Origin: Fluviirhizobium alvei
GTDB lineage: Bacteria > Pseudomonadota > Alphaproteobacteria > Rhizobiales > Rhizobiaceae
Length of the DNA: 64,000 nt
Direction: 5' to 3'
NCBI RefSeq assembly: GCF_030551875.1
Contig: NZ_JAUOZU010000019.1
Span: 1-64,000 of the forward strand
Made by a program: the position numbers and the translations under genes
The notes under the pieces: generated by a model
What the model saw: only the letters and a program-made list of their open reading frames with translations
What the model was told of the DNA's origin: nothing
Database searches by the model: none
Shown: positions 1 to 64,000 of the stretch, in pieces
How the letters are laid out: each line of letters opens with the position of its first letter
How positions within the stretch are numbered: the stretch's first letter is position 1

Positions 1-85
1 AACCCTTGTCCGCCAGAAAACCCGATATCGCAGCGACAATGCCGCGGGTGGACACGCAGGTGACAGTCAGAACATAGGTCAGCAT
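1..85 (-). CDS. purU: Formyltetrahydrofolate deformylase, N-terminal part (runs off the window)
   Basis: Only the first 28 codons are present. They read MLTYVLTVTCVSTRGIVAAI, followed by SGFLADKG, which matches the conserved N-terminal ACT domain of PurU (the family pattern is YVLTVxCxSTRGIVAAISGxL). PurU hydrolyses 10-formyl-THF to formate and THF. The ATG at 85 is preceded by a purine-rich AAGAGATG stretch. An ATG three bases further upstream reaches a stop after three codons, which excludes it. The gene follows the PanB-like gene by about 80 bases on the same strand and is probably the distal part of the same operon, placing a folate C1 enzyme next to an oxygenase system. The rest of the gene, including the catalytic domain, lies outside the window. 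Confidence 0.85.
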   Translation of the reverse strand, partial: MLTYVLTVTCVSTRGIVAAISGFLADKG

Positions 86-167
86 TTCATCTCTTTCGCA
101 TAGAAAACCGCCGTCCGGCCCGTTGCGCCAGGCCAGACGCGCATCCTCGATGGGGCCTTGGAACCGC

Positions 168-965
168 TCAGGAATCGAGCGCCTTCAGGAAGTTTTCGAG
201 CTCCGTCGGGTCCATATGGACGACATGGCGGTCCTCGGGATAGGCGAGGCTTTCGACATCCTGACGATATTCCGTAAAGGCGGCAATCCGCTCCTGCTGC
301 AGCCGGTCATATTCGGCAGCGAAATTGCGATAGACTTTGGAATGGCGGGGCATATGGCCACGGTTCTGGCCGAGAATATCCTCGGCGAACAGATATTGCG
401 CATCGCAACCGGTGCCGGCGCCCATCGAGAGCATGAAGAGCGAGGTCCGCTCGGAGATCGCCTTGGCCACCTCGACGGGAACAACCTCGATTTCGGCACC
501 GAAGGCGCCCGCCGCTTCATATTTGCGCACAGCATCCATGATATCGAGCGCCGATTGCGCGGTCTTGCCGACCGCCTTGAAGCCACCCGTCCAGGTCGCC
601 CGCGACGGGATCAGCCCGACATGGCCGATCACCGGGATCGCCTCATCCGCCATCGCCTTCACCGTCGCATAGCTTGCCGAGCAATAGACGGCATCGGCGC
701 CGGCCTTGTAGAGCCGGAAGGCCCAGCGCACGAAATCGTCTGCGGTGCCGATCTCGAAGAAATTGTCGCCGGGCATTGAAAAGAGCGTCGGCGCCGCATC
801 GCGATATTCAGGATTGAGCATCAGATCCGGCGGGATCGAGACGATATCGATGCCGGCGCGTTCGGCCGCCTCGGCCTCTTCGAGTGTCATGACGCGCAGC
901 ATGGTCAGCTGGCGTTTGCCCTTCATCGCGCGGAGGTCGGCAATGGTCGGTCTCTTTCTGGACAT
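168..965 (-). CDS. PanB-like (ketopantoate hydroxymethyltransferase family) protein, divergent active site
   Basis: 265 residues, the usual PanB length (about 264-275), with the TIM-barrel pattern of the family. It has a GHVGLIPSR segment near residue 112 (family GHxGLTPQ), EIEVVPVEVA near 158 (family ECVPxELA), a GAGTGCDAQ segment and a C-terminal GHMPRHSKVY. The canonical metal-binding VGDSL and ADLPF motifs and the VKIEGG motif are absent: the matching places read SIPPDLM, FSMPGD and VYCSAS. It is therefore a family member whose substrate or reaction probably differs from ketopantoate synthesis. A GGAAGGGG ribosome site precedes the ATG. It lies 18 bases after the ferredoxin reductase gene and upstream of purU. 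Since PanB uses methylene-THF, handling of C1 units released by the neighbouring oxygenase is possible, but this is inference. Confidence 0.8.
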   Translation of the reverse strand: MSRKRPTIADLRAMKGKRQLTMLRVMTLEEAEAAERAGIDIVSIPPDLMLNPEYRDAAPTLFSMPGDNFFEIGTADDFVRWAFRLYKAGADAVYCSASYATVKAMADEAIPVIGHVGLIPSRATWTGGFKAVGKTAQSALDIMDAVRKYEAAGAFGAEIEVVPVEVAKAISERTSLFMLSMGAGTGCDAQYLFAEDILGQNRGHMPRHSKVYRNFAAEYDRLQQERIAAFTEYRQDVESLAYPEDRHVVHMDPTELENFLKALDS

Positions 966-983
966 GCGTTTCCCCTTCCAGGA

Positions 984-2213
984 TCAGAGTAGCGATTTGA
1001 GTTTGTTGGACGGATCGGCAAGGAATGCCGGGTCCGGTCGGGCACCGCGGCCAATCAGCATCTCGGCGAGCCTTATATCTCTGGCCACCGCCTGGCCCGG
1101 CCCGAAACCTTGCGCTGCCACCAGCCGTCCGTCGGCGGCGAGATGAAAGCTCATCAGCACATCCTCGCCGGGCCGGCGTGAGATTTCGGTTACCCCTTCA
1201 TCGATGAGCCCCGCCACCTGCAGCCCATGGTCATACTGGTCCGACCAGAACCAGGGCACCGGCATTTCGCTGATCGCTTCGCCGGAGATGAGGGCCGCAG
1301 CCATGGCCGCCTGGTCGCGCGCACTACGCCAGGATTCGAGCCGGACCCGCCGGCCGCCATAGATCGAAAGCGGAAAGGAAGAGCAATCGCCGATCGCCAG
1401 GATGGCCGGATCGGAAGTTTCAAGCCGCGCATCGACGATGATGCCATTGTCGACCATCAGACCGGCCTCGCGCGCCAGCGCCACCTCAGGCACGGCACCA
1501 ATGCCGATCACCACCGTGGCAGCCGTAATCGTTCCGCCATCCGAAAAGATGAGCGCAATCGCATCGCCACTGCGGTCGATGGCGCTGACGCCCGTCCCGA
1601 GGCGAAAGACGACGCCGTTCCGCTCATGCAGTTGCTGGACTTGGTCCGCAATCGATGCCGAGACGCCGCGGGCGAGAATTCGCGCCTGCGGCTCGATGAC
1701 AGTTACATCTGCCCCATGCTTGCGCGCGGCTGCCGCCACTTCGAGCCCGATGAAGCCGGCCCCGAGAATGGCGATCGGGCCACCGGCCACCAGAAGCGGC
1801 CGCAAGGCCTGCGCCTCGCGAAGCGTTCTGAGATAGCGAATGCCGGCAATCCCCTCGGCGATCGGCAGGCGTCGCGACGCGGCGCCGGTGGCCAGCACCA
1901 GCCTTCCATAGTCCAGCCGCTGCCCGTCGGACAGTTCGACCCTCCGCGCCGCCCGGTCGATCCTGAGCGCCTGGACGCCGCGATGATGAATGATCGTGTC
2001 CGGCATCTCTCCACCGGCAAAGAGCGGAACCGCTCGGGCTGCTTCGCCCGGCTCGAGATGGGCCTTCGACAGTGGCGGCCGCTCATAGGGCGCGCAATCC
2101 TCCGCCCCGACGAGATGGATCGGCGCGGAATGGCCGCGCCGCGCAAGCTCTGCCGCGAGGGTGGCACCCGCCTCGCCGGCGCCGATGATGACGATGGGTC
2201 CGTCGCTTTTCAT
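984..2213 (-). CDS. mocF: FAD-dependent ferredoxin reductase (MocF-like)
   Basis: About 409 residues. The N-terminus has the FAD-binding GxGxxG (IVIIGAGEAGATLAAEL). A second Rossmann motif for NAD(P)H follows (IAILGAGFIGLEVAAA, near residue 145), then the late FAD motif ILAIGDCSSF. This is the architecture of the putidaredoxin/rubredoxin reductase class, which passes electrons from NAD(P)H to a small ferredoxin. A longer ORF starts at 2252, but those extra codons only read through the end of the Rieske gene, so the ATG at 2213, 10 bases after the Rieske stop, is preferred. Its ribosome site is weak, and translational coupling is likely. With the upstream Rieske protein and desaturase-like oxygenase it forms a set in the same order as mocDEF of rhizopine catabolism. 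The substrate here is not proven. Confidence 0.85.
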   Translation of the reverse strand: MKSDGPIVIIGAGEAGATLAAELARRGHSAPIHLVGAEDCAPYERPPLSKAHLEPGEAARAVPLFAGGEMPDTIIHHRGVQALRIDRAARRVELSDGQRLDYGRLVLATGAASRRLPIAEGIAGIRYLRTLREAQALRPLLVAGGPIAILGAGFIGLEVAAAARKHGADVTVIEPQARILARGVSASIADQVQQLHERNGVVFRLGTGVSAIDRSGDAIALIFSDGGTITAATVVIGIGAVPEVALAREAGLMVDNGIIVDARLETSDPAILAIGDCSSFPLSIYGGRRVRLESWRSARDQAAMAAALISGEAISEMPVPWFWSDQYDHGLQVAGLIDEGVTEISRRPGEDVLMSFHLAADGRLVAAQGFGPGQAVARDIRLAEMLIGRGARPDPAFLADPSNKLKSLL

Positions 2214-2223
2214 GACCGGACCG

Positions 2224-2538
2224 TCAGCCGAGCCGGAAGAGGATGTCGCCATCCTCGACCTTGGCCTCGTAGGTCTTGAGATCGACGCAGATCGGCGCCT
2301 TCAGCCCCTTGCCGTTGCGATAGTCGAAGCGGCCATTGTGCTTCGGGCATTCGATGACATGGCCCATCACCAGCCCATCGGCGAGATGGACCCTCTCATG
2401 GGTGCAGAGCCCGTCCGTCACATAGACCGTGTCGTCGGGGGCGCGGATGATCGCAAATGTCTGGCCATCATGGTCAAACCGCATCACATCCTCGGCGTCG
2501 ATATCGTCCAGCGCGCAGGCCCTGATCCAGTCGCTCAT
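2224..2538 (-). CDS. mocE: Rieske [2Fe-2S] ferredoxin (MocE-like)
   Basis: 104 residues when started at the ATG at 2538, where a GGAG site lies seven bases upstream. An ATG at 2544 is too close to that site, and the longer ORF to 2604 has no support. The cluster-binding residues are visible as CTHERVHL and CPKHNGRFD, that is C-x-H and C-x2-H, the full Rieske ligand set. The size and simple fold match the stand-alone ferredoxins that feed Rieske or di-iron oxygenases. It is placed between the desaturase-like oxygenase and the reductase and should shuttle electrons between them in the cytoplasm. MocE of the rhizopine pathway is the closest named relative I recognise; MocE-like ferredoxins also serve other oxygenases. 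Confidence 0.88.
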   Translation of the reverse strand: MSDWIRACALDDIDAEDVMRFDHDGQTFAIIRAPDDTVYVTDGLCTHERVHLADGLVMGHVIECPKHNGRFDYRNGKGLKAPICVDLKTYEAKVEDGDILFRLG

Positions 2539-2617
2539 AGTCATTCTCCGGTTTTTGGACATGGGTTGGCTTTCGCCCGTGCGGGCGGTCATGCCTTCCC
2601 TCACTTTCAGTGTCGGT

Positions 2618-3697
2618 TCAGTGCACGAGGTTCGGCTGCAGATCCTCGCGATAGGGCCGTGCCGTCGGCGGCAGCTCCCGTTTCACGAAATAGTCCTCGT
2701 AGCGCAATTGGCGCAGCCAGGCCGGGATCACCTCGCGATAGGCATGGATGATCGACGGGTTCGGCACCGGCAGGTCATGCTTGATCAGGCGATGCAGCTC
2801 AGGCAGCGCGTGGTAGGGCACCATCGGGAACATATGATGTTCGACATGGTAGTTCATGTTCCAGTAGATGAAGCGGCTGATCGGATTCATATAGACGGTA
2901 CGGCTATTGAGCCGATGATCGAGCACGTTCTCGGCCAGGCCGCCATGCTGCAGAAGCCCGGTCATGATCATGTGCCAGCAGCCATACATGCGCGGCAGGC
3001 CGATCAGCATCAGCGGCAGCCAGGATTGCAGATAAAGGGCGGCGGCAATGGTGGCGATATAGATCAGCACATGCACGCGCGCTGCCCGGACACCCTTCTG
3101 AATCTCGCTTTCCGGAATATAGTCACGTTCGTCGGCGGAGTAGCGGCCGAGCGCATTGCGAACGAGCCCGATCAGCGAATGATAGACGTCGAGAATGCCG
3201 AACACATTCAGCACCACCTTCAAAAGATCCGGCGGACGCATGACGGCGATTTCCGCGTCACGGCCGACGATGATCGTATCGGTATGGTGCCGCGCATGGC
3301 TCCAGCGCCAGTTCACCGGGTTGCGCATCAGCATGAAGGAGGCGATCTGGTAGACGACGTCGTTCATCCAGCTGGTGCGGAAGGCGGTGCCATGGCCGCA
3401 TTCATGCCAGCGCGCATCGCTCGCCGACCCGTAAAGCACGCCATAGACGAAGAAGAACGGAATGCACCACCAGCTGCCCCAGAAATAGACGCCGCCGGCG
3501 CCGGCCACAACCAGAAGCCCGAGCCAGATCACCGTGTCCCGGATCGCTGCGGCATCGGAGCGCTGCATCAGCGCCTTCATCGTCTTGCGGTCGACATCCG
3601 AATGATACCATTCCGCCGAGGCCAGGCCGAGCGCGACGGCGCGCGCAGCACCTTCGCCGGTCAGCGAATAATCCCGCTTGTCTACCCTGTCCAACAT
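2618..3697 (-). CDS. mocD: Membrane fatty-acid-desaturase-type oxygenase (MocD-like)
   Basis: 359 residues from the ATG at 3697, which has a GGGAGGT ribosome site. The longer reading frame to 4006 overlaps the upstream gene and is rejected. Three histidine clusters typical of membrane di-iron desaturases and hydroxylases are present: WHECGH, SHARHH and YHVEHH. Hydrophobic segments lie around VIWLGLLVVAGAGG and VLIYIATIAAALYL. Such enzymes use O2 and electrons from ferredoxin to hydroxylate or desaturate. The MocD relative acts with MocE and MocF in the removal of the methyl group from 3-O-methyl-scyllo-inosamine. The gene order D-E-F is the same here. The substrate may be another methoxy- or N-methyl compound. 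Confidence 0.82.
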   Translation of the reverse strand: MLDRVDKRDYSLTGEGAARAVALGLASAEWYHSDVDRKTMKALMQRSDAAAIRDTVIWLGLLVVAGAGGVYFWGSWWCIPFFFVYGVLYGSASDARWHECGHGTAFRTSWMNDVVYQIASFMLMRNPVNWRWSHARHHTDTIIVGRDAEIAVMRPPDLLKVVLNVFGILDVYHSLIGLVRNALGRYSADERDYIPESEIQKGVRAARVHVLIYIATIAAALYLQSWLPLMLIGLPRMYGCWHMIMTGLLQHGGLAENVLDHRLNSRTVYMNPISRFIYWNMNYHVEHHMFPMVPYHALPELHRLIKHDLPVPNPSIIHAYREVIPAWLRQLRYEDYFVKRELPPTARPYREDLQPNLVH

Positions 3698-3723
3698 GTC
3701 GTTGACCTCCCTGCCCCTGCCGT

Positions 3724-4920
3724 TCAGCCGGCGGGTTCCTGCTTCTTTCTCGTGATGTTGGGAAACTGGCCGGATGGTTTCGGAAAACCGTCCGCCGGCT
3801 GTGTTGCGATCGCCGCAATCCGGTCGAGCGATGCGGCAATGGCGGACGCTCCAGCCAGCACCCGGAATGTGACGTCGTAGCGGCGCTCCTCGCCATGATG
3901 GAGCCAGATCAGTTCGCCCGTCTCGCGCGCCCGGCCCCGGCCCATCACATGGTCGGTCGAGGGTTCGATACCGAGCGCATAAAGTCCCGATTGCAGGGCC
4001 TGCCATTCGAAAAGGCAGGGAAACTGGTCCTTGCGGAAGCAGACTTCGAGGCCGAGGCCGGCGCGGTCGTTGACCAGCGCCACCGGCACCTGTCCGGCCG
4101 CATCAGCCACGACGTCATGTTCCCAGACCTGTTCGTGAAACCGCTCCTGCGGCGCCGGCATCCGGTCATAGCCGACATTCTGGGCACGATAGTTTTCGCC
4201 CTCATGGGCGGCCCACAGGACATCGCGGATCGGCGCGGCATAGCGCGATCCTTCCGCCAGCACCGGATGGCCAACATTGACGTGATACATGTACATGTGC
4301 GGTGTCGGGCTGAAGCCGCGATTGGCGACCCGGTCGGTGATGCGGATCTCGTCGGTCCCCACCTTCGCCTCGATGCGGCGGATGAGTTCGAGATGTTCGC
4401 CGAACACGGCAGCCTGCCGCACGATCCCTTCGCACCAGAGCCAGCAATCATCGCCGTCCCAGCGTTCGCCATAGCCGGACAGGCGGGCGGGAATGGTGCC
4501 GACGCGGCCATGGATCGAATGTTTGACCGTCTGGCGCGGCCGGTAATTATAGTGATCGGCCGGTTCCTCGGCCATGAAGAGCGTATGATCGAGGCCGCAG
4601 GTGACCAGCAGTCCGGAGAAGGACCGCATCCAGCCCAGGCCGCCCTCCCCTTCATAATCATGCAGGCCGGGATGGCGAAATCCGGTCGGGGAATGCCAGC
4701 CGATCGCCATGCCGTTATGTTCGCAATCGCCGATATCCATCGCGCGGTCTATGAGGACGGTGAAGCGGAGCCCGGTACCGGTGCGGAATTCGAGCATGCG
4801 CACGCCTCGCTCGACCCCGTCGCCCAGCGTCATCAGGCGCACACCGGCGAACTGCGACAGGCTGCCCGCATAGGCGGAAAGTTCCCGTCTGGTCCTGCGC
4901 TCGCCATAAAGTGTCACCAT
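3724..4920 (-). CDS. DUF4432 / aldose 1-epimerase-like protein
   Basis: 398 residues with the beta-rich fold pattern of galactose mutarotase relatives. Recognisable segments are the early LIDRAMDIGDCEHNG, SGLLVTCGLDH, and HMYMYHVNVGHPVL in the middle, followed by a late EWQALQSGLYALGIEPST. These are typical of the DUF4432 group found in sugar and cyclitol catabolic operons, whose exact reaction is mostly unknown but probably acts on the anomeric carbon or ring form of a sugar. A GGAG site precedes the ATG. It lies between the MocC-like isomerase and the MocD-like oxygenase in the same operon, which suggests that the substrate or an intermediate has a sugar ring. Confidence 0.75.
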   Translation of the reverse strand: MVTLYGERRTRRELSAYAGSLSQFAGVRLMTLGDGVERGVRMLEFRTGTGLRFTVLIDRAMDIGDCEHNGMAIGWHSPTGFRHPGLHDYEGEGGLGWMRSFSGLLVTCGLDHTLFMAEEPADHYNYRPRQTVKHSIHGRVGTIPARLSGYGERWDGDDCWLWCEGIVRQAAVFGEHLELIRRIEAKVGTDEIRITDRVANRGFSPTPHMYMYHVNVGHPVLAEGSRYAAPIRDVLWAAHEGENYRAQNVGYDRMPAPQERFHEQVWEHDVVADAAGQVPVALVNDRAGLGLEVCFRKDQFPCLFEWQALQSGLYALGIEPSTDHVMGRGRARETGELIWLHHGEERRYDVTFRVLAGASAIAASLDRIAAIATQPADGFPKPSGQFPNITRKKQEPAG

Positions 4921-5003
4921 CGCCGCTGCTCCGTTGCTGAAACGTCATCTGTCCGGCACCGGGCGGCTATCCCGCCCGATGCCATTTCCTTGAGAACCGA
5001 AGC

Positions 5004-5918
5004 TTAGAGACCCTGGGCCCGCAGCTTGCCGTCGAGGAAGGCCTTGGCGCGCGGCACGTCGGATTCTTCCAGATGCTCGATGATGATCGGAATGTTCGGA
5101 TGCTTCTGCGCCAGCCGCTTGAGGTAGAGATCGTAGTTGAGCGAACCGAGGCCCGGGGCCGGCAGCTCGATCTCGCCGACGCCGCGGAACGTATGGCTTT
5201 CCATCGCATCGGCATCGCCGATATCGGCATGCTTCTCGGACTTGTCATCGCCCGAGCGCTTGACGTCCTTGGCATGGGCGATCTTGATCTTGTCGGTCAG
5301 CGTGTCGAAGACCTGGTTGAGGATCTGATCCATCCTGTCGATATTGTGGGTCTCGAAATAGTTGGTCGGATCCATCAGCAGGCCAAGGCCCTGGTGATCG
5401 ACCTGGGCGAACATCTTCACCGTTTCCTCGACGGAACCGACGACATTGTTCACATAGGTTTCGAGCAGGAAGGTGGCACCATGGTCATAGGCATGCTGCG
5501 ACAGGTCGGCGATGACCTTGCGGCATTCCTCGAAGCCCTCCTCGGTCTTGTTCTTCGGATGGTGAACCCAGTCGGACTCGGTGTTGTAGGTGCCGGTTTC
5601 GGAAATCACATAGGGCGTGCCGAGATATTGCGCATGCCGGATGATTTCCTTGAGATAGCCGACGCGGCGGGCGCGTTCTGCCGGATCGGGATGGATGATG
5701 TTGGTATAGCCGGAGATACAGCAGATCGGCAGATTGTGATCGCGGAACGTCTCGCGGATGCGGATGCACTTCTCCTTGGTGATCTGGCCTGCGCTCAGAT
5801 CCATATCCTTGAAATGCAGGTCGAGCTGCACGGTGTTGAAGTTGAGCGCACGGATCTTCCTTGCGGTCTCTTCAAGGCTGTAGGGGAAATATCCGGTGAA
5901 AATGCCGGTCTGCATCAT
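5004..5918 (-). CDS. Sugar isomerase/epimerase, TIM barrel (MocC/IolE-like)
   Basis: 304 residues of the xylose-isomerase-like TIM-barrel family. The metal-binding acids and histidine expected in this family are visible in order: ISETGT (Glu), LLETYVNN (Glu), LLMDPTNYF (Asp), IAHAKDVK (His) and IIIEHLEE (Glu). This set binds a divalent cation and supports isomerisation or dehydration of keto-sugars and inososes. Two ATG codons stand together at the start, with a GGGAGGA ribosome site. It follows the Gfo/Idh/MocA dehydrogenase directly, so a natural order is oxidation of a hydroxyl group, then isomerisation or dehydration. MocC of rhizopine catabolism belongs to the same family, but orthology cannot be proved by eye. 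Confidence 0.82.
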   Translation of the reverse strand: MMQTGIFTGYFPYSLEETARKIRALNFNTVQLDLHFKDMDLSAGQITKEKCIRIRETFRDHNLPICCISGYTNIIHPDPAERARRVGYLKEIIRHAQYLGTPYVISETGTYNTESDWVHHPKNKTEEGFEECRKVIADLSQHAYDHGATFLLETYVNNVVGSVEETVKMFAQVDHQGLGLLMDPTNYFETHNIDRMDQILNQVFDTLTDKIKIAHAKDVKRSGDDKSEKHADIGDADAMESHTFRGVGEIELPAPGLGSLNYDLYLKRLAQKHPNIPIIIEHLEESDVPRAKAFLDGKLRAQGL

Positions 5919-5944
5919 GGTTGAGTCCTCCCTTTGGATCGAAA

Positions 5945-7033
5945 TCAGATAGCGATATCAGCGAGTTTCACGGCGCGCCCTTCGGCCATCGAACGATAGC
6001 CGGCCTCCACGAGCGCCATGGTCTTGACATTGTCGGCAACCGAAAGTGCCGGGGCCTCGCCGGAGCGAAGCGCATATTGCAGCTGTTCCATCACGCCGAT
6101 GAAGGCATGCGGGAACCACATCGTGTCCCATTTGGGCGAGACCCATTTGCCGCCGGTGGTCTTTTTCGACGCATAGCTGAGCGTCGAGGGCGACCCATCC
6201 GGCCAGCCGATCGTGCCCTGTGCGACGCCATCGGTGCCTTCGACGCGCCACTTGATGTAGATGTCGCTGTCGAACCCTTCCTCGCGCGGACCCGACCAGA
6301 CATCCTCGAGCGACACCGCAAGCACATTGTTGGGGAATTTCAGTGTCGAGACGGTCACGCCGTCGCTATGGTCGAACCGGGTGCGCGGATCGGTGCGGGC
6401 TGCGGTATAGATTTCGTCGGGATCGCCAAACAGGAAGCGCAGCACATCGAGATGATGCACACTCATATTGGCGAGCGTCAGCCGGTCGTAATCCTCGAGA
6501 AAACCCTGCCAGTGCGGAATTGCGCGCATCTCGATCGTGGCGATCACCACCGAGCCGAGTTCGCCCCGGTCGAGGATCTCCTTGAGAACCCGCATCGACT
6601 GGTCGTAGCGCATGTTCTGGTTGACCGAGATGATCTTGCCGGCGGCCTTTGCCTCGTCGCGCAGCTTCTTCGCTTCTTCGAGCGACAGTGCCAGCGGCTT
6701 CTGGGCGAGGATCGCCTTGATGTGCGGCGTGGCAAGCGCCTTGCGGATGAGGTCCGGCTGCTGGTCCGGCGGATAGGCAATGTCGATGATCTCGATCGAA
6801 GGATCGGCAATCAGCGCCTCCGGCGTCTCATGTACGGTCGGTATATCCCAGCGCTTGGCCACCTCGGCGGCCCGCGACTTCGTGCGCGAGGCGATCGCGC
6901 CAACGGTGAAACCGGCCATCTTGTAGGCGGCAAGATGGCATTCCGCCATGATCATGCCGGCGCCGATACAGCCGATGCGATAACCCTTTTCCCGAACATC
7001 GACATCCGGATGAAATGGCTCAGCCTTCGTCAT
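5945..7033 (-). CDS. Gfo/Idh/MocA family NAD(P)-dependent dehydrogenase
   Basis: 362 residues from the ATG at 7033, which has a GGGGAGGAG site; the longer frame to 7138 lies inside the preceding ATPase gene. The N-terminal Rossmann fold carries GCIGAGMIMAECHL, and the conserved AQKPLALS (family EKP) contains the active-site lysine. In the second domain the HHLDVLRFLFGDP segment carries the catalytic histidine. These enzymes oxidise secondary hydroxyls of sugars and inositols. The place in the operon, between the transporter genes and the MocC-like isomerase, fits the first oxidation after uptake. MocA of rhizopine catabolism gave this family part of its name, but many paralogues exist and the substrate is unknown. 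Confidence 0.88.
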   Translation of the reverse strand: MTKAEPFHPDVDVREKGYRIGCIGAGMIMAECHLAAYKMAGFTVGAIASRTKSRAAEVAKRWDIPTVHETPEALIADPSIEIIDIAYPPDQQPDLIRKALATPHIKAILAQKPLALSLEEAKKLRDEAKAAGKIISVNQNMRYDQSMRVLKEILDRGELGSVVIATIEMRAIPHWQGFLEDYDRLTLANMSVHHLDVLRFLFGDPDEIYTAARTDPRTRFDHSDGVTVSTLKFPNNVLAVSLEDVWSGPREEGFDSDIYIKWRVEGTDGVAQGTIGWPDGSPSTLSYASKKTTGGKWVSPKWDTMWFPHAFIGVMEQLQYALRSGEAPALSVADNVKTMALVEAGYRSMAEGRAVKLADIAI

Positions 7034-7046
7034 ATTCTCCTCCCCT

Positions 7047-8111
7047 TCACAGATTTTGCAGTTTCGGCAGGGCCCTCCCGGCCCTGTCGAAATAGAACAT
7101 GCGCGCCGGATCGCACGCGAGACCCACGAGACTGTCAAGCCGGATCTGCGGCTGGCCGCGCATCAGGGCCCGGAGCCGGATCGAACCGCTTTCGAGCGTG
7201 ATGACCGTATGGCCACCAAGCGGCTCGACCTCGAAGACGCGCGCCTGATTTGCCGCGCCGCTCTCGGCTCCGACCTTGAGGTCTTCCGGCCGGATGCCGA
7301 TGCCGACCGCACCGTCCGGAATCCGCGCCGGATCGAGCTGCAAGGCGCCGGCGGCAGCCGTTACTGTCGGTCCGGCCTCGATCGTCAGCATGTTGATCTG
7401 CGGTGAGCCGAGAAGCCCTGCGACATAGCGGTTGGCCGGATTGTCGTAGATTGCCTGCGGCGTATCGATCTGACGGATGGCGCCATGTTCGAGCATCGCC
7501 ATCCGGTCGGCGACCGACATCGCTTCTTCCTGGTCATGCGTCACATAGACCAGCGTATGGCCGAGCTCGCGCTGGATGCGCTTGAGTTCGACGCGGGTTT
7601 CCTCGCGGAGCCGCGCATCGAGCGCCGAGATCGGATCATCCATCAGATAAGCGACCGGATCGCGCACAAGAGCCCGCGCGATCGCCACACGCTGGCGCTC
7701 GCCGCCGGAGAGATGGGCCGGAAGCTTGTGCAACAGATGCGAGATATGCAGCTTTTCGGCGACGCTTGCGACGCGTCTGGCAATCGCATCGGGCGCCACC
7801 TTCCGCTCGACCAGCGGAAAGCGCACATTGTCGCCGGCCGTCATATGCGGAAACAGCGCCAGGTTCTGGAACACCATCGCGACATTGCGCGCCGGCGCCG
7901 GAACATGGGTCACGGGCCTGCCATCGATGAGGATTTCGCCCCTGTCCGGCGTTTCGAGCCCGAGGATCAGTTTCAGGATCGTCGATTTGCCAGAGAGCGG
8001 CGGCCCGAACAGACAGAAGAATTCATTGTCGCCGATCTCGAAGCTGACATCGTCGACGGCGATCTTGTCGCCATAGCGTTTGGTGACATTGTCGAAACGG
8101 ATGGTCGCCAT
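7047..8111 (-). CDS. ABC transporter ATP-binding subunit with altered catalytic site (first of a pair)
   Basis: 354 residues, MalK/UgpC type with a C-terminal regulatory (TOBE) region. The start at 8111 is preceded by GGAGG inside the four-base gap after the partner gene. The Walker A loop is GPPLSGKST, the Q loop is VFQNLALF and the signature is LSGGERQRVAIARAL, which is intact. In Walker B the usual DEP is DDP (YLMDDPISALD), so the catalytic glutamate is an aspartate. The next gene encodes a second ATPase with an intact Walker B and a degenerate signature, so the two should form a heterodimer with one good and one weak ATP site. The same arrangement of two ATPases, two permeases and a large Tat-type binding protein is known from the rhizobial glycerol transporter GlpSTPQV. 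The substrate here is unknown. Confidence 0.88.
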   Translation of the reverse strand: MATIRFDNVTKRYGDKIAVDDVSFEIGDNEFFCLFGPPLSGKSTILKLILGLETPDRGEILIDGRPVTHVPAPARNVAMVFQNLALFPHMTAGDNVRFPLVERKVAPDAIARRVASVAEKLHISHLLHKLPAHLSGGERQRVAIARALVRDPVAYLMDDPISALDARLREETRVELKRIQRELGHTLVYVTHDQEEAMSVADRMAMLEHGAIRQIDTPQAIYDNPANRYVAGLLGSPQINMLTIEAGPTVTAAAGALQLDPARIPDGAVGIGIRPEDLKVGAESGAANQARVFEVEPLGGHTVITLESGSIRLRALMRGQPQIRLDSLVGLACDPARMFYFDRAGRALPKLQNL

Positions 8112-8115
8112 GGTC

Positions 8116-9210
8116 TCAAGCCTCCCCGATCGCCATGCCGGTCTCGGCATCGAACAGTCGCACACCTTCGCTGGCAAGCGCCACCGGCGCCATCTTGCCG
8201 GCCTCGATCCCCTCGCCATTGTCGATCACCGCCTTGGCCAGCGTGCGTTCGGCGCCGAAATGCAGCGTCGTGCGCGCGCCGATCCGCTCGACGAACAGCA
8301 CCGGCAGCGAAATGCCACTACCCGTCCGGTCGATCGATACCTGTTCGGGCCGGAAACCGAACCACACATCGCCCCGCTTGCGGCGGCGGAGTGCGGCGGC
8401 GAGCCCTTGTGGCAACGCCGGAGACAGACCGAGCTGGCCGAGATCAACACGGATCTCGTCACTCTCCTCGGTCACCGAACCGCGGATGAGGTTCATGCCC
8501 GGCGCCCCGATGAAATTGGCAACGAAAAGGTTGGCGGGATGGTTATAGACCTCGAGCGGTGTTCCCACCTGCTGCAGCACCCCGTGATCCATCACCGCAA
8601 TCCGGTCAGCCATCGTCATCGCCTCAAGCTGGTCATGGGTGACATAGACCATGGTCTGGCGGAACTGCCGCTGCAGATGCTTGAGTTCGGTGCGCATGAC
8701 GGCGCGGAAGGCCGCGTCGACATTGGAGAGCGGCTCGTCGAGCAGGAAGATCGCCGGTTCGACGATTGCCGAGCGGCCGATCGCCAGCCTTTGCAGGATA
8801 TTGACCGACAGTTTCGCCGAGGGCTTGTCGAGCAGTTCGGTGAGCTGCAGGAACTCCGCCATCTGCTTGACGCGACGGTTGATGTCGGCAGCCGGCAACC
8901 GGCGCATCTTCAGGCCGAAGGCGAGGTTGTCGCGCACGGTCATATGGGTGAAGATCGCATAGTTCTGGAAGACGAAACCGACACCGCGCCTGCCCATCGG
9001 CACGTCGATCATGTCGCGACCGTCAAAGAGAATGCGGCCACCGGTCGGCCGTTCCATGCCGGCGATCATGTTCATCGTCGTCGACTTGCCGCAACCCGAG
9101 GGTCCGAGCAGCGCCATGAACTCGCCGTCGGCGATCTTCAGGTCCATGGTCTTCAGGGCCTGGAAGGCACCGAAACTCTTTTCGAGATTTTCGAGATGGA
9201 TCGACGTCAT
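8116..9210 (-). CDS. ABC transporter ATP-binding subunit with degenerate signature (second of a pair)
   Basis: 364 residues from the ATG at 9210, which has GGAGG upstream and stands one base after the permease stop; a GTG at 9225 is less likely. Walker A (GPSGCGKST), the Q loop (VFQNYAIF) and Walker B (FLLDEPLSNVD) are normal. The ABC signature, normally LSGGQ, reads LSVNILQRLAIGRSAI and so lacks both glycines. The D loop and H loop (YVTHDQ) are present. Paired with the preceding ATPase, this protein supplies the intact Walker A/B while the partner supplies the intact signature. This makes one competent composite ATP site and one degenerate one. Confidence 0.88.
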   Translation of the reverse strand: MTSIHLENLEKSFGAFQALKTMDLKIADGEFMALLGPSGCGKSTTMNMIAGMERPTGGRILFDGRDMIDVPMGRRGVGFVFQNYAIFTHMTVRDNLAFGLKMRRLPAADINRRVKQMAEFLQLTELLDKPSAKLSVNILQRLAIGRSAIVEPAIFLLDEPLSNVDAAFRAVMRTELKHLQRQFRQTMVYVTHDQLEAMTMADRIAVMDHGVLQQVGTPLEVYNHPANLFVANFIGAPGMNLIRGSVTEESDEIRVDLGQLGLSPALPQGLAAALRRRKRGDVWFGFRPEQVSIDRTGSGISLPVLFVERIGARTTLHFGAERTLAKAVIDNGEGIEAGKMAPVALASEGVRLFDAETGMAIGEA

Positions 9211-9211
9211 G

Positions 9212-10195
9212 TCAGGCCTCCGCACGCGCCTTGTTCATCCGGGAAATCGCCAGGGAAACAAGGATGGAGAGAACGATGAGGATGACGAGCGCGATCGCTG
9301 CGACATAGCCCCAGATGAGATCCTGCTGGGTGACCTTGTAGATATAGACGGAGATCGTCTCGGTCGCGACACCCGGCCCGCCGCCGGTCATGATGAAGAG
9401 CGTATCGAAGATTTTGAAATTTTCGATGACGCGGATGGCGAGCGCAATCAGGATGATCGTCTTCATGCGTGGCAGCATGATGTGAAGAAAGCGTTGCGGC
9501 CAGGAAGCGCCGAGCAGGCTTGCCGCTTTCAGCTGGTCCTCCGGCACGCCGACGAGGCCGGCGAGCAGGATGAGGAACATCAGCGGCGTCCATTGCCAGA
9601 TATCGGCGATCATCACCGCAATCAGCGCCGTTCCCGGGCTCGAGAGCCAGGCCAATGCCACCGGCTGGCCGGTCAGCGCCGAAATCAGCATGTTCACCGG
9701 CCCGCCCGACTGGAAGAGCATGAAGAACATGTAGCCGGCGACCGCAGGCACCACCATCATCGGCATCAGGAGGATCGAATAGAACACCCGCTTGCCCGGA
9801 AAATCCTGCACGAAGAGGATCGCGAGACCGAGACCGAGCAGGAACTCGACCGGCACGCAAACCAGCATGATCAGCGCCGTGCGACCGAGCGCGCCGAAGA
9901 AGCGGTTGTCCGTCATCAGGTCGATATAGTTGGCGAAGGTGTTCCAGCTTTCCCAGGCCATCCACCAGCCGGTACCATCGAGCGGCGACCAGTCGGTGAG
10001 CGAGATATAAAGCTGCATCAGAAGCGGAAAGACCGAGATGAAGAGCACCAGGATCTGGGCCGGAAGCGTCAGCCACAGTCCAAGGCGGCGGCCTTCGTCG
10101 GCATCCGTCGCCGCGTTGGCGGATAGGGATACGGGTTGCTCGAGAGCCGGCATGACGCTCTGTCCTCCCTGTTCAAGACGATCGACGAGGCTCAT
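9212..10195 (-). CDS. Sugar ABC transporter permease (MalF-type)
   Basis: 327 residues starting at the ATG at 10195, which overlaps the stop of the upstream permease by four bases (ATGA). About six hydrophobic segments are seen, beginning at [20 protein letters not shown]. The cytoplasmic EAA-type loop that docks on the ATPase lies around [20 protein letters not shown]. The N-terminal tail of about 40 residues is polar. The same reading frame continues open upstream to 11029, but that part is a shadow of the other permease gene. Together with the next permease it should form the membrane channel for the binding protein encoded at the head of the operon. Confidence 0.88.
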
Positions 10196-11058
10196 TGCTT
10201 CAGCGCCCCGAATGTCAGCCCCCGCACCAGATGGCGCTGGATGGCGATGCCCATGATGACGGGCGGCACGGCGGCGATGAGACCGAGCGCGGCCTTGGCA
10301 CCATAGAGCTGTCCCGTCATCGACGAGGAGAGCGAGGCCATATAGACCGGGATCGTCACCCATTCGCGGGTGGTCAGTAGCAGACCGATCAGATAGTCCG
10401 ACCAGTTGAGAATGAAGACGAAAAGGGCGGAGCTTGCGAGCGGGGCGCGCATCATCGGCAGCGTGATCTTGGTGAAGACGCGCCAGCGCGAACAGCCTTC
10501 CACCCGCGCCGCATCCTCGATTTCGCGCGGCATGTCGTCGAAGAAGGTCTTCATCAGCCAGAAGGCGAAGGGCAGCGTGACAATGCCATAGATCAGCGCC
10601 AGGCCCCACCATGTATCGACCATGTTGAAGAAGGCCCACATGATCATGACCGGGATCATGACGGCCATCGGCGGAAACAGCCGGAGCTGGATCAGCGCCA
10701 GCGGCAGATTGCCGCCAGATCCGAAGCGCGACAGGCCATAGGCGGCCGATGTGCCGAACACCATGGCAATCAGCGTGCCGAACACCGCCGAAAGCAGCGA
10801 GGCGAGAATGGGCTTGGCCGCCGTCTTGTCGAGCGCGACGATCAGTTCGTTCGAGGATTCCCCGAAGATGAAGCGGAAATTGTCGAGCGTCGGCTGTCTG
10901 GGCCACCAGGTCAGCTGATCGCCCGTCGCCGTCCATTCGGCGATCGGCTTGAAAGCCATCGAGGCCATCCAGAGAATGGGGACGAGCGTAATGGCCAACG
11001 CCGCGAAGATGGCGAGATAGCGAAGACACTCAAGGGCAAACGAACGATGCATGGTCAT
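10192..11058 (-). CDS. Sugar ABC transporter permease (MalG-type)
   Basis: 288 residues with six predicted membrane segments, starting with [20 protein letters not shown]. The EAA loop is well kept ([23 protein letters not shown]). This is the classical position and spacing for a MalG/UgpE-type permease. The start is an ATG at 11058 or 11052; a TTG at 11061 is less likely. The ribosome site is weak. A strong hairpin separates the gene from the binding protein gene upstream, which may lower its expression relative to the binding protein. It overlaps the next permease by four bases. Confidence 0.87.
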
Positions 11059-11078
11059 CAACTGTCATTGTTGGAGAT

Positions 11079-11102
11079 CGGAGGGGCGAAAACGCCCCTC
11101 CG
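11079..11102 (-). terminator. Hairpin between binding protein and permease genes
   Basis: A perfect 10-bp stem (CGGAGGGGCG / CGCCCCTCCG) with an AAAA loop lies between the binding protein stop and the first permease. No T run follows on the minus strand, so it more likely stabilises the 3' end of the binding protein mRNA or partly attenuates transcription than ends it. Confidence 0.7.
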
Positions 11103-11130
11103 TGCCTTGGGAGAGAAACCGTTCGATCGA

Positions 11131-12735
11131 TCAATCGACCACGGTCGGCCAGGCAGCCATGTTCGCCTTGACGGCACTGACGAGTTTGTCCTCGCCGATG
11201 CGCCGGGCGATGCGCTTCCATTCCTTTTCGGTGTCGGCCATCGCCTGTTCCGGTGTCTTGGCCTTGGTCAGCGATGCGACGAGATTTTCGTCGAGCGCAT
11301 TGTGGAAGGCGGTCGCACCCGGATAGTTGATGGTCGGCACGGCGCGCGCCACGCTCTCGCGGACGATATCCATGTGGTAGTCGTGGTAGGTCTGGCGCAC
11401 GAGCGGATCGGAGAAGTTCGACAGCTGGAACGGATCGAAGTAGCCGCCCGGATTGGCCGTCATCCACGAATAGATCCGGCTCGAACCCAGCCATTGCAGC
11501 AGAAGATAACAGGCTTCCGGATGCTTGGACTGCGACGAGATCGAAGCCGACAGGTTAAGCCAGAGCACGGTGCGGCGGATCAGCTTGCCATCGACCTCGC
11601 GGCCCGGCGGCAGCATGGACCCGACCTTGCCGGTGACCTTCGAGCCGGTATTGCCGGCATTGTCGAGGAATTTCGGCAGGTTGGAGAAGGCGCAGGTCAT
11701 GGCCGCGCCGGCATTGGCGAAATTGCCATACTGTTCCGGCCAGCCCCAGGAAATCGCATCCGGCGAATGGTGCGACAGCGATTCCACATATTCGAGCGTG
11801 GCGGCATAGCCGGCCTCGGAATTGATCAGCGGATTGCCGCTTTCATCGAACAGGAACTGGTTCGGATTGCCCATCGAAACATAGCGCTGATACCAGTTGG
11901 TATAGCCCCAGCCCTGGTTGCGCAGGTCGGTCGAGCCGAACAGGCCCTTGTCCGGACGGTGGAAGAAGGCCGCAATCTCGGAATGTTCCTTCCAGGTCCG
12001 CGGCGGCTTCAACTCATAGCCATGCTTGTCGGCAAAAGCCTTCTTCTCGGCCTCGTCGTTGAAGAGATCGGTGCGGTAGTTCCAGGTCTGGAAGTCACCG
12101 TCGAGCGACACGCCATAGGTCGAACCATTATACTGGTTGAGCAGCGAAACGCCCTGCTTGCCGTTGACGTAGCCGCGTTCCGGATCGTCCCATTCCGGCT
12201 TGTGGGCCGCAACGAAATCGTCGAGATTGAGAATGCCACCGGTTTCGGCAAGATCGCCCAGACGGTTCCATTCCACGGCATAGATGTCGAAGGCCCCACC
12301 CTTGGTGGAGATATCCTGCATCGTCTTGGTGAATTCCTGGCCGTTCGGAACGCCGACGATTTCGAGCTTGATGCCGGTTTCCTTTTCCCACAGATCCTTG
12401 ATCGAGGGCGCGCCCTTCGGGAAAGGCTGCGTCAATTGCCCGATCGAACCGTCGGACAGGCCGAGAACGATCCGCTCCGGTGCCTTGCCGGCCGCCTTCA
12501 GCGCCTTGGCCGCTTCCACCGCCCGGCCTTCGGGCGTCTCGGCGCCATACTGGTAACGTTCGGCGCCGTCAAATCCGGTCGGCCCGCCAATCATGCCCGG
12601 CGCCAGTGCGTCCGCGGCAAAGGCCCGACCCGGCCGGATGAATTGCGGTGCAATGCCGATGGCGGCCGTCAGCACGGCTGCCTTACCGCCACTGGCCAAC
12701 AGGCCACGACGGGTCATTTCAAGTCTTGAGACCAT
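11131..12735 (-). CDS. ABC transporter periplasmic solute-binding protein with Tat-type signal
   Basis: 534 residues from the ATG at 12735 with a GGGAGGAT ribosome site. The N-terminus (TRRGLLASGGKAAVLTAAIG, ending near GRAFA) is a twin-arginine type signal followed by a cleavage-like AxA. The body is a family 1 sugar-binding protein and unusually long (about 400-430 is common). The length, the Tat signal and the gene set of two ATPases and two permeases recall GlpV of the rhizobial glycerol transporter. Tryptophan- and tyrosine-rich segments such as NQGWGYTNWYQRYVSMG may line the sugar site. It is the first gene of the 12.7-kb operon and faces a divergent LacI gene, which is the likely regulator. 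Confidence 0.87.
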   Translation of the reverse strand: MVSRLEMTRRGLLASGGKAAVLTAAIGIAPQFIRPGRAFAADALAPGMIGGPTGFDGAERYQYGAETPEGRAVEAAKALKAAGKAPERIVLGLSDGSIGQLTQPFPKGAPSIKDLWEKETGIKLEIVGVPNGQEFTKTMQDISTKGGAFDIYAVEWNRLGDLAETGGILNLDDFVAAHKPEWDDPERGYVNGKQGVSLLNQYNGSTYGVSLDGDFQTWNYRTDLFNDEAEKKAFADKHGYELKPPRTWKEHSEIAAFFHRPDKGLFGSTDLRNQGWGYTNWYQRYVSMGNPNQFLFDESGNPLINSEAGYAATLEYVESLSHHSPDAISWGWPEQYGNFANAGAAMTCAFSNLPKFLDNAGNTGSKVTGKVGSMLPPGREVDGKLIRRTVLWLNLSASISSQSKHPEACYLLLQWLGSSRIYSWMTANPGGYFDPFQLSNFSDPLVRQTYHDYHMDIVRESVARAVPTINYPGATAFHNALDENLVASLTKAKTPEQAMADTEKEWKRIARRIGEDKLVSAVKANMAAWPTVVD

Positions 12736-13020
12736 CTTATCCTCCCACCGGGCAGACCTCCTTCCGCCCAATGATGAGGAAAATGACGACCAACTTGATG
12801 ACTGTCAACATCATTTTTCATCATTTTGATCATGCATCGCATCATTTGATTGCATTCATGCGCGGCTTTTTGCATCAATTCATTGATAAATAAGTGCTTT
12901 ATTCATTCTTTTGAAACGCATGATTTCCAAAATTCCTGCCTGAAACCAAAATATTAGGGCATTAAATGATTTGAAGATTGCATTTATCGTCAGTTCAATT
13001 ACATCATTTCACATCAGAAC
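12736..13020. promoter_or_regulatory. Divergent promoter/operator region between the Moc-like operon and its LacI gene
   Basis: A 285-base AT-rich stretch in a GC-rich window, placed between divergent genes. It holds several related words. These are ATCATTTGAT, a perfect short palindrome, at about 12841-12850, followed by TGCATTCATG; ATGATTTGAA at 12966-12975, followed by GATTGCA; and repeated CATCATTT words at about 12807-12822 and 13003-13012. The word ATGATTTGAA also occurs just upstream of the second LacI gene (33416-33425). These are candidate LacI-family operators for both the operon and the regulator. I cannot fix the -35 and -10 boxes with confidence. Confidence 0.6.
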
Positions 13021-14043
13021 ATGAAGGCAAATGCCGTGAGATCGACATTGATTGACATTGCAAGGGAATCCGGTGTCTCGACCGCCACGGTCGACCGGGT
13101 TCTCAACAACCGTCCTGGTGTGAAGGAGCGAACGCGCCTCATCGTCATGGAGGTTGCGACACGGCTTGGCTATTTCACCGCGCCAACCGTTCAGGATAGT
13201 CGTCTCCGCATCGATTTCGTTCTGCCCGAAGGCACCAACGCCTTCATCCTGAACCTCAAATCCGAACTTGAACGCCAGGTCTCCGCGATGACGGATCTTG
13301 ATGCGCGGGTTCATACGGTCGAAGGGTTTAACCCGGATGTGCTCGCCGCCAAACTCGCCGAGCTCGAAGACAATTCCCAAGGCGTGGGGCTGCTCGCATT
13401 TGATCATCCGGCCGTACGCGAAGCGATGCGACGTCTTGCCGATCGCGGCGTCAAGATCGTCACCATGGTATCCGATATCCAGCATACGCCGCGGATCGGC
13501 TATGTCGGGGTCGACAATCGCGCTGCCGGTCGTCTTGCCGGCTATCTCATCGGCCGCTTCCTGCCGAAGGACCAGCCGCAGAAGATCGCCCTTTTTGCCG
13601 GCTCGCTTGCCTATCGCGGCCATGAAGAGCGCGAAATGGGTTTCCGCCACATCCTGTCGGAAGAGTTTCCCTATCTCGAGATCGTCGATCTGCGCGAAAT
13701 CCGCGATGACCGCATTCGCGCCTATGCCGAATCCACCACGCTTCTGAGCCGGCATCCCGATCTTGCCGGTATCTACAATATCGGCGGCGGCAATTCCGGT
13801 ATCGGCAAGGCGCTCGAGGAATGCGGCCGTGGTCGCGAGGTCGTATTCGTCGGTCATGAAGTGACCGAAGACACGAGGCTGATGCTGATCAAGGGCACGA
13901 TGGATGCGTTGATTGACCAGAATCCGCGCGTCGAAGCCCGCGAAACCATTTCCATGCTCAAGGCCGCCATCCGTGGCGAACCGATCAGCTATATCGGCCC
14001 GCGCATCCAGGTAGTGCTGAAGGAGAATATTCCGGATCATTGA
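13021..14043 (+). CDS. LacI-family transcriptional regulator
   Basis: 340 residues. The N-terminal helix-turn-helix reads STLIDIARESGVSTATVDRVLNNR, which is the LacI pattern with the hinge helix after it. A periplasmic-binding-protein-like sensor domain follows, with VGVDNRAAGRLAGYL and NIGGGNSGIGKALEE typical of regulators that bind sugars or cyclitols. It is divergent from the Moc-like operon and separated by an operator-like region, so it most likely represses that operon in the absence of the inducer. Its recognition helix (VSTATVDRVLN) is nearly the same as that of the second LacI protein in the window (VSVATVDRVLN), and a similar operator word stands before both genes. Confidence 0.9.
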   Translation: MKANAVRSTLIDIARESGVSTATVDRVLNNRPGVKERTRLIVMEVATRLGYFTAPTVQDSRLRIDFVLPEGTNAFILNLKSELERQVSAMTDLDARVHTVEGFNPDVLAAKLAELEDNSQGVGLLAFDHPAVREAMRRLADRGVKIVTMVSDIQHTPRIGYVGVDNRAAGRLAGYLIGRFLPKDQPQKIALFAGSLAYRGHEEREMGFRHILSEEFPYLEIVDLREIRDDRIRAYAESTTLLSRHPDLAGIYNIGGGNSGIGKALEECGRGREVVFVGHEVTEDTRLMLIKGTMDALIDQNPRVEARETISMLKAAIRGEPISYIGPRIQVVLKENIPDH

Positions 14044-14077
14044 TCCGAAACCTGCCTTCCGGAGCTCCATCCCTCGC

Positions 14078-15334
14078 CTATCCCGCCCGCAGCGATCCGC
14101 TCTGTCCATTCGTGCGCAACAGCGCCATCAGCATCGGCCCGAGCGAGAATTCACCCCGTTCGGTTCGCGCCGTCAGATCGCGCAAATAACCGCCGGCGGA
14201 CTGGATATGCCCGGCCCGCTCGAGAATGCAGGCGATCGCAACCGCGGCATTTTCAGGACCCATCGCATGCGACGCCGCCTCATAGGCCGAGGGGCTGACC
14301 CCGAGCATCGAGCGCACCACCACGGCGGCGGCCATCATGTCGCGCCAGTTCGAAATTGCCCCGCCCGGCCCATAATCGGCAATTTGCGGGCAGGCCCTCA
14401 ACACCATCGCCAGGGGGAAGTTCTTGATCCCCTCGACCTTCACAGCCATGGATTGCGCGCTTTTTTGCTCCGGTTCGTCCGCCTGCTCTTTTTTCAGGAG
14501 CGGTTCAAGTTCATGGATGGAATCTGTGTTTGAATTCTGTTTGTGTGCGCCAGACTGGTGGTCATTGGCGTCCATTTTTTTTAAATTGAACTTGTTTTCG
14601 AGCAACTTGACGGCTTCGTCCTTCAAGGCACCCATTTCCAGGCTCGTCTTTTCGATGAAATCGATGTCCGGGCGGCGCGGAAATGTCGCGACGAGGGCGA
14701 TATAACGCTCTTCCAGCGCCAGCCAGAGAGCCAGTTCATCCTCGCTGCTTTCGCTGGCCTGTTCGAGCCCGGCGGAGATCAGCTTGCGGGCATCGCGACG
14801 CAGAACCGTTAGCATGTCCTTTGCCTTGCGGAACATCAGCCTTTGCCGGGCGGCTTCCTGTGCCAGAGCCGCAAGTTCGGCCGCACGCACCAGAAGCGGC
14901 TCGAGGCTGAAGCCGAACGCGGCATCGATCGCGCCCTGCTCGTCCCGCCGCGCATAGCGTTTGCCATTGGGGCTGTCGCGCCGCTCGATCAGTCCGGTTT
15001 CGACAAGCAGCGCCAGCTGCCGGCGTAATGTCGTTCCCGAAATGCCATGCGCCCGGAGACTGAGCTGGGCATTGGATGGGAACACCACCAGCCCGCTTTC
15101 GCGGCTGAGTTCGCTGTCCTGAAAGAAACTCAGGAGCGCATTGAGGACCACCATGGCGCGATCGGTCAGGCCAAGCAATTCGCGGGCTTCGCCGATATCG
15201 CGGAACAGTTTCCACTTGTCGGCCCGGGTCGGGCCATTTTGTTCGCCGAGCGCATAGTGCCGTTGCAACGCGGCAATAGTCACCCCCCGCCGCCCGAAGG
15301 GCGTCGTGATCACATTTCCATCCATTTCCTTCAC
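14078..15334 (-). CDS. repC: Replication initiator RepC
   Basis: 418 residues, the normal length for RepC of repABC replicons. The start VITTPFGRRGVTIAALQRH and the winged-helix region (SNAQLSLRAHGISGTTLRRQLALLVETGLIERRDSPNGKRY) are typical. RepC initiates replication at an origin inside its own gene; the AT-rich part near 14500-14610 is the best candidate here. The start is GTG at 15334 or ATG at 15325, and neither has a clear ribosome site, as expected for a gene held down by antisense RNA. It is third in the repA-repB-repC operon, separated from repB by about 150 bases that carry the antisense RNA. Confidence 0.95.
   Translation of the reverse strand: MKEMDGNVITTPFGRRGVTIAALQRHYALGEQNGPTRADKWKLFRDIGEARELLGLTDRAMVVLNALLSFFQDSELSRESGLVVFPSNAQLSLRAHGISGTTLRRQLALLVETGLIERRDSPNGKRYARRDEQGAIDAAFGFSLEPLLVRAAELAALAQEAARQRLMFRKAKDMLTVLRRDARKLISAGLEQASESSEDELALWLALEERYIALVATFPRRPDIDFIEKTSLEMGALKDEAVKLLENKFNLKKMDANDHQSGAHKQNSNTDSIHELEPLLKKEQADEPEQKSAQSMAVKVEGIKNFPLAMVLRACPQIADYGPGGAISNWRDMMAAAVVVRSMLGVSPSAYEAASHAMGPENAAVAIACILERAGHIQSAGGYLRDLTARTERGEFSLGPMLMALLRTNGQSGSLRAG
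14500..14610. other. Candidate origin of replication inside repC (AT-rich tract)
   Basis: This part of repC is richer in A+T than its surroundings and includes a run of eight T followed by AAATTGAAC near 14574-14591. It encodes a poorly conserved, charged linker (residues near ENKFNLKKMDANDHQ). In repABC plasmids studied by experiment, oriV lies within an AT-rich stretch in the middle of repC. The assignment here is by analogy only. Confidence 0.4.
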
Positions 15335-15410
15335 CCCATCAAGGCAAAAGAAATTTGCTCACCGAAACGATGCCGAGACTCTTGACTGTGATTCCGGGAA
15401 ATGCGATTCT

Positions 15411-15470
15411 CTAGCTGCTAGACACGAGAAGGGCTTCCAGGACGGTAACGTTTGGGGGCCTTTTTCTTTT
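15411..15470 (+). ncRNA. Antisense ctRNA (incA type) between repB and repC
   Basis: On the plus strand, opposite to repABC, a promoter-like TTGACT (15382-15387) and GATTCT (15405-15410) stand 17 bases apart. About 20 bases later comes a hairpin, AAGGGCTTCCA (15429-15439) pairing with TGGGGGCCTT (15453-15462) with one bulge and two G-U pairs, followed at once by TTTTTCTTTT. This is a short RNA of about 55 bases with an intrinsic terminator, in the place where all repABC replicons have the small countertranscribed RNA that limits repC expression and sets incompatibility. The exact 5' end is inferred. Confidence 0.8.
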
Positions 15471-15480
15471 GCGGTTCACC

Positions 15481-16503
15481 TCATTTTGGTTTCTTGTTCA
15501 AGGATTTGCCGGAGCTCTTGAGAAAGCCCTCGTGCAATTCTTCCAGATGTTCGGCGATATAGGCGACAAATTCGCGTGGAACCGATTTGGTGAAAACCAT
15601 CCGCCCGCCGCTATCGCCATAGGTCACATCGGCAATCTTGAAGCCCATCGACAGCACTTCACGCGGCCCGGGCGCACGCGGTTCGGCGCGCGAGATCTTG
15701 GCGTAAAGCGATTTGACCGCCAGTTCGAACCGTTCATCCGTGGTCGTCGTGGCATGAACCGTTTCCAGCACTTCGATGACCATGCTGACGGAATCGGGGA
15801 ATTGCCTGACCTTGTCGACCAACTGCAGCCAGCGACGGCGACCGATCTCCGGCGCCGGGCCGATCGCCTGCACCAATTTTTCTGGCAGACGGGAAACGAT
15901 CGTAATCATTTCCGACACATGCGATTTCGTCGTGCTGAGCGAGGCGATGATCGTCTGGCGCGAATAGCCTGCCTGTTCGAGCGTGCGGGCAAAGGTGCAT
16001 TTCTCAATGAAGCTCAAATCGTTGCGGGCGGTGTTTTCCTCGCCCTGCAGGATGACGGCTTCCTCATCCGAAAGCGGCCGGATGACGGCACGGAACTTCA
16101 CCCCCAGCGCCTTGGCGGCGGCCAGGCGTCGGCGACCATAGACGATCTGGAACCTCTGACCATCCTCGCCGATCGGACGCACAAGACCGGGAACGATCTG
16201 GCCACGCTCGCGCATGCTTTCGATCAGTTCGCTGATCGAGGCTTCGGAATAGGCCCCGTCAAAGCGGTCGGCGATCGCCGACGGTGCGATTGCATCCGGA
16301 TCGAGTTCGACAACGCTGTTGCCGTCTTTCAGAAGCTTCTCGGCCAGTTCGCCGCGCTCCTGAATCTGACGGACGCCGGCCGCCACCTTCATCAGATGCG
16401 GCGAGGTGGTCGGCTTCGGCTGGGCACCGGCAAGGTTTGATCCCCCCTCGCCCAACTGGCCGAGAACATTAGCGAAAAGTCCCTTGGAATCCTTGCGGCT
16501 CAT
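15481..16503 (-). CDS. repB: Plasmid partition protein RepB (ParB family)
   Basis: 340 residues from the ATG at 16503, which overlaps the repA stop by four bases (ATGA). The ParB-type nuclease-like motif appears as GQIVPGLVRPIGEDGQRFQIVYGRRRLAAAK, followed by ENTARNDLSFIEKC. A helix-turn-helix region is near YSRQTIIASLSTTKSHVSEM. RepB binds the centromere-like parS sites and works with RepA in segregation and in repression of the operon. A perfect parS palindrome lies just beyond the 5' end of repA. Confidence 0.95.
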   Translation of the reverse strand: MSRKDSKGLFANVLGQLGEGGSNLAGAQPKPTTSPHLMKVAAGVRQIQERGELAEKLLKDGNSVVELDPDAIAPSAIADRFDGAYSEASISELIESMRERGQIVPGLVRPIGEDGQRFQIVYGRRRLAAAKALGVKFRAVIRPLSDEEAVILQGEENTARNDLSFIEKCTFARTLEQAGYSRQTIIASLSTTKSHVSEMITIVSRLPEKLVQAIGPAPEIGRRRWLQLVDKVRQFPDSVSMVIEVLETVHATTTTDERFELAVKSLYAKISRAEPRAPGPREVLSMGFKIADVTYGDSGGRMVFTKSVPREFVAYIAEHLEELHEGFLKSSGKSLNKKPK

Positions 16504-17678
16504 TGGCGCCCCCAGGCTGTCCACAGCAGCTGCTCGATTTCGTCGTTGGCGGCGTTGATCGATTCCATTGCCCGGTCATAGGTCTTGGGCGCGGAGAAGC
16601 GCGCCCGCTGCACCTCGTAAAGGCTCTGTTTCCAGGTCAGCGCATCAGCGACAGCCGTCGACTTGATCACCATGTTGAGAAGCAGATCGCCGCCGAACAC
16701 CTGCCGCATCAAGGCCATCATGTTGGCTTGCGGATGATCGTTCGGCTCGAACTTTGTGATCAGGAACTTGGCGAAATCCCACTGCGCCGCCGTGCCCATG
16801 TCGGCAAGGATCTGCATGTAGGATCCAGCCAGCTCGAGGAACTTGGCCGTCGAATCGACATCCAGCATATGGGCCGGAACCGGGATCAGAACCCCGGTCG
16901 CCGCCGTCAGCGACGAGAGCGTGAGGAAGTTGAGCGACGGGGCCGAATCCATCAGGATCACGTCATAATCATCAGCGATCTGTTCGATCGCCTGTGCCAC
17001 CCGCAACAGGAACCCCGTCCCGCCGGACTTGCGCATGTCGAGCGCTACGGCCGTTTCGAACTCGGTAAGTTCGAGCCCGGCGCAGATGACGTCGAAGCCG
17101 GCAATATGGGTCTTGTGAATGAGGCTTGCCGTCGGCACCGGATCGTCAAAACGGATGGCGCCATAAAACGTATCGCCTTCGCGCGGATCGAAATCCGGCA
17201 GCGACCCATGCAGGGCCGTCAGCGAAGCCTGCGGATCGAGATCGATCGCCAGCACCCGGTAGCCCTTGAGCGCGAGATAATGGCCGAGATGGATTGTCGT
17301 CGAGGTCTTGGACGAGCCGCCCTTGAAATTCGTCACCGCCAGGATCTGGCAAGCCTCGCCTTCCGTCCGGCGCGGGTTGATCCATTTCTTGCGACCGTTT
17401 TCGGCCAGCAGCATTCTGAGTTCGAGAATCTGCTCGACCGAATAGAGCCGGCGACCGCTGGTGCTGACTTCGGGTTCGGGTCCCCTCCCCTTGAGCGAAA
17501 TCTGCCTGATATAGGCTTCGGTCACGTCCAGGAGCTGGGCGACCTCGGAGGATGCGAACTTTCGCATGGTGCGATGCGCATCCGGTGGATATTGTGCAAT
17601 CGACAGATTGCGGAGAGCGATTTCCAGCTTCTCCGAAAATGTCTGCATGAAATCGAGGCTGCTCAGATGTCGAGTCAC
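16500..17678 (-). CDS. repA: Plasmid partition ATPase RepA (ParA family)
   Basis: 392 residues. It starts with GTG at 17678 behind a GGAGAG site. An N-terminal HTH-like region (SSEVAQLLDVTEAYIRQISL) precedes the ParA deviant Walker A (VTNFKGGSSKTSTTIHLGHY) near residue 120 and a Walker B-like VILMDSAPSLNF. RepA is the ATPase for segregation of the replicon and also represses the repABC promoter. Length and order agree with known repABC operons. Confidence 0.96.
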   Translation of the reverse strand: MTRHLSSLDFMQTFSEKLEIALRNLSIAQYPPDAHRTMRKFASSEVAQLLDVTEAYIRQISLKGRGPEPEVSTSGRRLYSVEQILELRMLLAENGRKKWINPRRTEGEACQILAVTNFKGGSSKTSTTIHLGHYLALKGYRVLAIDLDPQASLTALHGSLPDFDPREGDTFYGAIRFDDPVPTASLIHKTHIAGFDVICAGLELTEFETAVALDMRKSGGTGFLLRVAQAIEQIADDYDVILMDSAPSLNFLTLSSLTAATGVLIPVPAHMLDVDSTAKFLELAGSYMQILADMGTAAQWDFAKFLITKFEPNDHPQANMMALMRQVFGGDLLLNMVIKSTAVADALTWKQSLYEVQRARFSAPKTYDRAMESINAANDEIEQLLWTAWGRQ

Positions 17679-18154
17679 CTGTGGTTCTCTCCGTTTCTCA
17701 CTGCCACCATTTTGCAGACCATGGTTAACGATCGGTTAATTTCGATGAGACTACGCTGAAAATCGAAATTTTCTATTTTTATCGTAGCTGCGATCGCTCC
17801 GATTCGGAAGAGGCGGAAAAACGCCGTCCCAAGCCGGCTTTCAATACCCATGCATCTGCATTTTCGTACGCCGGCTGGCCATCATCCGGCCAGTTCCCCG
17901 CGGGGAACCATCGGCACTTCCGTTATTCCAGTAACCGCTGACAAGAGGATGACATGCGGCGATCGCTTATACGCGAGCCGGAGGAACCTCGCCCTGCGAG
18001 GAGCCGTCCCGGCCCTGCCACTATAAGGGTGAGACGGAATGACAATCCTTCGAGACGTTTTGCCCATCCTTTGCTTACCGATCAATAAGCAAGGGCTGGT
18101 ATAACGGCGCTGCTCCGGTGCGAAAGGGGCTGACCGTCCTTCGAAAGGTTTCTC
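17679..18154. promoter_or_regulatory. Upstream region of repABC and of the first RTX gene
   Basis: 476 bases without a gene. Next to repA it is AT-rich, with an imperfect inverted repeat TTAACGATCGGTTAA (17725-17739) and an A/T stretch near 17757-17782, the likely repA promoter and RepA operator area. The parS site lies at 17893-17908. Closer to the RTX gene is an inverted repeat TTGCTTA-N8-TAAGCAA (18071-18092), and an AAAGG ribosome site precedes the ATG at 18155. Promoter boxes cannot be set with confidence. Confidence 0.5.
17893..17908. other. parS centromere-like site of repABC type
   Basis: GTTCCCCGCGGGGAAC is a perfect 16-base palindrome that fits the GTTnnnnGCnnnnAAC consensus of RepB-binding parS sites. 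It lies about 215 bases upstream of the repA start, a known location for parS in repABC replicons. I found no second copy in the nearby intergenic parts. Confidence 0.85.
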
Positions 18155-21100
18155 ATGTCCAGCTATTCTTCCATTGCGGCGCTTGTCGCCACCGGTACCA
18201 CCGCCTTCGATCTCGACGATGGCGATGAGCTGGTTCTGACCGTCGAGGAAGCGCAAACGCTCGTTGCCTCCGGCGTGACCTTTGCCAGCGGCGATGCGGT
18301 CGGGGTCACCGATCTCGCCGCCAATATCGAAGAACTGACCGAGAGCGAGATTTCCGAGCTTGGAGCACTTGGCGTGACAACGGTTCTCGGTTCCGACCGG
18401 CAACTGGGTCTCACCCTCACCCAGCTTGCCGCCTATTCGACCGAGACGATCGCCATCAACTCGGAATATGCCACCTACTCCGAAACATCGGCTGAGATTG
18501 CCGTCAACACCGCAACGGCGGGTTACGAGGCCACCCCAGACCTCACCATTCTTTCGGATGGCAGCTATGTACTTTCATGGCGGTCGAACGTTTCCGGCGA
18601 CAACGAGGTGCATGCCCAGATCTACGATGCCAATGGCAATGCGGTCGGGAACAATCTGGTCCTCAACAATCCGGACTACAATTTCGGTGGCGGCAAGATC
18701 GTCGCTCTCTCGGATGGCGGCTTTGCGGTCTACTGGGCAGAATATACGGCAGGCTATTCCGCACAGAATATCTACGCCATCTATTATGACGGCGACGGCA
18801 ATGCCCAGACGGGTCAGATCGCGGTCTCAACGGCGAGCGGTTACAAGAACGATCTCCAGGCCATTTTGCTCAACGACGGTTCTCTGGCCTTCAGCTGGAG
18901 CAACAGTTCGTCTGTCGGTTATACCCAACTGGTGAATGCCGCCGGTGTGCTTGTGGGCGGTGAGAACCAGATCGCATCGTCAATGAACATGACCAATTAC
19001 GGAAGCGCCTCAATCGCTCTTCCAGACGGATCGTTCGTTGTCTCATACGGAGCCAATGATGGCGATGGTTACGAGATCTTCTTCCAGATTGTCGATGCTA
19101 CGGGCAACGATGTCGGGACACCGGTTCAGGTCAACGTCTACGAGACCGGCCGTCAATCCGATCCGGCGGTTACGGCGCTCGCGAACGGCGGTTTCGTCAT
19201 CGTCTGGGGCGGCGAGTATGACACGGATGCGGAAGGTATCCACCAGCGCGTCTATGACAGTTCCGGCAATCCATTGACCGGGGAAATCCTCGTTGCAGAA
19301 ACAACAGTGGACGCCGAAAGTCTTTCCGTCATTGCCCTCACCGGTGGCGGTTTTGTCACGATCTGGACCGATTACGTCAAGAATGCCGGCGAAAGCGCCT
19401 CTTACAAGGATGTCCTGATGACGGTCTATGACGCCGATGGCAATGCCGTCAGCGATCAGGTGACGGTCAACAGCTGGCTGACGGGAACGCAGGATGACTA
19501 CAATGTCACGACCTTGCCGGATGGCGGCTTTGTCGTAACCTGGGTCAGCAACTCGAGCGCCGACGGTGAAGATGGCGGTGTCTTTCTTCAGGTGTTCGAT
19601 GCCAACGGTGACAAGGTCGGCGATGAAACGCATGTCAACGACTATACGACAGCCGCCCAGTCTGAGCCGGTGATCACCACCTTTGCCAATGGAGACTTCG
19701 TCATCAGCTGGAGCAGCTTCGGCCAGGATGGCGCGGGTTATGGCATCTATCAGAAGCGATACACCCACGATACCGAAGTGGTGAGCCTGACCGACAGCCG
19801 TAGCCATCTGTCGGCGCTCACTGTGGCAGACGTTGGCCGGATAGCCGATTACGGCGTCACAAAGATTACCGTATCCGATGGCGGCGCGGTCACGTTCAAA
19901 CTCGATACGGCGCTGGCGCTTCTCGATATCGATGGTCTGGTCATCAATGGCGAAGACAGTATTACGCTTACGGATACATCCTCGGCGTTCGAAGCCCTGA
20001 CCGCCACGGAAATCGCGGCACTTGCCGCCGCCGGCTACACCAGTTTCGACGTCTCGGATGATACGGTCAGCCTCGACCATGACCAGCTCGATGCGGTGAT
20101 CCAGAATGGGATCACATTTGCCGATGGCGATGAGGTCTATGCTTCCCTTTCTATGGCGGAACTGAAGGCGCTGGATGACAGCGCAACGGGTGTCATCAGC
20201 CTTGCGACCTTGGGCAGCCTTCCCGTTGCCGCGATCGACCTGACGGACGATAGCGGAACGATTTCCGGCTATTTCGCTTCCCAATTGCTGATCGCCGGAT
20301 TGAAATTCGTCGCTACGGACACGGTGACGCTTTATGACACCGGTAATGTGCTTGTGTCGTTGGGTGGCGTTAATCTCTCGTTCCTGAAGACGCTCGGCGT
20401 CACCCGAATGGACGCGAGTAACGACACGATCTTCACCTCCTATAGCGATCTCACCTATTTCCTTGAGGAGGGCTTCTCCTACGGCGCCGATGACCAGATC
20501 ACCATCTTTGACTGGACCAATGGATACGAGACGCTGACCGCAGCCGAGATCGCCGATCTGGCCGCAGCCGGTGTCACGGAATATCAGTTTGCGGCCGCAA
20601 CGATCAAACTGTCGTTCGCCCAGCTCGAAGCCTTCTCCGACCAGGGGATCTCCCTGACATTCGATACGGATGGGGGAACGCTGACGCTTTATGATACCAG
20701 CGCCGTGATCGAGACTCTGGATACGGATTCGATTGCGATGCTCGCTTCGATGTCGATTGCGACCATCAACCTGAGCGACAATGCCGCAACGCTGTCGCTC
20801 GACCAGATCGTCGCCCTCAATGATCGCGGTCTCGGCTTTGATGCCGGCGATACGATCACCGTCTCGCTGAGCGTTGCGGAAGCAGCCGCGCTCGAAACGA
20901 CCGACATCAGCGAAATCACCACCATCGGCGCTTCGGTGATCACAAGCGATGTCGCCGAACTCGAACTCAGTGCCGCGCAGCTCGATCTCCTCAGCGGGGC
21001 AGGGGTCGCGATCGATGACGAGATCATCGCGGTTCTGTCGGGTGACTATTCGACACTGGACGGATTGTCCGCAAGCGCGCTGGACGCCTACGAAGCCGCT

Positions 21101-22525
21101 GGCGTCGATATCATCGAGCTTGCCGCGAGCGCCTCTGTGATTACCGGCCTGTCGATCGGCGATGTGGTCGATCTGGGAGACAAGGATGTTACCCGGATCG
21201 ATGTGACGGAAGACGTGCTAACGATTACCAACTGGGCACGCGCAACGCTGATGGCGGTCGAGAATATCAGCTTCGCCAGCGGCGATCTAATCACCGTCAG
21301 TGTCTCCGCCTCCAAGGTCGCGGATTCGGACTCCGACACGCTGGCGATCCTGACCGACATCAAGACCGACCGGGTCGACATTTCCGACACCGTGCTTGAA
21401 TTCACTTACGATCTCGCGAGCCAGTATGCAGCCGCCGGCCTGTCCTTCCTCAGCGCCGACGAGATCACCGCGACGATTGGCTTGTCCTCGGCCCTGGCGC
21501 TGACGGCAGACGACACGGATGATCTCTTCGATGCCAATGTCGATGAACTGGTGATCGAAGCGGATTCCGACGATATCGCCGATCTTTCAGTGAACCAGAT
21601 CGCCGCCCTCGGGGCTGCCGGCATAACTGGTATCGATCTCTCCGACGATGCGATCGTGCTGTCTTCCGCCCAGAAAACGGCGCTCGATCTCGCCGGGATC
21701 ACGTTTGACAATTCCGACGATCTCTCCATCCACCAGGCGCCGACGGTCGTCAATGACAGCGCCAAGGGTCTTGAGGGCAACGCGGTCACGGTCGCAGTTC
21801 TCGCCAACGATACGGCGCATGACGATCTCAGCCTTTCGGTCGAGACCGCCAGCGTCGGCAAGGGTAGCGGCACGGTAACGATCAACTCGGACGGGACGCT
21901 CACCGTTCGCTATACCGGGCCGGATATCGATGGAAACCAGTCCGCGAAGGTGACCGTTCTCTATGGAGCCGGCGACGGAATCGAGACCACGGAAGGCAAG
22001 CTGACCGTCACATTCCAGGCCGTGACCGAAACGCTGACCGGCTCCGGCAAGAACGACAAGATCACCGGCGGTGCCTATGGCGAACGGATCGAAGGCTTGG
22101 GCGGCAATGACCGGCTCTTCGGCCTCGGTGGCGGCGATACGATTGTCGGCGGGCAGGGCAACGACACCATCATCGGCGGCGAGGGCAGCGATATCCTCAC
22201 CGGCAACCAGGGGGCAGATCGCTTCCTCTTCAACAGTGTTGCGGAGATGGGCACCAAGGCCAAAACCGCCGACCGGATCACCGACTTCGACAATGCTGAT
22301 CTGATCGTCCTCTCCGCGATCGATGCCAATACGGCACGATCGGGCAACCAGGCTTTCACCTTCATCGGCACGAAATCCTTTTCCGGCACAGCGGGCGAAT
22401 TGCAGGCCACGCGAACGGACGACGGCTATCTGCTGAGCGTTGACACGAATGGAGACGGGAAGGGGGATGGGTATCTGCATCTCCTGACCGATCTGACGCT
22501 CAACAAGCAGGACTTCAGTCTCTGA
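18155..22525 (+). CDS. Large RTX repeat protein, type I secreted (1456 aa)
   Basis: 1456 residues without a classical signal peptide. Residues about 132-540 hold eight repeats of roughly 45-55 residues with the pattern GGFVVTW...DGxGxxxQxFDAxGxxVG. Residues about 545-1190 hold many repeats of the form LTAxEIAxLAAAGVTxxDVSDDTVSLxxxQLxA. A short Ig/cadherin-like part follows (APTVVNDSAKGLEGNAVTVAVLAND). RTX calcium-binding nonapeptides (GGNDRLFGLGGGDTIVGGQG and relatives) are at about 1295-1355, and a C-terminal region ends in LNKQDFSL, as in type I secretion substrates. Such proteins are surface adhesins, biofilm or Ca-dependent matrix proteins; no catalytic domain was recognised. No HlyB/HlyD/TolC genes are in the window. 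An AAAGG site precedes the ATG. Confidence 0.85.
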   Translation: MSSYSSIAALVATGTTAFDLDDGDELVLTVEEAQTLVASGVTFASGDAVGVTDLAANIEELTESEISELGALGVTTVLGSDRQLGLTLTQLAAYSTETIAINSEYATYSETSAEIAVNTATAGYEATPDLTILSDGSYVLSWRSNVSGDNEVHAQIYDANGNAVGNNLVLNNPDYNFGGGKIVALSDGGFAVYWAEYTAGYSAQNIYAIYYDGDGNAQTGQIAVSTASGYKNDLQAILLNDGSLAFSWSNSSSVGYTQLVNAAGVLVGGENQIASSMNMTNYGSASIALPDGSFVVSYGANDGDGYEIFFQIVDATGNDVGTPVQVNVYETGRQSDPAVTALANGGFVIVWGGEYDTDAEGIHQRVYDSSGNPLTGEILVAETTVDAESLSVIALTGGGFVTIWTDYVKNAGESASYKDVLMTVYDADGNAVSDQVTVNSWLTGTQDDYNVTTLPDGGFVVTWVSNSSADGEDGGVFLQVFDANGDKVGDETHVNDYTTAAQSEPVITTFANGDFVISWSSFGQDGAGYGIYQKRYTHDTEVVSLTDSRSHLSALTVADVGRIADYGVTKITVSDGGAVTFKLDTALALLDIDGLVINGEDSITLTDTSSAFEALTATEIAALAAAGYTSFDVSDDTVSLDHDQLDAVIQNGITFADGDEVYASLSMAELKALDDSATGVISLATLGSLPVAAIDLTDDSGTISGYFASQLLIAGLKFVATDTVTLYDTGNVLVSLGGVNLSFLKTLGVTRMDASNDTIFTSYSDLTYFLEEGFSYGADDQITIFDWTNGYETLTAAEIADLAAAGVTEYQFAAATIKLSFAQLEAFSDQGISLTFDTDGGTLTLYDTSAVIETLDTDSIAMLASMSIATINLSDNAATLSLDQIVALNDRGLGFDAGDTITVSLSVAEAAALETTDISEITTIGASVITSDVAELELSAAQLDLLSGAGVAIDDEIIAVLSGDYSTLDGLSASALDAYEAAGVDIIELAASASVITGLSIGDVVDLGDKDVTRIDVTEDVLTITNWARATLMAVENISFASGDLITVSVSASKVADSDSDTLAILTDIKTDRVDISDTVLEFTYDLASQYAAAGLSFLSADEITATIGLSSALALTADDTDDLFDANVDELVIEADSDDIADLSVNQIAALGAAGITGIDLSDDAIVLSSAQKTALDLAGITFDNSDDLSIHQAPTVVNDSAKGLEGNAVTVAVLANDTAHDDLSLSVETASVGKGSGTVTINSDGTLTVRYTGPDIDGNQSAKVTVLYGAGDGIETTEGKLTVTFQAVTETLTGSGKNDKITGGAYGERIEGLGGNDRLFGLGGGDTIVGGQGNDTIIGGEGSDILTGNQGADRFLFNSVAEMGTKAKTADRITDFDNADLIVLSAIDANTARSGNQAFTFIGTKSFSGTAGELQATRTDDGYLLSVDTNGDGKGDGYLHLLTDLTLNKQDFSL

Positions 22526-22819
22526 CAGTCATCGGCATGCCTGCGGGTCGATGATGCCTGGATCAAACTGTAGCCGTGCCAAATTGAAGCGATTGACAGC
22601 CGATGCCCTCGCTGCTGCTCATCTCTCCATTGGGCGCGGCTCACCGCCGACTGACCTATAAACATCGATGACTATTGAAAAAACGCTTGAAGCTTCGACT
22701 ATTCCCGAAGCGGGAAATCACCGAAAGGTAGCAAAATATCACACCACAACAAAAATTGATAATTAACCAATTTGCAATTCAGCAAGGTTATTCATGGCGA
22801 ACATTGTTGGAGTGGTACC
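22526..22819. promoter_or_regulatory. Intergenic region upstream of the chemoreceptor gene
   Basis: 294 bases with no credible ORF. The half next to the chemoreceptor is AT-rich and includes an inverted repeat GCTTCG-N8-CGAAGC (22692-22711), which may act as terminator of the RTX gene or as a regulatory element. GGAG at 22809-22812 is the ribosome site for the ATG at 22820. Confidence 0.4.
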
Positions 22820-24739
22820 ATGCGCGACCTTAGGATTTCACGGAAACTCGTTCTTGCCTTCGCGGTCATCCTTGCCGTGGTCATCACATTTTGCGCTCTG
22901 GCCACCAATTCCTTTATCAAGATTGAGGACGCGACATCCGCCAATCAAGAATCGCAAGCAAGATTGAAGCTGACAGAGGAAATTCTGACAACGCTGGTCG
23001 AGCATCAGAATGCGATGCGTGGCTATGTGGCAAGCTTGAATGACGATTTCATAACGAGGATGGAGAAATATTCGGCCGCCTTGCCGCCCCTGATCAAGAC
23101 ACTTGAGGACAGTCTTAGCCCCGAGGAACGCGCCCAAACTGTTAGCCCGTTGCGAGAGTCCATTTCGACCTTCAACGGAGATGTTTCAAAGGCTGTGGCC
23201 GACGCGAAAGATTCGCAAAAACTCGAAGAAACGCGGGCAACCATTGCCAAAACTGCAAGACTAACCAAAATCCGTGAGATATTGGGGCAATTCACGGAAA
23301 ATGAGCGCAAGTTGGCGGCCGCTCGTGATCAGGAGCTTCAAAGCGCCTTTCACACTGGAATGCTCACCCTCGCGATTGGCGGCCTGCTGACAGCATTGGT
23401 GGCGGTTCTCATGGGTGTCGTCCTTTCTCGCAGTCTTGGGCGACCGATCGTCACCATGACAGATGTCATGGGTAAACTCGCCAATGGAAAAACGGATGTC
23501 ACGGTTCCGGAAACCGGTCGTTTGGACGAGATCGGAGCGATGGCAAAAACCGTCGAGGTTTTCCGCCAGAACGCACTGACCACGCAAAGGCTGGAGCAGG
23601 AAGCACTCGCCAATCGCAGCGAAGCCGAAAAACGCCGCGATGAAGAACAGCAGCGCCAAGCGCGCGAAGCCGAACAGCTGCGGCTCGCGAGCGCCGCGCT
23701 CGGCGACAACCTGAAGCGCCTGGCGAGTGGCGACCTGACCTGTCGGATCGAAACCCAGTTTGCACCGGAATATGAAGGGCTCCGCACTGACTTCAATGCC
23801 ACGGTCGATCAGCTCAGCCAGACGGTCAGTGCGGTCATCGTTGCCGTCGACAACATGGATTCCGGAACCCGTGAAATTGCAACCGGTGCAACCGACCTTT
23901 CGAAACGGACCGAGCAGCAGGCAGCAGCTTTGGAAGAAACCGCCGCTGCACTCGACGAGATTACCGTGAATGTTTCGAGTTCGTCGAAGATGACGGAAGA
24001 GGCCCGCACTGTTGCCAGGGCGGCCACCCAGAGTGCGGCCCATTCAGCACATGTCGTGTCCAGCGCTGAAGACGCGATGGGGCGCATCGAAACCTCTTCG
24101 CAGCAGATCTCCAACATCATCGGTGTCATCGACGAAATCGCCTTCCAGACCAACCTTCTGGCGCTCAATGCCGGCGTCGAGGCCGCTCGCGCCGGGGAAG
24201 CCGGAAAGGGTTTCGCCGTCGTTGCCCAGGAAGTGCGCGAACTCGCCCAGCGTTCGGCCAACGCCGCCAAGGAAATCAAGGGCTTGATCCAGAATTCAAC
24301 CACTGAAGTCGAAAGCGGCGTCAAGCTTGTTCGCGAAACCGGCGAGGCCCTGAAGACCATCGGCGACTACATTACCCGCATCAACAGCCACATGGAGTCG
24401 ATCGCAACCTCGTCGCGGGAACAGTCCACCGGGCTGTCCGAGGTCAATGTTGCCGTCAACCAGATGGACCAGACCACGCAGCAGAACGCGGCCATGGTCG
24501 AGGAATCGACCGCTGCAGCGGCTTCGCTCTCGCAGGAAGCCGCCAAGCTGCGCGATCTCGTTTCCACCTTCAAGCTGGGCATGACGGCCAGCAGCAATGC
24601 CAGCGCGCTGCGCCAGACGGCCCGGGCGATGGCACAGCCCGCGCGTTCAACATCAACGGCAATGCCGGCGCGGACATCGCGACCGCTGAAAACGGCAGCG
24701 GCGGCGCAGCAGAGCAGCGATAGCTGGGAAGAGTTCTAA
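22820..24739 (+). CDS. Methyl-accepting chemotaxis protein
   Basis: 639 residues from the ATG at 22820, eight bases after GGAG; the frame is open to 22772 but without a ribosome site. A first membrane helix (LVLAFAVILAVVITFCAL), a periplasmic helical sensor of about 150 residues containing NAMRGYVASLND (CHASE3-like), and a second helix (MLTLAIGGLLTALVAVLMGV) are seen. Then come a HAMP domain, a coiled-coil linker, a second HAMP-like piece (LGDNLKRLASGDLTCRI), and the signalling hairpin with EIAFQTNLLALNAGVEAARA. The C-terminus ends in SWEEF after an alanine-rich linker, which resembles the pentapeptide tether for CheR/CheB. The ligand is unknown. The gene stands alone. Confidence 0.93.
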   Translation: MRDLRISRKLVLAFAVILAVVITFCALATNSFIKIEDATSANQESQARLKLTEEILTTLVEHQNAMRGYVASLNDDFITRMEKYSAALPPLIKTLEDSLSPEERAQTVSPLRESISTFNGDVSKAVADAKDSQKLEETRATIAKTARLTKIREILGQFTENERKLAAARDQELQSAFHTGMLTLAIGGLLTALVAVLMGVVLSRSLGRPIVTMTDVMGKLANGKTDVTVPETGRLDEIGAMAKTVEVFRQNALTTQRLEQEALANRSEAEKRRDEEQQRQAREAEQLRLASAALGDNLKRLASGDLTCRIETQFAPEYEGLRTDFNATVDQLSQTVSAVIVAVDNMDSGTREIATGATDLSKRTEQQAAALEETAAALDEITVNVSSSSKMTEEARTVARAATQSAAHSAHVVSSAEDAMGRIETSSQQISNIIGVIDEIAFQTNLLALNAGVEAARAGEAGKGFAVVAQEVRELAQRSANAAKEIKGLIQNSTTEVESGVKLVRETGEALKTIGDYITRINSHMESIATSSREQSTGLSEVNVAVNQMDQTTQQNAAMVEESTAAAASLSQEAAKLRDLVSTFKLGMTASSNASALRQTARAMAQPARSTSTAMPARTSRPLKTAAAAQQSSDSWEEF

Positions 24740-24764
24740 GGCTTTCCTCCAACCACGAAGACCG

Positions 24765-24792
24765 ACGGCCCGAAGCAATTCGGGCCGTTCTT
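24765..24792. terminator. Terminator after the chemoreceptor gene
   Basis: ACGGCCCGAA and TTCGGGCCGT form a perfect 10-bp stem with a GCAA loop, followed by TCTTC. It lies between convergent genes, the chemoreceptor and the MFS transporter, and could serve both. Confidence 0.75.
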
Positions 24793-24838
24793 CATTGCAA
24801 GTGCGCGCTATTGAAAGGGTGTGAGGCCGAGCCAGGTT

Positions 24839-26083
24839 TCAGGCGCGACCCGGCTCTTCCAGAAGCGACCGGAACCGGATCCAGATCAGCCCGGCGATTG
24901 TGATCACGGCAAAGCCAGCCCCGGCAAGGAACGTGGCCTGTGGCCCGGCCAGATCCCAGAGCAAGCCTGCCAGCACGCTTGCGGCAAGCATCGCGAGCCC
25001 CGTCACCAGATTGTACATTCCGAACGCGGTTCCCCGGAGGTTCGCCGGTGCGGCATTGGCAATCAGGGCCGACAGCAGGCCCTGGGTAAAGCCCATATGC
25101 AGACCCCAAAGCACCACGCCCGTGGCGAGAAGCCAAATATCCGTCGCAAGGGCGAGCACGATATCGGCTGCGACGAGCAGCGCCAGCCCGGCGATGAGGA
25201 TGCCGGTCGGTGTCATCCTGTCCGAAAGCATGCCGATCGGATAGGCCGACAGCGAATAGGCGAGCGACATGATCACCATCACCACGGGCACCAGCGCAAT
25301 CGGAAGCCCGATCGACTGTGCCCGCAGGACGAGGAACGCCTCGCTGAACCGGGCCAGCGTGAAGATCGCGGCAATACCGACCACCCACCAGTAGCGGGCG
25401 CCGAGCCTTGCGAGTTCCCGCGGATGCAGCGGCATGCGCGCCGGACCTGCCGCTTCTTTCCTCTCCGGCTCCTTGACGAACAGGAGAAGGACAAGCACGG
25501 AAAGGACGGCCGGCAGCACGGCAAACCAGAAGACGGTCGGGAAATGGCCGGCAGTCGCCCACATCAATGCGATCGCCAGCAGCGGACCGATGAAGGCGCC
25601 GGCGGTATCGAGCGACTGGCGCAGGCCGAAACTGGCGCCTCTGAGTTCGGCAGGCGCGAGATCCGCCACGAGAGCATCGCGTGGCGCGCCCCGGATGCCC
25701 TTGCCGATACGATCGATGAAACGCGCCGCGATCAGCCATTCAATCGTGGTCGCCAGGGGGAAAATCGGTTTTGTAAGCGCGGCCAGCCCATAACCCAAGA
25801 CCGCGAGCAGCTTGCGCTTGCCGAGCCAGTCGCTCAGCGCGCCGGAGAAGACCTTGGTAATGGAGGCTGTTGCTTCCGCGATCCCTTCGATGATCCCGAC
25901 CGCCAGGGTCGATGTGCCGAGCACGGTGACCAGATAGATCGGCAACAGGGCATGGATCATTTCGGAGGAAACATCCATCAGGAGCGAAACGAAACCAAGC
26001 GCCCAGATGCCGGGCGGGATGCGCCGCCAGTGTGACATGACAGGCGTTTTATCGTCGGGGGACGCCGGGTTGGCCTTTTCCAT
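24839..26083 (-). CDS. MFS transporter
   Basis: 414 residues with about 12 hydrophobic segments, starting at IWALGFVSLLMDVSSEM. The cytoplasmic loop motifs GALSDWLGKRK (after TM2) and DRIGKGIRGAPRDALVAD (after TM4), and later GMLSDRMTPTG between the halves, are typical of the major facilitator superfamily. AGGAG precedes the ATG. No neighbour points to a substrate: it is separated by about 200 bases from the inositol-type operon upstream and converges with the chemoreceptor gene. It could be an efflux or uptake permease. Confidence 0.85.
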   Translation of the reverse strand: MEKANPASPDDKTPVMSHWRRIPPGIWALGFVSLLMDVSSEMIHALLPIYLVTVLGTSTLAVGIIEGIAEATASITKVFSGALSDWLGKRKLLAVLGYGLAALTKPIFPLATTIEWLIAARFIDRIGKGIRGAPRDALVADLAPAELRGASFGLRQSLDTAGAFIGPLLAIALMWATAGHFPTVFWFAVLPAVLSVLVLLLFVKEPERKEAAGPARMPLHPRELARLGARYWWVVGIAAIFTLARFSEAFLVLRAQSIGLPIALVPVVMVIMSLAYSLSAYPIGMLSDRMTPTGILIAGLALLVAADIVLALATDIWLLATGVVLWGLHMGFTQGLLSALIANAAPANLRGTAFGMYNLVTGLAMLAASVLAGLLWDLAGPQATFLAGAGFAVITIAGLIWIRFRSLLEEPGRA

Positions 26084-26280
26084 CGGGGCTCCTGGAGCGC
26101 ACCCTTTGTCCAGGGAATCGGGGAGGGCGCGCGTGTGCCGGATCCATTGACGCCGTCGACGTGACGTCCCGCATCATGGACCGGGACGCGGGCAGCTCTT
26201 GGGATAGCAATCCCCGGCTTTGACTGCAATCGGCACATCGCAAACTGGGCAATCCGTCGCGCCGCCCACAAGGTGGCGGT
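26084..26280. other. Intergenic gap between MFS and Gfo/Idh/MocA genes
   Basis: 197 bases. Just after the Gfo/Idh/MocA stop on the minus strand there is a hairpin-like CCGCCAC-CTT-GTGGGCGG with one bulge and no T run. The rest has no clear feature except the ribosome site for the MFS gene. A tiny cysteine-rich frame is discussed under rejected items. Confidence 0.4.
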
Positions 26281-27393
26281 TTAGACGTCGACCCAACCGC
26301 GCTTTTCCGCCGAACGGGCCATGGCATGGACCACGCGTTCGATCTCCAGCCCGGCCGAAAAATCGATGACATGCGCATCGCCCCGGCCGGCGATGCGGCC
26401 GAGCAGTTCGTGGCATTCGATGACCTTCAGCTCGTTGAAGCCGAGCCCATGGCCCGGAGCCGGAACGAATTGCCGGTAGGGCGGGTGCGCCGGGCTTGCC
26501 AGAATGGTGCGGTAGCCCTGCAGACCCTCGCGATCGTCGGCGGAATAGATCTGCAACTCGTTCATGCGCTCCTGGTCGAACAGGATCGAGCCTTTCGAAC
26601 CGAAGATCTGCAGCGCGATGCGGCCCTTGCGACCCCAGGCCGACCGGTTGACCATGAGGACGCCGGATGCGCCGCCTTCGGTGCGGAAGAGGGCCTGGGC
26701 GATATCGTGATTTTCGACCTCGCGCTGGCCGCCATCGCGAAGGGGCCGCGCCGCATAGGGCTTGGCCATATCGGCAACCACGGAAGTGATCCTTCCGTGC
26801 AGGACAGAGAGGAGCGACAGCGGATGGACGGCGAAATCATCGAGCGCGCCATATCCGGATGCCTTGTCGCTCTTCCAGTAGAAGGGTGCGGCCGCATCGG
26901 CCATGAAATCCTCATCCATCTCGAGGCGAATGTGGTTGACCGTGCCGATGCGGCCTTCATCGATCACCGAACGGGCAAGCCGGATCATCGGATTCTGGAT
27001 GTAGTTATAGCCAAGGATAGCGATACGGCCGGAGCGTTTAGCTGCCTCCTGCATGCGCGTCGCATCTGCAAGCGAGGTCGCCATCGGCTTTTCGCACCAG
27101 ACATGCTTGCCGGCCTCGAGGGCGGCAATGGCCATGTCGGCATGAAACTGGTTGGGTGCGGCTACGGAAATGACATCGATGGCAGGGTCGGCGATCAGCT
27201 CGCGCCAGTCGCCGGTGCCGCGCGAAAAGCCGAAGGACTTGGAATATCTGGCGGCCAGTTCGTCCGTCGCATCCGCAAGCGCAACCAGCCTTGGACGTTC
27301 GACATCGGGGAAGACGGTCGCAACCGAGGTCCAGGCCATGGCGTGGCATTTGCCCATATAGCCAGACCCGATCAATCCTACCCCGAGACCCAT
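26281..27393 (-). CDS. Gfo/Idh/MocA family dehydrogenase (inositol/sugar type)
   Basis: 370 residues from the ATG at 27393 with an AGGAG site. It has the Rossmann motif GLIGSGYMGKCHAM, the catalytic-lysine motif WCEKPMATS and the second-domain segment DDFAVHPLSLL with the conserved histidine. Relatives act on inositols and sugars with NAD(P). It is last in an operon with a ribose/inositol-type ABC transporter (binding protein, ATPase, permease), and an IolI-like isomerase lies next to that operon, so oxidation of an imported cyclitol to an inosose is likely. It is not closely similar to the first MocA-type protein in the window. Confidence 0.87.
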   Translation of the reverse strand: MGLGVGLIGSGYMGKCHAMAWTSVATVFPDVERPRLVALADATDELAARYSKSFGFSRGTGDWRELIADPAIDVISVAAPNQFHADMAIAALEAGKHVWCEKPMATSLADATRMQEAAKRSGRIAILGYNYIQNPMIRLARSVIDEGRIGTVNHIRLEMDEDFMADAAAPFYWKSDKASGYGALDDFAVHPLSLLSVLHGRITSVVADMAKPYAARPLRDGGQREVENHDIAQALFRTEGGASGVLMVNRSAWGRKGRIALQIFGSKGSILFDQERMNELQIYSADDREGLQGYRTILASPAHPPYRQFVPAPGHGLGFNELKVIECHELLGRIAGRGDAHVIDFSAGLEIERVVHAMARSAEKRGWVDV

Positions 27394-27496
27394 GGTATTC
27401 TCCTGATGACTTTGCGATTGCACTGCTTTCAACCCACCGGCAGCAGGACCGGCGGCGTTCTTCCGGGGCACGGCAGGCCCGCGCCCCCGATACCAT

Positions 27497-28576
27497 TCAT
27501 GCGCGCGATTTCCGGCGCTGGCGGTGGACATCGATGGCGACGGCCGCCACGATGATCAGGCCCTTGACGATTTCCTGATAGTAGGCGCCGACCTTGAGGA
27601 AGGTGAAGCCGGAGGTGACGACGCCGAGAATGATGGTGCCGATGACGGTGCCGGTGATCCGTCCCACGCCGCCGGCAAGCGAGGTGCCGCCAATGACGGT
27701 GGCCGCGATCGCATCCAGTTCGAAGGCAATGCCCATGTTGGGCTGACCGGACTGGGCGCGGGCCGCCAGCATGACGCCCGCCAGACCGGAAAGCAGGCCG
27801 GCCACGGCATAGACCTTGATGAGATGCTTGCCGATATCGATGCCCGAGACGCGCGCCGCCAGCGGATTGGCGCCGATCGCGTAGGTGAACTTGCCATAGC
27901 GCGTATAACTAAGCGCGATGTGGCAGATGATGGCAACGAGGAAGAAGACGATGACCGGGCGCGGCACCGGGAAGCCCCAGACCTCGAAACTCTGGCCGAA
28001 CCAGCTGAATTCCGGGCTGAGGAGCGCCACCGGCTGGCCTTCAGTATACCAGCGCGCCAGACCCCGGGCCGACACCATCATGCCGAGCGTTGCGATGAAG
28101 GGCGGAATTCCGGTCTTGGCAATGGCAAAACCATTGACCCAGCCGAGCAGGAGCCCGATCAGCAGGCCGGCGGCGATGGCCCAGAAGGGGCTCGAATCGA
28201 TGAACCAGGACATGCCGAACTGGGCAAATTCCGGCTGCAGGAAAACGGCCCGCGCATTGAGCGACGTCTGGGCAAAGCTTGCCGCGACCATGGCGATGAA
28301 GCCGACCAGCGACCCCGATGAAAGATCGACGCCTCCCGTGATGATGACCTGGGTGACGCCCACCGCGATGATGCCGGTGACGGCCACCTGCAGCACGATG
28401 ATCGAAAGCCGCTGCTTGTTGGCAATGAAACTGTCGCCAATGAAGTACCAGCCGAGGATTTCGAAAATGATGATGATGCCGATCAGAACGCCGAGAATCG
28501 ACACTTCGGCGGGCAATCGACGTACCTTCTTGAGGCCGGTTGTCGATGTATCGCCCAAATCATTCGCCGTCGCCAT
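27497..28576 (-). CDS. Ribose/inositol-type ABC transporter permease
   Basis: 359 residues from the ATG at 28576 with a GGGGAG site. It has eight to ten hydrophobic segments of the RbsC/AraH type. Family motifs are GVTQVIITGGVDLSSGSLVG, PPFIATLGMMVSARGLA and GGTSLAGGVGRITGTVIG. In rhizobia, inositol permeases of this class have a periplasmic insertion like the one here between LVGFIAMVAASF and FWAIAAGLLIG. It follows the ATPase gene by 23 bases. Confidence 0.9.
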   Translation of the reverse strand: MATANDLGDTSTTGLKKVRRLPAEVSILGVLIGIIIIFEILGWYFIGDSFIANKQRLSIIVLQVAVTGIIAVGVTQVIITGGVDLSSGSLVGFIAMVAASFAQTSLNARAVFLQPEFAQFGMSWFIDSSPFWAIAAGLLIGLLLGWVNGFAIAKTGIPPFIATLGMMVSARGLARWYTEGQPVALLSPEFSWFGQSFEVWGFPVPRPVIVFFLVAIICHIALSYTRYGKFTYAIGANPLAARVSGIDIGKHLIKVYAVAGLLSGLAGVMLAARAQSGQPNMGIAFELDAIAATVIGGTSLAGGVGRITGTVIGTIILGVVTSGFTFLKVGAYYQEIVKGLIIVAAVAIDVHRQRRKSRA

Positions 28577-28599
28577 GGCTTTCACTCCCCCAGTCACAC

Positions 28600-30147
28600 T
28601 CAGTGCGACGCCAGTTCCATTATCTTGACCTGATCGGCATCCTTGCGGTCGAGAATGCCGGTCATCCGTCCCTCATGCAGGACCATGATGCGATCGCTCA
28701 TCCCCAGGACCTCGGGCATTTCCGACGAGATCATGATCACCGCCACGCCCTGGCCCGCCAGCTGGCAGATCAGCTTGTGAATTTCCGCTTTCGCGCCGAC
28801 ATCGATGCCGCGCGTCGGTTCGTCGAGGATGAGGATTTTCGGATCCGTCAGCAGCCAGCGGGCGATCAGCACCTTCTGCTGGTTGCCCCCCGACAGGTTG
28901 AGGATGCGCTCATGCATGTCCGGCGTGCGAACCCGCATGCGGTTGGCCATCGCTGCGGCATCGCGCGACAGCTTGCGTTGCTGGACGAATCCGAAATTGA
29001 CATAGCGGTTCTGCAGCACCGCCATCTGGGCGTTTTCCTGGATGTCGAGAAGCAGGAAACAGCCGGTTTCCTTGCGATCCTCAGTCAGGAACGCCATGCC
29101 ATGTTTCATGGCCACCGATGGCGACGAGACCTTCACTTCCTGACCGTGAATGAAGATCTGGCCTGCAGTTGCCGGCGTGACGCCGAAGATCGTTTCGGCC
29201 ACATTCGACCGGCCCGAACCGACGAGCCCGGCAAGGCCGAGGATCTCGCCCGCGCGCACATCGAACGAGACATCGCGGAAAACGCCCTTGAGCGTGAGCC
29301 CTCGGACCGAAAGCACGACATCGCCGATCGGGACGGTTTCCTTCGGGAACATCTGGGTGATCTCGCGGCCGACCATCATGCGGATGATGTCATCCCGCGT
29401 CACCTCATTTGCGGCCCTGGTGGCAATATACTGGCCATCGCGGAACACCGAGACCTCGTCGGCGATCTCGAAAAGCTCGTTCATCTTGTGGGTGATGTAG
29501 ATGATGCCCTTTCCATCGTCCTTGAGCGACCGGATGATGCGGAAGAGGTGGTTGACTTCCTTTTCGGTCAGCGCGGAGGTGGGCTCGTCCATGATCAGGA
29601 CGTCGGAATTGTAGGAGACGGCCTTTGCGATTTCGACCATCTGACGGCTCGCCACACTGAGGGTGCCGATCTGGATTTCAGGGTCGATATCGATTTCGAG
29701 GCGGCGGAACAGGTCGCTGGTCATGCGGCTCATCTGGCGGTGGTCGATGAAGCCGAAGCGGTTCTTCGGTTCGCGCCGGATCCAGATGTTTTCGGCGACG
29801 GTCATGGAATTCATCAGGTTGAGTTCCTGATGGATCATGGCGATGCCATTCTCGAGCGCATCGAGCGGGCTCTTGAGACGGATATTCTGGCCCCGGAGCC
29901 TGAAGGTTCCGCTGTCGGGAACATAGATGCCGGCGAGGATCTTCATCAGCGTCGACTTGCCGGCGCCATTTTCGCCCATCAGCGCGTGTACGGTACCGCG
30001 CCTGAGCTTGAGATTCACATTGTCGAGGGCGACGACACCCGGAAATTCCTTGCGGACATCGCTGACCTCGAGCAGGAATTCAGCGCCTGGGACCGCGCCG
30101 CTTTCGCGCACGGCTTTCATCGTGGTGGGGCTGACAATGTTCGACAT
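28600..30147 (-). CDS. Ribose/inositol-type ABC transporter ATPase (two ATP-binding domains)
   Basis: 515 residues from the ATG at 30147 (GAGG upstream). The first domain has Walker [10 protein letters not shown] and an [14 protein letters not shown] signature region with Walker [11 protein letters not shown]. The second has the usual degenerate P-loop (GLVGSGRSN), a full signature [15 protein letters not shown] and [11 protein letters not shown]. This is the RbsA/MglA/IatA architecture for import of ribose, galactose, xylose or inositol. Together with the IolI-like enzyme and the GGAA-N6-TTCC-like sites upstream, inositol or a derivative is the best guess. Confidence 0.92.
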
Positions 30148-30197
30148 AGGGGCCTCGCCTGTGCGTCCTGCTGCCCGGAGGGGCAAATCGGAGATCC

Positions 30198-30223
30198 GCC
30201 GCCACCCGCAACCGGGTGGCGGC
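30198..30223 (-). terminator. Hairpin between binding protein and ATPase genes
   Basis: GCCGCCACCCG and CGGGTGGCGGC form a perfect 11-bp stem with a four-base CAAC loop between the binding protein stop and the ATPase start. There is no T run in the direction of transcription. It probably protects the binding protein mRNA or partly terminates. Confidence 0.7.
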
Positions 30224-30243
30224 TTTGATCACGGCTGTGCCGA

Positions 30244-31170
30244 TCAGTTCTTGGTGAGGAACTGATCCATGTTTTCAGGGGTGACGAGCTGGAACGGGAT
30301 CCAGACCTTGGCATCGACCTTTTCGCCCTTGGCCAGCTTCATGGCCGCATCGACGGCACCGGCACCCTGACCGAAGGCATCCTGGAAGACGGTGACATCG
30401 AGATCGCCGGCCTTCATGTAGGCAAGCGCTTCCTGGGTCGCGTCAACACCGGCGACGACGACATCCTTCATGTCCCAACCGGCAGCCTTCATGGCATTGA
30501 TGGCACCGATCGCCATATTGTCGTTGTTGGCAATCACGGCTGCGGGCTTGTGGCCGGCCGCAATCCAGTTGGTCATCAGGTCCTGCGCCTTGACCGGATC
30601 CCAGCCTGCGGTCTGTTCGTCGATGATCTTCATGCCCGAGCATTCCGGCGTGGCGATCACATCGTGAACGTCCTTGGTGCGCATGATCGCAGCCTGGTTG
30701 GCGAGATCACCCTGCATGACCAGGATATCACCCTTGCCACCGAGCAGGCGGCAGACTTCCTTGGTTTCCAGCGTTCCGGAATCAGCTTCGTTGGACGCCA
30801 CAAACGCACCCTTGGGTCCAAGAGCATCGACGTCGATCGGCTGGCGGTTGACATAGACGATCGGAATGCCGGCATCATTGGCCAGCTTGGTCATCGGCGC
30901 CGTCGCCGAGGTATCGACCGCATTGACGATGATGGCATCAACCTTGGCGGCGATGAAGTTCTGGATCTGCGAAAGCTGCTTCTGCACATCGTCATCGGCA
31001 ATTTCGATCTGCACCGGCTGGTTGGCATCGCCAGCAGCTTTCTCGATGCCCTTGCGCAGAACGGTCAGGAACGTATCCGAGTTCGCCATCGACACGCCGA
31101 TATCGCCGGCATAGGCCGAGGTGGATGCGAGAAGCGCCAGCGTGGCGCCTGCAATCAGCTTCTTGAACAT
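30244..31170 (-). CDS. Periplasmic ribose/inositol-type binding protein
   Basis: 308 residues from the ATG at 31170 with GGAGGAG upstream. The signal peptide MFKKLIAGATLALLASTSAYA is Sec type. The mature part follows the RbsB/IbpA pattern: NFIAAKVDAIIVNAVDTSAT, GIPIVYVNRQPID, VMQGDLANQAAIMR, VIANNDNMAIGAINAMKAAG and VVVAGVDATQEAL. In rhizobia this group includes the inositol-binding proteins and MocB of rhizopine uptake. First gene of its transporter operon; its upstream region has two GGAA-N6-TTCC-like sites. Confidence 0.9.
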   Translation of the reverse strand: MFKKLIAGATLALLASTSAYAGDIGVSMANSDTFLTVLRKGIEKAAGDANQPVQIEIADDDVQKQLSQIQNFIAAKVDAIIVNAVDTSATAPMTKLANDAGIPIVYVNRQPIDVDALGPKGAFVASNEADSGTLETKEVCRLLGGKGDILVMQGDLANQAAIMRTKDVHDVIATPECSGMKIIDEQTAGWDPVKAQDLMTNWIAAGHKPAAVIANNDNMAIGAINAMKAAGWDMKDVVVAGVDATQEALAYMKAGDLDVTVFQDAFGQGAGAVDAAMKLAKGEKVDAKVWIPFQLVTPENMDQFLTKN

Positions 31171-31270
31171 GTCTTTCTCCTCCACAGCGGGTGTCCGGTC
31201 GCACCCTTTTTACCGGAAGCCCGGATGATCCCGGGGCGATTATCCTGCTCGTCTCCCGCCGAGCAGCTTC

Positions 31271-31312
31271 GGAATATATATTCTTATTCCTCATAGTCAG
31301 AATAAATATTCC
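31271..31312. promoter_or_regulatory. Two IolR-like palindromes in the promoter of the inositol-type transporter
   Basis: GGAATATATATTCT (31271-31284) and AGAATAAATATTCC (31299-31312) are two copies of the palindrome GAATAxATATTC with centres 28 bases apart. Each fits GGAA-N6-TTCC with one mismatch. GGAA-N6-TTCC is the motif described for the RpiR-type inositol repressor IolR of Sinorhizobium meliloti. They lie about 100-140 bases upstream of the binding protein start in an AT-rich patch. Confidence 0.6.
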
Positions 31313-31365
31313 ATTTATCCGCCATGTCAATCAAAAACCCACCGGAGGGAGGAGATCAGATGTCG

Positions 31366-32181
31366 CTAATGCAACCCGGACCGGATAAGCGCCATGCTGG
31401 CCCGCAGCATTTTGAGCGGATCAGCGGCGTCGTGGACCGACGGAGCGAACGGTTCGAAGGAGAAAGGGCCGCCATATCCGGCATCGCAAAGCGCCCGGAT
31501 CTGACCGATATTGGCGAGGCGATCCCGCTCGGTCACCAGAACGCGATGCGGATCCCGCATGTCGTCGACGGCGATCGAAGGATCGTCAACGCCCGAGATA
31601 TGAACAAGCCCGGTCCAGTCCGGAAAGAGGTCCGGCTCGCCGGCGAGCACATGGTGGAACGTGTCGTGGACGAGGCGGAAACGGTCGCCGCCGCCGATCG
31701 CCTCGATGGCTTCGACAGCCTCGCGTTTGGACCGGAGCGAGCAGATCCGGAACCCGAGTGGCTCGACAAGCCCCCAAATGCCCGCCTGTCCCAGAATCGG
31801 CTTCAGCCCGGTCAAAGCCTCGCGCAGATTTCTCTGCCGTTCGCCCTCCGCCTGCCCGGTGCCATCATTGACCGGCACCAGAACGAGCGCTTTTGCGCCA
31901 CAGGCGGCAGCAAAGGATGCCAGGTCGCGCGCTTCCTGCTCTCGGGCGAGGGTCCAATCGTTGAAGCGCTGCAGGGCATTGATGGAAATGATCTCTGCCC
32001 CGTGACCGGCGGCGGCGGCACGGACCGTTTCCGGCAGAATCCCGTTCAGGATGGCATTGCCGGCGAGATCGTTGCGGATCTCGAACTGGTGGATGCCAAG
32101 GGCTGTGCCGAGCTTGAAAAAATCGTCGAGCGAAAGGCGGGGCGCAACCATGTGGTTGAGCGCGAAGACAGGCGAAGACAT
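31366..32181 (-). CDS. TIM-barrel sugar isomerase, IolI (2-keto-myo-inositol isomerase)-like
   Basis: 271 residues from the ATG at 32181 (GGGAGAG upstream). The start FALNHMVAPRLSLDDFF and the segment FEIRNDLAG are typical of the IolI group. The four metal ligands of that family are seen in LVEPLGF (Glu), LVHDTFHH (Asp), HISGVDD (His) and SFEPF (Glu). IolI interconverts inososes, and relatives are annotated inosose isomerases. It lies downstream of the second LacI gene on the same strand and upstream of the inositol-type transporter operon, so it likely processes the keto product made by the Gfo/Idh/MocA enzyme of that operon. Confidence 0.82.
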   Translation of the reverse strand: MSSPVFALNHMVAPRLSLDDFFKLGTALGIHQFEIRNDLAGNAILNGILPETVRAAAAGHGAEIISINALQRFNDWTLAREQEARDLASFAAACGAKALVLVPVNDGTGQAEGERQRNLREALTGLKPILGQAGIWGLVEPLGFRICSLRSKREAVEAIEAIGGGDRFRLVHDTFHHVLAGEPDLFPDWTGLVHISGVDDPSIAVDDMRDPHRVLVTERDRLANIGQIRALCDAGYGGPFSFEPFAPSVHDAADPLKMLRASMALIRSGLH

Positions 32182-32322
32182 GAAACTCTCCCAATGAAGG
32201 GCGGGCAGGACCATTCCTCAACCAGCCCACCGACCAAAGGTCAGCAGGTTTCGCGATAGGCGTCAAAGACGAAGTTGGCTCAAATCATCGCATTGGTGAT
32301 AGAATTAGCGATTGGGAATGCA

Positions 32323-32335
32323 ATGATTCCATCAT
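32323..32335. promoter_or_regulatory. Palindrome upstream of the IolI-like gene
   Basis: ATGATTCCATCAT is an inverted repeat with three central bases, set in a wider GGGAATG...CATTCCC frame. It lies in the 157-base AT-rich gap between the LacI stop and the IolI-like start, about 140 bases before the latter. It could be an operator for the neighbouring LacI protein, whose own upstream region also has ATCAT/ATGAT words. Confidence 0.45.
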
Positions 32336-32338
32336 TCC

Positions 32339-33370
32339 CTAGACATTCTCCGGTATGAAAAGTTCGATCGGCAGAAAGGTCTGGCCCGGCGCCGTCGCCG
32401 GGCCATGATCGACCGCAGCCACCATGAGAGAGACAAGTTCGCGGCAAAGCCTGGCAAGCGGGGTCGCGATGGCGAGCGTGACGATTTCGTCGGCAAGTGC
32501 TGCCCGGGAAACCGGCGTGAGTTCATTGACGACGACAACGGGCTTGCTGGCAAGGCCGGCCTCTCGGAGTGCTGCGATCGCGCCTTCCATGCCACCGCCG
32601 GCAACGTAGAAACCGACGAGATCGGGATGGCGGTGCAGGAGATCGAGGGTTGCCTCGTGGGTGATCTGCACCGTCTCGAGATTGACCAGCGTATCGACCA
32701 CGTCGAATTCCGGCGCCTGTTCGCGGAAAAAGGACCGGAAGCCGATCTCGCGCAATTCGTGACCGTGGTAACGGTGACTGCCGACGAAAACAGCGACCTT
32801 GCCCGGTTTCGTCGCCGTCTTCGCAATCATCCAGGCGGCCGTGCGACCAGCTTTGCGGTTGTTCAGCCCGACATAACCTTCGCGGATCCCCGACGCGAAA
32901 TCGGAAAGAAGAGAGAAGACGGGAATTCCCTTCGCTTTCAACTCCTCGACCGCAACCGAGAGCGCCGGGTAATCCGGTGCCGTCATGGCGACCGCCTGGT
33001 TGCGATGGCCGATTTCGCGCAGCTTCTCGACAAGTTCGACCGGGGTCTGCGGAATGCAGAAATCGATCTGCGCCACGCCCCTGATGCCGGGATGGCTCTG
33101 CACCGCCGCTTCGATTTCGCGTGCAAAGATCTGATAGAAGTGGTGATCGGGCTTTTGCAGGATGAAACCGAGCCTATATTGCGGCAAGCCTTCGAAAATC
33201 CGTTGCTGCAGAAGCCCGACGGCGTGAAAGCCAATTTCATTGGCCGCATCATAGACGCGGCGGGCCGTCTCCTCCCGCACCTTGTGGCGGCCGTTGAGCA
33301 CGCGGTCGACTGTCGCGACACTGACACCGGCGACCCTCGCAAGATCGGCAATGGTGGGACGGGACGCCAT
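32339..33370 (-). CDS. LacI-family transcriptional regulator
   Basis: 343 residues from the ATG at 33370 with a GGAG site; an upstream ATG at 33385 is less well placed. The N-terminal HTH is ASRPTIADLARVAGVSVATVDRVLNGR. The sensor domain shows GYVGLNNRKAGRTAAWMIAK and AVFVGSHRYHGHELREIGF, the same layout as in the first LacI protein of the window. It likely controls the IolI-like gene, the inositol-type transporter operon, or both. The upstream region holds TGACATCATTTTTC and GATGATTTGAATTG (33413-33440), candidate operators. Confidence 0.9.
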   Translation of the reverse strand: MASRPTIADLARVAGVSVATVDRVLNGRHKVREETARRVYDAANEIGFHAVGLLQQRIFEGLPQYRLGFILQKPDHHFYQIFAREIEAAVQSHPGIRGVAQIDFCIPQTPVELVEKLREIGHRNQAVAMTAPDYPALSVAVEELKAKGIPVFSLLSDFASGIREGYVGLNNRKAGRTAAWMIAKTATKPGKVAVFVGSHRYHGHELREIGFRSFFREQAPEFDVVDTLVNLETVQITHEATLDLLHRHPDLVGFYVAGGGMEGAIAALREAGLASKPVVVVNELTPVSRAALADEIVTLAIATPLARLCRELVSLMVAAVDHGPATAPGQTFLPIELFIPENV

Positions 33371-33389
33371 GAAAGCTCCGTTCATGAAA

Positions 33390-33440
33390 GAATGACATCA
33401 TTTTTCGAACGGAAGATGATTTGAATTGACGGATGATTGC
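33390..33440. promoter_or_regulatory. Candidate LacI operator region upstream of the second LacI gene
   Basis: An AT-rich stretch with CATCAT (33396-33401) and ATGATTTGAA (33416-33425), the two arranged as an inverted CATCAT/ATGAT pair, followed by GATGATTGCA. The ten-base word ATGATTTGAA plus a nearby GATTGCA is also found upstream of the first LacI gene (12966-12983). Confidence 0.5.
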
Positions 33441-33597
33441 AAGCGCCTGTCGCGCCTTCCCGAGTGCGGGTCCGTCCTTTTGCCAAGGGACAGGATGGAC
33501 CCGCCACCACCGGGGCGGGCGGCTGGACATGGCAGGGAAGGGCAATCAAGGCGCAAGGTTGGCATCGTCAGGGGCGGCCGGCCATCGAGCCGCTAAA

Positions 33598-35373
33598 CTA
33601 CGTCACGGCGCCGATCTTTCGCAGTCGATATTCGAGCTTTGCCCGCGTCATGTTCAGCGACCGGGCCGCTGCTGCGATGTTGCCTCCCGCCTCAGAAAGG
33701 GCGGAGCGATAGAGATCAGCCTCCGCCTGCCGGATCGCTTCCGGCGAGGTGATTGGTGCCGATGGGCCGGAGGGGCGTTCCGGCCGTTCATCCCGCGTCG
33801 CGCCGATCCTGCCTTCGCCGGTGAGATGCATGGCGCTGGCCGGCACGGTCTCGAAGCCGGTGAAAAGGTGGCGGATATCGATGAGCTGGCCCGCATCCGA
33901 GAAGATGACGCCACGTTCGACGAGGTTCTGCAGTTCGCGGATGTTGCCGGGGAAATGATAGGCGAGAAGCGCATCCATGGCACGGCGAGTGAAGCCCGTG
34001 ACATCGCGGCGATGGCGTTCGCGGAAGAGCTTGAGGAAATGCGCCGCCAAGAGCGGAATATCGTCCCGCCTGTCCCTGAGGGGCGGAATGGCAATCGGAA
34101 ACACACAGAGCCGGAAATAGAGATCCTGCCGGAAGCGGCCGGCGCGCACCTCCTCTGCGAGGTCGACATTGGAGGCCGCCACCACCCGCACATCGACCGG
34201 AATGGTGCGACTGCCCCCGACCCGTTCGATCTTGCGCTCCTGGATGGCGCGCAGCATCTTGCCCTGGGCGGAATAGGTGAGAGACGCGATCTCATCGAGA
34301 AAGAGCGTGCCGCCATGGGCGCGTTCGAAATAGCCGGCCCGCGATTGAACCGCGCCGGTGAAGGCGCCTTTCTCCACCCCGAACAGCTCGGATTCGACGA
34401 GAGTTTCTGGGATCGCGGCGCAATTGATCGGCACGAAGGGGCCGCCGCTGCGCGGGCTCAGCTTGTGCAGCTCGCTGGAAAACAGCTCCTTGCCGACACC
34501 GGATTCGCCGATGAACAGCACGGTCGCATCGGTATCGGCCACCTTTTCCAGCATCAGGCGGGTGCGCAGGAAGCTGGCCGACACGCCGACGACCTGGCCT
34601 TCGCTGGCCTCCGCCGGCGTTGAATAGGGCCTGGCGCCCGCAGCATGGCGCTCGACGGCAACATAGCGCCGGCTCTTCCAGTCTAGCCCGAGATAGGACC
34701 GTTCGGGCGCATCCTTGCCCCAGGCTTCGGCATGCTGGCCGACGACAAGGCAGCGCGGCGCCCCCATGCCGGCGCATTCCACCTCGCGGAAAATCACCGG
34801 CCGGCCGAAAAGCGTGCTCGTGTAGCCGGAAGGATAGCCGGTCTGCATCCAGCAGACCGGTTCGCTTGCAATTCCATAGCTGGCTATATGCTCGGCAGCT
34901 TCGGAGGAATCGTCCCAGGAAAACTCGCCGAAATAGGTTCCTTTGCGCAGGTCGAACTGGAAGCCCTTGGTCGTGACCTTCACGAAACCTTCGAGCGTAT
35001 GCACACGCGGCCCGGCGGCCAGCGCATGGGTGAGATCCTGCTGCGGAAACCGCTTCTGGATCAGTTCAGCATCGCGCACGCCCTGCATATAGCCGACGCG
35101 CATGAACAGGGCCTTGGCCGTTTCGAGCCCGAAGGCGTCGATGATTTCCTGCCGGAGCCGGCCAAGCACCTGCGACTGGATCAGCACCATCCGCTGGTCG
35201 TTGAGCCAGATGCGCCCGTCGCCCAGCGCGAAATGCAAGGCCTCGGTCAAATCACCCAAGGTCGGTGCGGCACCGGTGTCCAGTTCGCTGAAGGCGCCCT
35301 TCGTCAGCAGGCGACCGGTCTTGCGGTTGGCCTCTGCCAGCGAGATCAATCCTTCGGGTCGCTCTGATGTCAT
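33598..35373 (-). CDS. Sigma54-dependent activator of the XylR/DmpR type
   Basis: About 591 residues. The N-terminal XylR-type sensor ([22 protein letters not shown], residues near 50-160) is followed by a V4R-like segment ([18 protein letters not shown]...[10 protein letters not shown]). The AAA+ domain has Walker [16 protein letters not shown], the sigma54-contact GAFTGAV and Walker [14 protein letters not shown] Fis-type HTH forms the C-terminus ([20 protein letters not shown]). Proteins of this type sense aromatic compounds directly. The start is uncertain: ATG at 35373 aligns best with the family, but the frame is open to 35421 and neither has a clear ribosome site. Divergent from an aldehyde and an alcohol dehydrogenase with a perfect -24/-12 promoter. 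Confidence 0.92.
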
Positions 35374-35480
35374 CACGATTTCATTTCTGGTTTGGTGATT
35401 TTCATGAAGATATTTCATCATTTAATGAATAACAAGGTGAATGCGACGATGGCTCTTCGCAACATGTCTCGCCGTGAAAT

Positions 35481-35506
35481 TTGAGCAATATCAATCTATT
35501 GAAACC
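35481..35506. promoter_or_regulatory. Candidate upstream activator site for the XylR-like protein
   Basis: TTGAGCAATA-TCAATC-TATTGAAA holds the inverted repeat CAATA-N6-TATTG (35486-35501) with TTGA/TTGAAA flanks. It is centred about 50 bases upstream of the -24 element. XylR/DmpR proteins bind inverted repeats rich in TTGA/TCAA upstream of sigma54 promoters. Spacing is shorter than in the Pseudomonas Pu and Po promoters, so this is a candidate only. Confidence 0.5.
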
Positions 35507-35540
35507 ATAGACCCGCCTCCGGCCACCGTTTCGGCTGATC

Positions 35541-35556
35541 TGGCACGCAGCTTGCA
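35541..35556 (+). promoter_or_regulatory. Sigma54 (-24/-12) promoter
   Basis: TGGCACG-CAGC-TTGCA matches the sigma54 consensus TGGCACG-N4-TTGC(A/T) at every fixed position. It is on the plus strand, about 150 bases upstream of the aldehyde dehydrogenase start and downstream of the divergent activator gene. Transcription would start near 35568. Confidence 0.9.
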
Positions 35557-35703
35557 AAACTCTATGCGACCGCTTGAGGAGGCGGCAGGAGGATATCGGC
35601 CAGGCGCCAAATACCGCTTTGTAACGCATCGGCGAGCACCGATCTGCGTGACGGCGAAGCCATGCCTCTCGCCTCTCCTCGACGGAACCATGAGGAGGAA
35701 CCG

Positions 35704-37176
35704 ATGAATATTGAAAACCAGAACTTTCTTGATGCCGAGCGCTGGGCGGGCCGCGCCTTCTTTGCCGACTGGCAGAAGACGACAGCCGGCGTGGCCGATG
35801 TGACCGATCCTTCGACCGGTGCGGTGATCGCCTCGGTCGGTATCGGCGGACCGGCCGACATTGCCCGCGCTGCCGCCGAAGCCCGCGCGGCCCAGAAGGG
35901 CTGGGCAAAAATGCTGCCCACCGACCGCGCCCGCATTCTCAACAAGGCTGCCGACCTGCTCGAGCAGAATGGCGCCGAACTCATTCCCTGGATCATGCGC
36001 GAATCCGGCTCGATCTATCCCAAGGCGGGCATCGAGATCGAGCATGGCGCGCTCTTCATCCGCCATGCCGCCAACCTCGCCACCGCGCCGATGGGGCTGA
36101 TGCTGCCGGCGATGGATGCCCGAACCAACTATGCCAAGCGGGTGCCACATGGCGTGGTCGGCGTCATCTCTCCATTCAATTTCCCGCTCGTTCTTTCGGT
36201 CCGCTCGATTGCTGCAGCGCTCGCCTTCGGCAATGCCGTGGTCCACAAGCCCGATCCCCGCACGCCGATTTCCGGCGGCATCATCATTGCCCGCATCTTC
36301 GAGGAGGCCGGCCTTCCGAAGGGTGTGCTGCAGATCGTGCCGGGTGGCGCCGATGCCGGCGAGGCCATGTGCGTTGATCCGAACATTGCGATGATCTCGT
36401 TTACCGGTTCGGCGCGCGGCGGCTCCAAGGTTGCCGAAATTGCCGGCAAACATTTCAAGAAGGTGCAGCTCGAACTCGGCGGCAAGAACTCGCTGATCGT
36501 GCTTGACGATGCCGATCTCGATATCGCCGCTTCCAACTCTGCCTGGGGCGCCTTCCTGCATCAGGGCCAGATCTGCATGGCCACCGGCCTCATTCTCGCC
36601 CACGAGAAAATTGCCGAGGCGCTGACCGAAAGACTGGTGACCAAGGCTTCGCATCTGCCGGCGGGCGATCCCTCATCCGGTCAGGTGGCGCTTGGCCCGA
36701 TCATTTCCGACGGGCAGGTCAAGGCCATACAGGAGATCGTGGACGAAGCCGTTGCCAAGGGCGCGACGCTGCTCGCCGGCGGCACCCATGACGGCCGCCA
36801 CTATGCCGCCACCGTTCTGGCCGGGGTCAAGCCGGGCATGCGCGCCTTCGATGAGGAGATCTTCGGACCCGTGGCCTGCATTGCCACCTTCGAAACCGAT
36901 CAGGAGGCGATCGATCTCACAAATCGCAGCGACTATGGCCTCGCCGCCGGCATCATCTCGGCCAATACCAGCCGCGCGCTGCGCCTGGCCGACGAGCTGG
37001 ATGTCGGCATGGTCCATGTCAACGACCAGACGGTCAATGGCGGACCATTCGCACCCTTCGGCGGCCCGCGCAAATCGGGCAACGGCACCCGCATCGGCGG
37101 CCCCGCCGACATCGAGGAATTCACCACCTGGAAGTGGATCTCGGTGAAGGACGCCGCCACGCTCTATCCGTTCTGA
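35704..37176 (+). CDS. Aromatic aldehyde dehydrogenase (XylC / benzaldehyde dehydrogenase-like)
   Basis: 490 residues from the ATG at 35704 with GAGGA upstream. It belongs to the NAD(P)-dependent aldehyde dehydrogenase superfamily. The catalytic glutamate lies in QLELGGKNSLIVLDDADLD and the catalytic cysteine in HQGQICMATG, the form typical of benzaldehyde and vanillin dehydrogenases. The NAD-binding SFTGSARGG (family FTGS) and EEIFGPVACI are also seen. It should oxidise an aromatic aldehyde to the acid. It is the first gene after the sigma54 promoter and is followed by an alcohol dehydrogenase, as xylB and xylC are paired in toluene and benzyl alcohol degradation. Confidence 0.88.
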   Translation: MNIENQNFLDAERWAGRAFFADWQKTTAGVADVTDPSTGAVIASVGIGGPADIARAAAEARAAQKGWAKMLPTDRARILNKAADLLEQNGAELIPWIMRESGSIYPKAGIEIEHGALFIRHAANLATAPMGLMLPAMDARTNYAKRVPHGVVGVISPFNFPLVLSVRSIAAALAFGNAVVHKPDPRTPISGGIIIARIFEEAGLPKGVLQIVPGGADAGEAMCVDPNIAMISFTGSARGGSKVAEIAGKHFKKVQLELGGKNSLIVLDDADLDIAASNSAWGAFLHQGQICMATGLILAHEKIAEALTERLVTKASHLPAGDPSSGQVALGPIISDGQVKAIQEIVDEAVAKGATLLAGGTHDGRHYAATVLAGVKPGMRAFDEEIFGPVACIATFETDQEAIDLTNRSDYGLAAGIISANTSRALRLADELDVGMVHVNDQTVNGGPFAPFGGPRKSGNGTRIGGPADIEEFTTWKWISVKDAATLYPF

Positions 37177-37246
37177 TCCCCGCGAGGACAGGGATGCGGG
37201 CTAAAGCCCGCATCCCAGCCACACCATTTCATTCAGGAGCTTGAAC

Positions 37247-38347
37247 ATGCAGATCACGGCTGCGGTCGCCCGTTCGCAAGGGGCCGACCTTTCTCTCGAA
37301 ACCATCGATATCGAAGAACCGCGCGACAATGAGATTCTGGTCAAGGTGGTCGCCACCGGCGTCTGCCACACCGATATCGTCGTGCGTGACGGCATGCTGC
37401 CGACGCCGATGCCCGTCGTCCTCGGCCACGAGGGCGCTGGCATCGTCGAAAAGGTCGGCCGGGGCATTTCCAAGGTCAAGGAAGGCGACAAGGTGGTGAT
37501 GACCTTCAACAGCTGCGGCCATTGCCCAAGCTGCCAGGACCATCACATCAGCTATTGCCACGAATTCTTTCCGCGCAACTTCTTCGCCACCCGCGCCGAT
37601 GGCACCAGCGCCCTTTCGAAAGGTTCCGAGACGGTGCATGGCAATTTCTTTGGCCAGTCATCGTTCGCCACCCATGCCATCTGCCATGAGGTGAATGTGG
37701 TGAAGGTGCCGGACAGCGCCCCGCTCGAACTGATGGGACCGCTTGCCTGCGGCATCCAGACCGGCGCCGGCGCGGTGATGAACGCGCTCAAGGTCTCGGC
37801 CGGCAAGAGTTTTGCCGTCTTCGGCTCCGGCTCGGTTGGCCTGTCGGCGATCATGGCGGCCAAGGTCGTCGGCGCCACCACCATCATTGCGGTGGATATG
37901 AATGACGAGCGGCTGGCGATGGCCCGCGAACTCGGCGCCACCCACACGATCAATCCCGGCAAGGCGGATGCGACAGCCGAGATCATGGCGATTACCGGCC
38001 ATGGCCTCAATTTCGCGCTCGATACGACGGGCATTTCGAGCGTGATCCGCAATGCGGTGATGGCGCTGGCGCCGATGGGCACCTGCGGCATTCTCGGCGC
38101 CTCTGCGATGGGTACGGAAATCCATCTCGACGAGGTGCATTTCATGAGCGGCGGCCGCCGGCTGATGGGGATCGTCGAGGGCGAATCCAACCCCGATACC
38201 TTCATTCCCATGCTGGCAGAACTCTATGCGCAGGGCCGCTTCCCCTTCGACAAGCTGGTGAACTTCTACGACTTCGCCGACATCAACCAGGCCATCCACG
38301 ATTCCGAAAACGGCAAGGCGATCAAGCCGATCGTGCGGATGCAGTGA
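37247..38347 (+). CDS. Zinc-dependent aryl-alcohol dehydrogenase (XylB-like)
   Basis: 366 residues from the ATG at 37247 with CAGGAG upstream; a TTG two codons earlier is less likely. The catalytic zinc ligands are in GVCHTDIVV and [13 protein letters not shown]. The structural zinc cysteines form [16 protein letters not shown]. The Rossmann motif [14 protein letters not shown] binds NAD. This matches the long-chain zinc alcohol dehydrogenases acting on benzyl alcohol and related aryl alcohols. The gene follows the XylC-like gene by 70 bases under the same sigma54 promoter. Oxidation of benzyl-type alcohol to aldehyde is the likely reaction. Confidence 0.88.
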
Positions 38348-38355
38348 AGATAGAA

Positions 38356-38377
38356 GACCCGCCCTTCCGGGCGGGTC
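38356..38377. terminator. Hairpin after the alcohol dehydrogenase gene
   Basis: GACCCGCCC and GGGCGGGTC form a perfect 9-bp stem with a TTCC loop, 8 bases after the alcohol dehydrogenase stop. No T run follows. It may reduce transcription into the hydrolase gene or stabilise the upstream mRNA. Confidence 0.6.
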
Positions 38378-38401
38378 ATCCAATGCAAGAAGGGAACGCC
38401 G

Positions 38402-39238
38402 ATGATCGAAGACAAGTATATCCATGTCGATACGACCCGTATCCGTTACCGGGATAGCGGCGGCAGCGGGCCTGTGGTTCTCCTGAGCCACGGAATTGGT
38501 GCATCGCTTGAAATCTGGGACAGGCAACTGACTGCCCTGGGCCAGAGGCTGCGGCTGATCGCCTGGGACATGCCGGGCCATGGACTGTCCGATCTCGGTC
38601 ACAGGCCCTACGGTCCCGATGACTTTGCCGTATTCGGTTGGCGTTTCGTTGAGGCGATCGGGATCGAAAAACTGCATCTGGCAGGCAATTCGCTGGGCGG
38701 CGCGGTGTCGCTGCGCATGGCCGGTATTGCACCCGATCGAACACAGAGCCTGCTGCTTGCCAATGCCGCGACGCTCGGGCGTGAAAACCCGCTGCCCTTT
38801 CGGCTGATGACGCTGCCGCTTCTGGGACCCTTGATGAACAGGCCAGGGCCGATGGCCGTCAGCCAGCAGATCAAGGCGATTGTTGCCGACCCGGCCTGTA
38901 TCGATGCGGCACTCCGCGCGGTCATTTCGCGTAATGTGCACAAGCCGGGTGCCGACAAGGCGTTTCTCGCGACCCTGCGCCAGATGGGCGGCCTGGGTGG
39001 CCAAAGCAAAAGGCTGATTGTTCAGTCGCGCCGTCTGTTGTCCGAACTGAAGGTGCCGGTTCTCTTCGTGCATGGCCGCGACGACCATGTCATTCCGGTG
39101 GCGCATTCCGAACTGGCTGCGGCCATCCCATCCCGCGCCTCGCTGAACATCCTCGACAATTGCGGACATACGCCACAGATCGAGAAACCAAAGGATTTCA
39201 ACGCGCTTCTGACGGGTTTCATCATGGCCCAAGGCTGA
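38402..39238 (+). CDS. Alpha/beta hydrolase
   Basis: 278 residues. The oxyanion/N-terminal segment is SHGIGASLEIWD. The nucleophile elbow is GNSLGG (Ser), the acid is in FVHGRDDHVIP (Asp) and the histidine is in CGHTPQIEKP, a complete Ser-Asp-His triad. The size and pattern fit esterases and meta-cleavage-product hydrolases. Since no ring-cleavage dioxygenase is nearby but benzyl-alcohol- and aldehyde-type dehydrogenases are, release of an aromatic alcohol from an ester is a sensible guess. The start codon follows AAGAAGGGAA, a fair ribosome site. Confidence 0.85.
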   Translation: MIEDKYIHVDTTRIRYRDSGGSGPVVLLSHGIGASLEIWDRQLTALGQRLRLIAWDMPGHGLSDLGHRPYGPDDFAVFGWRFVEAIGIEKLHLAGNSLGGAVSLRMAGIAPDRTQSLLLANAATLGRENPLPFRLMTLPLLGPLMNRPGPMAVSQQIKAIVADPACIDAALRAVISRNVHKPGADKAFLATLRQMGGLGGQSKRLIVQSRRLLSELKVPVLFVHGRDDHVIPVAHSELAAAIPSRASLNILDNCGHTPQIEKPKDFNALLTGFIMAQG

Positions 39239-39247
39239 GTGGCGCCT

Positions 39248-39484
39248 TCAGGGGCGGTCGCAATAACCCCGCCGCCGCTTGCGCGTCTCCCAGAGCCTCA
39301 GCTCCGCCCAGGCTTCTTCAAGGGATGCGACAGGCGTGGACCGGCTCTGGCCGCTGCGTCCGATCCGGCCCCAGGTGCGGCGGGCGAGCAGCTGGCCGAA
39401 GAGATCGCATTCGATCTCCAGCCTGTAATACCGCGCCATGTTCTTTTCCGGCTGACACCGTTCCAACTCGATCATCGTCTGCAT
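39248..39484 (-). CDS. Small WGR-domain protein
   Basis: About 78 residues from the ATG at 39484; starts at 39475 or 39520 are also open. The pattern is LERCQPEKNMARYYRLEIECDLFG...RRTWGRIGRSGQ, with the WGR motif that names the domain, followed by EEAWAELRLWETRKRRRGY. WGR domains occur in PARPs and in bacterial proteins where they are thought to bind nucleic acid; the role of stand-alone copies is unknown. Short proteins like this are frequent on rhizobial plasmids. It converges with the hydrolase gene, leaving only nine bases between the two stops. Confidence 0.8.
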   Translation of the reverse strand: MQTMIELERCQPEKNMARYYRLEIECDLFGQLLARRTWGRIGRSGQSRSTPVASLEEAWAELRLWETRKRRRGYCDRP

Positions 39485-39522
39485 GAAACGATGATCGCGC
39501 CAGTGGGGTGCCCTGTCCAACG

Positions 39523-39571
39523 ACAGTTATGAATCGGTCGCGCCCGACCGATTCACCTGCGTGAACTGTCA
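39523..39571. terminator. Nested inverted repeat after the galactosidase operon
   Basis: An inner perfect stem GAATCGGTCG/CGACCGATTC (39532-39555, loop CGCC) is enclosed by an outer GACAGTT (39523-39529)/AACTGTC (39565-39571). It lies directly after the last gene of the galactoside operon (minus strand) and before the WGR gene. It is the likely terminator of that operon, although no T run is present. Confidence 0.6.
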
Positions 39572-39577
39572 GCCTTC

Positions 39578-41505
39578 TCAGCGCCAGATCGCAACCGCCT
39601 GCGGCTTCAGCACCGCCTCGCCGAGCAGGATCTCGGCGCCTGCCGGCAGCGCCCAGTCTTCGGTTCCGTAGTTGAAGGCGAAGGAGAGGGGGCCGCGACG
39701 ACGGATGCGGATGAAATCCGGCACCGGCATGGTCGCAATCCCAGCTTTTTCGGTCACCAACGCCATCGTCGAGGCCAGCAGTTTTTCATCGGGCCAGCAG
39801 GCGAGATAAAGAAGATTGTTGCGTTCGGTGAGCGCCGGATCGCCATTTTCGAACCGGGCCAGCACCGTTGCTCGGCTCTCGGCATATTCGCGCCAGCGGA
39901 TGGCGGCACCCGATACCGAGCCGGTGACCGCATCGGCAAGGCCGGGACGCAAGGAGGCGACCTGAACGATGCGATTGCCGCTGAGTTCGCCGAGCGGACC
40001 GGGCGGCAGCATATCCGGAATGCGGAAGTTGCGATCACGCGAGCCGCTGCGCGGACCGACGAGAACCGTTGCTGCGGTGCGAGCGAGTTCGGCGCGCGTG
40101 GCCTCGTCCACTTCCGTCATGCAGGGAACGAGGACGAGCCGATAGCCCTCGAGCGAGGCACCCGGGCGGACGAAATCGACATTCAGACCAAGATGGCGCA
40201 GGGCCTCGTACCAGCGGAAGCAAAGTTCCTCGTAACGGAAATCCTTGCCCTGCGGCTGGATCACCGTCGACCAGTGGCTCTGATAGTCGAAGAGAATGGC
40301 GACCGGCGCCTGACCGGTTTCCGGCAGCGGGCCAAGGGCCGCCAGCTCTTCGGCAACCTGCCGGGCCTCGCGGCCACCGGGCGACCATTCGTCGAGCCCC
40401 GGAAGGTTGAGGCCGGCATGCATCTGCTCCTGGGCGAAAGGGGCCTGACGCCAGCGGAAATAGCTGACCACCTCGGCACCATGCGCGAGCGCTTCCCAGG
40501 TCCAGAGCCGCACCATGCCCGGTTTCGGCACCGGGTTCCATGGCGCCCAGTTGACCGGCCCCGGCTGCTGTTCCATGACCCAGAAACGGCCCTTGCCGAC
40601 AGCGCGATAGAGATCGTGGTGATAGGGCGCGATATCTGGATGCGAGGTCTCGGCCCAGCGATTGCGCTCTTCTTCGGTGAAGGGGAACTTCTCGACGAAA
40701 CCGATCGGATAGCTGTCCCAGGAGGCGAGATCGAGATTGTCGCCGACCTTGAAATGATCGAAATCCGAGACGAAACCCATGAAATTGTGGGTGATCCAGC
40801 GGCCCGGCGAGTATTTTCGGATGATGGCGCACTGCATGGCATCATAGGCCGCGACCTGATCGGAATGGTACCGCCAGAAATCGAGCCGCGTGGCCGGGTT
40901 GGGTTCGGTGACCGTCAGATTGGGCAGCGTGACCTCATCGAAGCTTTCGAGCTCCATCGACCAGAAGACCGAGCCCCAGGCTTCATTGAGCTGATCGGCG
41001 GACTGGTAGCGTAGCCTGAGCCAGCGCTTGAAGCCCTTGAGATCTTCGGGACCCCAGGAGAGGGTCGTATCATGACAGCCATATTCATTATCGGTCTGCC
41101 AGCCGGCGATGCCCGGATGATCGCCATAGCGTTTTGCAACGATTTCGACGATGCGGGCACTTTCCTTCCACCAGGTCTCCGAGGAAAACGTGTAGTGGCG
41201 ACGCGAGCCGAAACCGCGCGGACGGCCATGCTCGTCATAGGGGATGATATCCGGGCATTGATCCACCAGCCATTTGGGCGGCGTCGCCGTCGGCGTGCCA
41301 AGCACGATCTTGAGGCCAGCTTCGGTCAGGATGTCGATGGCGCGGTCGAGCCACTCGAAGGTGAACCGGTCCCGCGACGGTTCCAGCCGCGACCAGGCGA
41401 ATTCACCGATACGAACAAAGGAGATGCCGAGTTCGCGCATGCGGCGCGCGTCGGTTTTCCACCGGTCTTCATCCCAATGTTCCGGATAGTAGCAAACGCC
41501 GAGCA

Positions 41506-41506
<1 letters not shown>
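39578..41506 (-). CDS. GH42 beta-galactosidase
   Basis: 642 residues. The start GVCYYPEHWDEDRW is the typical GH42 opening. The acid/base glutamate is in WQTDNEYGCH and the nucleophile in VMEQQPGPVNWAPW. There is no signal peptide, so it acts in the cytoplasm on imported beta-galactosides. It is the last gene of the operon; its ATG overlaps the stop of the ATPase gene by one base (TAATG), which implies translational coupling. The presence of both alpha- and beta-galactosidase suggests the transporter brings in mixed plant galacto-oligosaccharides. Confidence 0.93.
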
Positions 41507-42589
<1,083 letters not shown>

Positions 42590-42597
<8 letters not shown>

Positions 42598-44695
42598 GGG
42601 TCTTGCCTCCCTTGATCGGTTCAAATTCGAGCAGCATGGCACTTTCAGGCGCCAGCATCGGCAGCGGCAGACCGGCAAGGCCGGCGCTTTCGAGCGCGAA
42701 TGCGACGGCACCGGAAAGAAGCGCCTTCTGCCCTTCGGAGATGCGGATGAAGTGCGGTGCAGCCGGCAGAACAGTGCTGATCCGCCATTGGCCACCCAGG
42801 CGGGTCACGGAATCGGGCAGGCGCAGCGGTGCAGGCTGCTCACCCACCATCTGCGGTCCCTGGGCGACGACCAGCACGATCTTTTCGGCCGAGACGGCGC
42901 CCCAGACATAGCGGCCATCGACCGGTTCCATCCGGAAATTGGCGCCCGGCGCATGGAAGAGCGCGCGATTGCGCTTGTAGGCCTTGATATAGACCTTGAG
43001 CTCGTCGCGCTCTTCATCCGTCAGTTCGAGCGGGTTGAGTTCGACGCCGAGATGATAGGCGATCGCGACCAGCGCGCGGAAGGAAAGCGTGTGCCGGCGA
43101 CCGGTCTGGTGGTTCGGCGAGGCCGAGATATGGCTGCCCAGGATTTCCGGCGGCAGGAAGAGCGAGGCGCCGCGCTGGATTTCAAGCCGCTCCAGTGCAT
43201 CGGTGCAATCGGACGTCCAGACGCGATGGGTGCGTGCAAGAACGCCATAATCGATGCGGCCGCCGCCCGAAGCGCAGCTTTCGATCTCCACTTTCGGATG
43301 GGCAGCGCGGACGCGGTCCATCAGCGCATAGACCGCGCGCGTCTGGGCGGCGATCTTTGCCTTGCCGTCACGTCCGCCGGCATGGGTGAGATCGCGGTTC
43401 ATGTCCCATTTGATATAGGAGACGGCATGGCGGGAAAGCACGGCGTCGATCTTGCCGAAGAGGTAATTCGACACCTCCGGACGCGTGAGATCGAGCACGA
43501 GCTGGGTGCGGGACTGAAGCACCGGGCGGCCCTCGATTGTCAGCGCCCAATCGGGATGCGCCTTGTAGAGCTCCGAAACCGGGTTCACCATTTCGGGTTC
43601 GAACCAGATGCCGAACTGCATGCCAAGACCCGTGACATGATCGACGAGCGACTTCAGGCCATCAGGATACTTGCGTGCATCGATATCCCAGTCACCAAGG
43701 CTTGTCGTGTCATCGTCGCGCTTGCCGAACCAGCCGTCATCGAGCACGAAACGCTCGATGCCCAATTCGGCCGCGGCGGTTGCCTGCGCCTTCAGCGAAT
43801 CCATCCGATGATCGAAATAGTTGCCTTCCCAGGTGTTGAGCGTCACCGGCCGCGGCGCCATCTCCGCACCCGGCCAGTCAAGAAGCTCCGTCCGCACAAA
43901 GGCGTGGAATGCTTCGCTGTCCGGACCGGCATAGGCGACCGGGCTCTGATAGCTTTCGCCCGGTGCGAGGATGATTTCGCCGGGCTCGAACAGTTCACCG
44001 AGATGAACGAGGCGCCGTCCGTCATCGATACGGTCGATGACGAGCTGGTGGCCGCCGCTCCAGCCGAGCGTCACGCCGAACCGGGTGCCTTCGCCCTCGA
44101 TGAAGAGCATCGGGAAACGATCATGCGAGGTGCGGCCACGACGGCTTTCCTGACTCCAGATGCCGTTGCCGAGCGTCTCGCGGCGGGTCTGGAACTCGCG
44201 TCCCCAGATGCCGGTGAAGCTGGTGACTTCGACCGGCCCGGCCGGAACCGGAAAGGTCGCTGCCATGCAGCGGTCGAGCTGATAGGCCTGATCGCCATGG
44301 TTGGTGAGCCGGCTCGCCATGCCGATGACGCCGCTTTCATGCGCTGTCAGCTCAACGACGATCTCGAGCCTGGCGACCGGATCGGTGCCCAAAAGACGCG
44401 TCGTGCGTCCATCGCGCTCGACCGTCCACTGGCCGAACTGGGCCACGAAATCGCGGCCCATGCGATGGCCAGCAACGGCAGGCCAGCCGAAAAAGCCCAT
44501 GCCACCGGTTGGCAGCAGAACATTTGCCGGCACCGCGACATCCATGCCGTTGATGCGGCTGGACCGTTCGACCTCGAACAGCGGCTCGGCACCGGCAACC
44601 GGTCGGCCGAGGCAGAGGATTTCCGGCATGCCGAGTTCGGGCAGGCTGAGGCTGAGGCTGAACTCGGCGGAGCCGATCGTAAGAATATCGCTCAT
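42590..44695 (-). CDS. GH36 alpha-galactosidase
   Basis: 701 residues from the ATG at 44695, overlapping the permease stop by four bases (ATGA). The nucleophile is the Asp of YIKWDMNRDL and the acid/base the second Asp of WTSDCTDAL; CASGGGRIDYG and FGIWFEPEMVNP are also GH36 hallmarks. The protein has no signal peptide and should act in the cytoplasm on melibiose, raffinose or similar alpha-galactosides brought in by the operon's transporter. Rhizobial agaL genes of the agp locus are the closest named relatives I recognise. Confidence 0.93.
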
Positions 44696-45543
44696 CCCTT
44701 TGTTGCTCCGAGGGTCAGGCCGGCAATGAAATGCCGCTGCATGAGAAAGAACATGGCGACCGGCGGCAGTGCCGCAACGATCGATCCGGCCGAAACCAGA
44801 TGCCAGGCGGCAACCCACTGGCCGTTCAGCGAATAGAGACCGGCCGTGACCGGCATCGCATGCTGACCCTGGACAAGCACGGTGGCCCAGAAATAGTCGT
44901 TCCAGACGAAGGTGAAGATCAGAACCGACAGGGCAGCAATGGCCGGGCGCATCAAAGGCAGCACGATATAGCGGAAGATCCGCCATTCGGACACGCCCTC
45001 GACGCGGGCGGATTCGATCAGTGCGAACGGCAGGCCCTTGATGAAATTGCGCATGAAGAGCGTGCAGAAACCGGTCTGGAAGGCGACGTGGAAAAGGACG
45101 AGGCCGAGCGTCGTATCATAAAGACCGGCCCGCAGCGTCATGTCGCGCACCGGCACCATGAGGATCTGGAACGGGATGAAGTTGCCGGCGACGAACAGGA
45201 AGAAAAGGACGAGATTGCCCTTGAAATTATAGACCGCCAGCGCAAAGCCGGTAAGGCAGGACAGCGCCACCGCGCCGATCACCGTCGGGATCGTCACCTT
45301 GAACGAGTTGAGGATATAGTAGCCGATCGGCGAATTGGCAAAGACGGCTTTGTAATTCTCGAAACCGGCAAAACCGGAAGGGATGCCGAAATAGTTGCCG
45401 GCGGCGAGATCGCTTGCCGGGCGGACCGACGTGATGGCAACTCCGATGAGCGGTAGGAGCCAGAGCATGAGGGCCACCGGCAACAGGACCTTGTAGGCGG
45501 TCTGCGCGAAGGGCGAGGCCTTCTGGATGGGCGTGGGGAACAT
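44692..45543 (-). CDS. Sugar ABC transporter permease (MalG-type)
   Basis: 283 residues, six membrane segments starting with LLPVALMLWLLPLIGVAITSV. The EAA loop reads ALIESARVEGVSEWRIFRYIVLP. The start overlaps the stop of the upstream permease by one base (TGATG), and the end overlaps the alpha-galactosidase start. This tight packing indicates a single transcript. Confidence 0.9.
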   Translation of the reverse strand: MFPTPIQKASPFAQTAYKVLLPVALMLWLLPLIGVAITSVRPASDLAAGNYFGIPSGFAGFENYKAVFANSPIGYYILNSFKVTIPTVIGAVALSCLTGFALAVYNFKGNLVLFFLFVAGNFIPFQILMVPVRDMTLRAGLYDTTLGLVLFHVAFQTGFCTLFMRNFIKGLPFALIESARVEGVSEWRIFRYIVLPLMRPAIAALSVLIFTFVWNDYFWATVLVQGQHAMPVTAGLYSLNGQWVAAWHLVSAGSIVAALPPVAMFFLMQRHFIAGLTLGATKG

Positions 45544-46451
45544 CAGGCGTTCCTTTCCTGGGAAAGCATGCGCACGATGAAGAGCGAGATGAAGACCATC
45601 ATGATCAGGAAGAGCACGACCGCGATGGCCGCGCCGTAGCCCATGCGGAAGCCATATTCGGACAGCGCCTGCTCATACATGAAATAGGACAGGACCTGGC
45701 TCGAACCGTAGGGACCGCCGGCAGTCATGATCGAGACGAGGTCGAAGGACCGGAGCGAACCAATGACGGTGACGACCATGGCGATGAAGGTAGCCGGCGC
45801 AAGCTGCGGCAGGATGACGTGCCAGAGCAGCCGGAATCCCTTGGCGCCATCCATGCGGGCGGCTTCCACCTGTTCCGGGTTGATGTTGTTGAGACCCGTC
45901 AGATAGAGGATCATGCAATAGGCGGTTTGCGGCCAGAGGCCAGCAACGATGATGCCGTAAGTCACGAAACGCTCATCGGCGAGGACCGCGATCTGTTCGC
46001 CGAACAGCATTTCGGTGAGCTTCGAGAAGAGGCCGAAATCCGGCGCGTAGAACCAGGTGAACATCAGGCCGACCACGACCTGACTGATCACGAAGGGGAA
46101 GAAGAACATCGATTTGTAGAAACGGATGCCGGCAACCGTCTGGTTAAGGAAGAGGGCCGCCGCGAGGCCTGCCGGGATCGACAGAAGATAGAGCACCAGC
46201 CAGATCAGATTGTTCTTGAGCGACACATAGAACGTATCGTCATCCAGGAGCTCGACATAGTTGCCAAGCCCGATCCAGCTCATCTCGCCCAGTCCGTCCC
46301 AGTCGTGAAAACTGATCCAGATCGACTGGAAGATCGGAACGAGCACGTAGATTACGAACATCAGCATGCCCGGTGCCAGAAACAGGACGGGCGCCAGCTT
46401 CTGCTGGTTGCGCTTCCAGTAGCTGGATGGGGCGGAGGCGGTGTTGCTCAT
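45543..46451 (-). CDS. Sugar ABC transporter permease (MalF-type)
   Basis: 302 residues from the ATG at 46451 with GAGGTG upstream; the longer frame to 46517 is not supported. Six membrane segments begin at LAPVLFLAPGMLMFVIYVLVP. The EAA loop is EQVEAARMDGAKGFRLLWHVILP. Forms the channel with the MalG-type partner. Confidence 0.9.
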   Translation of the reverse strand: MSNTASAPSSYWKRNQQKLAPVLFLAPGMLMFVIYVLVPIFQSIWISFHDWDGLGEMSWIGLGNYVELLDDDTFYVSLKNNLIWLVLYLLSIPAGLAAALFLNQTVAGIRFYKSMFFFPFVISQVVVGLMFTWFYAPDFGLFSKLTEMLFGEQIAVLADERFVTYGIIVAGLWPQTAYCMILYLTGLNNINPEQVEAARMDGAKGFRLLWHVILPQLAPATFIAMVVTVIGSLRSFDLVSIMTAGGPYGSSQVLSYFMYEQALSEYGFRMGYGAAIAVVLFLIMMVFISLFIVRMLSQERNA

Positions 46452-46506
46452 GGCGGCACCTCGAATGAAAACGGAAACGGCAACCGGATGCCACGGACCC
46501 CAAGGG

Positions 46507-46528
46507 CCCTGCAGCACCCGGCGCAGGG
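46507..46528 (-). terminator. Hairpin between binding protein and permease genes
   Basis: CCCTGC and GCAGGG form a six-base-pair stem between the binding protein stop and the permease start. It is weaker than the similar hairpins in the other two transporter operons but sits in the same relative place. Confidence 0.4.
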
Positions 46529-46538
46529 AGCCAGAGGC

Positions 46539-47771
46539 TTACTTGTAGACGCGCGCCCGGACCTTTTCGAGCCGCTCGAGGATCTTGTCCAGATTGTCGG
46601 GCTTGACCATGAATTCCTGGAAGCCTTCCATACCGGCCTTTGCCATTTCGGCATTGGCATCACGATCGTAGAACTGCGCCAGAGCGTAAGCGTTCGACAG
46701 CATGTTGAAGCCGGCTTCGAGGAAGACGTCCTTCGGCTTTTCGGCCTTGTTGTTGACCGGCAGCTGGCCGAGCGTGGCGTTCATCTTGGACTGGGCTTCC
46801 GGCGAAGCAAGGTAGGCGAGGAACTTCTTCGCATCTTCCTTGTTCTTGGCGCCCGACGGGATGTGGAACGTATCGGTCGGCGCCTCTTCCGCCATCGGAA
46901 TGCCGGCGGTGATTTCCGGGAACTGCATGAAGCCGATCTGCTCTTCCTTCAGTCCACCTTCCTTCATGGTGGCGACGGCGAAGTTGCCCATCAGATACAT
47001 GGCAGCCTTGCCCTGCACCATCTGCGGGATGGCATCCTGCCAGTCGATAGCGGCATGGTTTTCGTTGAAATAGCCGGCCTTGACCAGCTCGCCCCACTTT
47101 TCGAACACGGCCTTCACGCGCGGATCGGTGTAGGGAACCTTGCCGGAGGTCAGTTCCATGTGGAATTCATAACCATTGACGCGCAGGTCGAGATAATCGA
47201 ACCAGCCGCCCGTCGGCCACAGCGCCTTGGTGCCGATCGTGATCGGCGTGACACCGGCAGACTTCAGCTTTTCGCAGGCAGCGAGGAATTCGGCCCAGGT
47301 CTTCGGCGGCGTGATGCCCTGTGCAGCAAAGACATCCTTACGATAGTAGATGCCCCACTGGTAATAGGTATAGGGAACGCCCCACTTCTTGCCGTCGATG
47401 GTCATCGAGGCGGACGCGGACTTGAGCTGGTCGTTGAAGCCGTTGGCTTCCCAGACATCCGACACATCCTCGAACAGACCGGCCTTGACGAAGGGTTCCA
47501 TGCGGTTGCCGGCATACCAGGCAGCAACGTCCGGCGCATCCGCCGTCAGGAAGTTGCGGATGGCGGACTTGTAGCCTTCGTGGTCGAAATTGTTCCACTT
47601 GACGGTAATGTCGGGATTGGCCTTCTGGAAATCGGCGATCAGATCTTCCATCGCCTTCTTGGGCGCCGGATCCGAATGGTCGGAGTTGATCACGATTTCA
47701 CCGGCAAAGGCGGTGGATGACAGAAGGGCAGCGCCCAGCGCGAAGCCGCTCAGGCTTTTGAAAAAGGTCAT
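46539..47771 (-). CDS. Periplasmic galactoside-binding protein of an ABC transporter
   Basis: 410 residues from the ATG at 47771 with GGAGGAAAAC upstream. A Sec signal peptide (MTFFKSLSGFALGAALLSSTAFA) is followed by a family 1 sugar-binding protein with VINSDHSDPAPKKAMEDLIADF, WAEFLAACEKLKSAGVTPITIG and MVQGKAAMYLMGNFA. It heads an operon with two permeases, GH36, an ATPase and GH42, so galactosides such as raffinose, melibiose or lactose-like sugars are the probable ligands. Confidence 0.92.
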   Translation of the reverse strand: MTFFKSLSGFALGAALLSSTAFAGEIVINSDHSDPAPKKAMEDLIADFQKANPDITVKWNNFDHEGYKSAIRNFLTADAPDVAAWYAGNRMEPFVKAGLFEDVSDVWEANGFNDQLKSASASMTIDGKKWGVPYTYYQWGIYYRKDVFAAQGITPPKTWAEFLAACEKLKSAGVTPITIGTKALWPTGGWFDYLDLRVNGYEFHMELTSGKVPYTDPRVKAVFEKWGELVKAGYFNENHAAIDWQDAIPQMVQGKAAMYLMGNFAVATMKEGGLKEEQIGFMQFPEITAGIPMAEEAPTDTFHIPSGAKNKEDAKKFLAYLASPEAQSKMNATLGQLPVNNKAEKPKDVFLEAGFNMLSNAYALAQFYDRDANAEMAKAGMEGFQEFMVKPDNLDKILERLEKVRARVYK

Positions 47772-47922
47772 GTTTTCCTCCCTATGACCGTGGTGCATCG
47801 CTTATGCGGAGCTCAGGCTCCGGATCCCACCGGAACAGAAATCTCAGCTCGTCTTGATCATGGTCTGCAAAGCCCGTAACATTCTACCGAGTTTTCGCAG
47901 AAGTTTTCCGGGATCCTAAGAT
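47772..47922. promoter_or_regulatory. Divergent promoter region of the galactoside operon and its AraC gene
   Basis: 151 bases between divergent genes. It includes an inverted repeat GGAG-CTCAGG-CTCC near 47811-47824 and a T-rich part near 47890-47910 next to the AraC gene. The AraC binding sites and promoter boxes cannot be set with confidence. Confidence 0.4.
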
Positions 47923-48849
47923 TTGGAACATGCAAAGCCCCTGTTGGTGGACGAATCCGTCCCCGTGCATCCCGATCATGACCCACGTCATCCGCTGGTC
48001 ATCTTCGGCGACCACCGTTTCTGTGCCGGGGAAAACCTGACGGTGCAGCGCATGGCCGGGCCGCATATGCACAGCCAGGTCGAACTCAATTTCGTTCTCA
48101 GCGGCCACATGACCTACTGGTTCGATGGCCGCGAACTGACGGTGGACGAGGGGCGGCTAGTGCTGTTCTGGGGCATGATCCCACACCAAGTGATCGATCG
48201 GCGCGAGGGAACCACCTTCATCTGCCTCTATATTCCGATGTCGGTCTTTCTGGGGCTCGCCAATCTGGAACGGTTCCGCGATGCCGTCTTTCGCGGCGCG
48301 ATGATCGAGGCGCTCGAACTGCGCCCCTATGATCGAGACATCTTCTCCCGCTGGCGCGACGAACTGCTCTCCGGCGACAAAGGACTGGCCGAGATCGTTC
48401 GCAACGAACTGACAGCCCGTGTTCTGAGGATCGAACGCGACGGCTGGCGCGACCTGCGCGAGGAAGGCTCGGCCATTGCCAGCTTTACCGACAATGACAG
48501 CGAGCGTTTCGATCATATCGAGCGGATGCTGCGCTATGTCGCCGAACATGCGCTCGAAAACATTTCGGCAGAGGATGTCGGCCGCTCGGTCGGCCTGCAT
48601 CCGAACTATGCGATGTCGATCTTCAAGCGCGCCGTCGGCCACACGATCAACCAGGCGATCGTGCGGCACCGGCTGGATACCGCGCAGTCGCTGCTGATCT
48701 CGACCGATCTCTCGATCACGGAAGTGGCCTTTGAAAGCGGCTTCGGTTCGGTCTCCCGCTTCTATGAGGCCTTTGGCGATCGCTTTTTCGAAAAGCCAAC
48801 CGCTTTTCGCCGGCGGATGCGTGCAAAAAGCATACAATTGCCGGCTTGA
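47923..48849 (+). CDS. AraC-family regulator of the galactoside operon
   Basis: 308 residues. The N-terminal cupin-like sensor has MAGPHMHSQVELNFVLSGHMTYWF. The C-terminal double HTH contains ISAEDVGRSVGLHPNYAMSIFKR and LSITEVAFESGFGSVSRFYEAF. The frame begins at a TTG (47923); no ATG is near the likely N-terminus. It resembles MelR-type regulators of melibiose/raffinose operons and is divergent from the alpha/beta-galactoside operon, so activation of that operon in the presence of the sugar is the probable role. Confidence 0.85.
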   Translation: MEHAKPLLVDESVPVHPDHDPRHPLVIFGDHRFCAGENLTVQRMAGPHMHSQVELNFVLSGHMTYWFDGRELTVDEGRLVLFWGMIPHQVIDRREGTTFICLYIPMSVFLGLANLERFRDAVFRGAMIEALELRPYDRDIFSRWRDELLSGDKGLAEIVRNELTARVLRIERDGWRDLREEGSAIASFTDNDSERFDHIERMLRYVAEHALENISAEDVGRSVGLHPNYAMSIFKRAVGHTINQAIVRHRLDTAQSLLISTDLSITEVAFESGFGSVSRFYEAFGDRFFEKPTAFRRRMRAKSIQLPA

Positions 48850-48872
48850 CGCCCTCGGGCGACGCAATTAAA

Positions 48873-48884
48873 GAACGATCGTTC
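48873..48884. promoter_or_regulatory. TetR operator palindrome
   Basis: GAACGATCGTTC is a perfect 12-base palindrome about 20 bases upstream of the TetR start. TetR-type repressors commonly bind such sites over their own promoter, so this is the likely autoregulatory operator controlling the efflux operon. Confidence 0.75.
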
Positions 48885-48904
48885 TCAATGAAATCCGAGG
48901 CTGC

Positions 48905-49480
48905 ATGGCTCGTATCCGAACCATCGACAATAACGCTTTGCTCGACGCTGCCGAACGGATCGCCATCCGTGATGGCGCCGCGGCGCTGTCGATCGATGCG
49001 GTCGCTCGCGAGGCCGGCATCAGCAAATCGCGGGTGATCTACGATTACAAATCGAAAAGCGGCCTTCTGAGCGCCATTCTCGACCGTCGCCTGATGATGG
49101 AGGAAAAGCGCCTCGAGACGGCCGTCGAGGCCGAACGGGACAATGCCAATCCCGAGCTCGCCGGTCGCATCGCGCTTGCCCGGCAGGCGCCGGCCCAGGA
49201 GGACCGCGATATTGCCGTGATGCTGAGCGCAGCCCTGCCATGCCAGGGACCGCTGCAGGCGAAGATAAGAGACTTCTTCACGCGCAACATTGCGGCTGTC
49301 AGCGCCCCGGCACGAAACCCGTCGCTTGCCATTGTCGCCTTTCTGGCGCTGCACGGCATGACATCCGTCGAATATCTCGACGTCTTCCACTGGAGCGAAA
49401 GCGAACGCACAGCCCTCCTTACCGAAATCCAGAAACTGTCCGACGCCGCCTCCACCCGGGACGGCAGTGACACAAACTGA
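48905..49480 (+). CDS. TetR-family repressor
   Basis: 191 residues with GAGG upstream. The N-terminal HTH is typical (ALLDAAERIAIRDGAAALSIDAVAREAGISKSRVIYDYKSKSGLL). The rest is an all-helical ligand domain without close motif. It is 58 bases upstream of an RND efflux operon on the same strand and has a palindrome in its promoter. It should repress itself and the pump and respond to a pump substrate. Confidence 0.9.
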   Translation: MARIRTIDNNALLDAAERIAIRDGAAALSIDAVAREAGISKSRVIYDYKSKSGLLSAILDRRLMMEEKRLETAVEAERDNANPELAGRIALARQAPAQEDRDIAVMLSAALPCQGPLQAKIRDFFTRNIAAVSAPARNPSLAIVAFLALHGMTSVEYLDVFHWSESERTALLTEIQKLSDAASTRDGSDTN

Positions 49481-49538
49481 CCGGATGCCGAGATACCATA
49501 GAACCGGCCTTACTATCGATTTTCAGAAAGCCCGTGCC

Positions 49539-50711
49539 ATGAAAGCATTGTCCAGAAAGATCCCCGTTTTAGCACTTGCCTTTGCAATCCATTGCTTCGG
49601 ATTGCCCGCCCTGGCGCAGGAACCGGGCCAGATGCCGCCGACTGCGGTGAGCGTCCTGACCCTGAAGGCCGAGGATTTGCCGGTCACCAGCGAATTGCCG
49701 GGCCGGATCGCGCCTGTTCGGATTGCAGAGGTGCGTTCGCGCGTCACCGGCATCATCCAGGCGCGGGTGTTCGAACAGGGCAGCCTCGTCAAGGCCGGCG
49801 ATGTTCTGCTCCGGATCGATCCCGGCCTGTTCAAGGTCAGGGTCGCAAGCGCGCGCGCTTCCCTGCAACGGGCCCAGGCGACCGAACGCAACGCAGCCCA
49901 GCAGCTGGAGCGGCAGGGTTTTCTCCGCCAGCGCAATGCCTCGACCGAAGTGGCCTACGAGAGCGCCGTGGTGGCGCAGGCACAGGCCGCCGCTGACGTG
50001 GCACTGGCGCAGGCAGCCCTCGAAGAGGCCGAAATCAACCTCGGCTATACCGAAGTCAAGGCACCGATTTCCGGCGTGATCGGCGGCGCGCTGGTGACCG
50101 AAGGCGCACTCGTCAATGCCGATAGCGGCGATCCGCTTGCAACGATCCAGCAGATCGATCCGGTCTATGCCGACTTCACCCAGCCGGCCGGCGATCTTCT
50201 CGAAATCCGCCGGGACATCGCGGCGGGCAAGCTTGCGGCGCCATCGGACGATGCGGGCGTGCGGCTCGTCTTCGATGACGGCACGGTGCATCCGAACCCG
50301 GGCCGGCTGCTGTTTTCCAGCACGACCGTGGATGCGACCACCGGCCAGGTGACGCTGCGGGCGGAATTTCCCAACCCCAACCGCGATCTTCTGCCCGGCC
50401 TCTATGTGCGCGTGCGGATTGACCAGGCGATCCGCAAGCAGGCGCTTACCATTCCGCAGCGTTCGGTGATGCGCGACGGGACCGGTGCGGCAATGGTCTA
50501 TGTCAACGGCGCTGACGGCAAGGCCGAAGCACGACCCGTCAAGCTGGGACCAGCCGCGGGCGACAGCTGGATCGTCGAGGAGGGGCTGAAAGCGGGCGAC
50601 AAGCTGGTTGTTGAAGGTGGCCAGAAGCTGCAGCCGGGGGCAGCCGTTGCTCCGGAAGAATGGAAACCCGCGGCCAAGGCCGATGCGACCGCAACCGAAC
50701 CGGCAAAGTAA
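49539..50711 (+). CDS. RND efflux periplasmic adaptor protein
   Basis: 390 residues from the ATG at 49539, which leaves a signal peptide MKALSRKIPVLALAFAIHCF ending near ALAQ. The hybrid lipoyl segments (VRSRVTGIIQARVFEQGSLVKAGDVLLRIDP and LGYTEVKAPISGVIGG) and the coiled coil between them are visible. This is the AcrA/MexA type of membrane fusion protein. The ribosome site is weak. The RND pump gene follows after six bases. Confidence 0.93.
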   Translation: MKALSRKIPVLALAFAIHCFGLPALAQEPGQMPPTAVSVLTLKAEDLPVTSELPGRIAPVRIAEVRSRVTGIIQARVFEQGSLVKAGDVLLRIDPGLFKVRVASARASLQRAQATERNAAQQLERQGFLRQRNASTEVAYESAVVAQAQAAADVALAQAALEEAEINLGYTEVKAPISGVIGGALVTEGALVNADSGDPLATIQQIDPVYADFTQPAGDLLEIRRDIAAGKLAAPSDDAGVRLVFDDGTVHPNPGRLLFSSTTVDATTGQVTLRAEFPNPNRDLLPGLYVRVRIDQAIRKQALTIPQRSVMRDGTGAAMVYVNGADGKAEARPVKLGPAAGDSWIVEEGLKAGDKLVVEGGQKLQPGAAVAPEEWKPAAKADATATEPAK

Positions 50712-50717
50712 GACCAG

Positions 50718-53700
50718 ATGGCACAATTCTTCATCAGCCGGCCGATTCTGGCCTGGGTCATCGCGATCTTCATTTCGATCGGCGGCGCGATTGCGCTGCC
50801 CTTCATGCCGGTCGCCCAATATCCAAAAGTTGCGCCGCCGCAGCTGACGATCAACACCAGCTATCCCGGCGCCTCGCCGCAGGATATCTATCTGGGCGTG
50901 ACGCGCCAGATCGAGGATGAACTCAACGGCGTCGACAATCTTGCCTATTTCGAATCCACCTCCGATACGTCGGGAAGCGTCTCGATCACGGTAACCTTCA
51001 ATTCAGGCACCGATCTCGGCCAGGCGACCATCGACGTGCAGGATGCCATTGCCCGCGTCGAGCCGCGCCTGCCGCAGAGCGTGAAGTCGCAAGGTATCAA
51101 TGTCGAACAGGCCGGCGCCGGCTTCCTGATGATCGTGTCGCTGACCTCGACCGACGGGCGGCTCGATGACGTCGGTCTCGGCGACTATCTCAACCGCAAC
51201 ATTCTCGGCGAACTTCGCCGTATCGAAGGTGTCGGGCGCGTGCAACTGTTTGCTGCCCAGCGCGCCATGCGCATCTGGCTCGACCCGGCCAAGATGCAGG
51301 GTCTCAGCATGACGGTCGGCGACATCAATGCCGCCATCTCAGCCCAGAATGCCCAGGTTTCTGCGGGCCAGATCGGTGCCGAACCGAACCCGATCGGCCA
51401 GGACCTGACGGCGACGGTTCTGGTCAAGGGCCAGCTGTCCGACCCGGCGGAATTTGCCGATATCGTGCTGCGCGCCAATCCCGACGGTTCGCTCGTTCGC
51501 CTCAAGGATGTCGCCCGTATCGAGATCGGTTCGGAAAGCTATAATTTCTCAACCCGGCTTAACGGCAAGCCCAGCGCGGCAGCGGCCGTGCAGCTGTCCT
51601 CGACCGGCAATGCGGTGGCCACATCGGAAGCCGTCAAGGCGAAGATGGAACAGCTGAAGAAGTTCTTCCCGGCCGGCATCGAATATAGCGTGCCCTATGA
51701 CACGAGCCCGTTCGTCAATGCCTCGATCGAGAAAGTGTTCGAAACGTTGATCGAGGCCGTGGCGCTCGTCTTCATTGTCATGCTGATCTTTCTGCAGTCC
51801 TTCCGTTACACGGTCATTCCGCTGCTTGTGGTGCCGGTGGCGCTTCTGGGCACCGTCGGCGTGATGCTGATAACCGGCTTCTCGATCAACGTCTTGACCA
51901 TGTTCGCTATGGTGCTTGCGATCGGCATTCTGGTGGACGATGCGATCGTCGTGGTCGAGAATGTCGAGCGGATCATGGCCGAGGAAGGGCTGTCGCCGAA
52001 GGAGGCGACGCGGAAGGCGATGGGCCAGATCACCAGCGCCATCATCGGCATCACGCTGGTTCTCGCCTGCGTCTTCATCCCGATGGCCTTCTTCCCCGGC
52101 GGCACCGGCGTGATCTATCGCCAGTTCTCGCTGACGATGGTGGTGGCAATCCTGTTCTCGGCCTTTCTGGCCCTTTCGCTGACGCCGGCGCTCTGCGCCA
52201 CTTTCCTGAAGCCGATCGCCAAGGGACATCACGAAAAGGGCGGGCTTGCCGGCCTCTTCAATCGCGGTTTCGGCAAGCTGACGAATGGCTATGCCTGGTC
52301 GGTGAGCGGCATTGCCCGCCGGGCAGGCCGAATCATGCTGATCTATGTGCTGATTGGCGGCGCACTCGGCTATCTTTTCCTCAAGGTACCCTCGGGCTTC
52401 GTGCCGAACGAGGATCAGGGCTTCCTGATCGTCGGGGTGCAGGGGACGCCGGAAGCCTCCGCCCAACGCACCAGCGACGCGATCAACAAGGTCGAGGGCA
52501 TCTTCAAGAACGAACCGGCGGTCAAGGACATGATCGCTGTTCTGGGTTTCGGCTTCTCGGGCCAGGGGCCGAATGCCGCCATTTCGTTCATCAGCCTCAA
52601 GGACTGGGCCGAACGTGGCATCGGCAACAGTGTCGACGAGATTGCCAACCGGGCGAACATGCAGTTGTTCGGCCTCAAGGATGTCGCCTTTGCCTTTGCT
52701 GTCTCGCCGCCGCCGATCGAAGGTTTCGGGATTTCGGACGGTTTTGCCTTCCGTCTCCAGGATCGTGGCGGCCTGGGCACCCAGGCACTGACGGCCGCCG
52801 GTGCCGACCTGATGATGCGCGCGTCGCAGAGCAAGCTCCTTGCCGGGGTCCGTATCGAAGGTCTTCCGGATGCGGCGCAGGTTCAACTGACGATCGATCG
52901 CGAAAAGGCAAACGCTTTCGGCGTGACCTTTGCCGATATCAACACGACGATCACCACCAATCTCGGCTCGGCCTATATCAACGATTTTCCCAATACGGGC
53001 CGCATGCAACGGGTGATCCTGCAGGCGCAGGATACCAACCGCGCCAACGCCGAGGATCTCCTGAAGCTGAATGTCCGCAATTCTTCGGGAACCATGGTGC
53101 CGTTCTCCTCCTTTGCCCGTATCGAATGGATCAAGGGAGCGAGCCAGGTCGTCGGCTATAACGGTTATCCTTCGATCCGCATCACGGGCAGCGCTGCACC
53201 TGGCGCCACCACCGGCGATGCGATTGCCGAGATGGAGCGGCTGGCAGCATCCCTGCCCGAAGGCTTCGGTTATGAATGGACGGGGCAGACGCTCGAGGAA
53301 ATCACCTCGGGCAACCAGGCGCCGATCCTCTATGGCCTGTCGATCCTCTTCATCTTCCTGCTGCTGGCCGGACTTTACGAGAGCTGGTCGATCCCGATCT
53401 CGGTGATGCTGGTCGTTCCGCTGGGCGTCATCGGTTCGGTGCTCGCCGTGCTCATGACGGGCGGCGCCAACGACATTTATTTCAAGGTCGGCCTGATCGC
53501 CATCATCGGTCTGTCGGCCAAGAATGCGATCCTGATCGTGGAGTTCGCCAAGGACTATTTCGCCGAAGGAAGAACGCTGGCGGAAGCAGCAACCGATGCG
53601 GCGCGCATTCGTTTCCGGCCGATCATCATGACTTCGCTCGCCTTCACCCTCGGCGTCGTGCCGCTGGCGATCGCCACCGGTCCGTCGGCGGCAAGCCAGA

Positions 53701-53840
53701 ACGCGATCGGCATCGGCGTGCTCGGCGGCATGATTTCGGCCACCGTACTGGCGGTGTTCTTCGTTCCCGCCTTCTTCGTCTTCGTGCTCTGGCTGTTGCG
53801 AACAAAGAGGCCGGATCGCGAACTGGTCGCCAAGATGTAA
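50718..53840 (+). CDS. RND multidrug efflux pump inner-membrane transporter (AcrB/MexB type)
   Basis: 1040 residues, the normal length of the HAE1 family. It begins MAQFFISRPILAWVIAIF. The proton-relay aspartates are in FAMVLAIGILVDDAIVVVENVER (TM4), and the TM10 lysine is in GLIAIIGLSAKNAILIVEF. Twelve membrane segments and two large periplasmic loops (PAQYPKVAPPQLTI-like porter domain start) are evident. It pairs with the adaptor in front of it. The outer membrane channel is not encoded here. The substrate is unknown; control by the TetR gene upstream is likely. Confidence 0.95.
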   Translation: MAQFFISRPILAWVIAIFISIGGAIALPFMPVAQYPKVAPPQLTINTSYPGASPQDIYLGVTRQIEDELNGVDNLAYFESTSDTSGSVSITVTFNSGTDLGQATIDVQDAIARVEPRLPQSVKSQGINVEQAGAGFLMIVSLTSTDGRLDDVGLGDYLNRNILGELRRIEGVGRVQLFAAQRAMRIWLDPAKMQGLSMTVGDINAAISAQNAQVSAGQIGAEPNPIGQDLTATVLVKGQLSDPAEFADIVLRANPDGSLVRLKDVARIEIGSESYNFSTRLNGKPSAAAAVQLSSTGNAVATSEAVKAKMEQLKKFFPAGIEYSVPYDTSPFVNASIEKVFETLIEAVALVFIVMLIFLQSFRYTVIPLLVVPVALLGTVGVMLITGFSINVLTMFAMVLAIGILVDDAIVVVENVERIMAEEGLSPKEATRKAMGQITSAIIGITLVLACVFIPMAFFPGGTGVIYRQFSLTMVVAILFSAFLALSLTPALCATFLKPIAKGHHEKGGLAGLFNRGFGKLTNGYAWSVSGIARRAGRIMLIYVLIGGALGYLFLKVPSGFVPNEDQGFLIVGVQGTPEASAQRTSDAINKVEGIFKNEPAVKDMIAVLGFGFSGQGPNAAISFISLKDWAERGIGNSVDEIANRANMQLFGLKDVAFAFAVSPPPIEGFGISDGFAFRLQDRGGLGTQALTAAGADLMMRASQSKLLAGVRIEGLPDAAQVQLTIDREKANAFGVTFADINTTITTNLGSAYINDFPNTGRMQRVILQAQDTNRANAEDLLKLNVRNSSGTMVPFSSFARIEWIKGASQVVGYNGYPSIRITGSAAPGATTGDAIAEMERLAASLPEGFGYEWTGQTLEEITSGNQAPILYGLSILFIFLLLAGLYESWSIPISVMLVVPLGVIGSVLAVLMTGGANDIYFKVGLIAIIGLSAKNAILIVEFAKDYFAEGRTLAEAATDAARIRFRPIIMTSLAFTLGVVPLAIATGPSAASQNAIGIGVLGGMISATVLAVFFVPAFFVFVLWLLRTKRPDRELVAKM

Positions 53841-53849
53841 CGAACCCGG

Positions 53850-53885
53850 GCCTCCGCATTGATCCTGTGCGGAGGCTCTTTTTTT
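53850..53885 (+). terminator. Intrinsic terminator of the RND efflux operon
   Basis: GCCTCCGCA (53850-53858) and TGCGGAGGC (53868-53876) form a 9-bp stem followed by TCTTTTTTT, a classical rho-independent terminator directly after the pump gene. Confidence 0.9.
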
Positions 53886-54047
53886 GACACGCGAGAGCGA
53901 CCGGCAATGGCAGTTGGTCGTTCGAGCAAAAATGGCTTATTTTTTAATAAATTTGCGATAATACAAATCGCACTCTTCCTGCCGGCAGAAGCCCGTAAGG
54001 CCAATCCGAGAAGCCGATGAATTGGGACCCTTTACCGGGTCGGGCGG

Positions 54048-55124
54048 GTGGGCGAGAACCAAACATCCGTGGGTGGAGACGATTGCGTGTCTGGGAATGC
54101 GGTTTCAAATATCGATTGCTTCAAGATGATCTTTCCGGCGAGCGACCCCGAGGCGGCGAACGCCTATGAAAAGATGGTCGCCACGATGTACGACTTCACC
54201 ATTCCCGACGATGCGCGCGAGACGCCGTTTTCCGGCGAGACACAGGTCTTCTGTCTGCCGGACGCGACCGTGTCCAGGGTCAGAACGACAGCATCGCGCC
54301 TGACACGGACGGTCAAGACGATTGCCCGGTCCGCCTCCGACGAAATCGTCGTGGTCACATATCCGACCGGGCATTTCACCTTCCGGATCGGCGATGTTGA
54401 GCGGCGCGTCGAGGCCGGTGAGATCGCCTTCTTCGACCTTTCGCAGGAATCCAGCATCGAGGCGCCGTTCGTCGACAATATCAGTCTCGCCATTTCCCGT
54501 CGCCGGCTCGAGCCGCTGGTTTCGTTTCTCGACAGCGCCCATGGTTACGTAACCCCGCCGACGGCACTCACGAAGGTACTGATCGCAGTGGCGGAACAGG
54601 TGGTCGCCGCAGGCGCGACCACCCAGGCCGCAGAAGCCGGCCCCATCGCCGATACGCTGATTGCGATGGTCGGCGCCTGCCTGGAACAGGTTTCGCAACC
54701 CAAGCCCGTGACCGGCGCAGCCGCAAGCCCCGTTTCGCTCGCGAGCCTGAAGGCCGCCATTGAGCGCCATTTGACCAATCCCGACTTCGGGCCGCAATCG
54801 CTGATGACCGAGTTCAACATCACCCGCTCGACCCTCTACCGGGCTTTCGAGCCTCTCGGAGGGGTGGCCGCCTATATCAATGAACGCAAGCTGCGCTATG
54901 CATTCCGGCAGATGACCGATCCCGCCCAGAAGGATCTGCGCCTATCCCAGCTGGCTTTCGAGCTCGGATTTGCCCATGCTTCGGCCTTCACGCGGTCGTT
55001 CAAGGCCCAGTTCGGCCTGACGCCGAAGGAGATCCGTACGCTGACCATCCGGCCCGAAGGCAAGGATGTGCCCTATATCCTCTCTCCGGCCGTGTTTCCC
55101 TATATCCATCCCATGGGCGGCTGA
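54048..55124 (+). CDS. AraC-family regulator (first of a tandem pair)
   Basis: 358 residues from a GTG at 54048; a second GTG lies 12 codons later, and the true start is not certain. The N-terminal AraC-ligand-binding-like domain (RLTRTVKTIARSASDEIVVVTYPTGHFTF, then AGEIAFFDLSQESSIEAP) precedes a C-terminal HTH pair (FGPQSLMTEFNITRSTLYRAFEPLGG and LRLSQLAFELGFAHASAFTRSFKAQFGLTPKEIR). The next gene encodes a paralogue of the same length. No effector is evident. The upstream 200 bases contain the efflux terminator and an AT-rich tract that may hold the promoter. Confidence 0.85.
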   Translation: MGENQTSVGGDDCVSGNAVSNIDCFKMIFPASDPEAANAYEKMVATMYDFTIPDDARETPFSGETQVFCLPDATVSRVRTTASRLTRTVKTIARSASDEIVVVTYPTGHFTFRIGDVERRVEAGEIAFFDLSQESSIEAPFVDNISLAISRRRLEPLVSFLDSAHGYVTPPTALTKVLIAVAEQVVAAGATTQAAEAGPIADTLIAMVGACLEQVSQPKPVTGAAASPVSLASLKAAIERHLTNPDFGPQSLMTEFNITRSTLYRAFEPLGGVAAYINERKLRYAFRQMTDPAQKDLRLSQLAFELGFAHASAFTRSFKAQFGLTPKEIRTLTIRPEGKDVPYILSPAVFPYIHPMGG

Positions 55125-55313
55125 GCTGGCTAGAGAAGTCCTTTCTCGTGCCGGAAAGGGACGTCAAAAGAGCGGAAGCCCCTCGGATCAGCTTTAATTC
55201 CCCGGGCCGGCTGTTTGCTCCGGCGCCATCGGTTCCGATTGCGGCAATACGGGAAATGATCCGTTGTTTTTGCAGGAGCGTACTCACAAGGCGCTTCCAG
55301 AGAACGGGCTCCT

Positions 55314-56390
55314 GTGCAAAAAATCGCCCGATCCAGTTCGGGAGCGGAATGTGTGACCAAGGATAGCGCAGCGACCATCCAATGTTTCAGGATCTTCTTT
55401 CCCGAAGAAGATCCGCAATCCTCTGCCGCCTACAAGGCGCTGCTTGCGAGGATGTTCGACTTCGAAATCCCCGACCATGCCCGTGACGTGCCGTTCTTTG
55501 CCGAAACGGAGGTTTTCTATCTGCCGGATGTCGCGGTGTCGCGCGTGACCGCTACCGCATCGCACCTGACGCGCAATGCCAAGACGATTGCGCGGTCGGC
55601 TTCCGACGAGGTGATCATGGTTTGCTCCACCCGGGGGCACTTCACCTACGCGATGGGGAACGTAGAACGGCGGGTCGAATGCGGGGAACTCGCGTTTTTC
55701 GATCTGTCCCAGGAACTCTCCATCGATGCGCCCAGCGTAGCGAATGTGAGCCTCGCCATCTCCCGGCGCAGGCTTGAAGCGCTGGTTCCGTTTCTCGATG
55801 GCACGCATGGACTGGTGGTGCCGCCCACTGCTCTCGCGCAGGTGTTGATCGGTGCGATGCAAAAGGTGATCGCGGCCGGTGCCGCCACGCAGCCGGCGGA
55901 AGCACGCGTCATTGCCGACGCGCTGATCCTTATGGTTGGCGGCTGCCTCGATACGGTGTCGCAGCCGAAGTTTGCCTCGCGAGGGACCAGCGGCTTCGTT
56001 TCGCTGGCAAGCCTGAAGGCGGCGGTCGAGCGCCAGCTCTCCGATCCGGATTTCGGGCCGCAGTCCTTGCTCGACGAATTCCGGATGGCGCGCTCGACCC
56101 TTTATCGCGCCTTCGAACCCTTGGGTGGTGTCGGCGCCTATATCAATGAACGCCGGCTTCGCCGTGCATTCCGGCAGATGACGAACCCGGCCCTCAAGGA
56201 CATTCGTCTGTCGCAACTCGCCTTCGATTCAGGATTTACCCATGCTTCGGCCTTTACACGGTCTTTCAAGGCCCGCTTCGGCTTGACGCCGAAAGAAGTC
56301 CGCTCGCTCGCCATCCCCCCGGAAGGCACCGATGCTCCTTACCCGATGCCGGCGGAAGTCTATCCCTATATCAGTCCTATTGTCCCATGA
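55314..56390 (+). CDS. AraC-family regulator (second of a tandem pair)
   Basis: 358 residues from a GTG at 55314, colinear with the first copy from end to end (HLTRNAKTIARSASDEVIMV, CGELAFFDLSQELSIDAP, FGPQSLLDEFRMARSTLYRAFEPLGG, LSQLAFDSGFTHASAFTRSFKARFGLTPKEVRSL). The two genes arose by tandem duplication and then diverged. It lies 240 bases upstream of the second RTX gene and could regulate it. There is a gap of 189 bases between the pair with no other gene. Confidence 0.85.
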   Translation: MQKIARSSSGAECVTKDSAATIQCFRIFFPEEDPQSSAAYKALLARMFDFEIPDHARDVPFFAETEVFYLPDVAVSRVTATASHLTRNAKTIARSASDEVIMVCSTRGHFTYAMGNVERRVECGELAFFDLSQELSIDAPSVANVSLAISRRRLEALVPFLDGTHGLVVPPTALAQVLIGAMQKVIAAGAATQPAEARVIADALILMVGGCLDTVSQPKFASRGTSGFVSLASLKAAVERQLSDPDFGPQSLLDEFRMARSTLYRAFEPLGGVGAYINERRLRRAFRQMTNPALKDIRLSQLAFDSGFTHASAFTRSFKARFGLTPKEVRSLAIPPEGTDAPYPMPAEVYPYISPIVP

Positions 56391-56630
56391 CAGGCAGGGA
56401 AGGTTTGCAGCCTCCACCCCGAGGCGAAACGGCCTGCGAGCCGGCTTTAACCTGTTGTCCCAATTGCTTTACACAGAGTCCCACAAGCATCACCGGGACT
56501 TGACCGGCACCACTGCATCCTGAAGTGATCCGCAATGATTTCGCATTCGATTGGCGGTGCCGAGGCACGACCCGTGACAACGATGTGAACTGCAAGGGCG
56601 GCAGAGACCGCGCCGGGGAGTAAGGGTGGC
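56391..56630. promoter_or_regulatory. Upstream region of the second RTX gene
   Basis: 240 bases with no credible ORF. GGGGAGTAAGGGTGGC in front of the ATG at 56631 is a strong ribosome site. No promoter could be set with confidence. Confidence 0.4.
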
Positions 56631-59600
56631 ATGGCAACGATCATAGGCGGCGGCGCGGCCAACAATCAGTATATCACTGGTGGCGCCAATAATCCCACCG
56701 GTGCGGGGGCAAGCGGCCTGGACGGTTCATCGGGCAACGGTGGCAGTGGCGGCGGCGCCGGATATCTCATCGGGGGATCGGGGGGCGTTCAACTGCCACC
56801 GTGGACCAGCTACGGCGGCGATGGCGGTGATGGCGGGGTTCATGGCTACCTGGGAGCGACAGTCTCAGCGTCAGCCAGCTCTGGAACAGCGGGTGGCGCG
56901 GGGGAACTCGGAGACATAGGCGCCAATGGCGGCGGCGGCGGCGGCGGTTATGGCGCGGTCCTGACCGGCACAGGGTCCCTTGGCACCCTGACTGCAAGCG
57001 CGATGGGCGGTGACGGTGGTGACGGCGGATATTCGGATGGCGGATGGGGCGGTTCCGGCGGGCGTGGCGGAATCGGTCTTTGGATCAACGACCTATCAGG
57101 CACATCGCTCACGGTGGCTGCCGCCGTCTCCGGCGGCGCTGGCGGCGATCGAGGCGGGACCTGGGTCGAGGGCAGGATAGGGCAATATGGCGCCGGCGGC
57201 GAAGGCATCTATGGCAGCAATCTCTCGATCACGCTGACCTCGGCAGGCTCAGTCACCGGCGGCCTGAGCGGCGATGGCGTCACGCGCAACAACGCGATCT
57301 ATTTCGAAGCCGGAACCAACCTGCTCGACATTCAGGGCGGCTCGATTACCGGCAATGTTCAGGCGGACGGCACGGATGACACGCTGCGCCTGAGCGGTTC
57401 GAGCGGCGGTTCGTTCGACGTCTCGACCATCGGCAGCTCGGCGCAATATCGCGGCTTCGAACATCTTGGCTCGGCCGGGTCCGGCACCTGGACGCTGACC
57501 GGCACCAATGCGGCAACGCAGAGCTGGAGCGCCAGCGCCGGCACACTTCTGGTCAATGGCACCATGGAGAATACAGATCTCACCATCGGCTCCGGCTCGA
57601 CGCTCGGCGGGTCCGGCACCGTGGGTGATGTGACGATCCAGTCCGGAGGAACCATCGGGCCCGGCAACAGTCCCGGCATTCTCACCGTCGCCGATCTCAC
57701 GATCTCGGGCACGTTCGAAGTCGAGATATCAGGCACGACCGTCGGAACGGAGTACGACCAGATCGTGGTCACCGGCAGCGTGACGCTGTCCGGCTCGCTC
57801 GATGTCTCCTTCCTCAATGCCTTCCTGCCCACAGTCGGCGATAGCTTCACCATCATCGACAACCAGGGCAGCGATGCCGTAACTGGCACTTTCAGCGGGT
57901 TGTCCGAAGGCTACACACTCGTCGTCGGCAGCCAGGCTTTCACCATCAGCTATGAGGGCGGCGACGGCAATGACGTTGTGCTGACCAGCCGGACGGCGAT
58001 TGTCGGGGGTGGATCCAGCTTTCTTGGAACATATGCCGGCGGCGCCAATAATCCCACTGGTTCGGGGGGGGCGGGCGTCAGCTCCTATGGGTCTGGCGGT
58101 GGCGGCGGCGGTGCCGGATACCTCGTCGGAGGCGCAGGAGGAACGGTAAGTTCCGTTGGCGCAGGCAATGGCGGCGATGGCGGGGTTCATGGCTATCTGG
58201 GGACGACGCTTCCAACCACGGCGGCCTCTGGAACGAGCGGCGGCGCTGGCGAAGACGCTTACTTGGGCAACATGGGCGGCGGCGGTGGCGCCGGTGGCTA
58301 TGGCGCGGTCCTGACGGGGTCGGGGTCGCTCGGCACCCTGACTGAAAACCTGACAGGCGGGGCAGGCGGCGCGGGCGGCGACGCGATCATTACCTTTGCC
58401 GGCAATGGCGGACGCGGCGGTATCGGTCTCTGGATCGATTCTGCGGCGGGGACCTCGATTGTGGTTGCGGCAACGGTGACGGGCGGTGCGGGCGGCGACC
58501 GAGGGATCAGCACTGCCGGCGATCAAATCCCGATCAGAAACGGCACTTACGGCGCCGGCGGCGAAGGCATCTATGGCAGCAATCTCTCGATCACGCTGAC
58601 CTCGGCAGGCTCAGTCACCGGCGGCCTGAGCGGCGATGGCGTCACGCGCAACAACGCGATCTATTTCGAAGCCGGAACCAACCTGCTCGACATTCAGGGC
58701 GGCTCGATTACCGGCAATGTTCAGGCGGACGGCACGGACGACACGCTGCGCCTGAGCGGTGCAAGCGGCGGTTCGTTTGACGTCTCGACCATCGGCAGTT
58801 CGGCGCAATATCGCGGCTTTGAACATCTTGGCTCGGCCGGGTCCGGCACCTGGACGCTGACCGGCACCAATGCGGCAACGCAGAGCTGGAGCGCCAGCGC
58901 CGGCACGCTTCTGGTCGATGGCACCATTGAGAATACCGATTTCACCATCGGCTCCGGTGCAATGCTCGGCGGTTCCGGCACCGTGGGCGACGTGACGATC
59001 CAGTCGGGCGGAACCATCGGGCCCGGCAACAGTCCCGGCATTCTCACCGTCGCCGATCTCACGATCTCGGGCACGTTCGATGTCGAAATATCAGGCACGA
59101 TCGTCGGAACGGAGTTCTACCAGATCGTGGTCACCGGTAGTGTGACACTGTCCGGCACGCTCGACGTCTCCTTCCTCAATGCCTACCTTCCCACAGTCGG
59201 CGACAGTTTCACCATCATCGATAACCAGGGCAGCGATGCCGTGACCGGCACTTTCAGCGGGTTGACGGATGGCGCCTATTTTTCGGTTGGCGGCACCTAT
59301 TTCCAGATCGATTATGACGGCGGCACCAGCAACGATGTCGTGCTAACCGCGATAGACGATGGGCCAACCGAAAGCGCCAATGCCGGAGTGACTGTGGCCG
59401 AGGGCGGTACGGTGACAGTGGCCGCCGCCGATCTCGCCTTTGCGGATATTAACCAGACCGCTGACAATCTCGTCTATACGATCACCAGCGCTGTCACCAA
59501 CGGCACGCTCTTTCTGAACGGTGTCGCGCTCGATCTCAATGACACTTTCACGCAGGACGATATCGACGACGGCCTTGTTACCTATACCCATGACGGTGGC

Positions 59601-60398
59601 GAGACGACGAGCGCCAGCTTCGGCTTTTCGATCTCCGACGGTCAGGGCAACGATGTTACCGGACAATCCTTCGCCTTCACCGTGACCGCGGTCAACGAAG
59701 CGCCGACCGATATTGTGCTCGCCCCACGGCGTACCCTTCCCGGCGGAGCGACGGCGGTCAACGAGAATGTCAAGGGTGCCGTCATCGGGCGTCTGTCATT
59801 CACCGACCCGGATACGGGCGACACCGTGACCTACACTGTCGATGACAACCGCTTCGAGATCGTCAATGACCGGCTCAGACTGAAGAGTGGCACCAGCCTA
59901 GATTATGAGAAGGAACACACGGTCGATCTAACCATTACAGCCGAGGATGCAGATGGCCTGGCCTATGACGAAACCTTCAGCATTCATGTCATCGACCGGG
60001 TTGATGTAAAAGTCGGCTCGGCAGGTAACGACAGGGTGATCGGCACCGAGGGCAACGACCGTCTCTACGGGCGTCAAGGCAACGACGTATTGAAGGGGCT
60101 GGGCGGCGACGATCGACTGCGCAGCAAGCTTGGCGATGACCGGCTCTGGGGTGGCGACGGCGCGGACACGTTCGTGTTCATGCACAATGGCGGCCATGAC
60201 CGGATCATGGACTTCGAGACCGGCATCGACACGATCAACTTGGCGCGCTGGCCGGAGATCGCGAATTTCGCCGACGTCAAGAGCCATGCCTACATGCAGG
60301 ATGGCGATCTCTGGATCGAGGCCGGTCGGGACGCCCTGATCCTAAAGGACTTCCACAAACGCGATCTCGACGCCGGCGACTTCCTGTTTGCATCCTGA
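56631..60398 (+). CDS. Large RTX protein with duplicated glycine-rich/beta-strand module (1255 aa)
   Basis: 1255 residues, no signal peptide. Two copies of a module of about 454 residues (roughly 15-455 and 467-905) each have a glycine-rich start (GGANNPTG, GGxGGGAGYL, GGDGGDGG) and a beta-helix-like part ending in the GNSPGILTV autotransporter-type repeat and VGDSFTIIDNQG. Then come a CSPG/cadherin-3-like repeat (ESANAGVTVAEGGTVTVAAADLAF, about 910-1020), a cadherin domain (about 1025-1122), RTX repeats (GNDRLYGRQGNDVLKGLGGDDRL, about 1128-1180) and a C-terminal secretion region. It looks like a type I secreted adhesin or matrix protein. No secretion genes are nearby. Confidence 0.85.
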   Translation: MATIIGGGAANNQYITGGANNPTGAGASGLDGSSGNGGSGGGAGYLIGGSGGVQLPPWTSYGGDGGDGGVHGYLGATVSASASSGTAGGAGELGDIGANGGGGGGGYGAVLTGTGSLGTLTASAMGGDGGDGGYSDGGWGGSGGRGGIGLWINDLSGTSLTVAAAVSGGAGGDRGGTWVEGRIGQYGAGGEGIYGSNLSITLTSAGSVTGGLSGDGVTRNNAIYFEAGTNLLDIQGGSITGNVQADGTDDTLRLSGSSGGSFDVSTIGSSAQYRGFEHLGSAGSGTWTLTGTNAATQSWSASAGTLLVNGTMENTDLTIGSGSTLGGSGTVGDVTIQSGGTIGPGNSPGILTVADLTISGTFEVEISGTTVGTEYDQIVVTGSVTLSGSLDVSFLNAFLPTVGDSFTIIDNQGSDAVTGTFSGLSEGYTLVVGSQAFTISYEGGDGNDVVLTSRTAIVGGGSSFLGTYAGGANNPTGSGGAGVSSYGSGGGGGGAGYLVGGAGGTVSSVGAGNGGDGGVHGYLGTTLPTTAASGTSGGAGEDAYLGNMGGGGGAGGYGAVLTGSGSLGTLTENLTGGAGGAGGDAIITFAGNGGRGGIGLWIDSAAGTSIVVAATVTGGAGGDRGISTAGDQIPIRNGTYGAGGEGIYGSNLSITLTSAGSVTGGLSGDGVTRNNAIYFEAGTNLLDIQGGSITGNVQADGTDDTLRLSGASGGSFDVSTIGSSAQYRGFEHLGSAGSGTWTLTGTNAATQSWSASAGTLLVDGTIENTDFTIGSGAMLGGSGTVGDVTIQSGGTIGPGNSPGILTVADLTISGTFDVEISGTIVGTEFYQIVVTGSVTLSGTLDVSFLNAYLPTVGDSFTIIDNQGSDAVTGTFSGLTDGAYFSVGGTYFQIDYDGGTSNDVVLTAIDDGPTESANAGVTVAEGGTVTVAAADLAFADINQTADNLVYTITSAVTNGTLFLNGVALDLNDTFTQDDIDDGLVTYTHDGGETTSASFGFSISDGQGNDVTGQSFAFTVTAVNEAPTDIVLAPRRTLPGGATAVNENVKGAVIGRLSFTDPDTGDTVTYTVDDNRFEIVNDRLRLKSGTSLDYEKEHTVDLTITAEDADGLAYDETFSIHVIDRVDVKVGSAGNDRVIGTEGNDRLYGRQGNDVLKGLGGDDRLRSKLGDDRLWGGDGADTFVFMHNGGHDRIMDFETGIDTINLARWPEIANFADVKSHAYMQDGDLWIEAGRDALILKDFHKRDLDAGDFLFAS
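57189..57902 (+). repeat. Direct repeat copy 1 inside the second RTX gene
   Basis: This stretch of 714 bases matches 58551-59264 at a constant offset of 1362 bases (454 codons), with no frame-changing gaps. The first half is almost identical; differences become more common toward the end and many are synonymous. It encodes the beta-strand part of the module. Confidence 0.9.
58551..59264 (+). repeat. Direct repeat copy 2 inside the second RTX gene
   Basis: Second copy of the 714-base repeat described at 57189. The glycine-rich parts in front of each copy (56682 and 58041 onward) are also related but less alike, with small in-frame length differences. Confidence 0.9.
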
Positions 60399-60419
60399 CA
60401 GACTGCCATAGCAATGACC

Positions 60420-60447
60420 GGCCTTGCACGTCCCGTCGTGCAAGGCC
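60420..60447. terminator. Terminator between the RTX and RpiR genes
   Basis: GGCCTTGCACG and CGTGCAAGGCC form a perfect 11-bp stem around TCCCGT. It stands between convergent genes and probably acts in both directions, although no long T run follows. Confidence 0.7.
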
Positions 60448-60460
60448 GACAATGCCTGTC

Positions 60461-61306
60461 TCAGAAGATGTTCAACCTGCGCATCAGGATCTGCCATCGA
60501 TCCAGCCTGAGTGTGCTGTTGCCATTGCTGCCGCGGGCCACGGCATCGACCAGGACATTGAGGATCAGGGTCAGCGCCACCGTCGATTCAATGAACAATC
60601 CGGAACCCGAAGCCGCAAACATCGTATGATCGGCGACGTCATGGGCCCAATCGCAGAACTCGTCGCTGATCACGATCACCTTCATACCGTTTTCCTTGGC
60701 GATCTGGGCCACCTTCAACCCGTCATTGGCATAGGGCACGCCGTCGATCAGGATCAGCACCATCGGTTTCGGCTGTGAATCGCCGATGTAGGAAAGCCAT
60801 TCGCCCAGCATATCGTCATGCGCGGAGAGGAACCGCACATTGTGGCGCGCAAGCGCAAGGCGCCGCGAGAAATCCTCCGCCGTGCCGCGCAGGGCCTGAA
60901 AGCCGGTGACGAAGACCTGCTCTGCCAATGTGGCGGTCTGCACAAGATCCCGCCAGGGCGCATATTTGAATTCTTCAAACAGCCGTTCGATGGACCGGAT
61001 CTCATTGGCCCGCACCTCGGCATAGATATCAGGCCATTCGGCATTGTTGCTGTCATCGGAAAGATGCCGTTCGTTGACCGCCTCGACCTTCAGTTCGAGT
61101 TTCAAGCCGGCGATGCCCTTGTATCCCGCCCGCCGCAGAAAACGGCTGACCGAGATTTCGCTTACATAGACCTTTCGCGCCAGCGAACTGCCGCTTTCGA
61201 ACGGGATCTGGTCGATATGGGCGATGATGAAATGCGCGATCCTCGCCTCGGTCGCCGTCAATTCCGGAATGAGGGACTGCAGCTTTCGGATGGTGGTTGC
61301 CGACAT
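60461..61306 (-). CDS. RpiR/MurR-family regulator
   Basis: 281 residues. The N-terminal HTH (ELTATEARIAHFIIAHIDQIPFESGSSLARKVYVSEISVSRFLRRAGYKG) and the C-terminal SIS sugar-phosphate-binding domain (EQVFVTGFQALRGTAEDFSRRLA ... KVIVISDEFCDWAHDVADHTMFA) fit RpiR. It is divergent from a Dpp/Opp-type transporter operon, which it likely controls; a pair of direct repeats lies between. The inducer is unknown. Confidence 0.9.
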   Translation of the reverse strand: MSATTIRKLQSLIPELTATEARIAHFIIAHIDQIPFESGSSLARKVYVSEISVSRFLRRAGYKGIAGLKLELKVEAVNERHLSDDSNNAEWPDIYAEVRANEIRSIERLFEEFKYAPWRDLVQTATLAEQVFVTGFQALRGTAEDFSRRLALARHNVRFLSAHDDMLGEWLSYIGDSQPKPMVLILIDGVPYANDGLKVAQIAKENGMKVIVISDEFCDWAHDVADHTMFAASGSGLFIESTVALTLILNVLVDAVARGSNGNSTLRLDRWQILMRRLNIF

Positions 61307-61334
61307 GGAATACTCGCTCGAACAGGCTCATTTC

Positions 61335-61390
61335 TGACAGATATCTATCATAATAATGTTATTGACAGATACAAGCGCCACGCCGAGTAT
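61335..61390. promoter_or_regulatory. Regulatory region between RpiR and transporter genes
   Basis: TGACAGATA occurs twice (61335-61343 and 61363-61371), 28 bases apart, with an AT-rich ATCATAATAATGTTAT between. The second copy overlaps a possible -35 TTGACA (61362-61367), which has a possible -10 GAGTAT (61385-61390) 17 bases later. The repeats are candidate RpiR operators. Confidence 0.5.
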
Positions 61391-61433
61391 TCCCGGACAA
61401 ATGAGCCAAATAATCAGCCATTGGGGAACGAAC

Positions 61434-62978
61434 ATGAACCGTCGTAATTTTCTCAAGTCATGCATATTGGCAGGCGTCGGTGCGCCTTTCCTGCTCGACC
61501 AGCTATCCACGATCGCTGCGGCAGCAAATACGAAGATACTCCGCATCGGTTATGCCGCTCCGGTGCAAACGCTCGACCCGATCAAGACCGTTTTCGGTCC
61601 CGACATCATCAGCCAGGGCATGATGTATGCCCGCCTGTTGAAGGCGAATGCGGATCAGAGCGAAGTCGGCCCCGGTCTGGCCGAGAGCTGGGAGATTTCC
61701 AGTGACGGGCTGACCTATATTTTCAAGCTGCGTGAAGGCCTGAAGTTTTCTGACGGCAGCGCCCTGACAGCCGAAGATGTGGCCTTCAGCTTCAACCGCA
61801 TGCGTTTCCAGAAGGACTCGGTCTATGCCGCGCCCTTCCAGCCGCTGAAAACGATTGAGGTCGTTGATCCCTTAACGGTAAAATTCGGCCTCGACCGCGC
61901 ATTCCCGCCGTTCCTGAAGCTTTGCGAGATCTGGAACACGGGGATCGTCTCCAAGAAGACGGTGACGGCCATGGGCGATGAAGCCTTCAGCGCAAAGCCG
62001 GACGTGACGTCGGGTCCGTTCAAATTCGTCGAATGGAAAGCCGGCGACCGCGTAATCATGGCCCGCAACGAACATTACTACCGTGAAGGCCTTCCGCATC
62101 TCGAAGGGATCGAGTTCATCTTCGTCCCGGATGTCAACACCGGCGTCTCCATGGTCCAGGCCGGCGAACTGGATGTGAGCATGGGCGTGCCGTTCGCCCG
62201 CATGAAGGAGCTTGAGGCCGCCGGCGTGACGATCGTTTCCGAACCGTCAAGCGCCACCTATGACATGCTGATCAACCACGCCAAGGCGCCGTTCGACAAT
62301 CTCGCCTTCCGGCAGGCCGTGAGCTACGGTATCGACCGGCAGCAGATCAACGACGCTGTCACCGCAGGTTACGGCACCGCTGCCGCATCGATCTTCAGCC
62401 CGAAGCTGAACTTCTTCGACAAGGAGATGAAGGTGATCGCCCGCGATGTCGAAAAGGCCAAGGAGCTGCTTGCAAAATCAGGCGTCGGCGATCCGTCCTT
62501 CACGCTTCTGACCAATGCCGGCACCACGGATGAAGACAAGACGGCCGTTCTCATCCAGGCCCAGCTCTCCGAAATCGGCATCAATGTCACGGTGAACGCC
62601 ATCGATCCCGGTCAGGCCTGGACCCAGCTGGTTGCAGGAGAGTATCAGGCGCAGCTGAACTGGTGGTACAATGAAACCACCGACCCGGACAATGCCGTGC
62701 GCTGGTGCGTCTGGGGTGCCGGCGACAACAAATCCTATTACACGCGCTACAACAATGATGAGGTCAACAGCCTGATCGACAAGGCGGCAGGTGAGCCGGA
62801 CGATGCAAAGCGCGCCGAAATGTACAGCAAGATCCAGCGCATCTGCGTGGAAGAGGTGGCACAGGTCGCGCTCTATCATCCAAGCTGGACGAGCGCACGC
62901 TCAGCCGCGGTGACAGGCCTCGTCTTCAATCTTGGATCGCAATATGCATCGATCGACGAAGCGGACCTGAAGGGCTAA
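61434..62978 (+). CDS. Periplasmic binding protein of a Dpp/Opp-type ABC transporter (Tat signal)
   Basis: 514 residues from the ATG at 61434 with GGGGA upstream; the frame is open to 61356. The N-terminus NRRNFLKSCILAGVGAPFLL has a twin-arginine signal. It is a family 5 binding protein: LRIGYAAPVQTLDP, LAESWEISSDGLTYIFKLREGLKFSDGSALTAEDVAFSFNR and FRQAVSYGIDRQQI are typical. Members bind peptides, nickel or oligosaccharides. Control by an RpiR protein hints at a sugar-related or amino-sugar ligand rather than a plain peptide. Confidence 0.9.
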   Translation: MNRRNFLKSCILAGVGAPFLLDQLSTIAAAANTKILRIGYAAPVQTLDPIKTVFGPDIISQGMMYARLLKANADQSEVGPGLAESWEISSDGLTYIFKLREGLKFSDGSALTAEDVAFSFNRMRFQKDSVYAAPFQPLKTIEVVDPLTVKFGLDRAFPPFLKLCEIWNTGIVSKKTVTAMGDEAFSAKPDVTSGPFKFVEWKAGDRVIMARNEHYYREGLPHLEGIEFIFVPDVNTGVSMVQAGELDVSMGVPFARMKELEAAGVTIVSEPSSATYDMLINHAKAPFDNLAFRQAVSYGIDRQQINDAVTAGYGTAAASIFSPKLNFFDKEMKVIARDVEKAKELLAKSGVGDPSFTLLTNAGTTDEDKTAVLIQAQLSEIGINVTVNAIDPGQAWTQLVAGEYQAQLNWWYNETTDPDNAVRWCVWGAGDNKSYYTRYNNDEVNSLIDKAAGEPDDAKRAEMYSKIQRICVEEVAQVALYHPSWTSARSAAVTGLVFNLGSQYASIDEADLKG

Positions 62979-63012
62979 CCTCTCCGTCTCCTCGCAGTGC
63001 AGGTAGTCTCCA

Positions 63013-63951
63013 ATGACGCGTTTCGCCTTTCTTTTGCGAAGGCCGTTCGAGCTGATCCCGGTTTTGTTCGGGATCAGCCTGATCAGCTTCGTTCTGTTGC
63101 AACTGACGCCTGGCGACCCTGTTCGCCTGCTGCTCGGGCCCAAGGCGGGCGATGCCGCCATCGCGCTTGTGCGCGAGCGCTATGGCCTCGACCAGCCACT
63201 GCTCGTGCAGTATTTCTACTATATCAAGAATGTCCTCATGGGCGATTTCGGCCAGTCGATCAGTTATCGTTCGGCCATCGGCCCGATCCTCCTCGAACGG
63301 ATCGGACCCACCCTCTATATTCTCGTCTATGGGCTGGCGCTCTCGGTTGCTCTGACGCTGCTTCTCGGCGTTCTGGCCGCCCGCAGCCGGGGCGGCGTGA
63401 TCGACCAGACGATCCGCATCATCTGTGTCGTGGGGGTTGGAGTTCCGTCCTATGTCGCCGGGCTCCTGCTGGTGCTGGTCTTTTCCCTGTCGTTCAAATT
63501 CTTCCCGGTCTCCGGCTATGCGGACGGTATTTTCGCCAATCTGCACCATCTCTTCCTGCCGGCGCTGACGATTGCGATTTCGGTGACGCCCGTCCTGACG
63601 CGGAATTTCCGGGCGACCTTGCTGCAGCAGATGAATGCCGGATACGCGACAGCGGCCCTTTCCAAAGGCGTGTCGCCGAGCCAGGTCTTCTGGCGGCATG
63701 TGTTCTGGAACTCGCTTCTGCCCACGGTCAGCCTGTTCGGCGTCGTCGCCTCCTTCCTGATCGGCGGCACTGTCGTGATCGAGAACGTCTTCAACATTCC
63801 GGGCCTCGGCCTGCTTCTCGTGCGCTCGGTTCTGAGCCGGGACTATCTCGTGGTGCAGGGCGTCACGATCGTGATGGCGCTCGGGATCGTGCTGTCGAAC
63901 CTGATCGTGGACATCGTGGTCGCCGCTCTGGATCCGAGGACCGGCACATGA
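63013..63951 (+). CDS. Dpp/Opp-type ABC transporter permease (DppB-like)
   Basis: 312 residues with six membrane segments starting at FELIPVLFGISLISFVLLQLTPGDPV, the standard DppB opening. The ATPase-docking region is ATAALSKGVSPSQVFWRHVFWNSLLPTVSL, and the segment GGTVVIENVFNIPGLGLLLV is also family-typical. It follows the binding protein by 34 bases. Its stop overlaps the start of the next permease by four bases (ATGA). Confidence 0.92.
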   Translation: MTRFAFLLRRPFELIPVLFGISLISFVLLQLTPGDPVRLLLGPKAGDAAIALVRERYGLDQPLLVQYFYYIKNVLMGDFGQSISYRSAIGPILLERIGPTLYILVYGLALSVALTLLLGVLAARSRGGVIDQTIRIICVVGVGVPSYVAGLLLVLVFSLSFKFFPVSGYADGIFANLHHLFLPALTIAISVTPVLTRNFRATLLQQMNAGYATAALSKGVSPSQVFWRHVFWNSLLPTVSLFGVVASFLIGGTVVIENVFNIPGLGLLLVRSVLSRDYLVVQGVTIVMALGIVLSNLIVDIVVAALDPRTGT

Positions 63952-64000
63952 AAAACACGGCTTTCTGGTTCTATCGCGAAGCACCGCGCTCGCTCGTAAT
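63948..64000 (+). CDS. Dpp/Opp-type permease (DppC-like), start only
   Basis: The first 17 codons (MKNTAFWFYREAPRSLV) follow with an ATGA overlap after the DppB-like gene. Place and orientation make a DppC-type second permease almost certain, but the visible sequence is too short to recognise by itself. The gene continues outside the window. Confidence 0.7.
   Translation, partial: MKNTAFWFYREAPRSLV

Follow-up and report, generated by a model that had tools for sequence, protein, structure and literature searches.

The window, by which we mean the whole 64,000-nucleotide stretch of Fluviirhizobium alvei DNA analysed here, begins with a run of genes on its minus strand (Table 1). Starting from 12735, an ABC importer is followed by MocA-like, MocC-like and DUF4432 proteins, then by MocD, MocE and MocF, then by a PanB-like protein that we call PanBL, and finally by purU. 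The original prediction had the genes from MocA to purU following one another on one strand with small gaps, and so they do: all lie on the minus strand, arranged as it described, with intergenic gaps of 10-83 bp in the ORF calls of the window. It had also drawn the operon at 1-7033. The genes are indeed there, but the unit is larger, with five importer genes (12735-7047) joined to it upstream of MocA by gaps of -4 to 78 bp, the last of them, before MocA itself, being 13 bp. Facing the operon is a LacI-type regulator, whose homologues are likewise divergent from related operons. No inverted repeat that might be a LacI operator was found in 12736-13024, and over 1-13100 neither promoter-like sites (4 versus 3.6 in shuffles) nor terminator-like sites (10 versus 8.7) were enriched. 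The hairpin between PanBL and purU has the longest stem among the terminator-like matches listed over that region; the stem is kept in RU36D, where the T run is absent.

Table 1. Features of the operon and its surroundings in the window.
Feature	Position	Strand	Basis and remarks
LacI-type regulator	13021-14043	+	Divergent from operon; named by eye and because it matches genes annotated as LacI
ABC importer solute-binding protein	11131-12735	-	PF01547 in ORF 12771-11131; start chosen within ORF
ABC importer permease 1	10192-11052	-	ORF; permease by eye and conservation
ABC importer permease 2	9212-10195	-	ORF; permease by eye
ABC importer ATPase 1	8116-9210	-	ORF; cross-matches ATPase 2 in locus L046
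ABC importer ATPase 2	7047-8111	-	PF00005, PF08402
Gfo/Idh/MocA-family dehydrogenase	5945-7033	-	PF01408; not an orthologue of rhizopine MocA
Xylose-isomerase-like TIM barrel ("MocC-type")	5004-5918	-	PF01261
DUF4432, aldose-1-epimerase-like	3724-4920	-	PF14486; structure 3ty1 at 3.4e-28
MocD-like membrane di-iron oxygenase	2618-3697	-	PF00487; 72% to moc-locus MocD
MocE Rieske ferredoxin	2224-2538	-	PF00355; TIGR02377 161.7 versus cut-off 136.15 bits
MocF ferredoxin reductase	984-2213	-	PF07992 (Pyr_redox_2) and PF14759; 47% to moc-locus MocF
PanBL, without PanB metal site	168-965	-	PF02548; residue comparison
Terminator-like hairpin between PanBL and purU	112-139	-	11-pair stem
purU start, 28 codons	1-85	-	Cut by contig end

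The features of a MocDEF oxygenase complex are all present: a desaturase-type oxygenase whose sequence shows three histidine boxes (HECGH, HARHH and HVEHH), a ferredoxin of the MocE family and an FNR. Searched against solved structures, neither MocD (E up to 1) nor the MocC-like protein (E up to 1e-4) gave a match.

One member of this operon, PanBL, is a relative of the vitamin-B5 enzyme PanB. As many as 247 plasmid records carry a 60-80% relative and, where the listed rows give a name, the name is PanB. That name and the PF02548 match would suit an ordinary second PanB making ketopantoate, a reading we find scarcely credible. PanBL scores far below the cut-offs of both panB equivalog/subfamily models (97.5 versus 207.55 bits and 122.1 versus 272 bits), and six other PanBL proteins, at 89-131 bits on the same two models, all fall below them too. 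PanB has an Asp/Asp/Glu metal site, accompanied by an active-site Lys. In an alignment of 75 PanBL rows (47 thinned from 128 so that none is >82% identical to another, plus 28 unthinned; one gene appears twice, at L168 and L236, some added rows are near-identical, and two were omitted, L240, whose PanBL match is split in two, and the second copy at L220), the columns of D88, E120 and K118 of the genome's own PanB never hold D, E or K, and that of D49 holds D in 6 rows. The catalytic Glu (IEG) and His (GHxG) are kept in 75/75, joined by E158 and H208 as new invariants. Because the Lys and the metal-site Asp and Glu are lost and the scores lie below the cut-offs, PanBL is, as far as its sequence tells, not PanB. 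The genome has a separate true panB on another contig (C42), and the dN/dS of PanBL against RU36D is 0.058. In a FastTree tree it is the rooting that sets PanBL apart from five PanB proteins, and we make no claim on the support value of that split.

A member of the family has probably been put to the test already. RHE_PE00443, from plasmid p42e of R. etli, does not complement panB, according to a statement given as data not shown (PMC3082293), which again speaks against a second PanB. This gene would be the PanBL at L242 33818-34633, judging by the plasmid, the length (270 versus 271 aa) and the identity to panB, 36% over 148 aa for the L242 protein and 36% over 140 aa as given for RHE_PE00443 (PMC3082293). 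A predicted structure of PanBL (mean pLDDT 64, pTM 0.65), made from an input alignment holding only relatives of 74-97% identity, has its best Foldseek matches in 3vav and 1m3u and also matches the PEP mutase/isocitrate lyase superfamily. Since the model is middling and the alignment narrow, we draw no active-site argument from it.

What keeps company with PanBL in other genomes is an oxygenase. Of 80 database loci, 78 have MocD just upstream of PanBL and on its strand. A survey of 397 genomes gave 59 copies of PanBL, 42 of them with MocD within 10 kb; in 40 of the 42 pairs the two genes share a strand, MocD being upstream in each of the 40, and the median gap over all 42 is 436 bp. The link of the PanB-like gene to mocDEF elsewhere, on which the original prediction had staked much, is thus borne out, and with linkage to mocD this strong and the six rhizopine-type loci described below, PanBL can hardly be called an unlinked gene. 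Among the 17 copies without a nearby MocD, the fetched stretch contains a match to an FA_hydroxylase oxygenase ("sterol desaturase") for 10 and a Rieske oxygenase for one, and no oxygenase was seen for 6 of the 59 (none found in 4, 1 at a contig edge, 1 outside the fetched stretches). A class-wide set likewise had 6 of 17 PanBL loci showing no oxygenase. PanBL also adjoins PhyH dioxygenases, so that distant copies stand beside three further oxygenase families (FA_hydroxylase, Rieske, PhyH). For relatives of PhyH, O-demethylase activity on 2'-O-methyl nucleosides is proven (PMC12709175). The converse association is looser: of 81 MocD places, 39 lack a PanBL within 10 kb (19 of the 39 were fetched, with PanBL in none), so that MocD function does not depend on PanBL. 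Around PanBL, 330 ORFs from 69 loci (counted as marker matches on the output of a rough ORF caller) included 21 ABC ATPases, 12 Gfo/Idh dehydrogenases, 2 PurU and 2 FolD. The sugar enzymes and regulators vary from one locus to another (LacI-MocDEF, rhizopine type, MocA/MocC type, ribokinase type) and PanBL and an oxygenase are constant; at one locus, L139, PanBL and a sugar-isomerase barrel share a single ORF.

The story of purU is different. Only 28 codons of it lie in the window because base 1 is the end of the contig (C11). Another contig, C45, terminates in 77 bp identical to those here, oriented alike and lying behind a gene that looks by eye like glnT, so the genome would have two purU starts. 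The body of purU is absent from the assembly, a TIGR00655 search of the genome giving nothing over the cut-off; RU36D has a full-length purU at the corresponding place (L041 10879-11763). Among the 80 database loci (in 75, the sequence extends 1.5 kb or more downstream), purU adjoins PanBL in 5, and folD is within 10 kb of PanBL in none. Two purU lineages, ~50% identical, each stand immediately after PanBL, in separate loci; in L122 and L237 purU is followed by folD. With so few loci to its name, purU was rejected as a tightly linked C1 gene. The expectation that it would stay with mocDEF elsewhere has not survived: purU is an optional neighbour, and in the window a terminator-like hairpin separates it from PanBL. 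The constant partner in these loci is the PanBL gene, not purU.

Rhizopine, or 3-O-methyl-scyllo-inosamine, must lose its methyl group during use, and the MocDEF family has a role in that use. All six of the rhizopine-type loci that we read end in mocDEF-PanBL-purU, so the earlier statement that no described pathway has this gene set was only half right: the terminal cassette matches that of the moc locus, while the statement stands, for the searches made, as regards its combination with MocA, the MocC-like protein and DUF4432. Identities between the window and a rhizopine-type locus are 72% for MocD, 61% for MocE, 47% for MocF, 64% for PanBL and 28% for MocA, and the MocC-like protein has no match to the MocC/IolE of the moc locus at E 1e-3. 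The labels MocA-type and MocC-type are therefore correct at superfamily level only. One could read the common cassette as a sign that this is the rhizopine operon itself. We regard that as very unlikely given the low MocA identity, the MocC-like protein that does not match MocC/IolE, the LacI regulator and the different ABC importer, and given that no mocR or mocB was seen by eye in the operon.

Our own reading, offered tentatively and with a little less than even confidence, is that the operon imports an O-methylated cyclitol or sugar, demethylates it oxidatively and uses PanBL to load the C1 unit onto tetrahydrofolate (THF). Its parts are of unequal strength. Oxidative O-demethylation by the operon is likely, MocD being the presumed demethylase and the substrate a presumed one; that PanBL may load formaldehyde onto THF is suggested by genomic context. 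In favour of the reading we count the MocD that nearly always precedes PanBL, the three further oxygenase families, the rhizopine-type cassette, the two purU lineages and the lost PanB metal site. A Mimosa root exudate, the most concentrated component of which is pinitol, also raised expression of mocDEF in R. mesoamericanum, by 1.5-2.1-fold (PMC5789663). Against it weigh the rarity of purU and folD beside PanBL, the MocD places that lack PanBL, the PanBL copies that show no oxygenase, and the single ORF of L139. The importer would bring in a small O-methylated cyclitol or sugar, probably a plant compound, and electrons would flow from MocF to MocE to MocD, which would hydroxylate the methyl ether. 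The resulting hemiacetal would split, releasing the free alcohol and toxic formaldehyde. As a TIM barrel derived from PanB that no longer has the metal and ketoacid site, PanBL would move the C1 unit onto THF, taking it as free formaldehyde or directly from the hemiacetal. FolD (none was seen in the operon) and then PurU would convert it to formate, and MocA, the TIM-barrel protein and DUF4432 would process the demethylated ring. The reactions of FolD and PurU are known from published families.

Were MocD a ring hydroxylase or desaturase that removes no methyl group, PanBL and purU would be incidental. The MocD family is desaturase/hydroxylase-like (PF00487), the substrate here is a presumed one, and there are MocDEF clusters that have neither PanBL nor purU. 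We nonetheless think this improbable, as rhizopine-type loci, whose substrate is O-methylated, have the MocD-PanBL-purU cassette as well, and PanBL in other genomes adjoins Rieske oxygenases and PhyH, a family with known demethylases. Alternatively, demethylation proceeds as proposed and PanBL acts not on C1 but, as an aldolase-, lyase- or isomerase-like enzyme, on the carbon skeleton of the hydroxylated or demethylated product. ABC-importer and dehydrogenase neighbours are far commoner than purU or folD, purU is merely optional, the single ORF of L139 could point to a sugar skeleton, and the PEP mutase/isocitrate lyase superfamily matched by the predicted structure includes C-C lyases. That the sugar enzymes and regulators change while PanBL and the oxygenase stay, and that two purU lineages are placed directly behind PanBL, makes this somewhat unlikely to our minds.

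If PanBL does load C1 onto THF, a larger claim follows, one we consider possible though on balance somewhat unlikely: that it is the long-missing formaldehyde-activating enzyme of the THF branch, a PanB-derived family of Alphaproteobacteria that occurs with at least four unrelated oxygenase families and takes C1 straight from oxidative demethylation, as formaldehyde or as the hydroxymethyl of the hemiacetal. We know of no folate-binding signature in it, and we found no literature on the link in open-licence PubMed Central. The spontaneous reaction of formaldehyde with THF is reported to be far too slow for growth (PMC7073904), so a THF-loading enzyme would be useful. Ordinary PanB is not that enzyme in E. 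coli, where deletion of panB (with ltaE) left formaldehyde-dependent growth unchanged (PMC7073904).

Why should this matter? Pathway descriptions have formaldehyde and THF combining unaided, as does one review (PMC8879981), yet the rate in vivo falls far below what growth needs (PMC7073904). Dedicated enzymes serve H4MPT and glutathione, and none is given for THF in the accessible portions of these two papers; PanBL as the THF counterpart of Fae would, if true, fill a known gap. Probable demethylation operons, among them the rhizopine-type loci of plant-signalling work, encode a family that now bears the name of a vitamin-B5 enzyme. Should it capture formaldehyde, it would partly explain bacterial life on methylated cyclitols, many gene names would have to be corrected, and synthetic methylotrophy would gain a tool. 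Should it not, PanBL still marks a further step beside mocDEF.

Set against known systems, PanBL shares with PanB the catalytic Glu and His and, by the Foldseek matches of a model whose mean pLDDT is 64, the fold family, and differs in its missing metal-site residues and Lys, its invariants E158/H208 and its scores below the panB cut-offs. To Fae, which serves H4MPT, and Gfa, which serves glutathione, the proposed likeness is one of speeding formaldehyde capture by a carrier, in this case THF; both belong to families different from that of PanBL. A known catabolic demethylation with a flavin oxidase removes C1 via methylene-THF, FolD and PurU, as proposed here. The flavin oxidase there makes the methylene-THF, and the description of the operon names no PanB-like protein. 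A review of that system mentions that panB of P. putida J5 is involved in nicotine use, which it explains by pantothenate synthesis. LacI-mocDEF clusters have been described beside FixV homologues (PMC3538637). Such clusters of R. etli, R. leguminosarum, S. meliloti and M. huakuii have a divergent LacI, mocDEF and then PanBL, as in the window, to which the window's operon adds the importer, MocA, the TIM barrel and DUF4432 upstream. With the rhizopine moc locus (mocC, mocBA, mocR, mocDEF) it has the terminal mocDEF-PanBL-purU in common, and it departs from that locus in its LacI control, another ABC importer, a distant MocA, DUF4432 and a TIM barrel that is unrelated to MocC/IolE, whose place it takes.

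The object of interest in this operon is PanBL, a PanB-like protein encoded in a single minus-strand run whose gaps, from importer to purU, measure −4 to 83 bp. The original prediction had the named genes closely spaced on one strand, and so they are, but it wrongly began the operon at 7033, omitting importer genes that belong to the same run. The genome, 5.2 Mb in 46 contigs, includes the 102-kb contig C11, whose first 64 kb make up the window and which resembles a repABC plasmid. Among the matches listed, the closest PanBL relative is that of Rhizobium sp. RU36D, 97% identical.

Features of the window operon, its surroundings and related stretches (L numbers)
Feature	Position	Strand	Remark
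ABC importer: solute-binding protein, two permeases, two ATPases	window, from 12735	−	first genes of run
Gfo/Idh/MocA dehydrogenase, xylose-isomerase-like TIM barrel, DUF4432		−	after importer, in this order
MocD-type oxygenase, MocE-family Rieske ferredoxin, ferredoxin reductase, PanBL, start of purU		−	last genes of run
Terminator-like hairpin	window 139–112	−	between PanBL and purU
LacI-type regulator	window 13021		divergent from operon
repABC-like replication genes	window 14078–17678		adjoin LacI gene; named by eye from translations
repABC-like genes, RU36D	L041 13072–16734		similar; opposite side of operon
Large repetitive protein, 1456 aa	window 18155–22525		RTX-like glycine-aspartate repeats near end (by eye)
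77 bases shared by C11 and C45	window 1–77; G000:C45:361680–361756		same sense; last bases of C45
PanBL of LacI-mocDEF cluster, R. etli p42e	L242 33818–34633
Part of xylose-isomerase-like barrel plus PanBL	L139 8700–10331		one 543-codon open frame; natural fusion or assembly effect
Two tandem PanBL genes, divergent from two PhyH dioxygenases	L220 7232–8922		small AT-rich genome

PanBL is not PanB: its bit scores reach at most about half of the panB cut-offs, a true panB lies elsewhere in the genome, and key residues are lost. We aligned 75 PanBL rows (one gene in twice) with five PanB sequences, numbering D88, E120, K118 and D49 by the genome's own PanB. The first three, which we take to be two metal ligands (D88, E120) and the PanB lysine, occur in none of the 75 rows; the poorly aligned D49 column holds D in 6. 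The catalytic Glu and His are retained in all 75, while E158 and H208 are invariant in PanBL and new relative to PanB. Comparison with RU36D shows purifying selection on the gene (dN/dS 0.058). A panB paralogue on R. etli CFN42 p42e, RHE_PE00443, is described in PMC3082293 as failing to complement a panB mutant (data not shown there); that study counted 5 of the 12 active-site residues in it and detected no metal site. By plasmid, length and identity, this paralogue and the PanBL in the LacI-mocDEF cluster are most likely one and the same gene.

The association of PanBL with the MocD oxygenase is strong. We selected 80 loci for similarity to PanBL, all from named genomes and most of them Mesorhizobium. 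In 78, MocD is encoded on the PanBL strand no more than 3.5 kb upstream; in the other two (L117, L119) the stretches begin 2.3 and 0.4 kb before PanBL. Within 10 kb were MocA (75), MocC-like (74), MocE (73), DUF4432 (61), importer binding protein (14), MocF (12), purU (5) and folD (0), 75 of the 80 stretches containing at least 1.5 kb downstream. Of the prediction that PanBL and purU both stay with mocDEF, the first half is therefore supported (78/80) and the second is not (5/80). A search of 397 genomes of the order, at E 1e-40 for both proteins, found PanBL in 37 and MocD in 63, the latter in 35 of the 37 PanBL genomes vs 28 of 360 others (Fisher 2e-30, kinship ignored). MocD was within 10 kb of 42 of 59 PanBL copies, upstream on the same strand in 40. 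The converse is weaker, with PanBL that close to only 42 of 81 MocD places. We inspected 20 MocD stretches: 19 of the 39 scored as lacking PanBL within 10 kb, all without it (L173 has MocD with purU), and L188, one of the 42, where PanBL is on the strand opposite MocD.

PanBL keeps other company too. Seventeen copies had no MocD within 10 kb, and 16 were inspected (G280:C17 was left out). An FA_hydroxylase ("sterol desaturase") match appeared in 10, several kb off in L149 and L150 and on the other strand in L158; L159 has a Rieske oxygenase, L143 is at a contig edge, and no oxygenase was found in L146, L153, L155 or L157. At E 1e-35, PanBL occurred in 16 of 289 genomes class-wide and 15 of 299 phylum-wide, every match within the same class. 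Among 17 further stretches from wider searches, 11 had an oxygenase near PanBL: MocD in L214, L216–L219, L221 and L230, PhyH in L220, L221, L223 and L228, and a weak Rieske-oxygenase match (25%) in L226. None was seen in the other six, annotated in part (L215, L222, L224, L225, L227, L229). At least four oxygenase families thus accompany PanBL. For PhyH relatives, spanning bacteria to humans, O-demethylation of 2'-O-methyl nucleosides was recently demonstrated (PMC12709175). Two 1.4-Mb AT-rich genomes carry a divergent Rieske oxygenase beside MocD-PanBL (L218 by Pfam, L216 by marker match); a glutamine-synthetase-family gene adjoins PanBL in L218 (Pfam), and L216 has glutamine-synthetase-like ORFs nearby (by eye).

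The contig stops at base 1, which leaves only 28 codons of purU in the window. The 77 bases shared with C45 stand there behind a glnT-like gene of a glxBCD/glnT-like cluster (named by eye). Since both contigs run into one sequence, we read two purU starts, a sign of a second copy in the genome. The body of either is absent from the assembly, and a TIGR00655 search of the genome gave no match over cut-off. RU36D has a full-length purU 84 bp after PanBL, and all five purU genes among the 80 loci lie 48–84 bp behind it. The hairpin stem is kept in RU36D but without the T run; no comparable fold was found in three other PanBL-purU gaps (L237, L122, L057), and the 9-base gap of L236 is too short. 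With this hairpin in between, co-transcription of purU with PanBL in the window is no more than possible. On R. etli p42e the surroundings differ: there glnT-purU-folD neighbours genes for dimethylamine and sarcosine. folD is additionally present in a Phyllobacterium moc-type locus and a LacI-type cluster of M. huakuii, and the R. indicum locus has folD-like pieces.

What, then, might PanBL do? An oxygenated O-methyl group becomes a hemiacetal and then formaldehyde, and the unit handled by PanB is methylene-THF. MocDEF would oxygenate the O-methyl group, the hemiacetal would break down to release formaldehyde, and PanBL would put it onto THF. The spontaneous reaction is too slow for growth (PMC7073904), and dedicated formaldehyde enzymes are known for H4MPT and glutathione (PMC8879981). 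PanBL may be a formaldehyde-to-THF enzyme, given the loss of the ketoacid-metal site, the retained Glu and His, and its travels with several oxygenase families rather than one sugar pathway. Two purU lineages, about 50% identical and each directly behind PanBL, fit this role. Action on the carbon skeleton instead of the C1 unit stays a serious rival, because purU and folD are rare next to PanBL, many MocD genes lack it, and an E. coli panB deletion was without effect (PMC7073904); company with several oxygenase families speaks against it. Of the original prediction, the observation holds with corrections, and the interpretation, breakdown of a methylated sugar, cyclitol or amine with the C1 unit handled through THF by PanBL and PurU, is supported in part. 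The importer, Gfo/Idh dehydrogenase, isomerase barrel and mutarotase-like DUF4432 make a small cyclitol or sugar the likely substrate. In R. mesoamericanum, mocDEF expression rose on exposure to a root exudate rich in pinitol (PMC5789663).

Among the closest known systems are the rhizopine (moc) loci. A MocR-type regulator as query gave 14 plasmid records at ≥80%, and six loci were read (R. indicum, R. leguminosarum, R. lentis, Phyllobacterium and two S. meliloti), called moc for their gene order and similarity (strain L5-30 is not among them). All six follow the mocA/mocB/mocR/mocDEF layout of PMC10107442, whose main text mentions neither pantoate, PanB, purU nor folate; mocC/iolE is within the stretch in five. 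All six continue mocDEF-PanBL-purU, with PanBL (L240) and MocD (L238) each once in two tblastn pieces. Against the R. indicum locus, the window operon matches in MocD (72%), PanBL (64%), MocE (61%) and MocF (47%), whereas MocA is only 28% identical and the MocC-like barrel has no match. The window operon therefore couples the terminal genes of those loci to another catabolic front end, and it is a new form of moc-type pathway.
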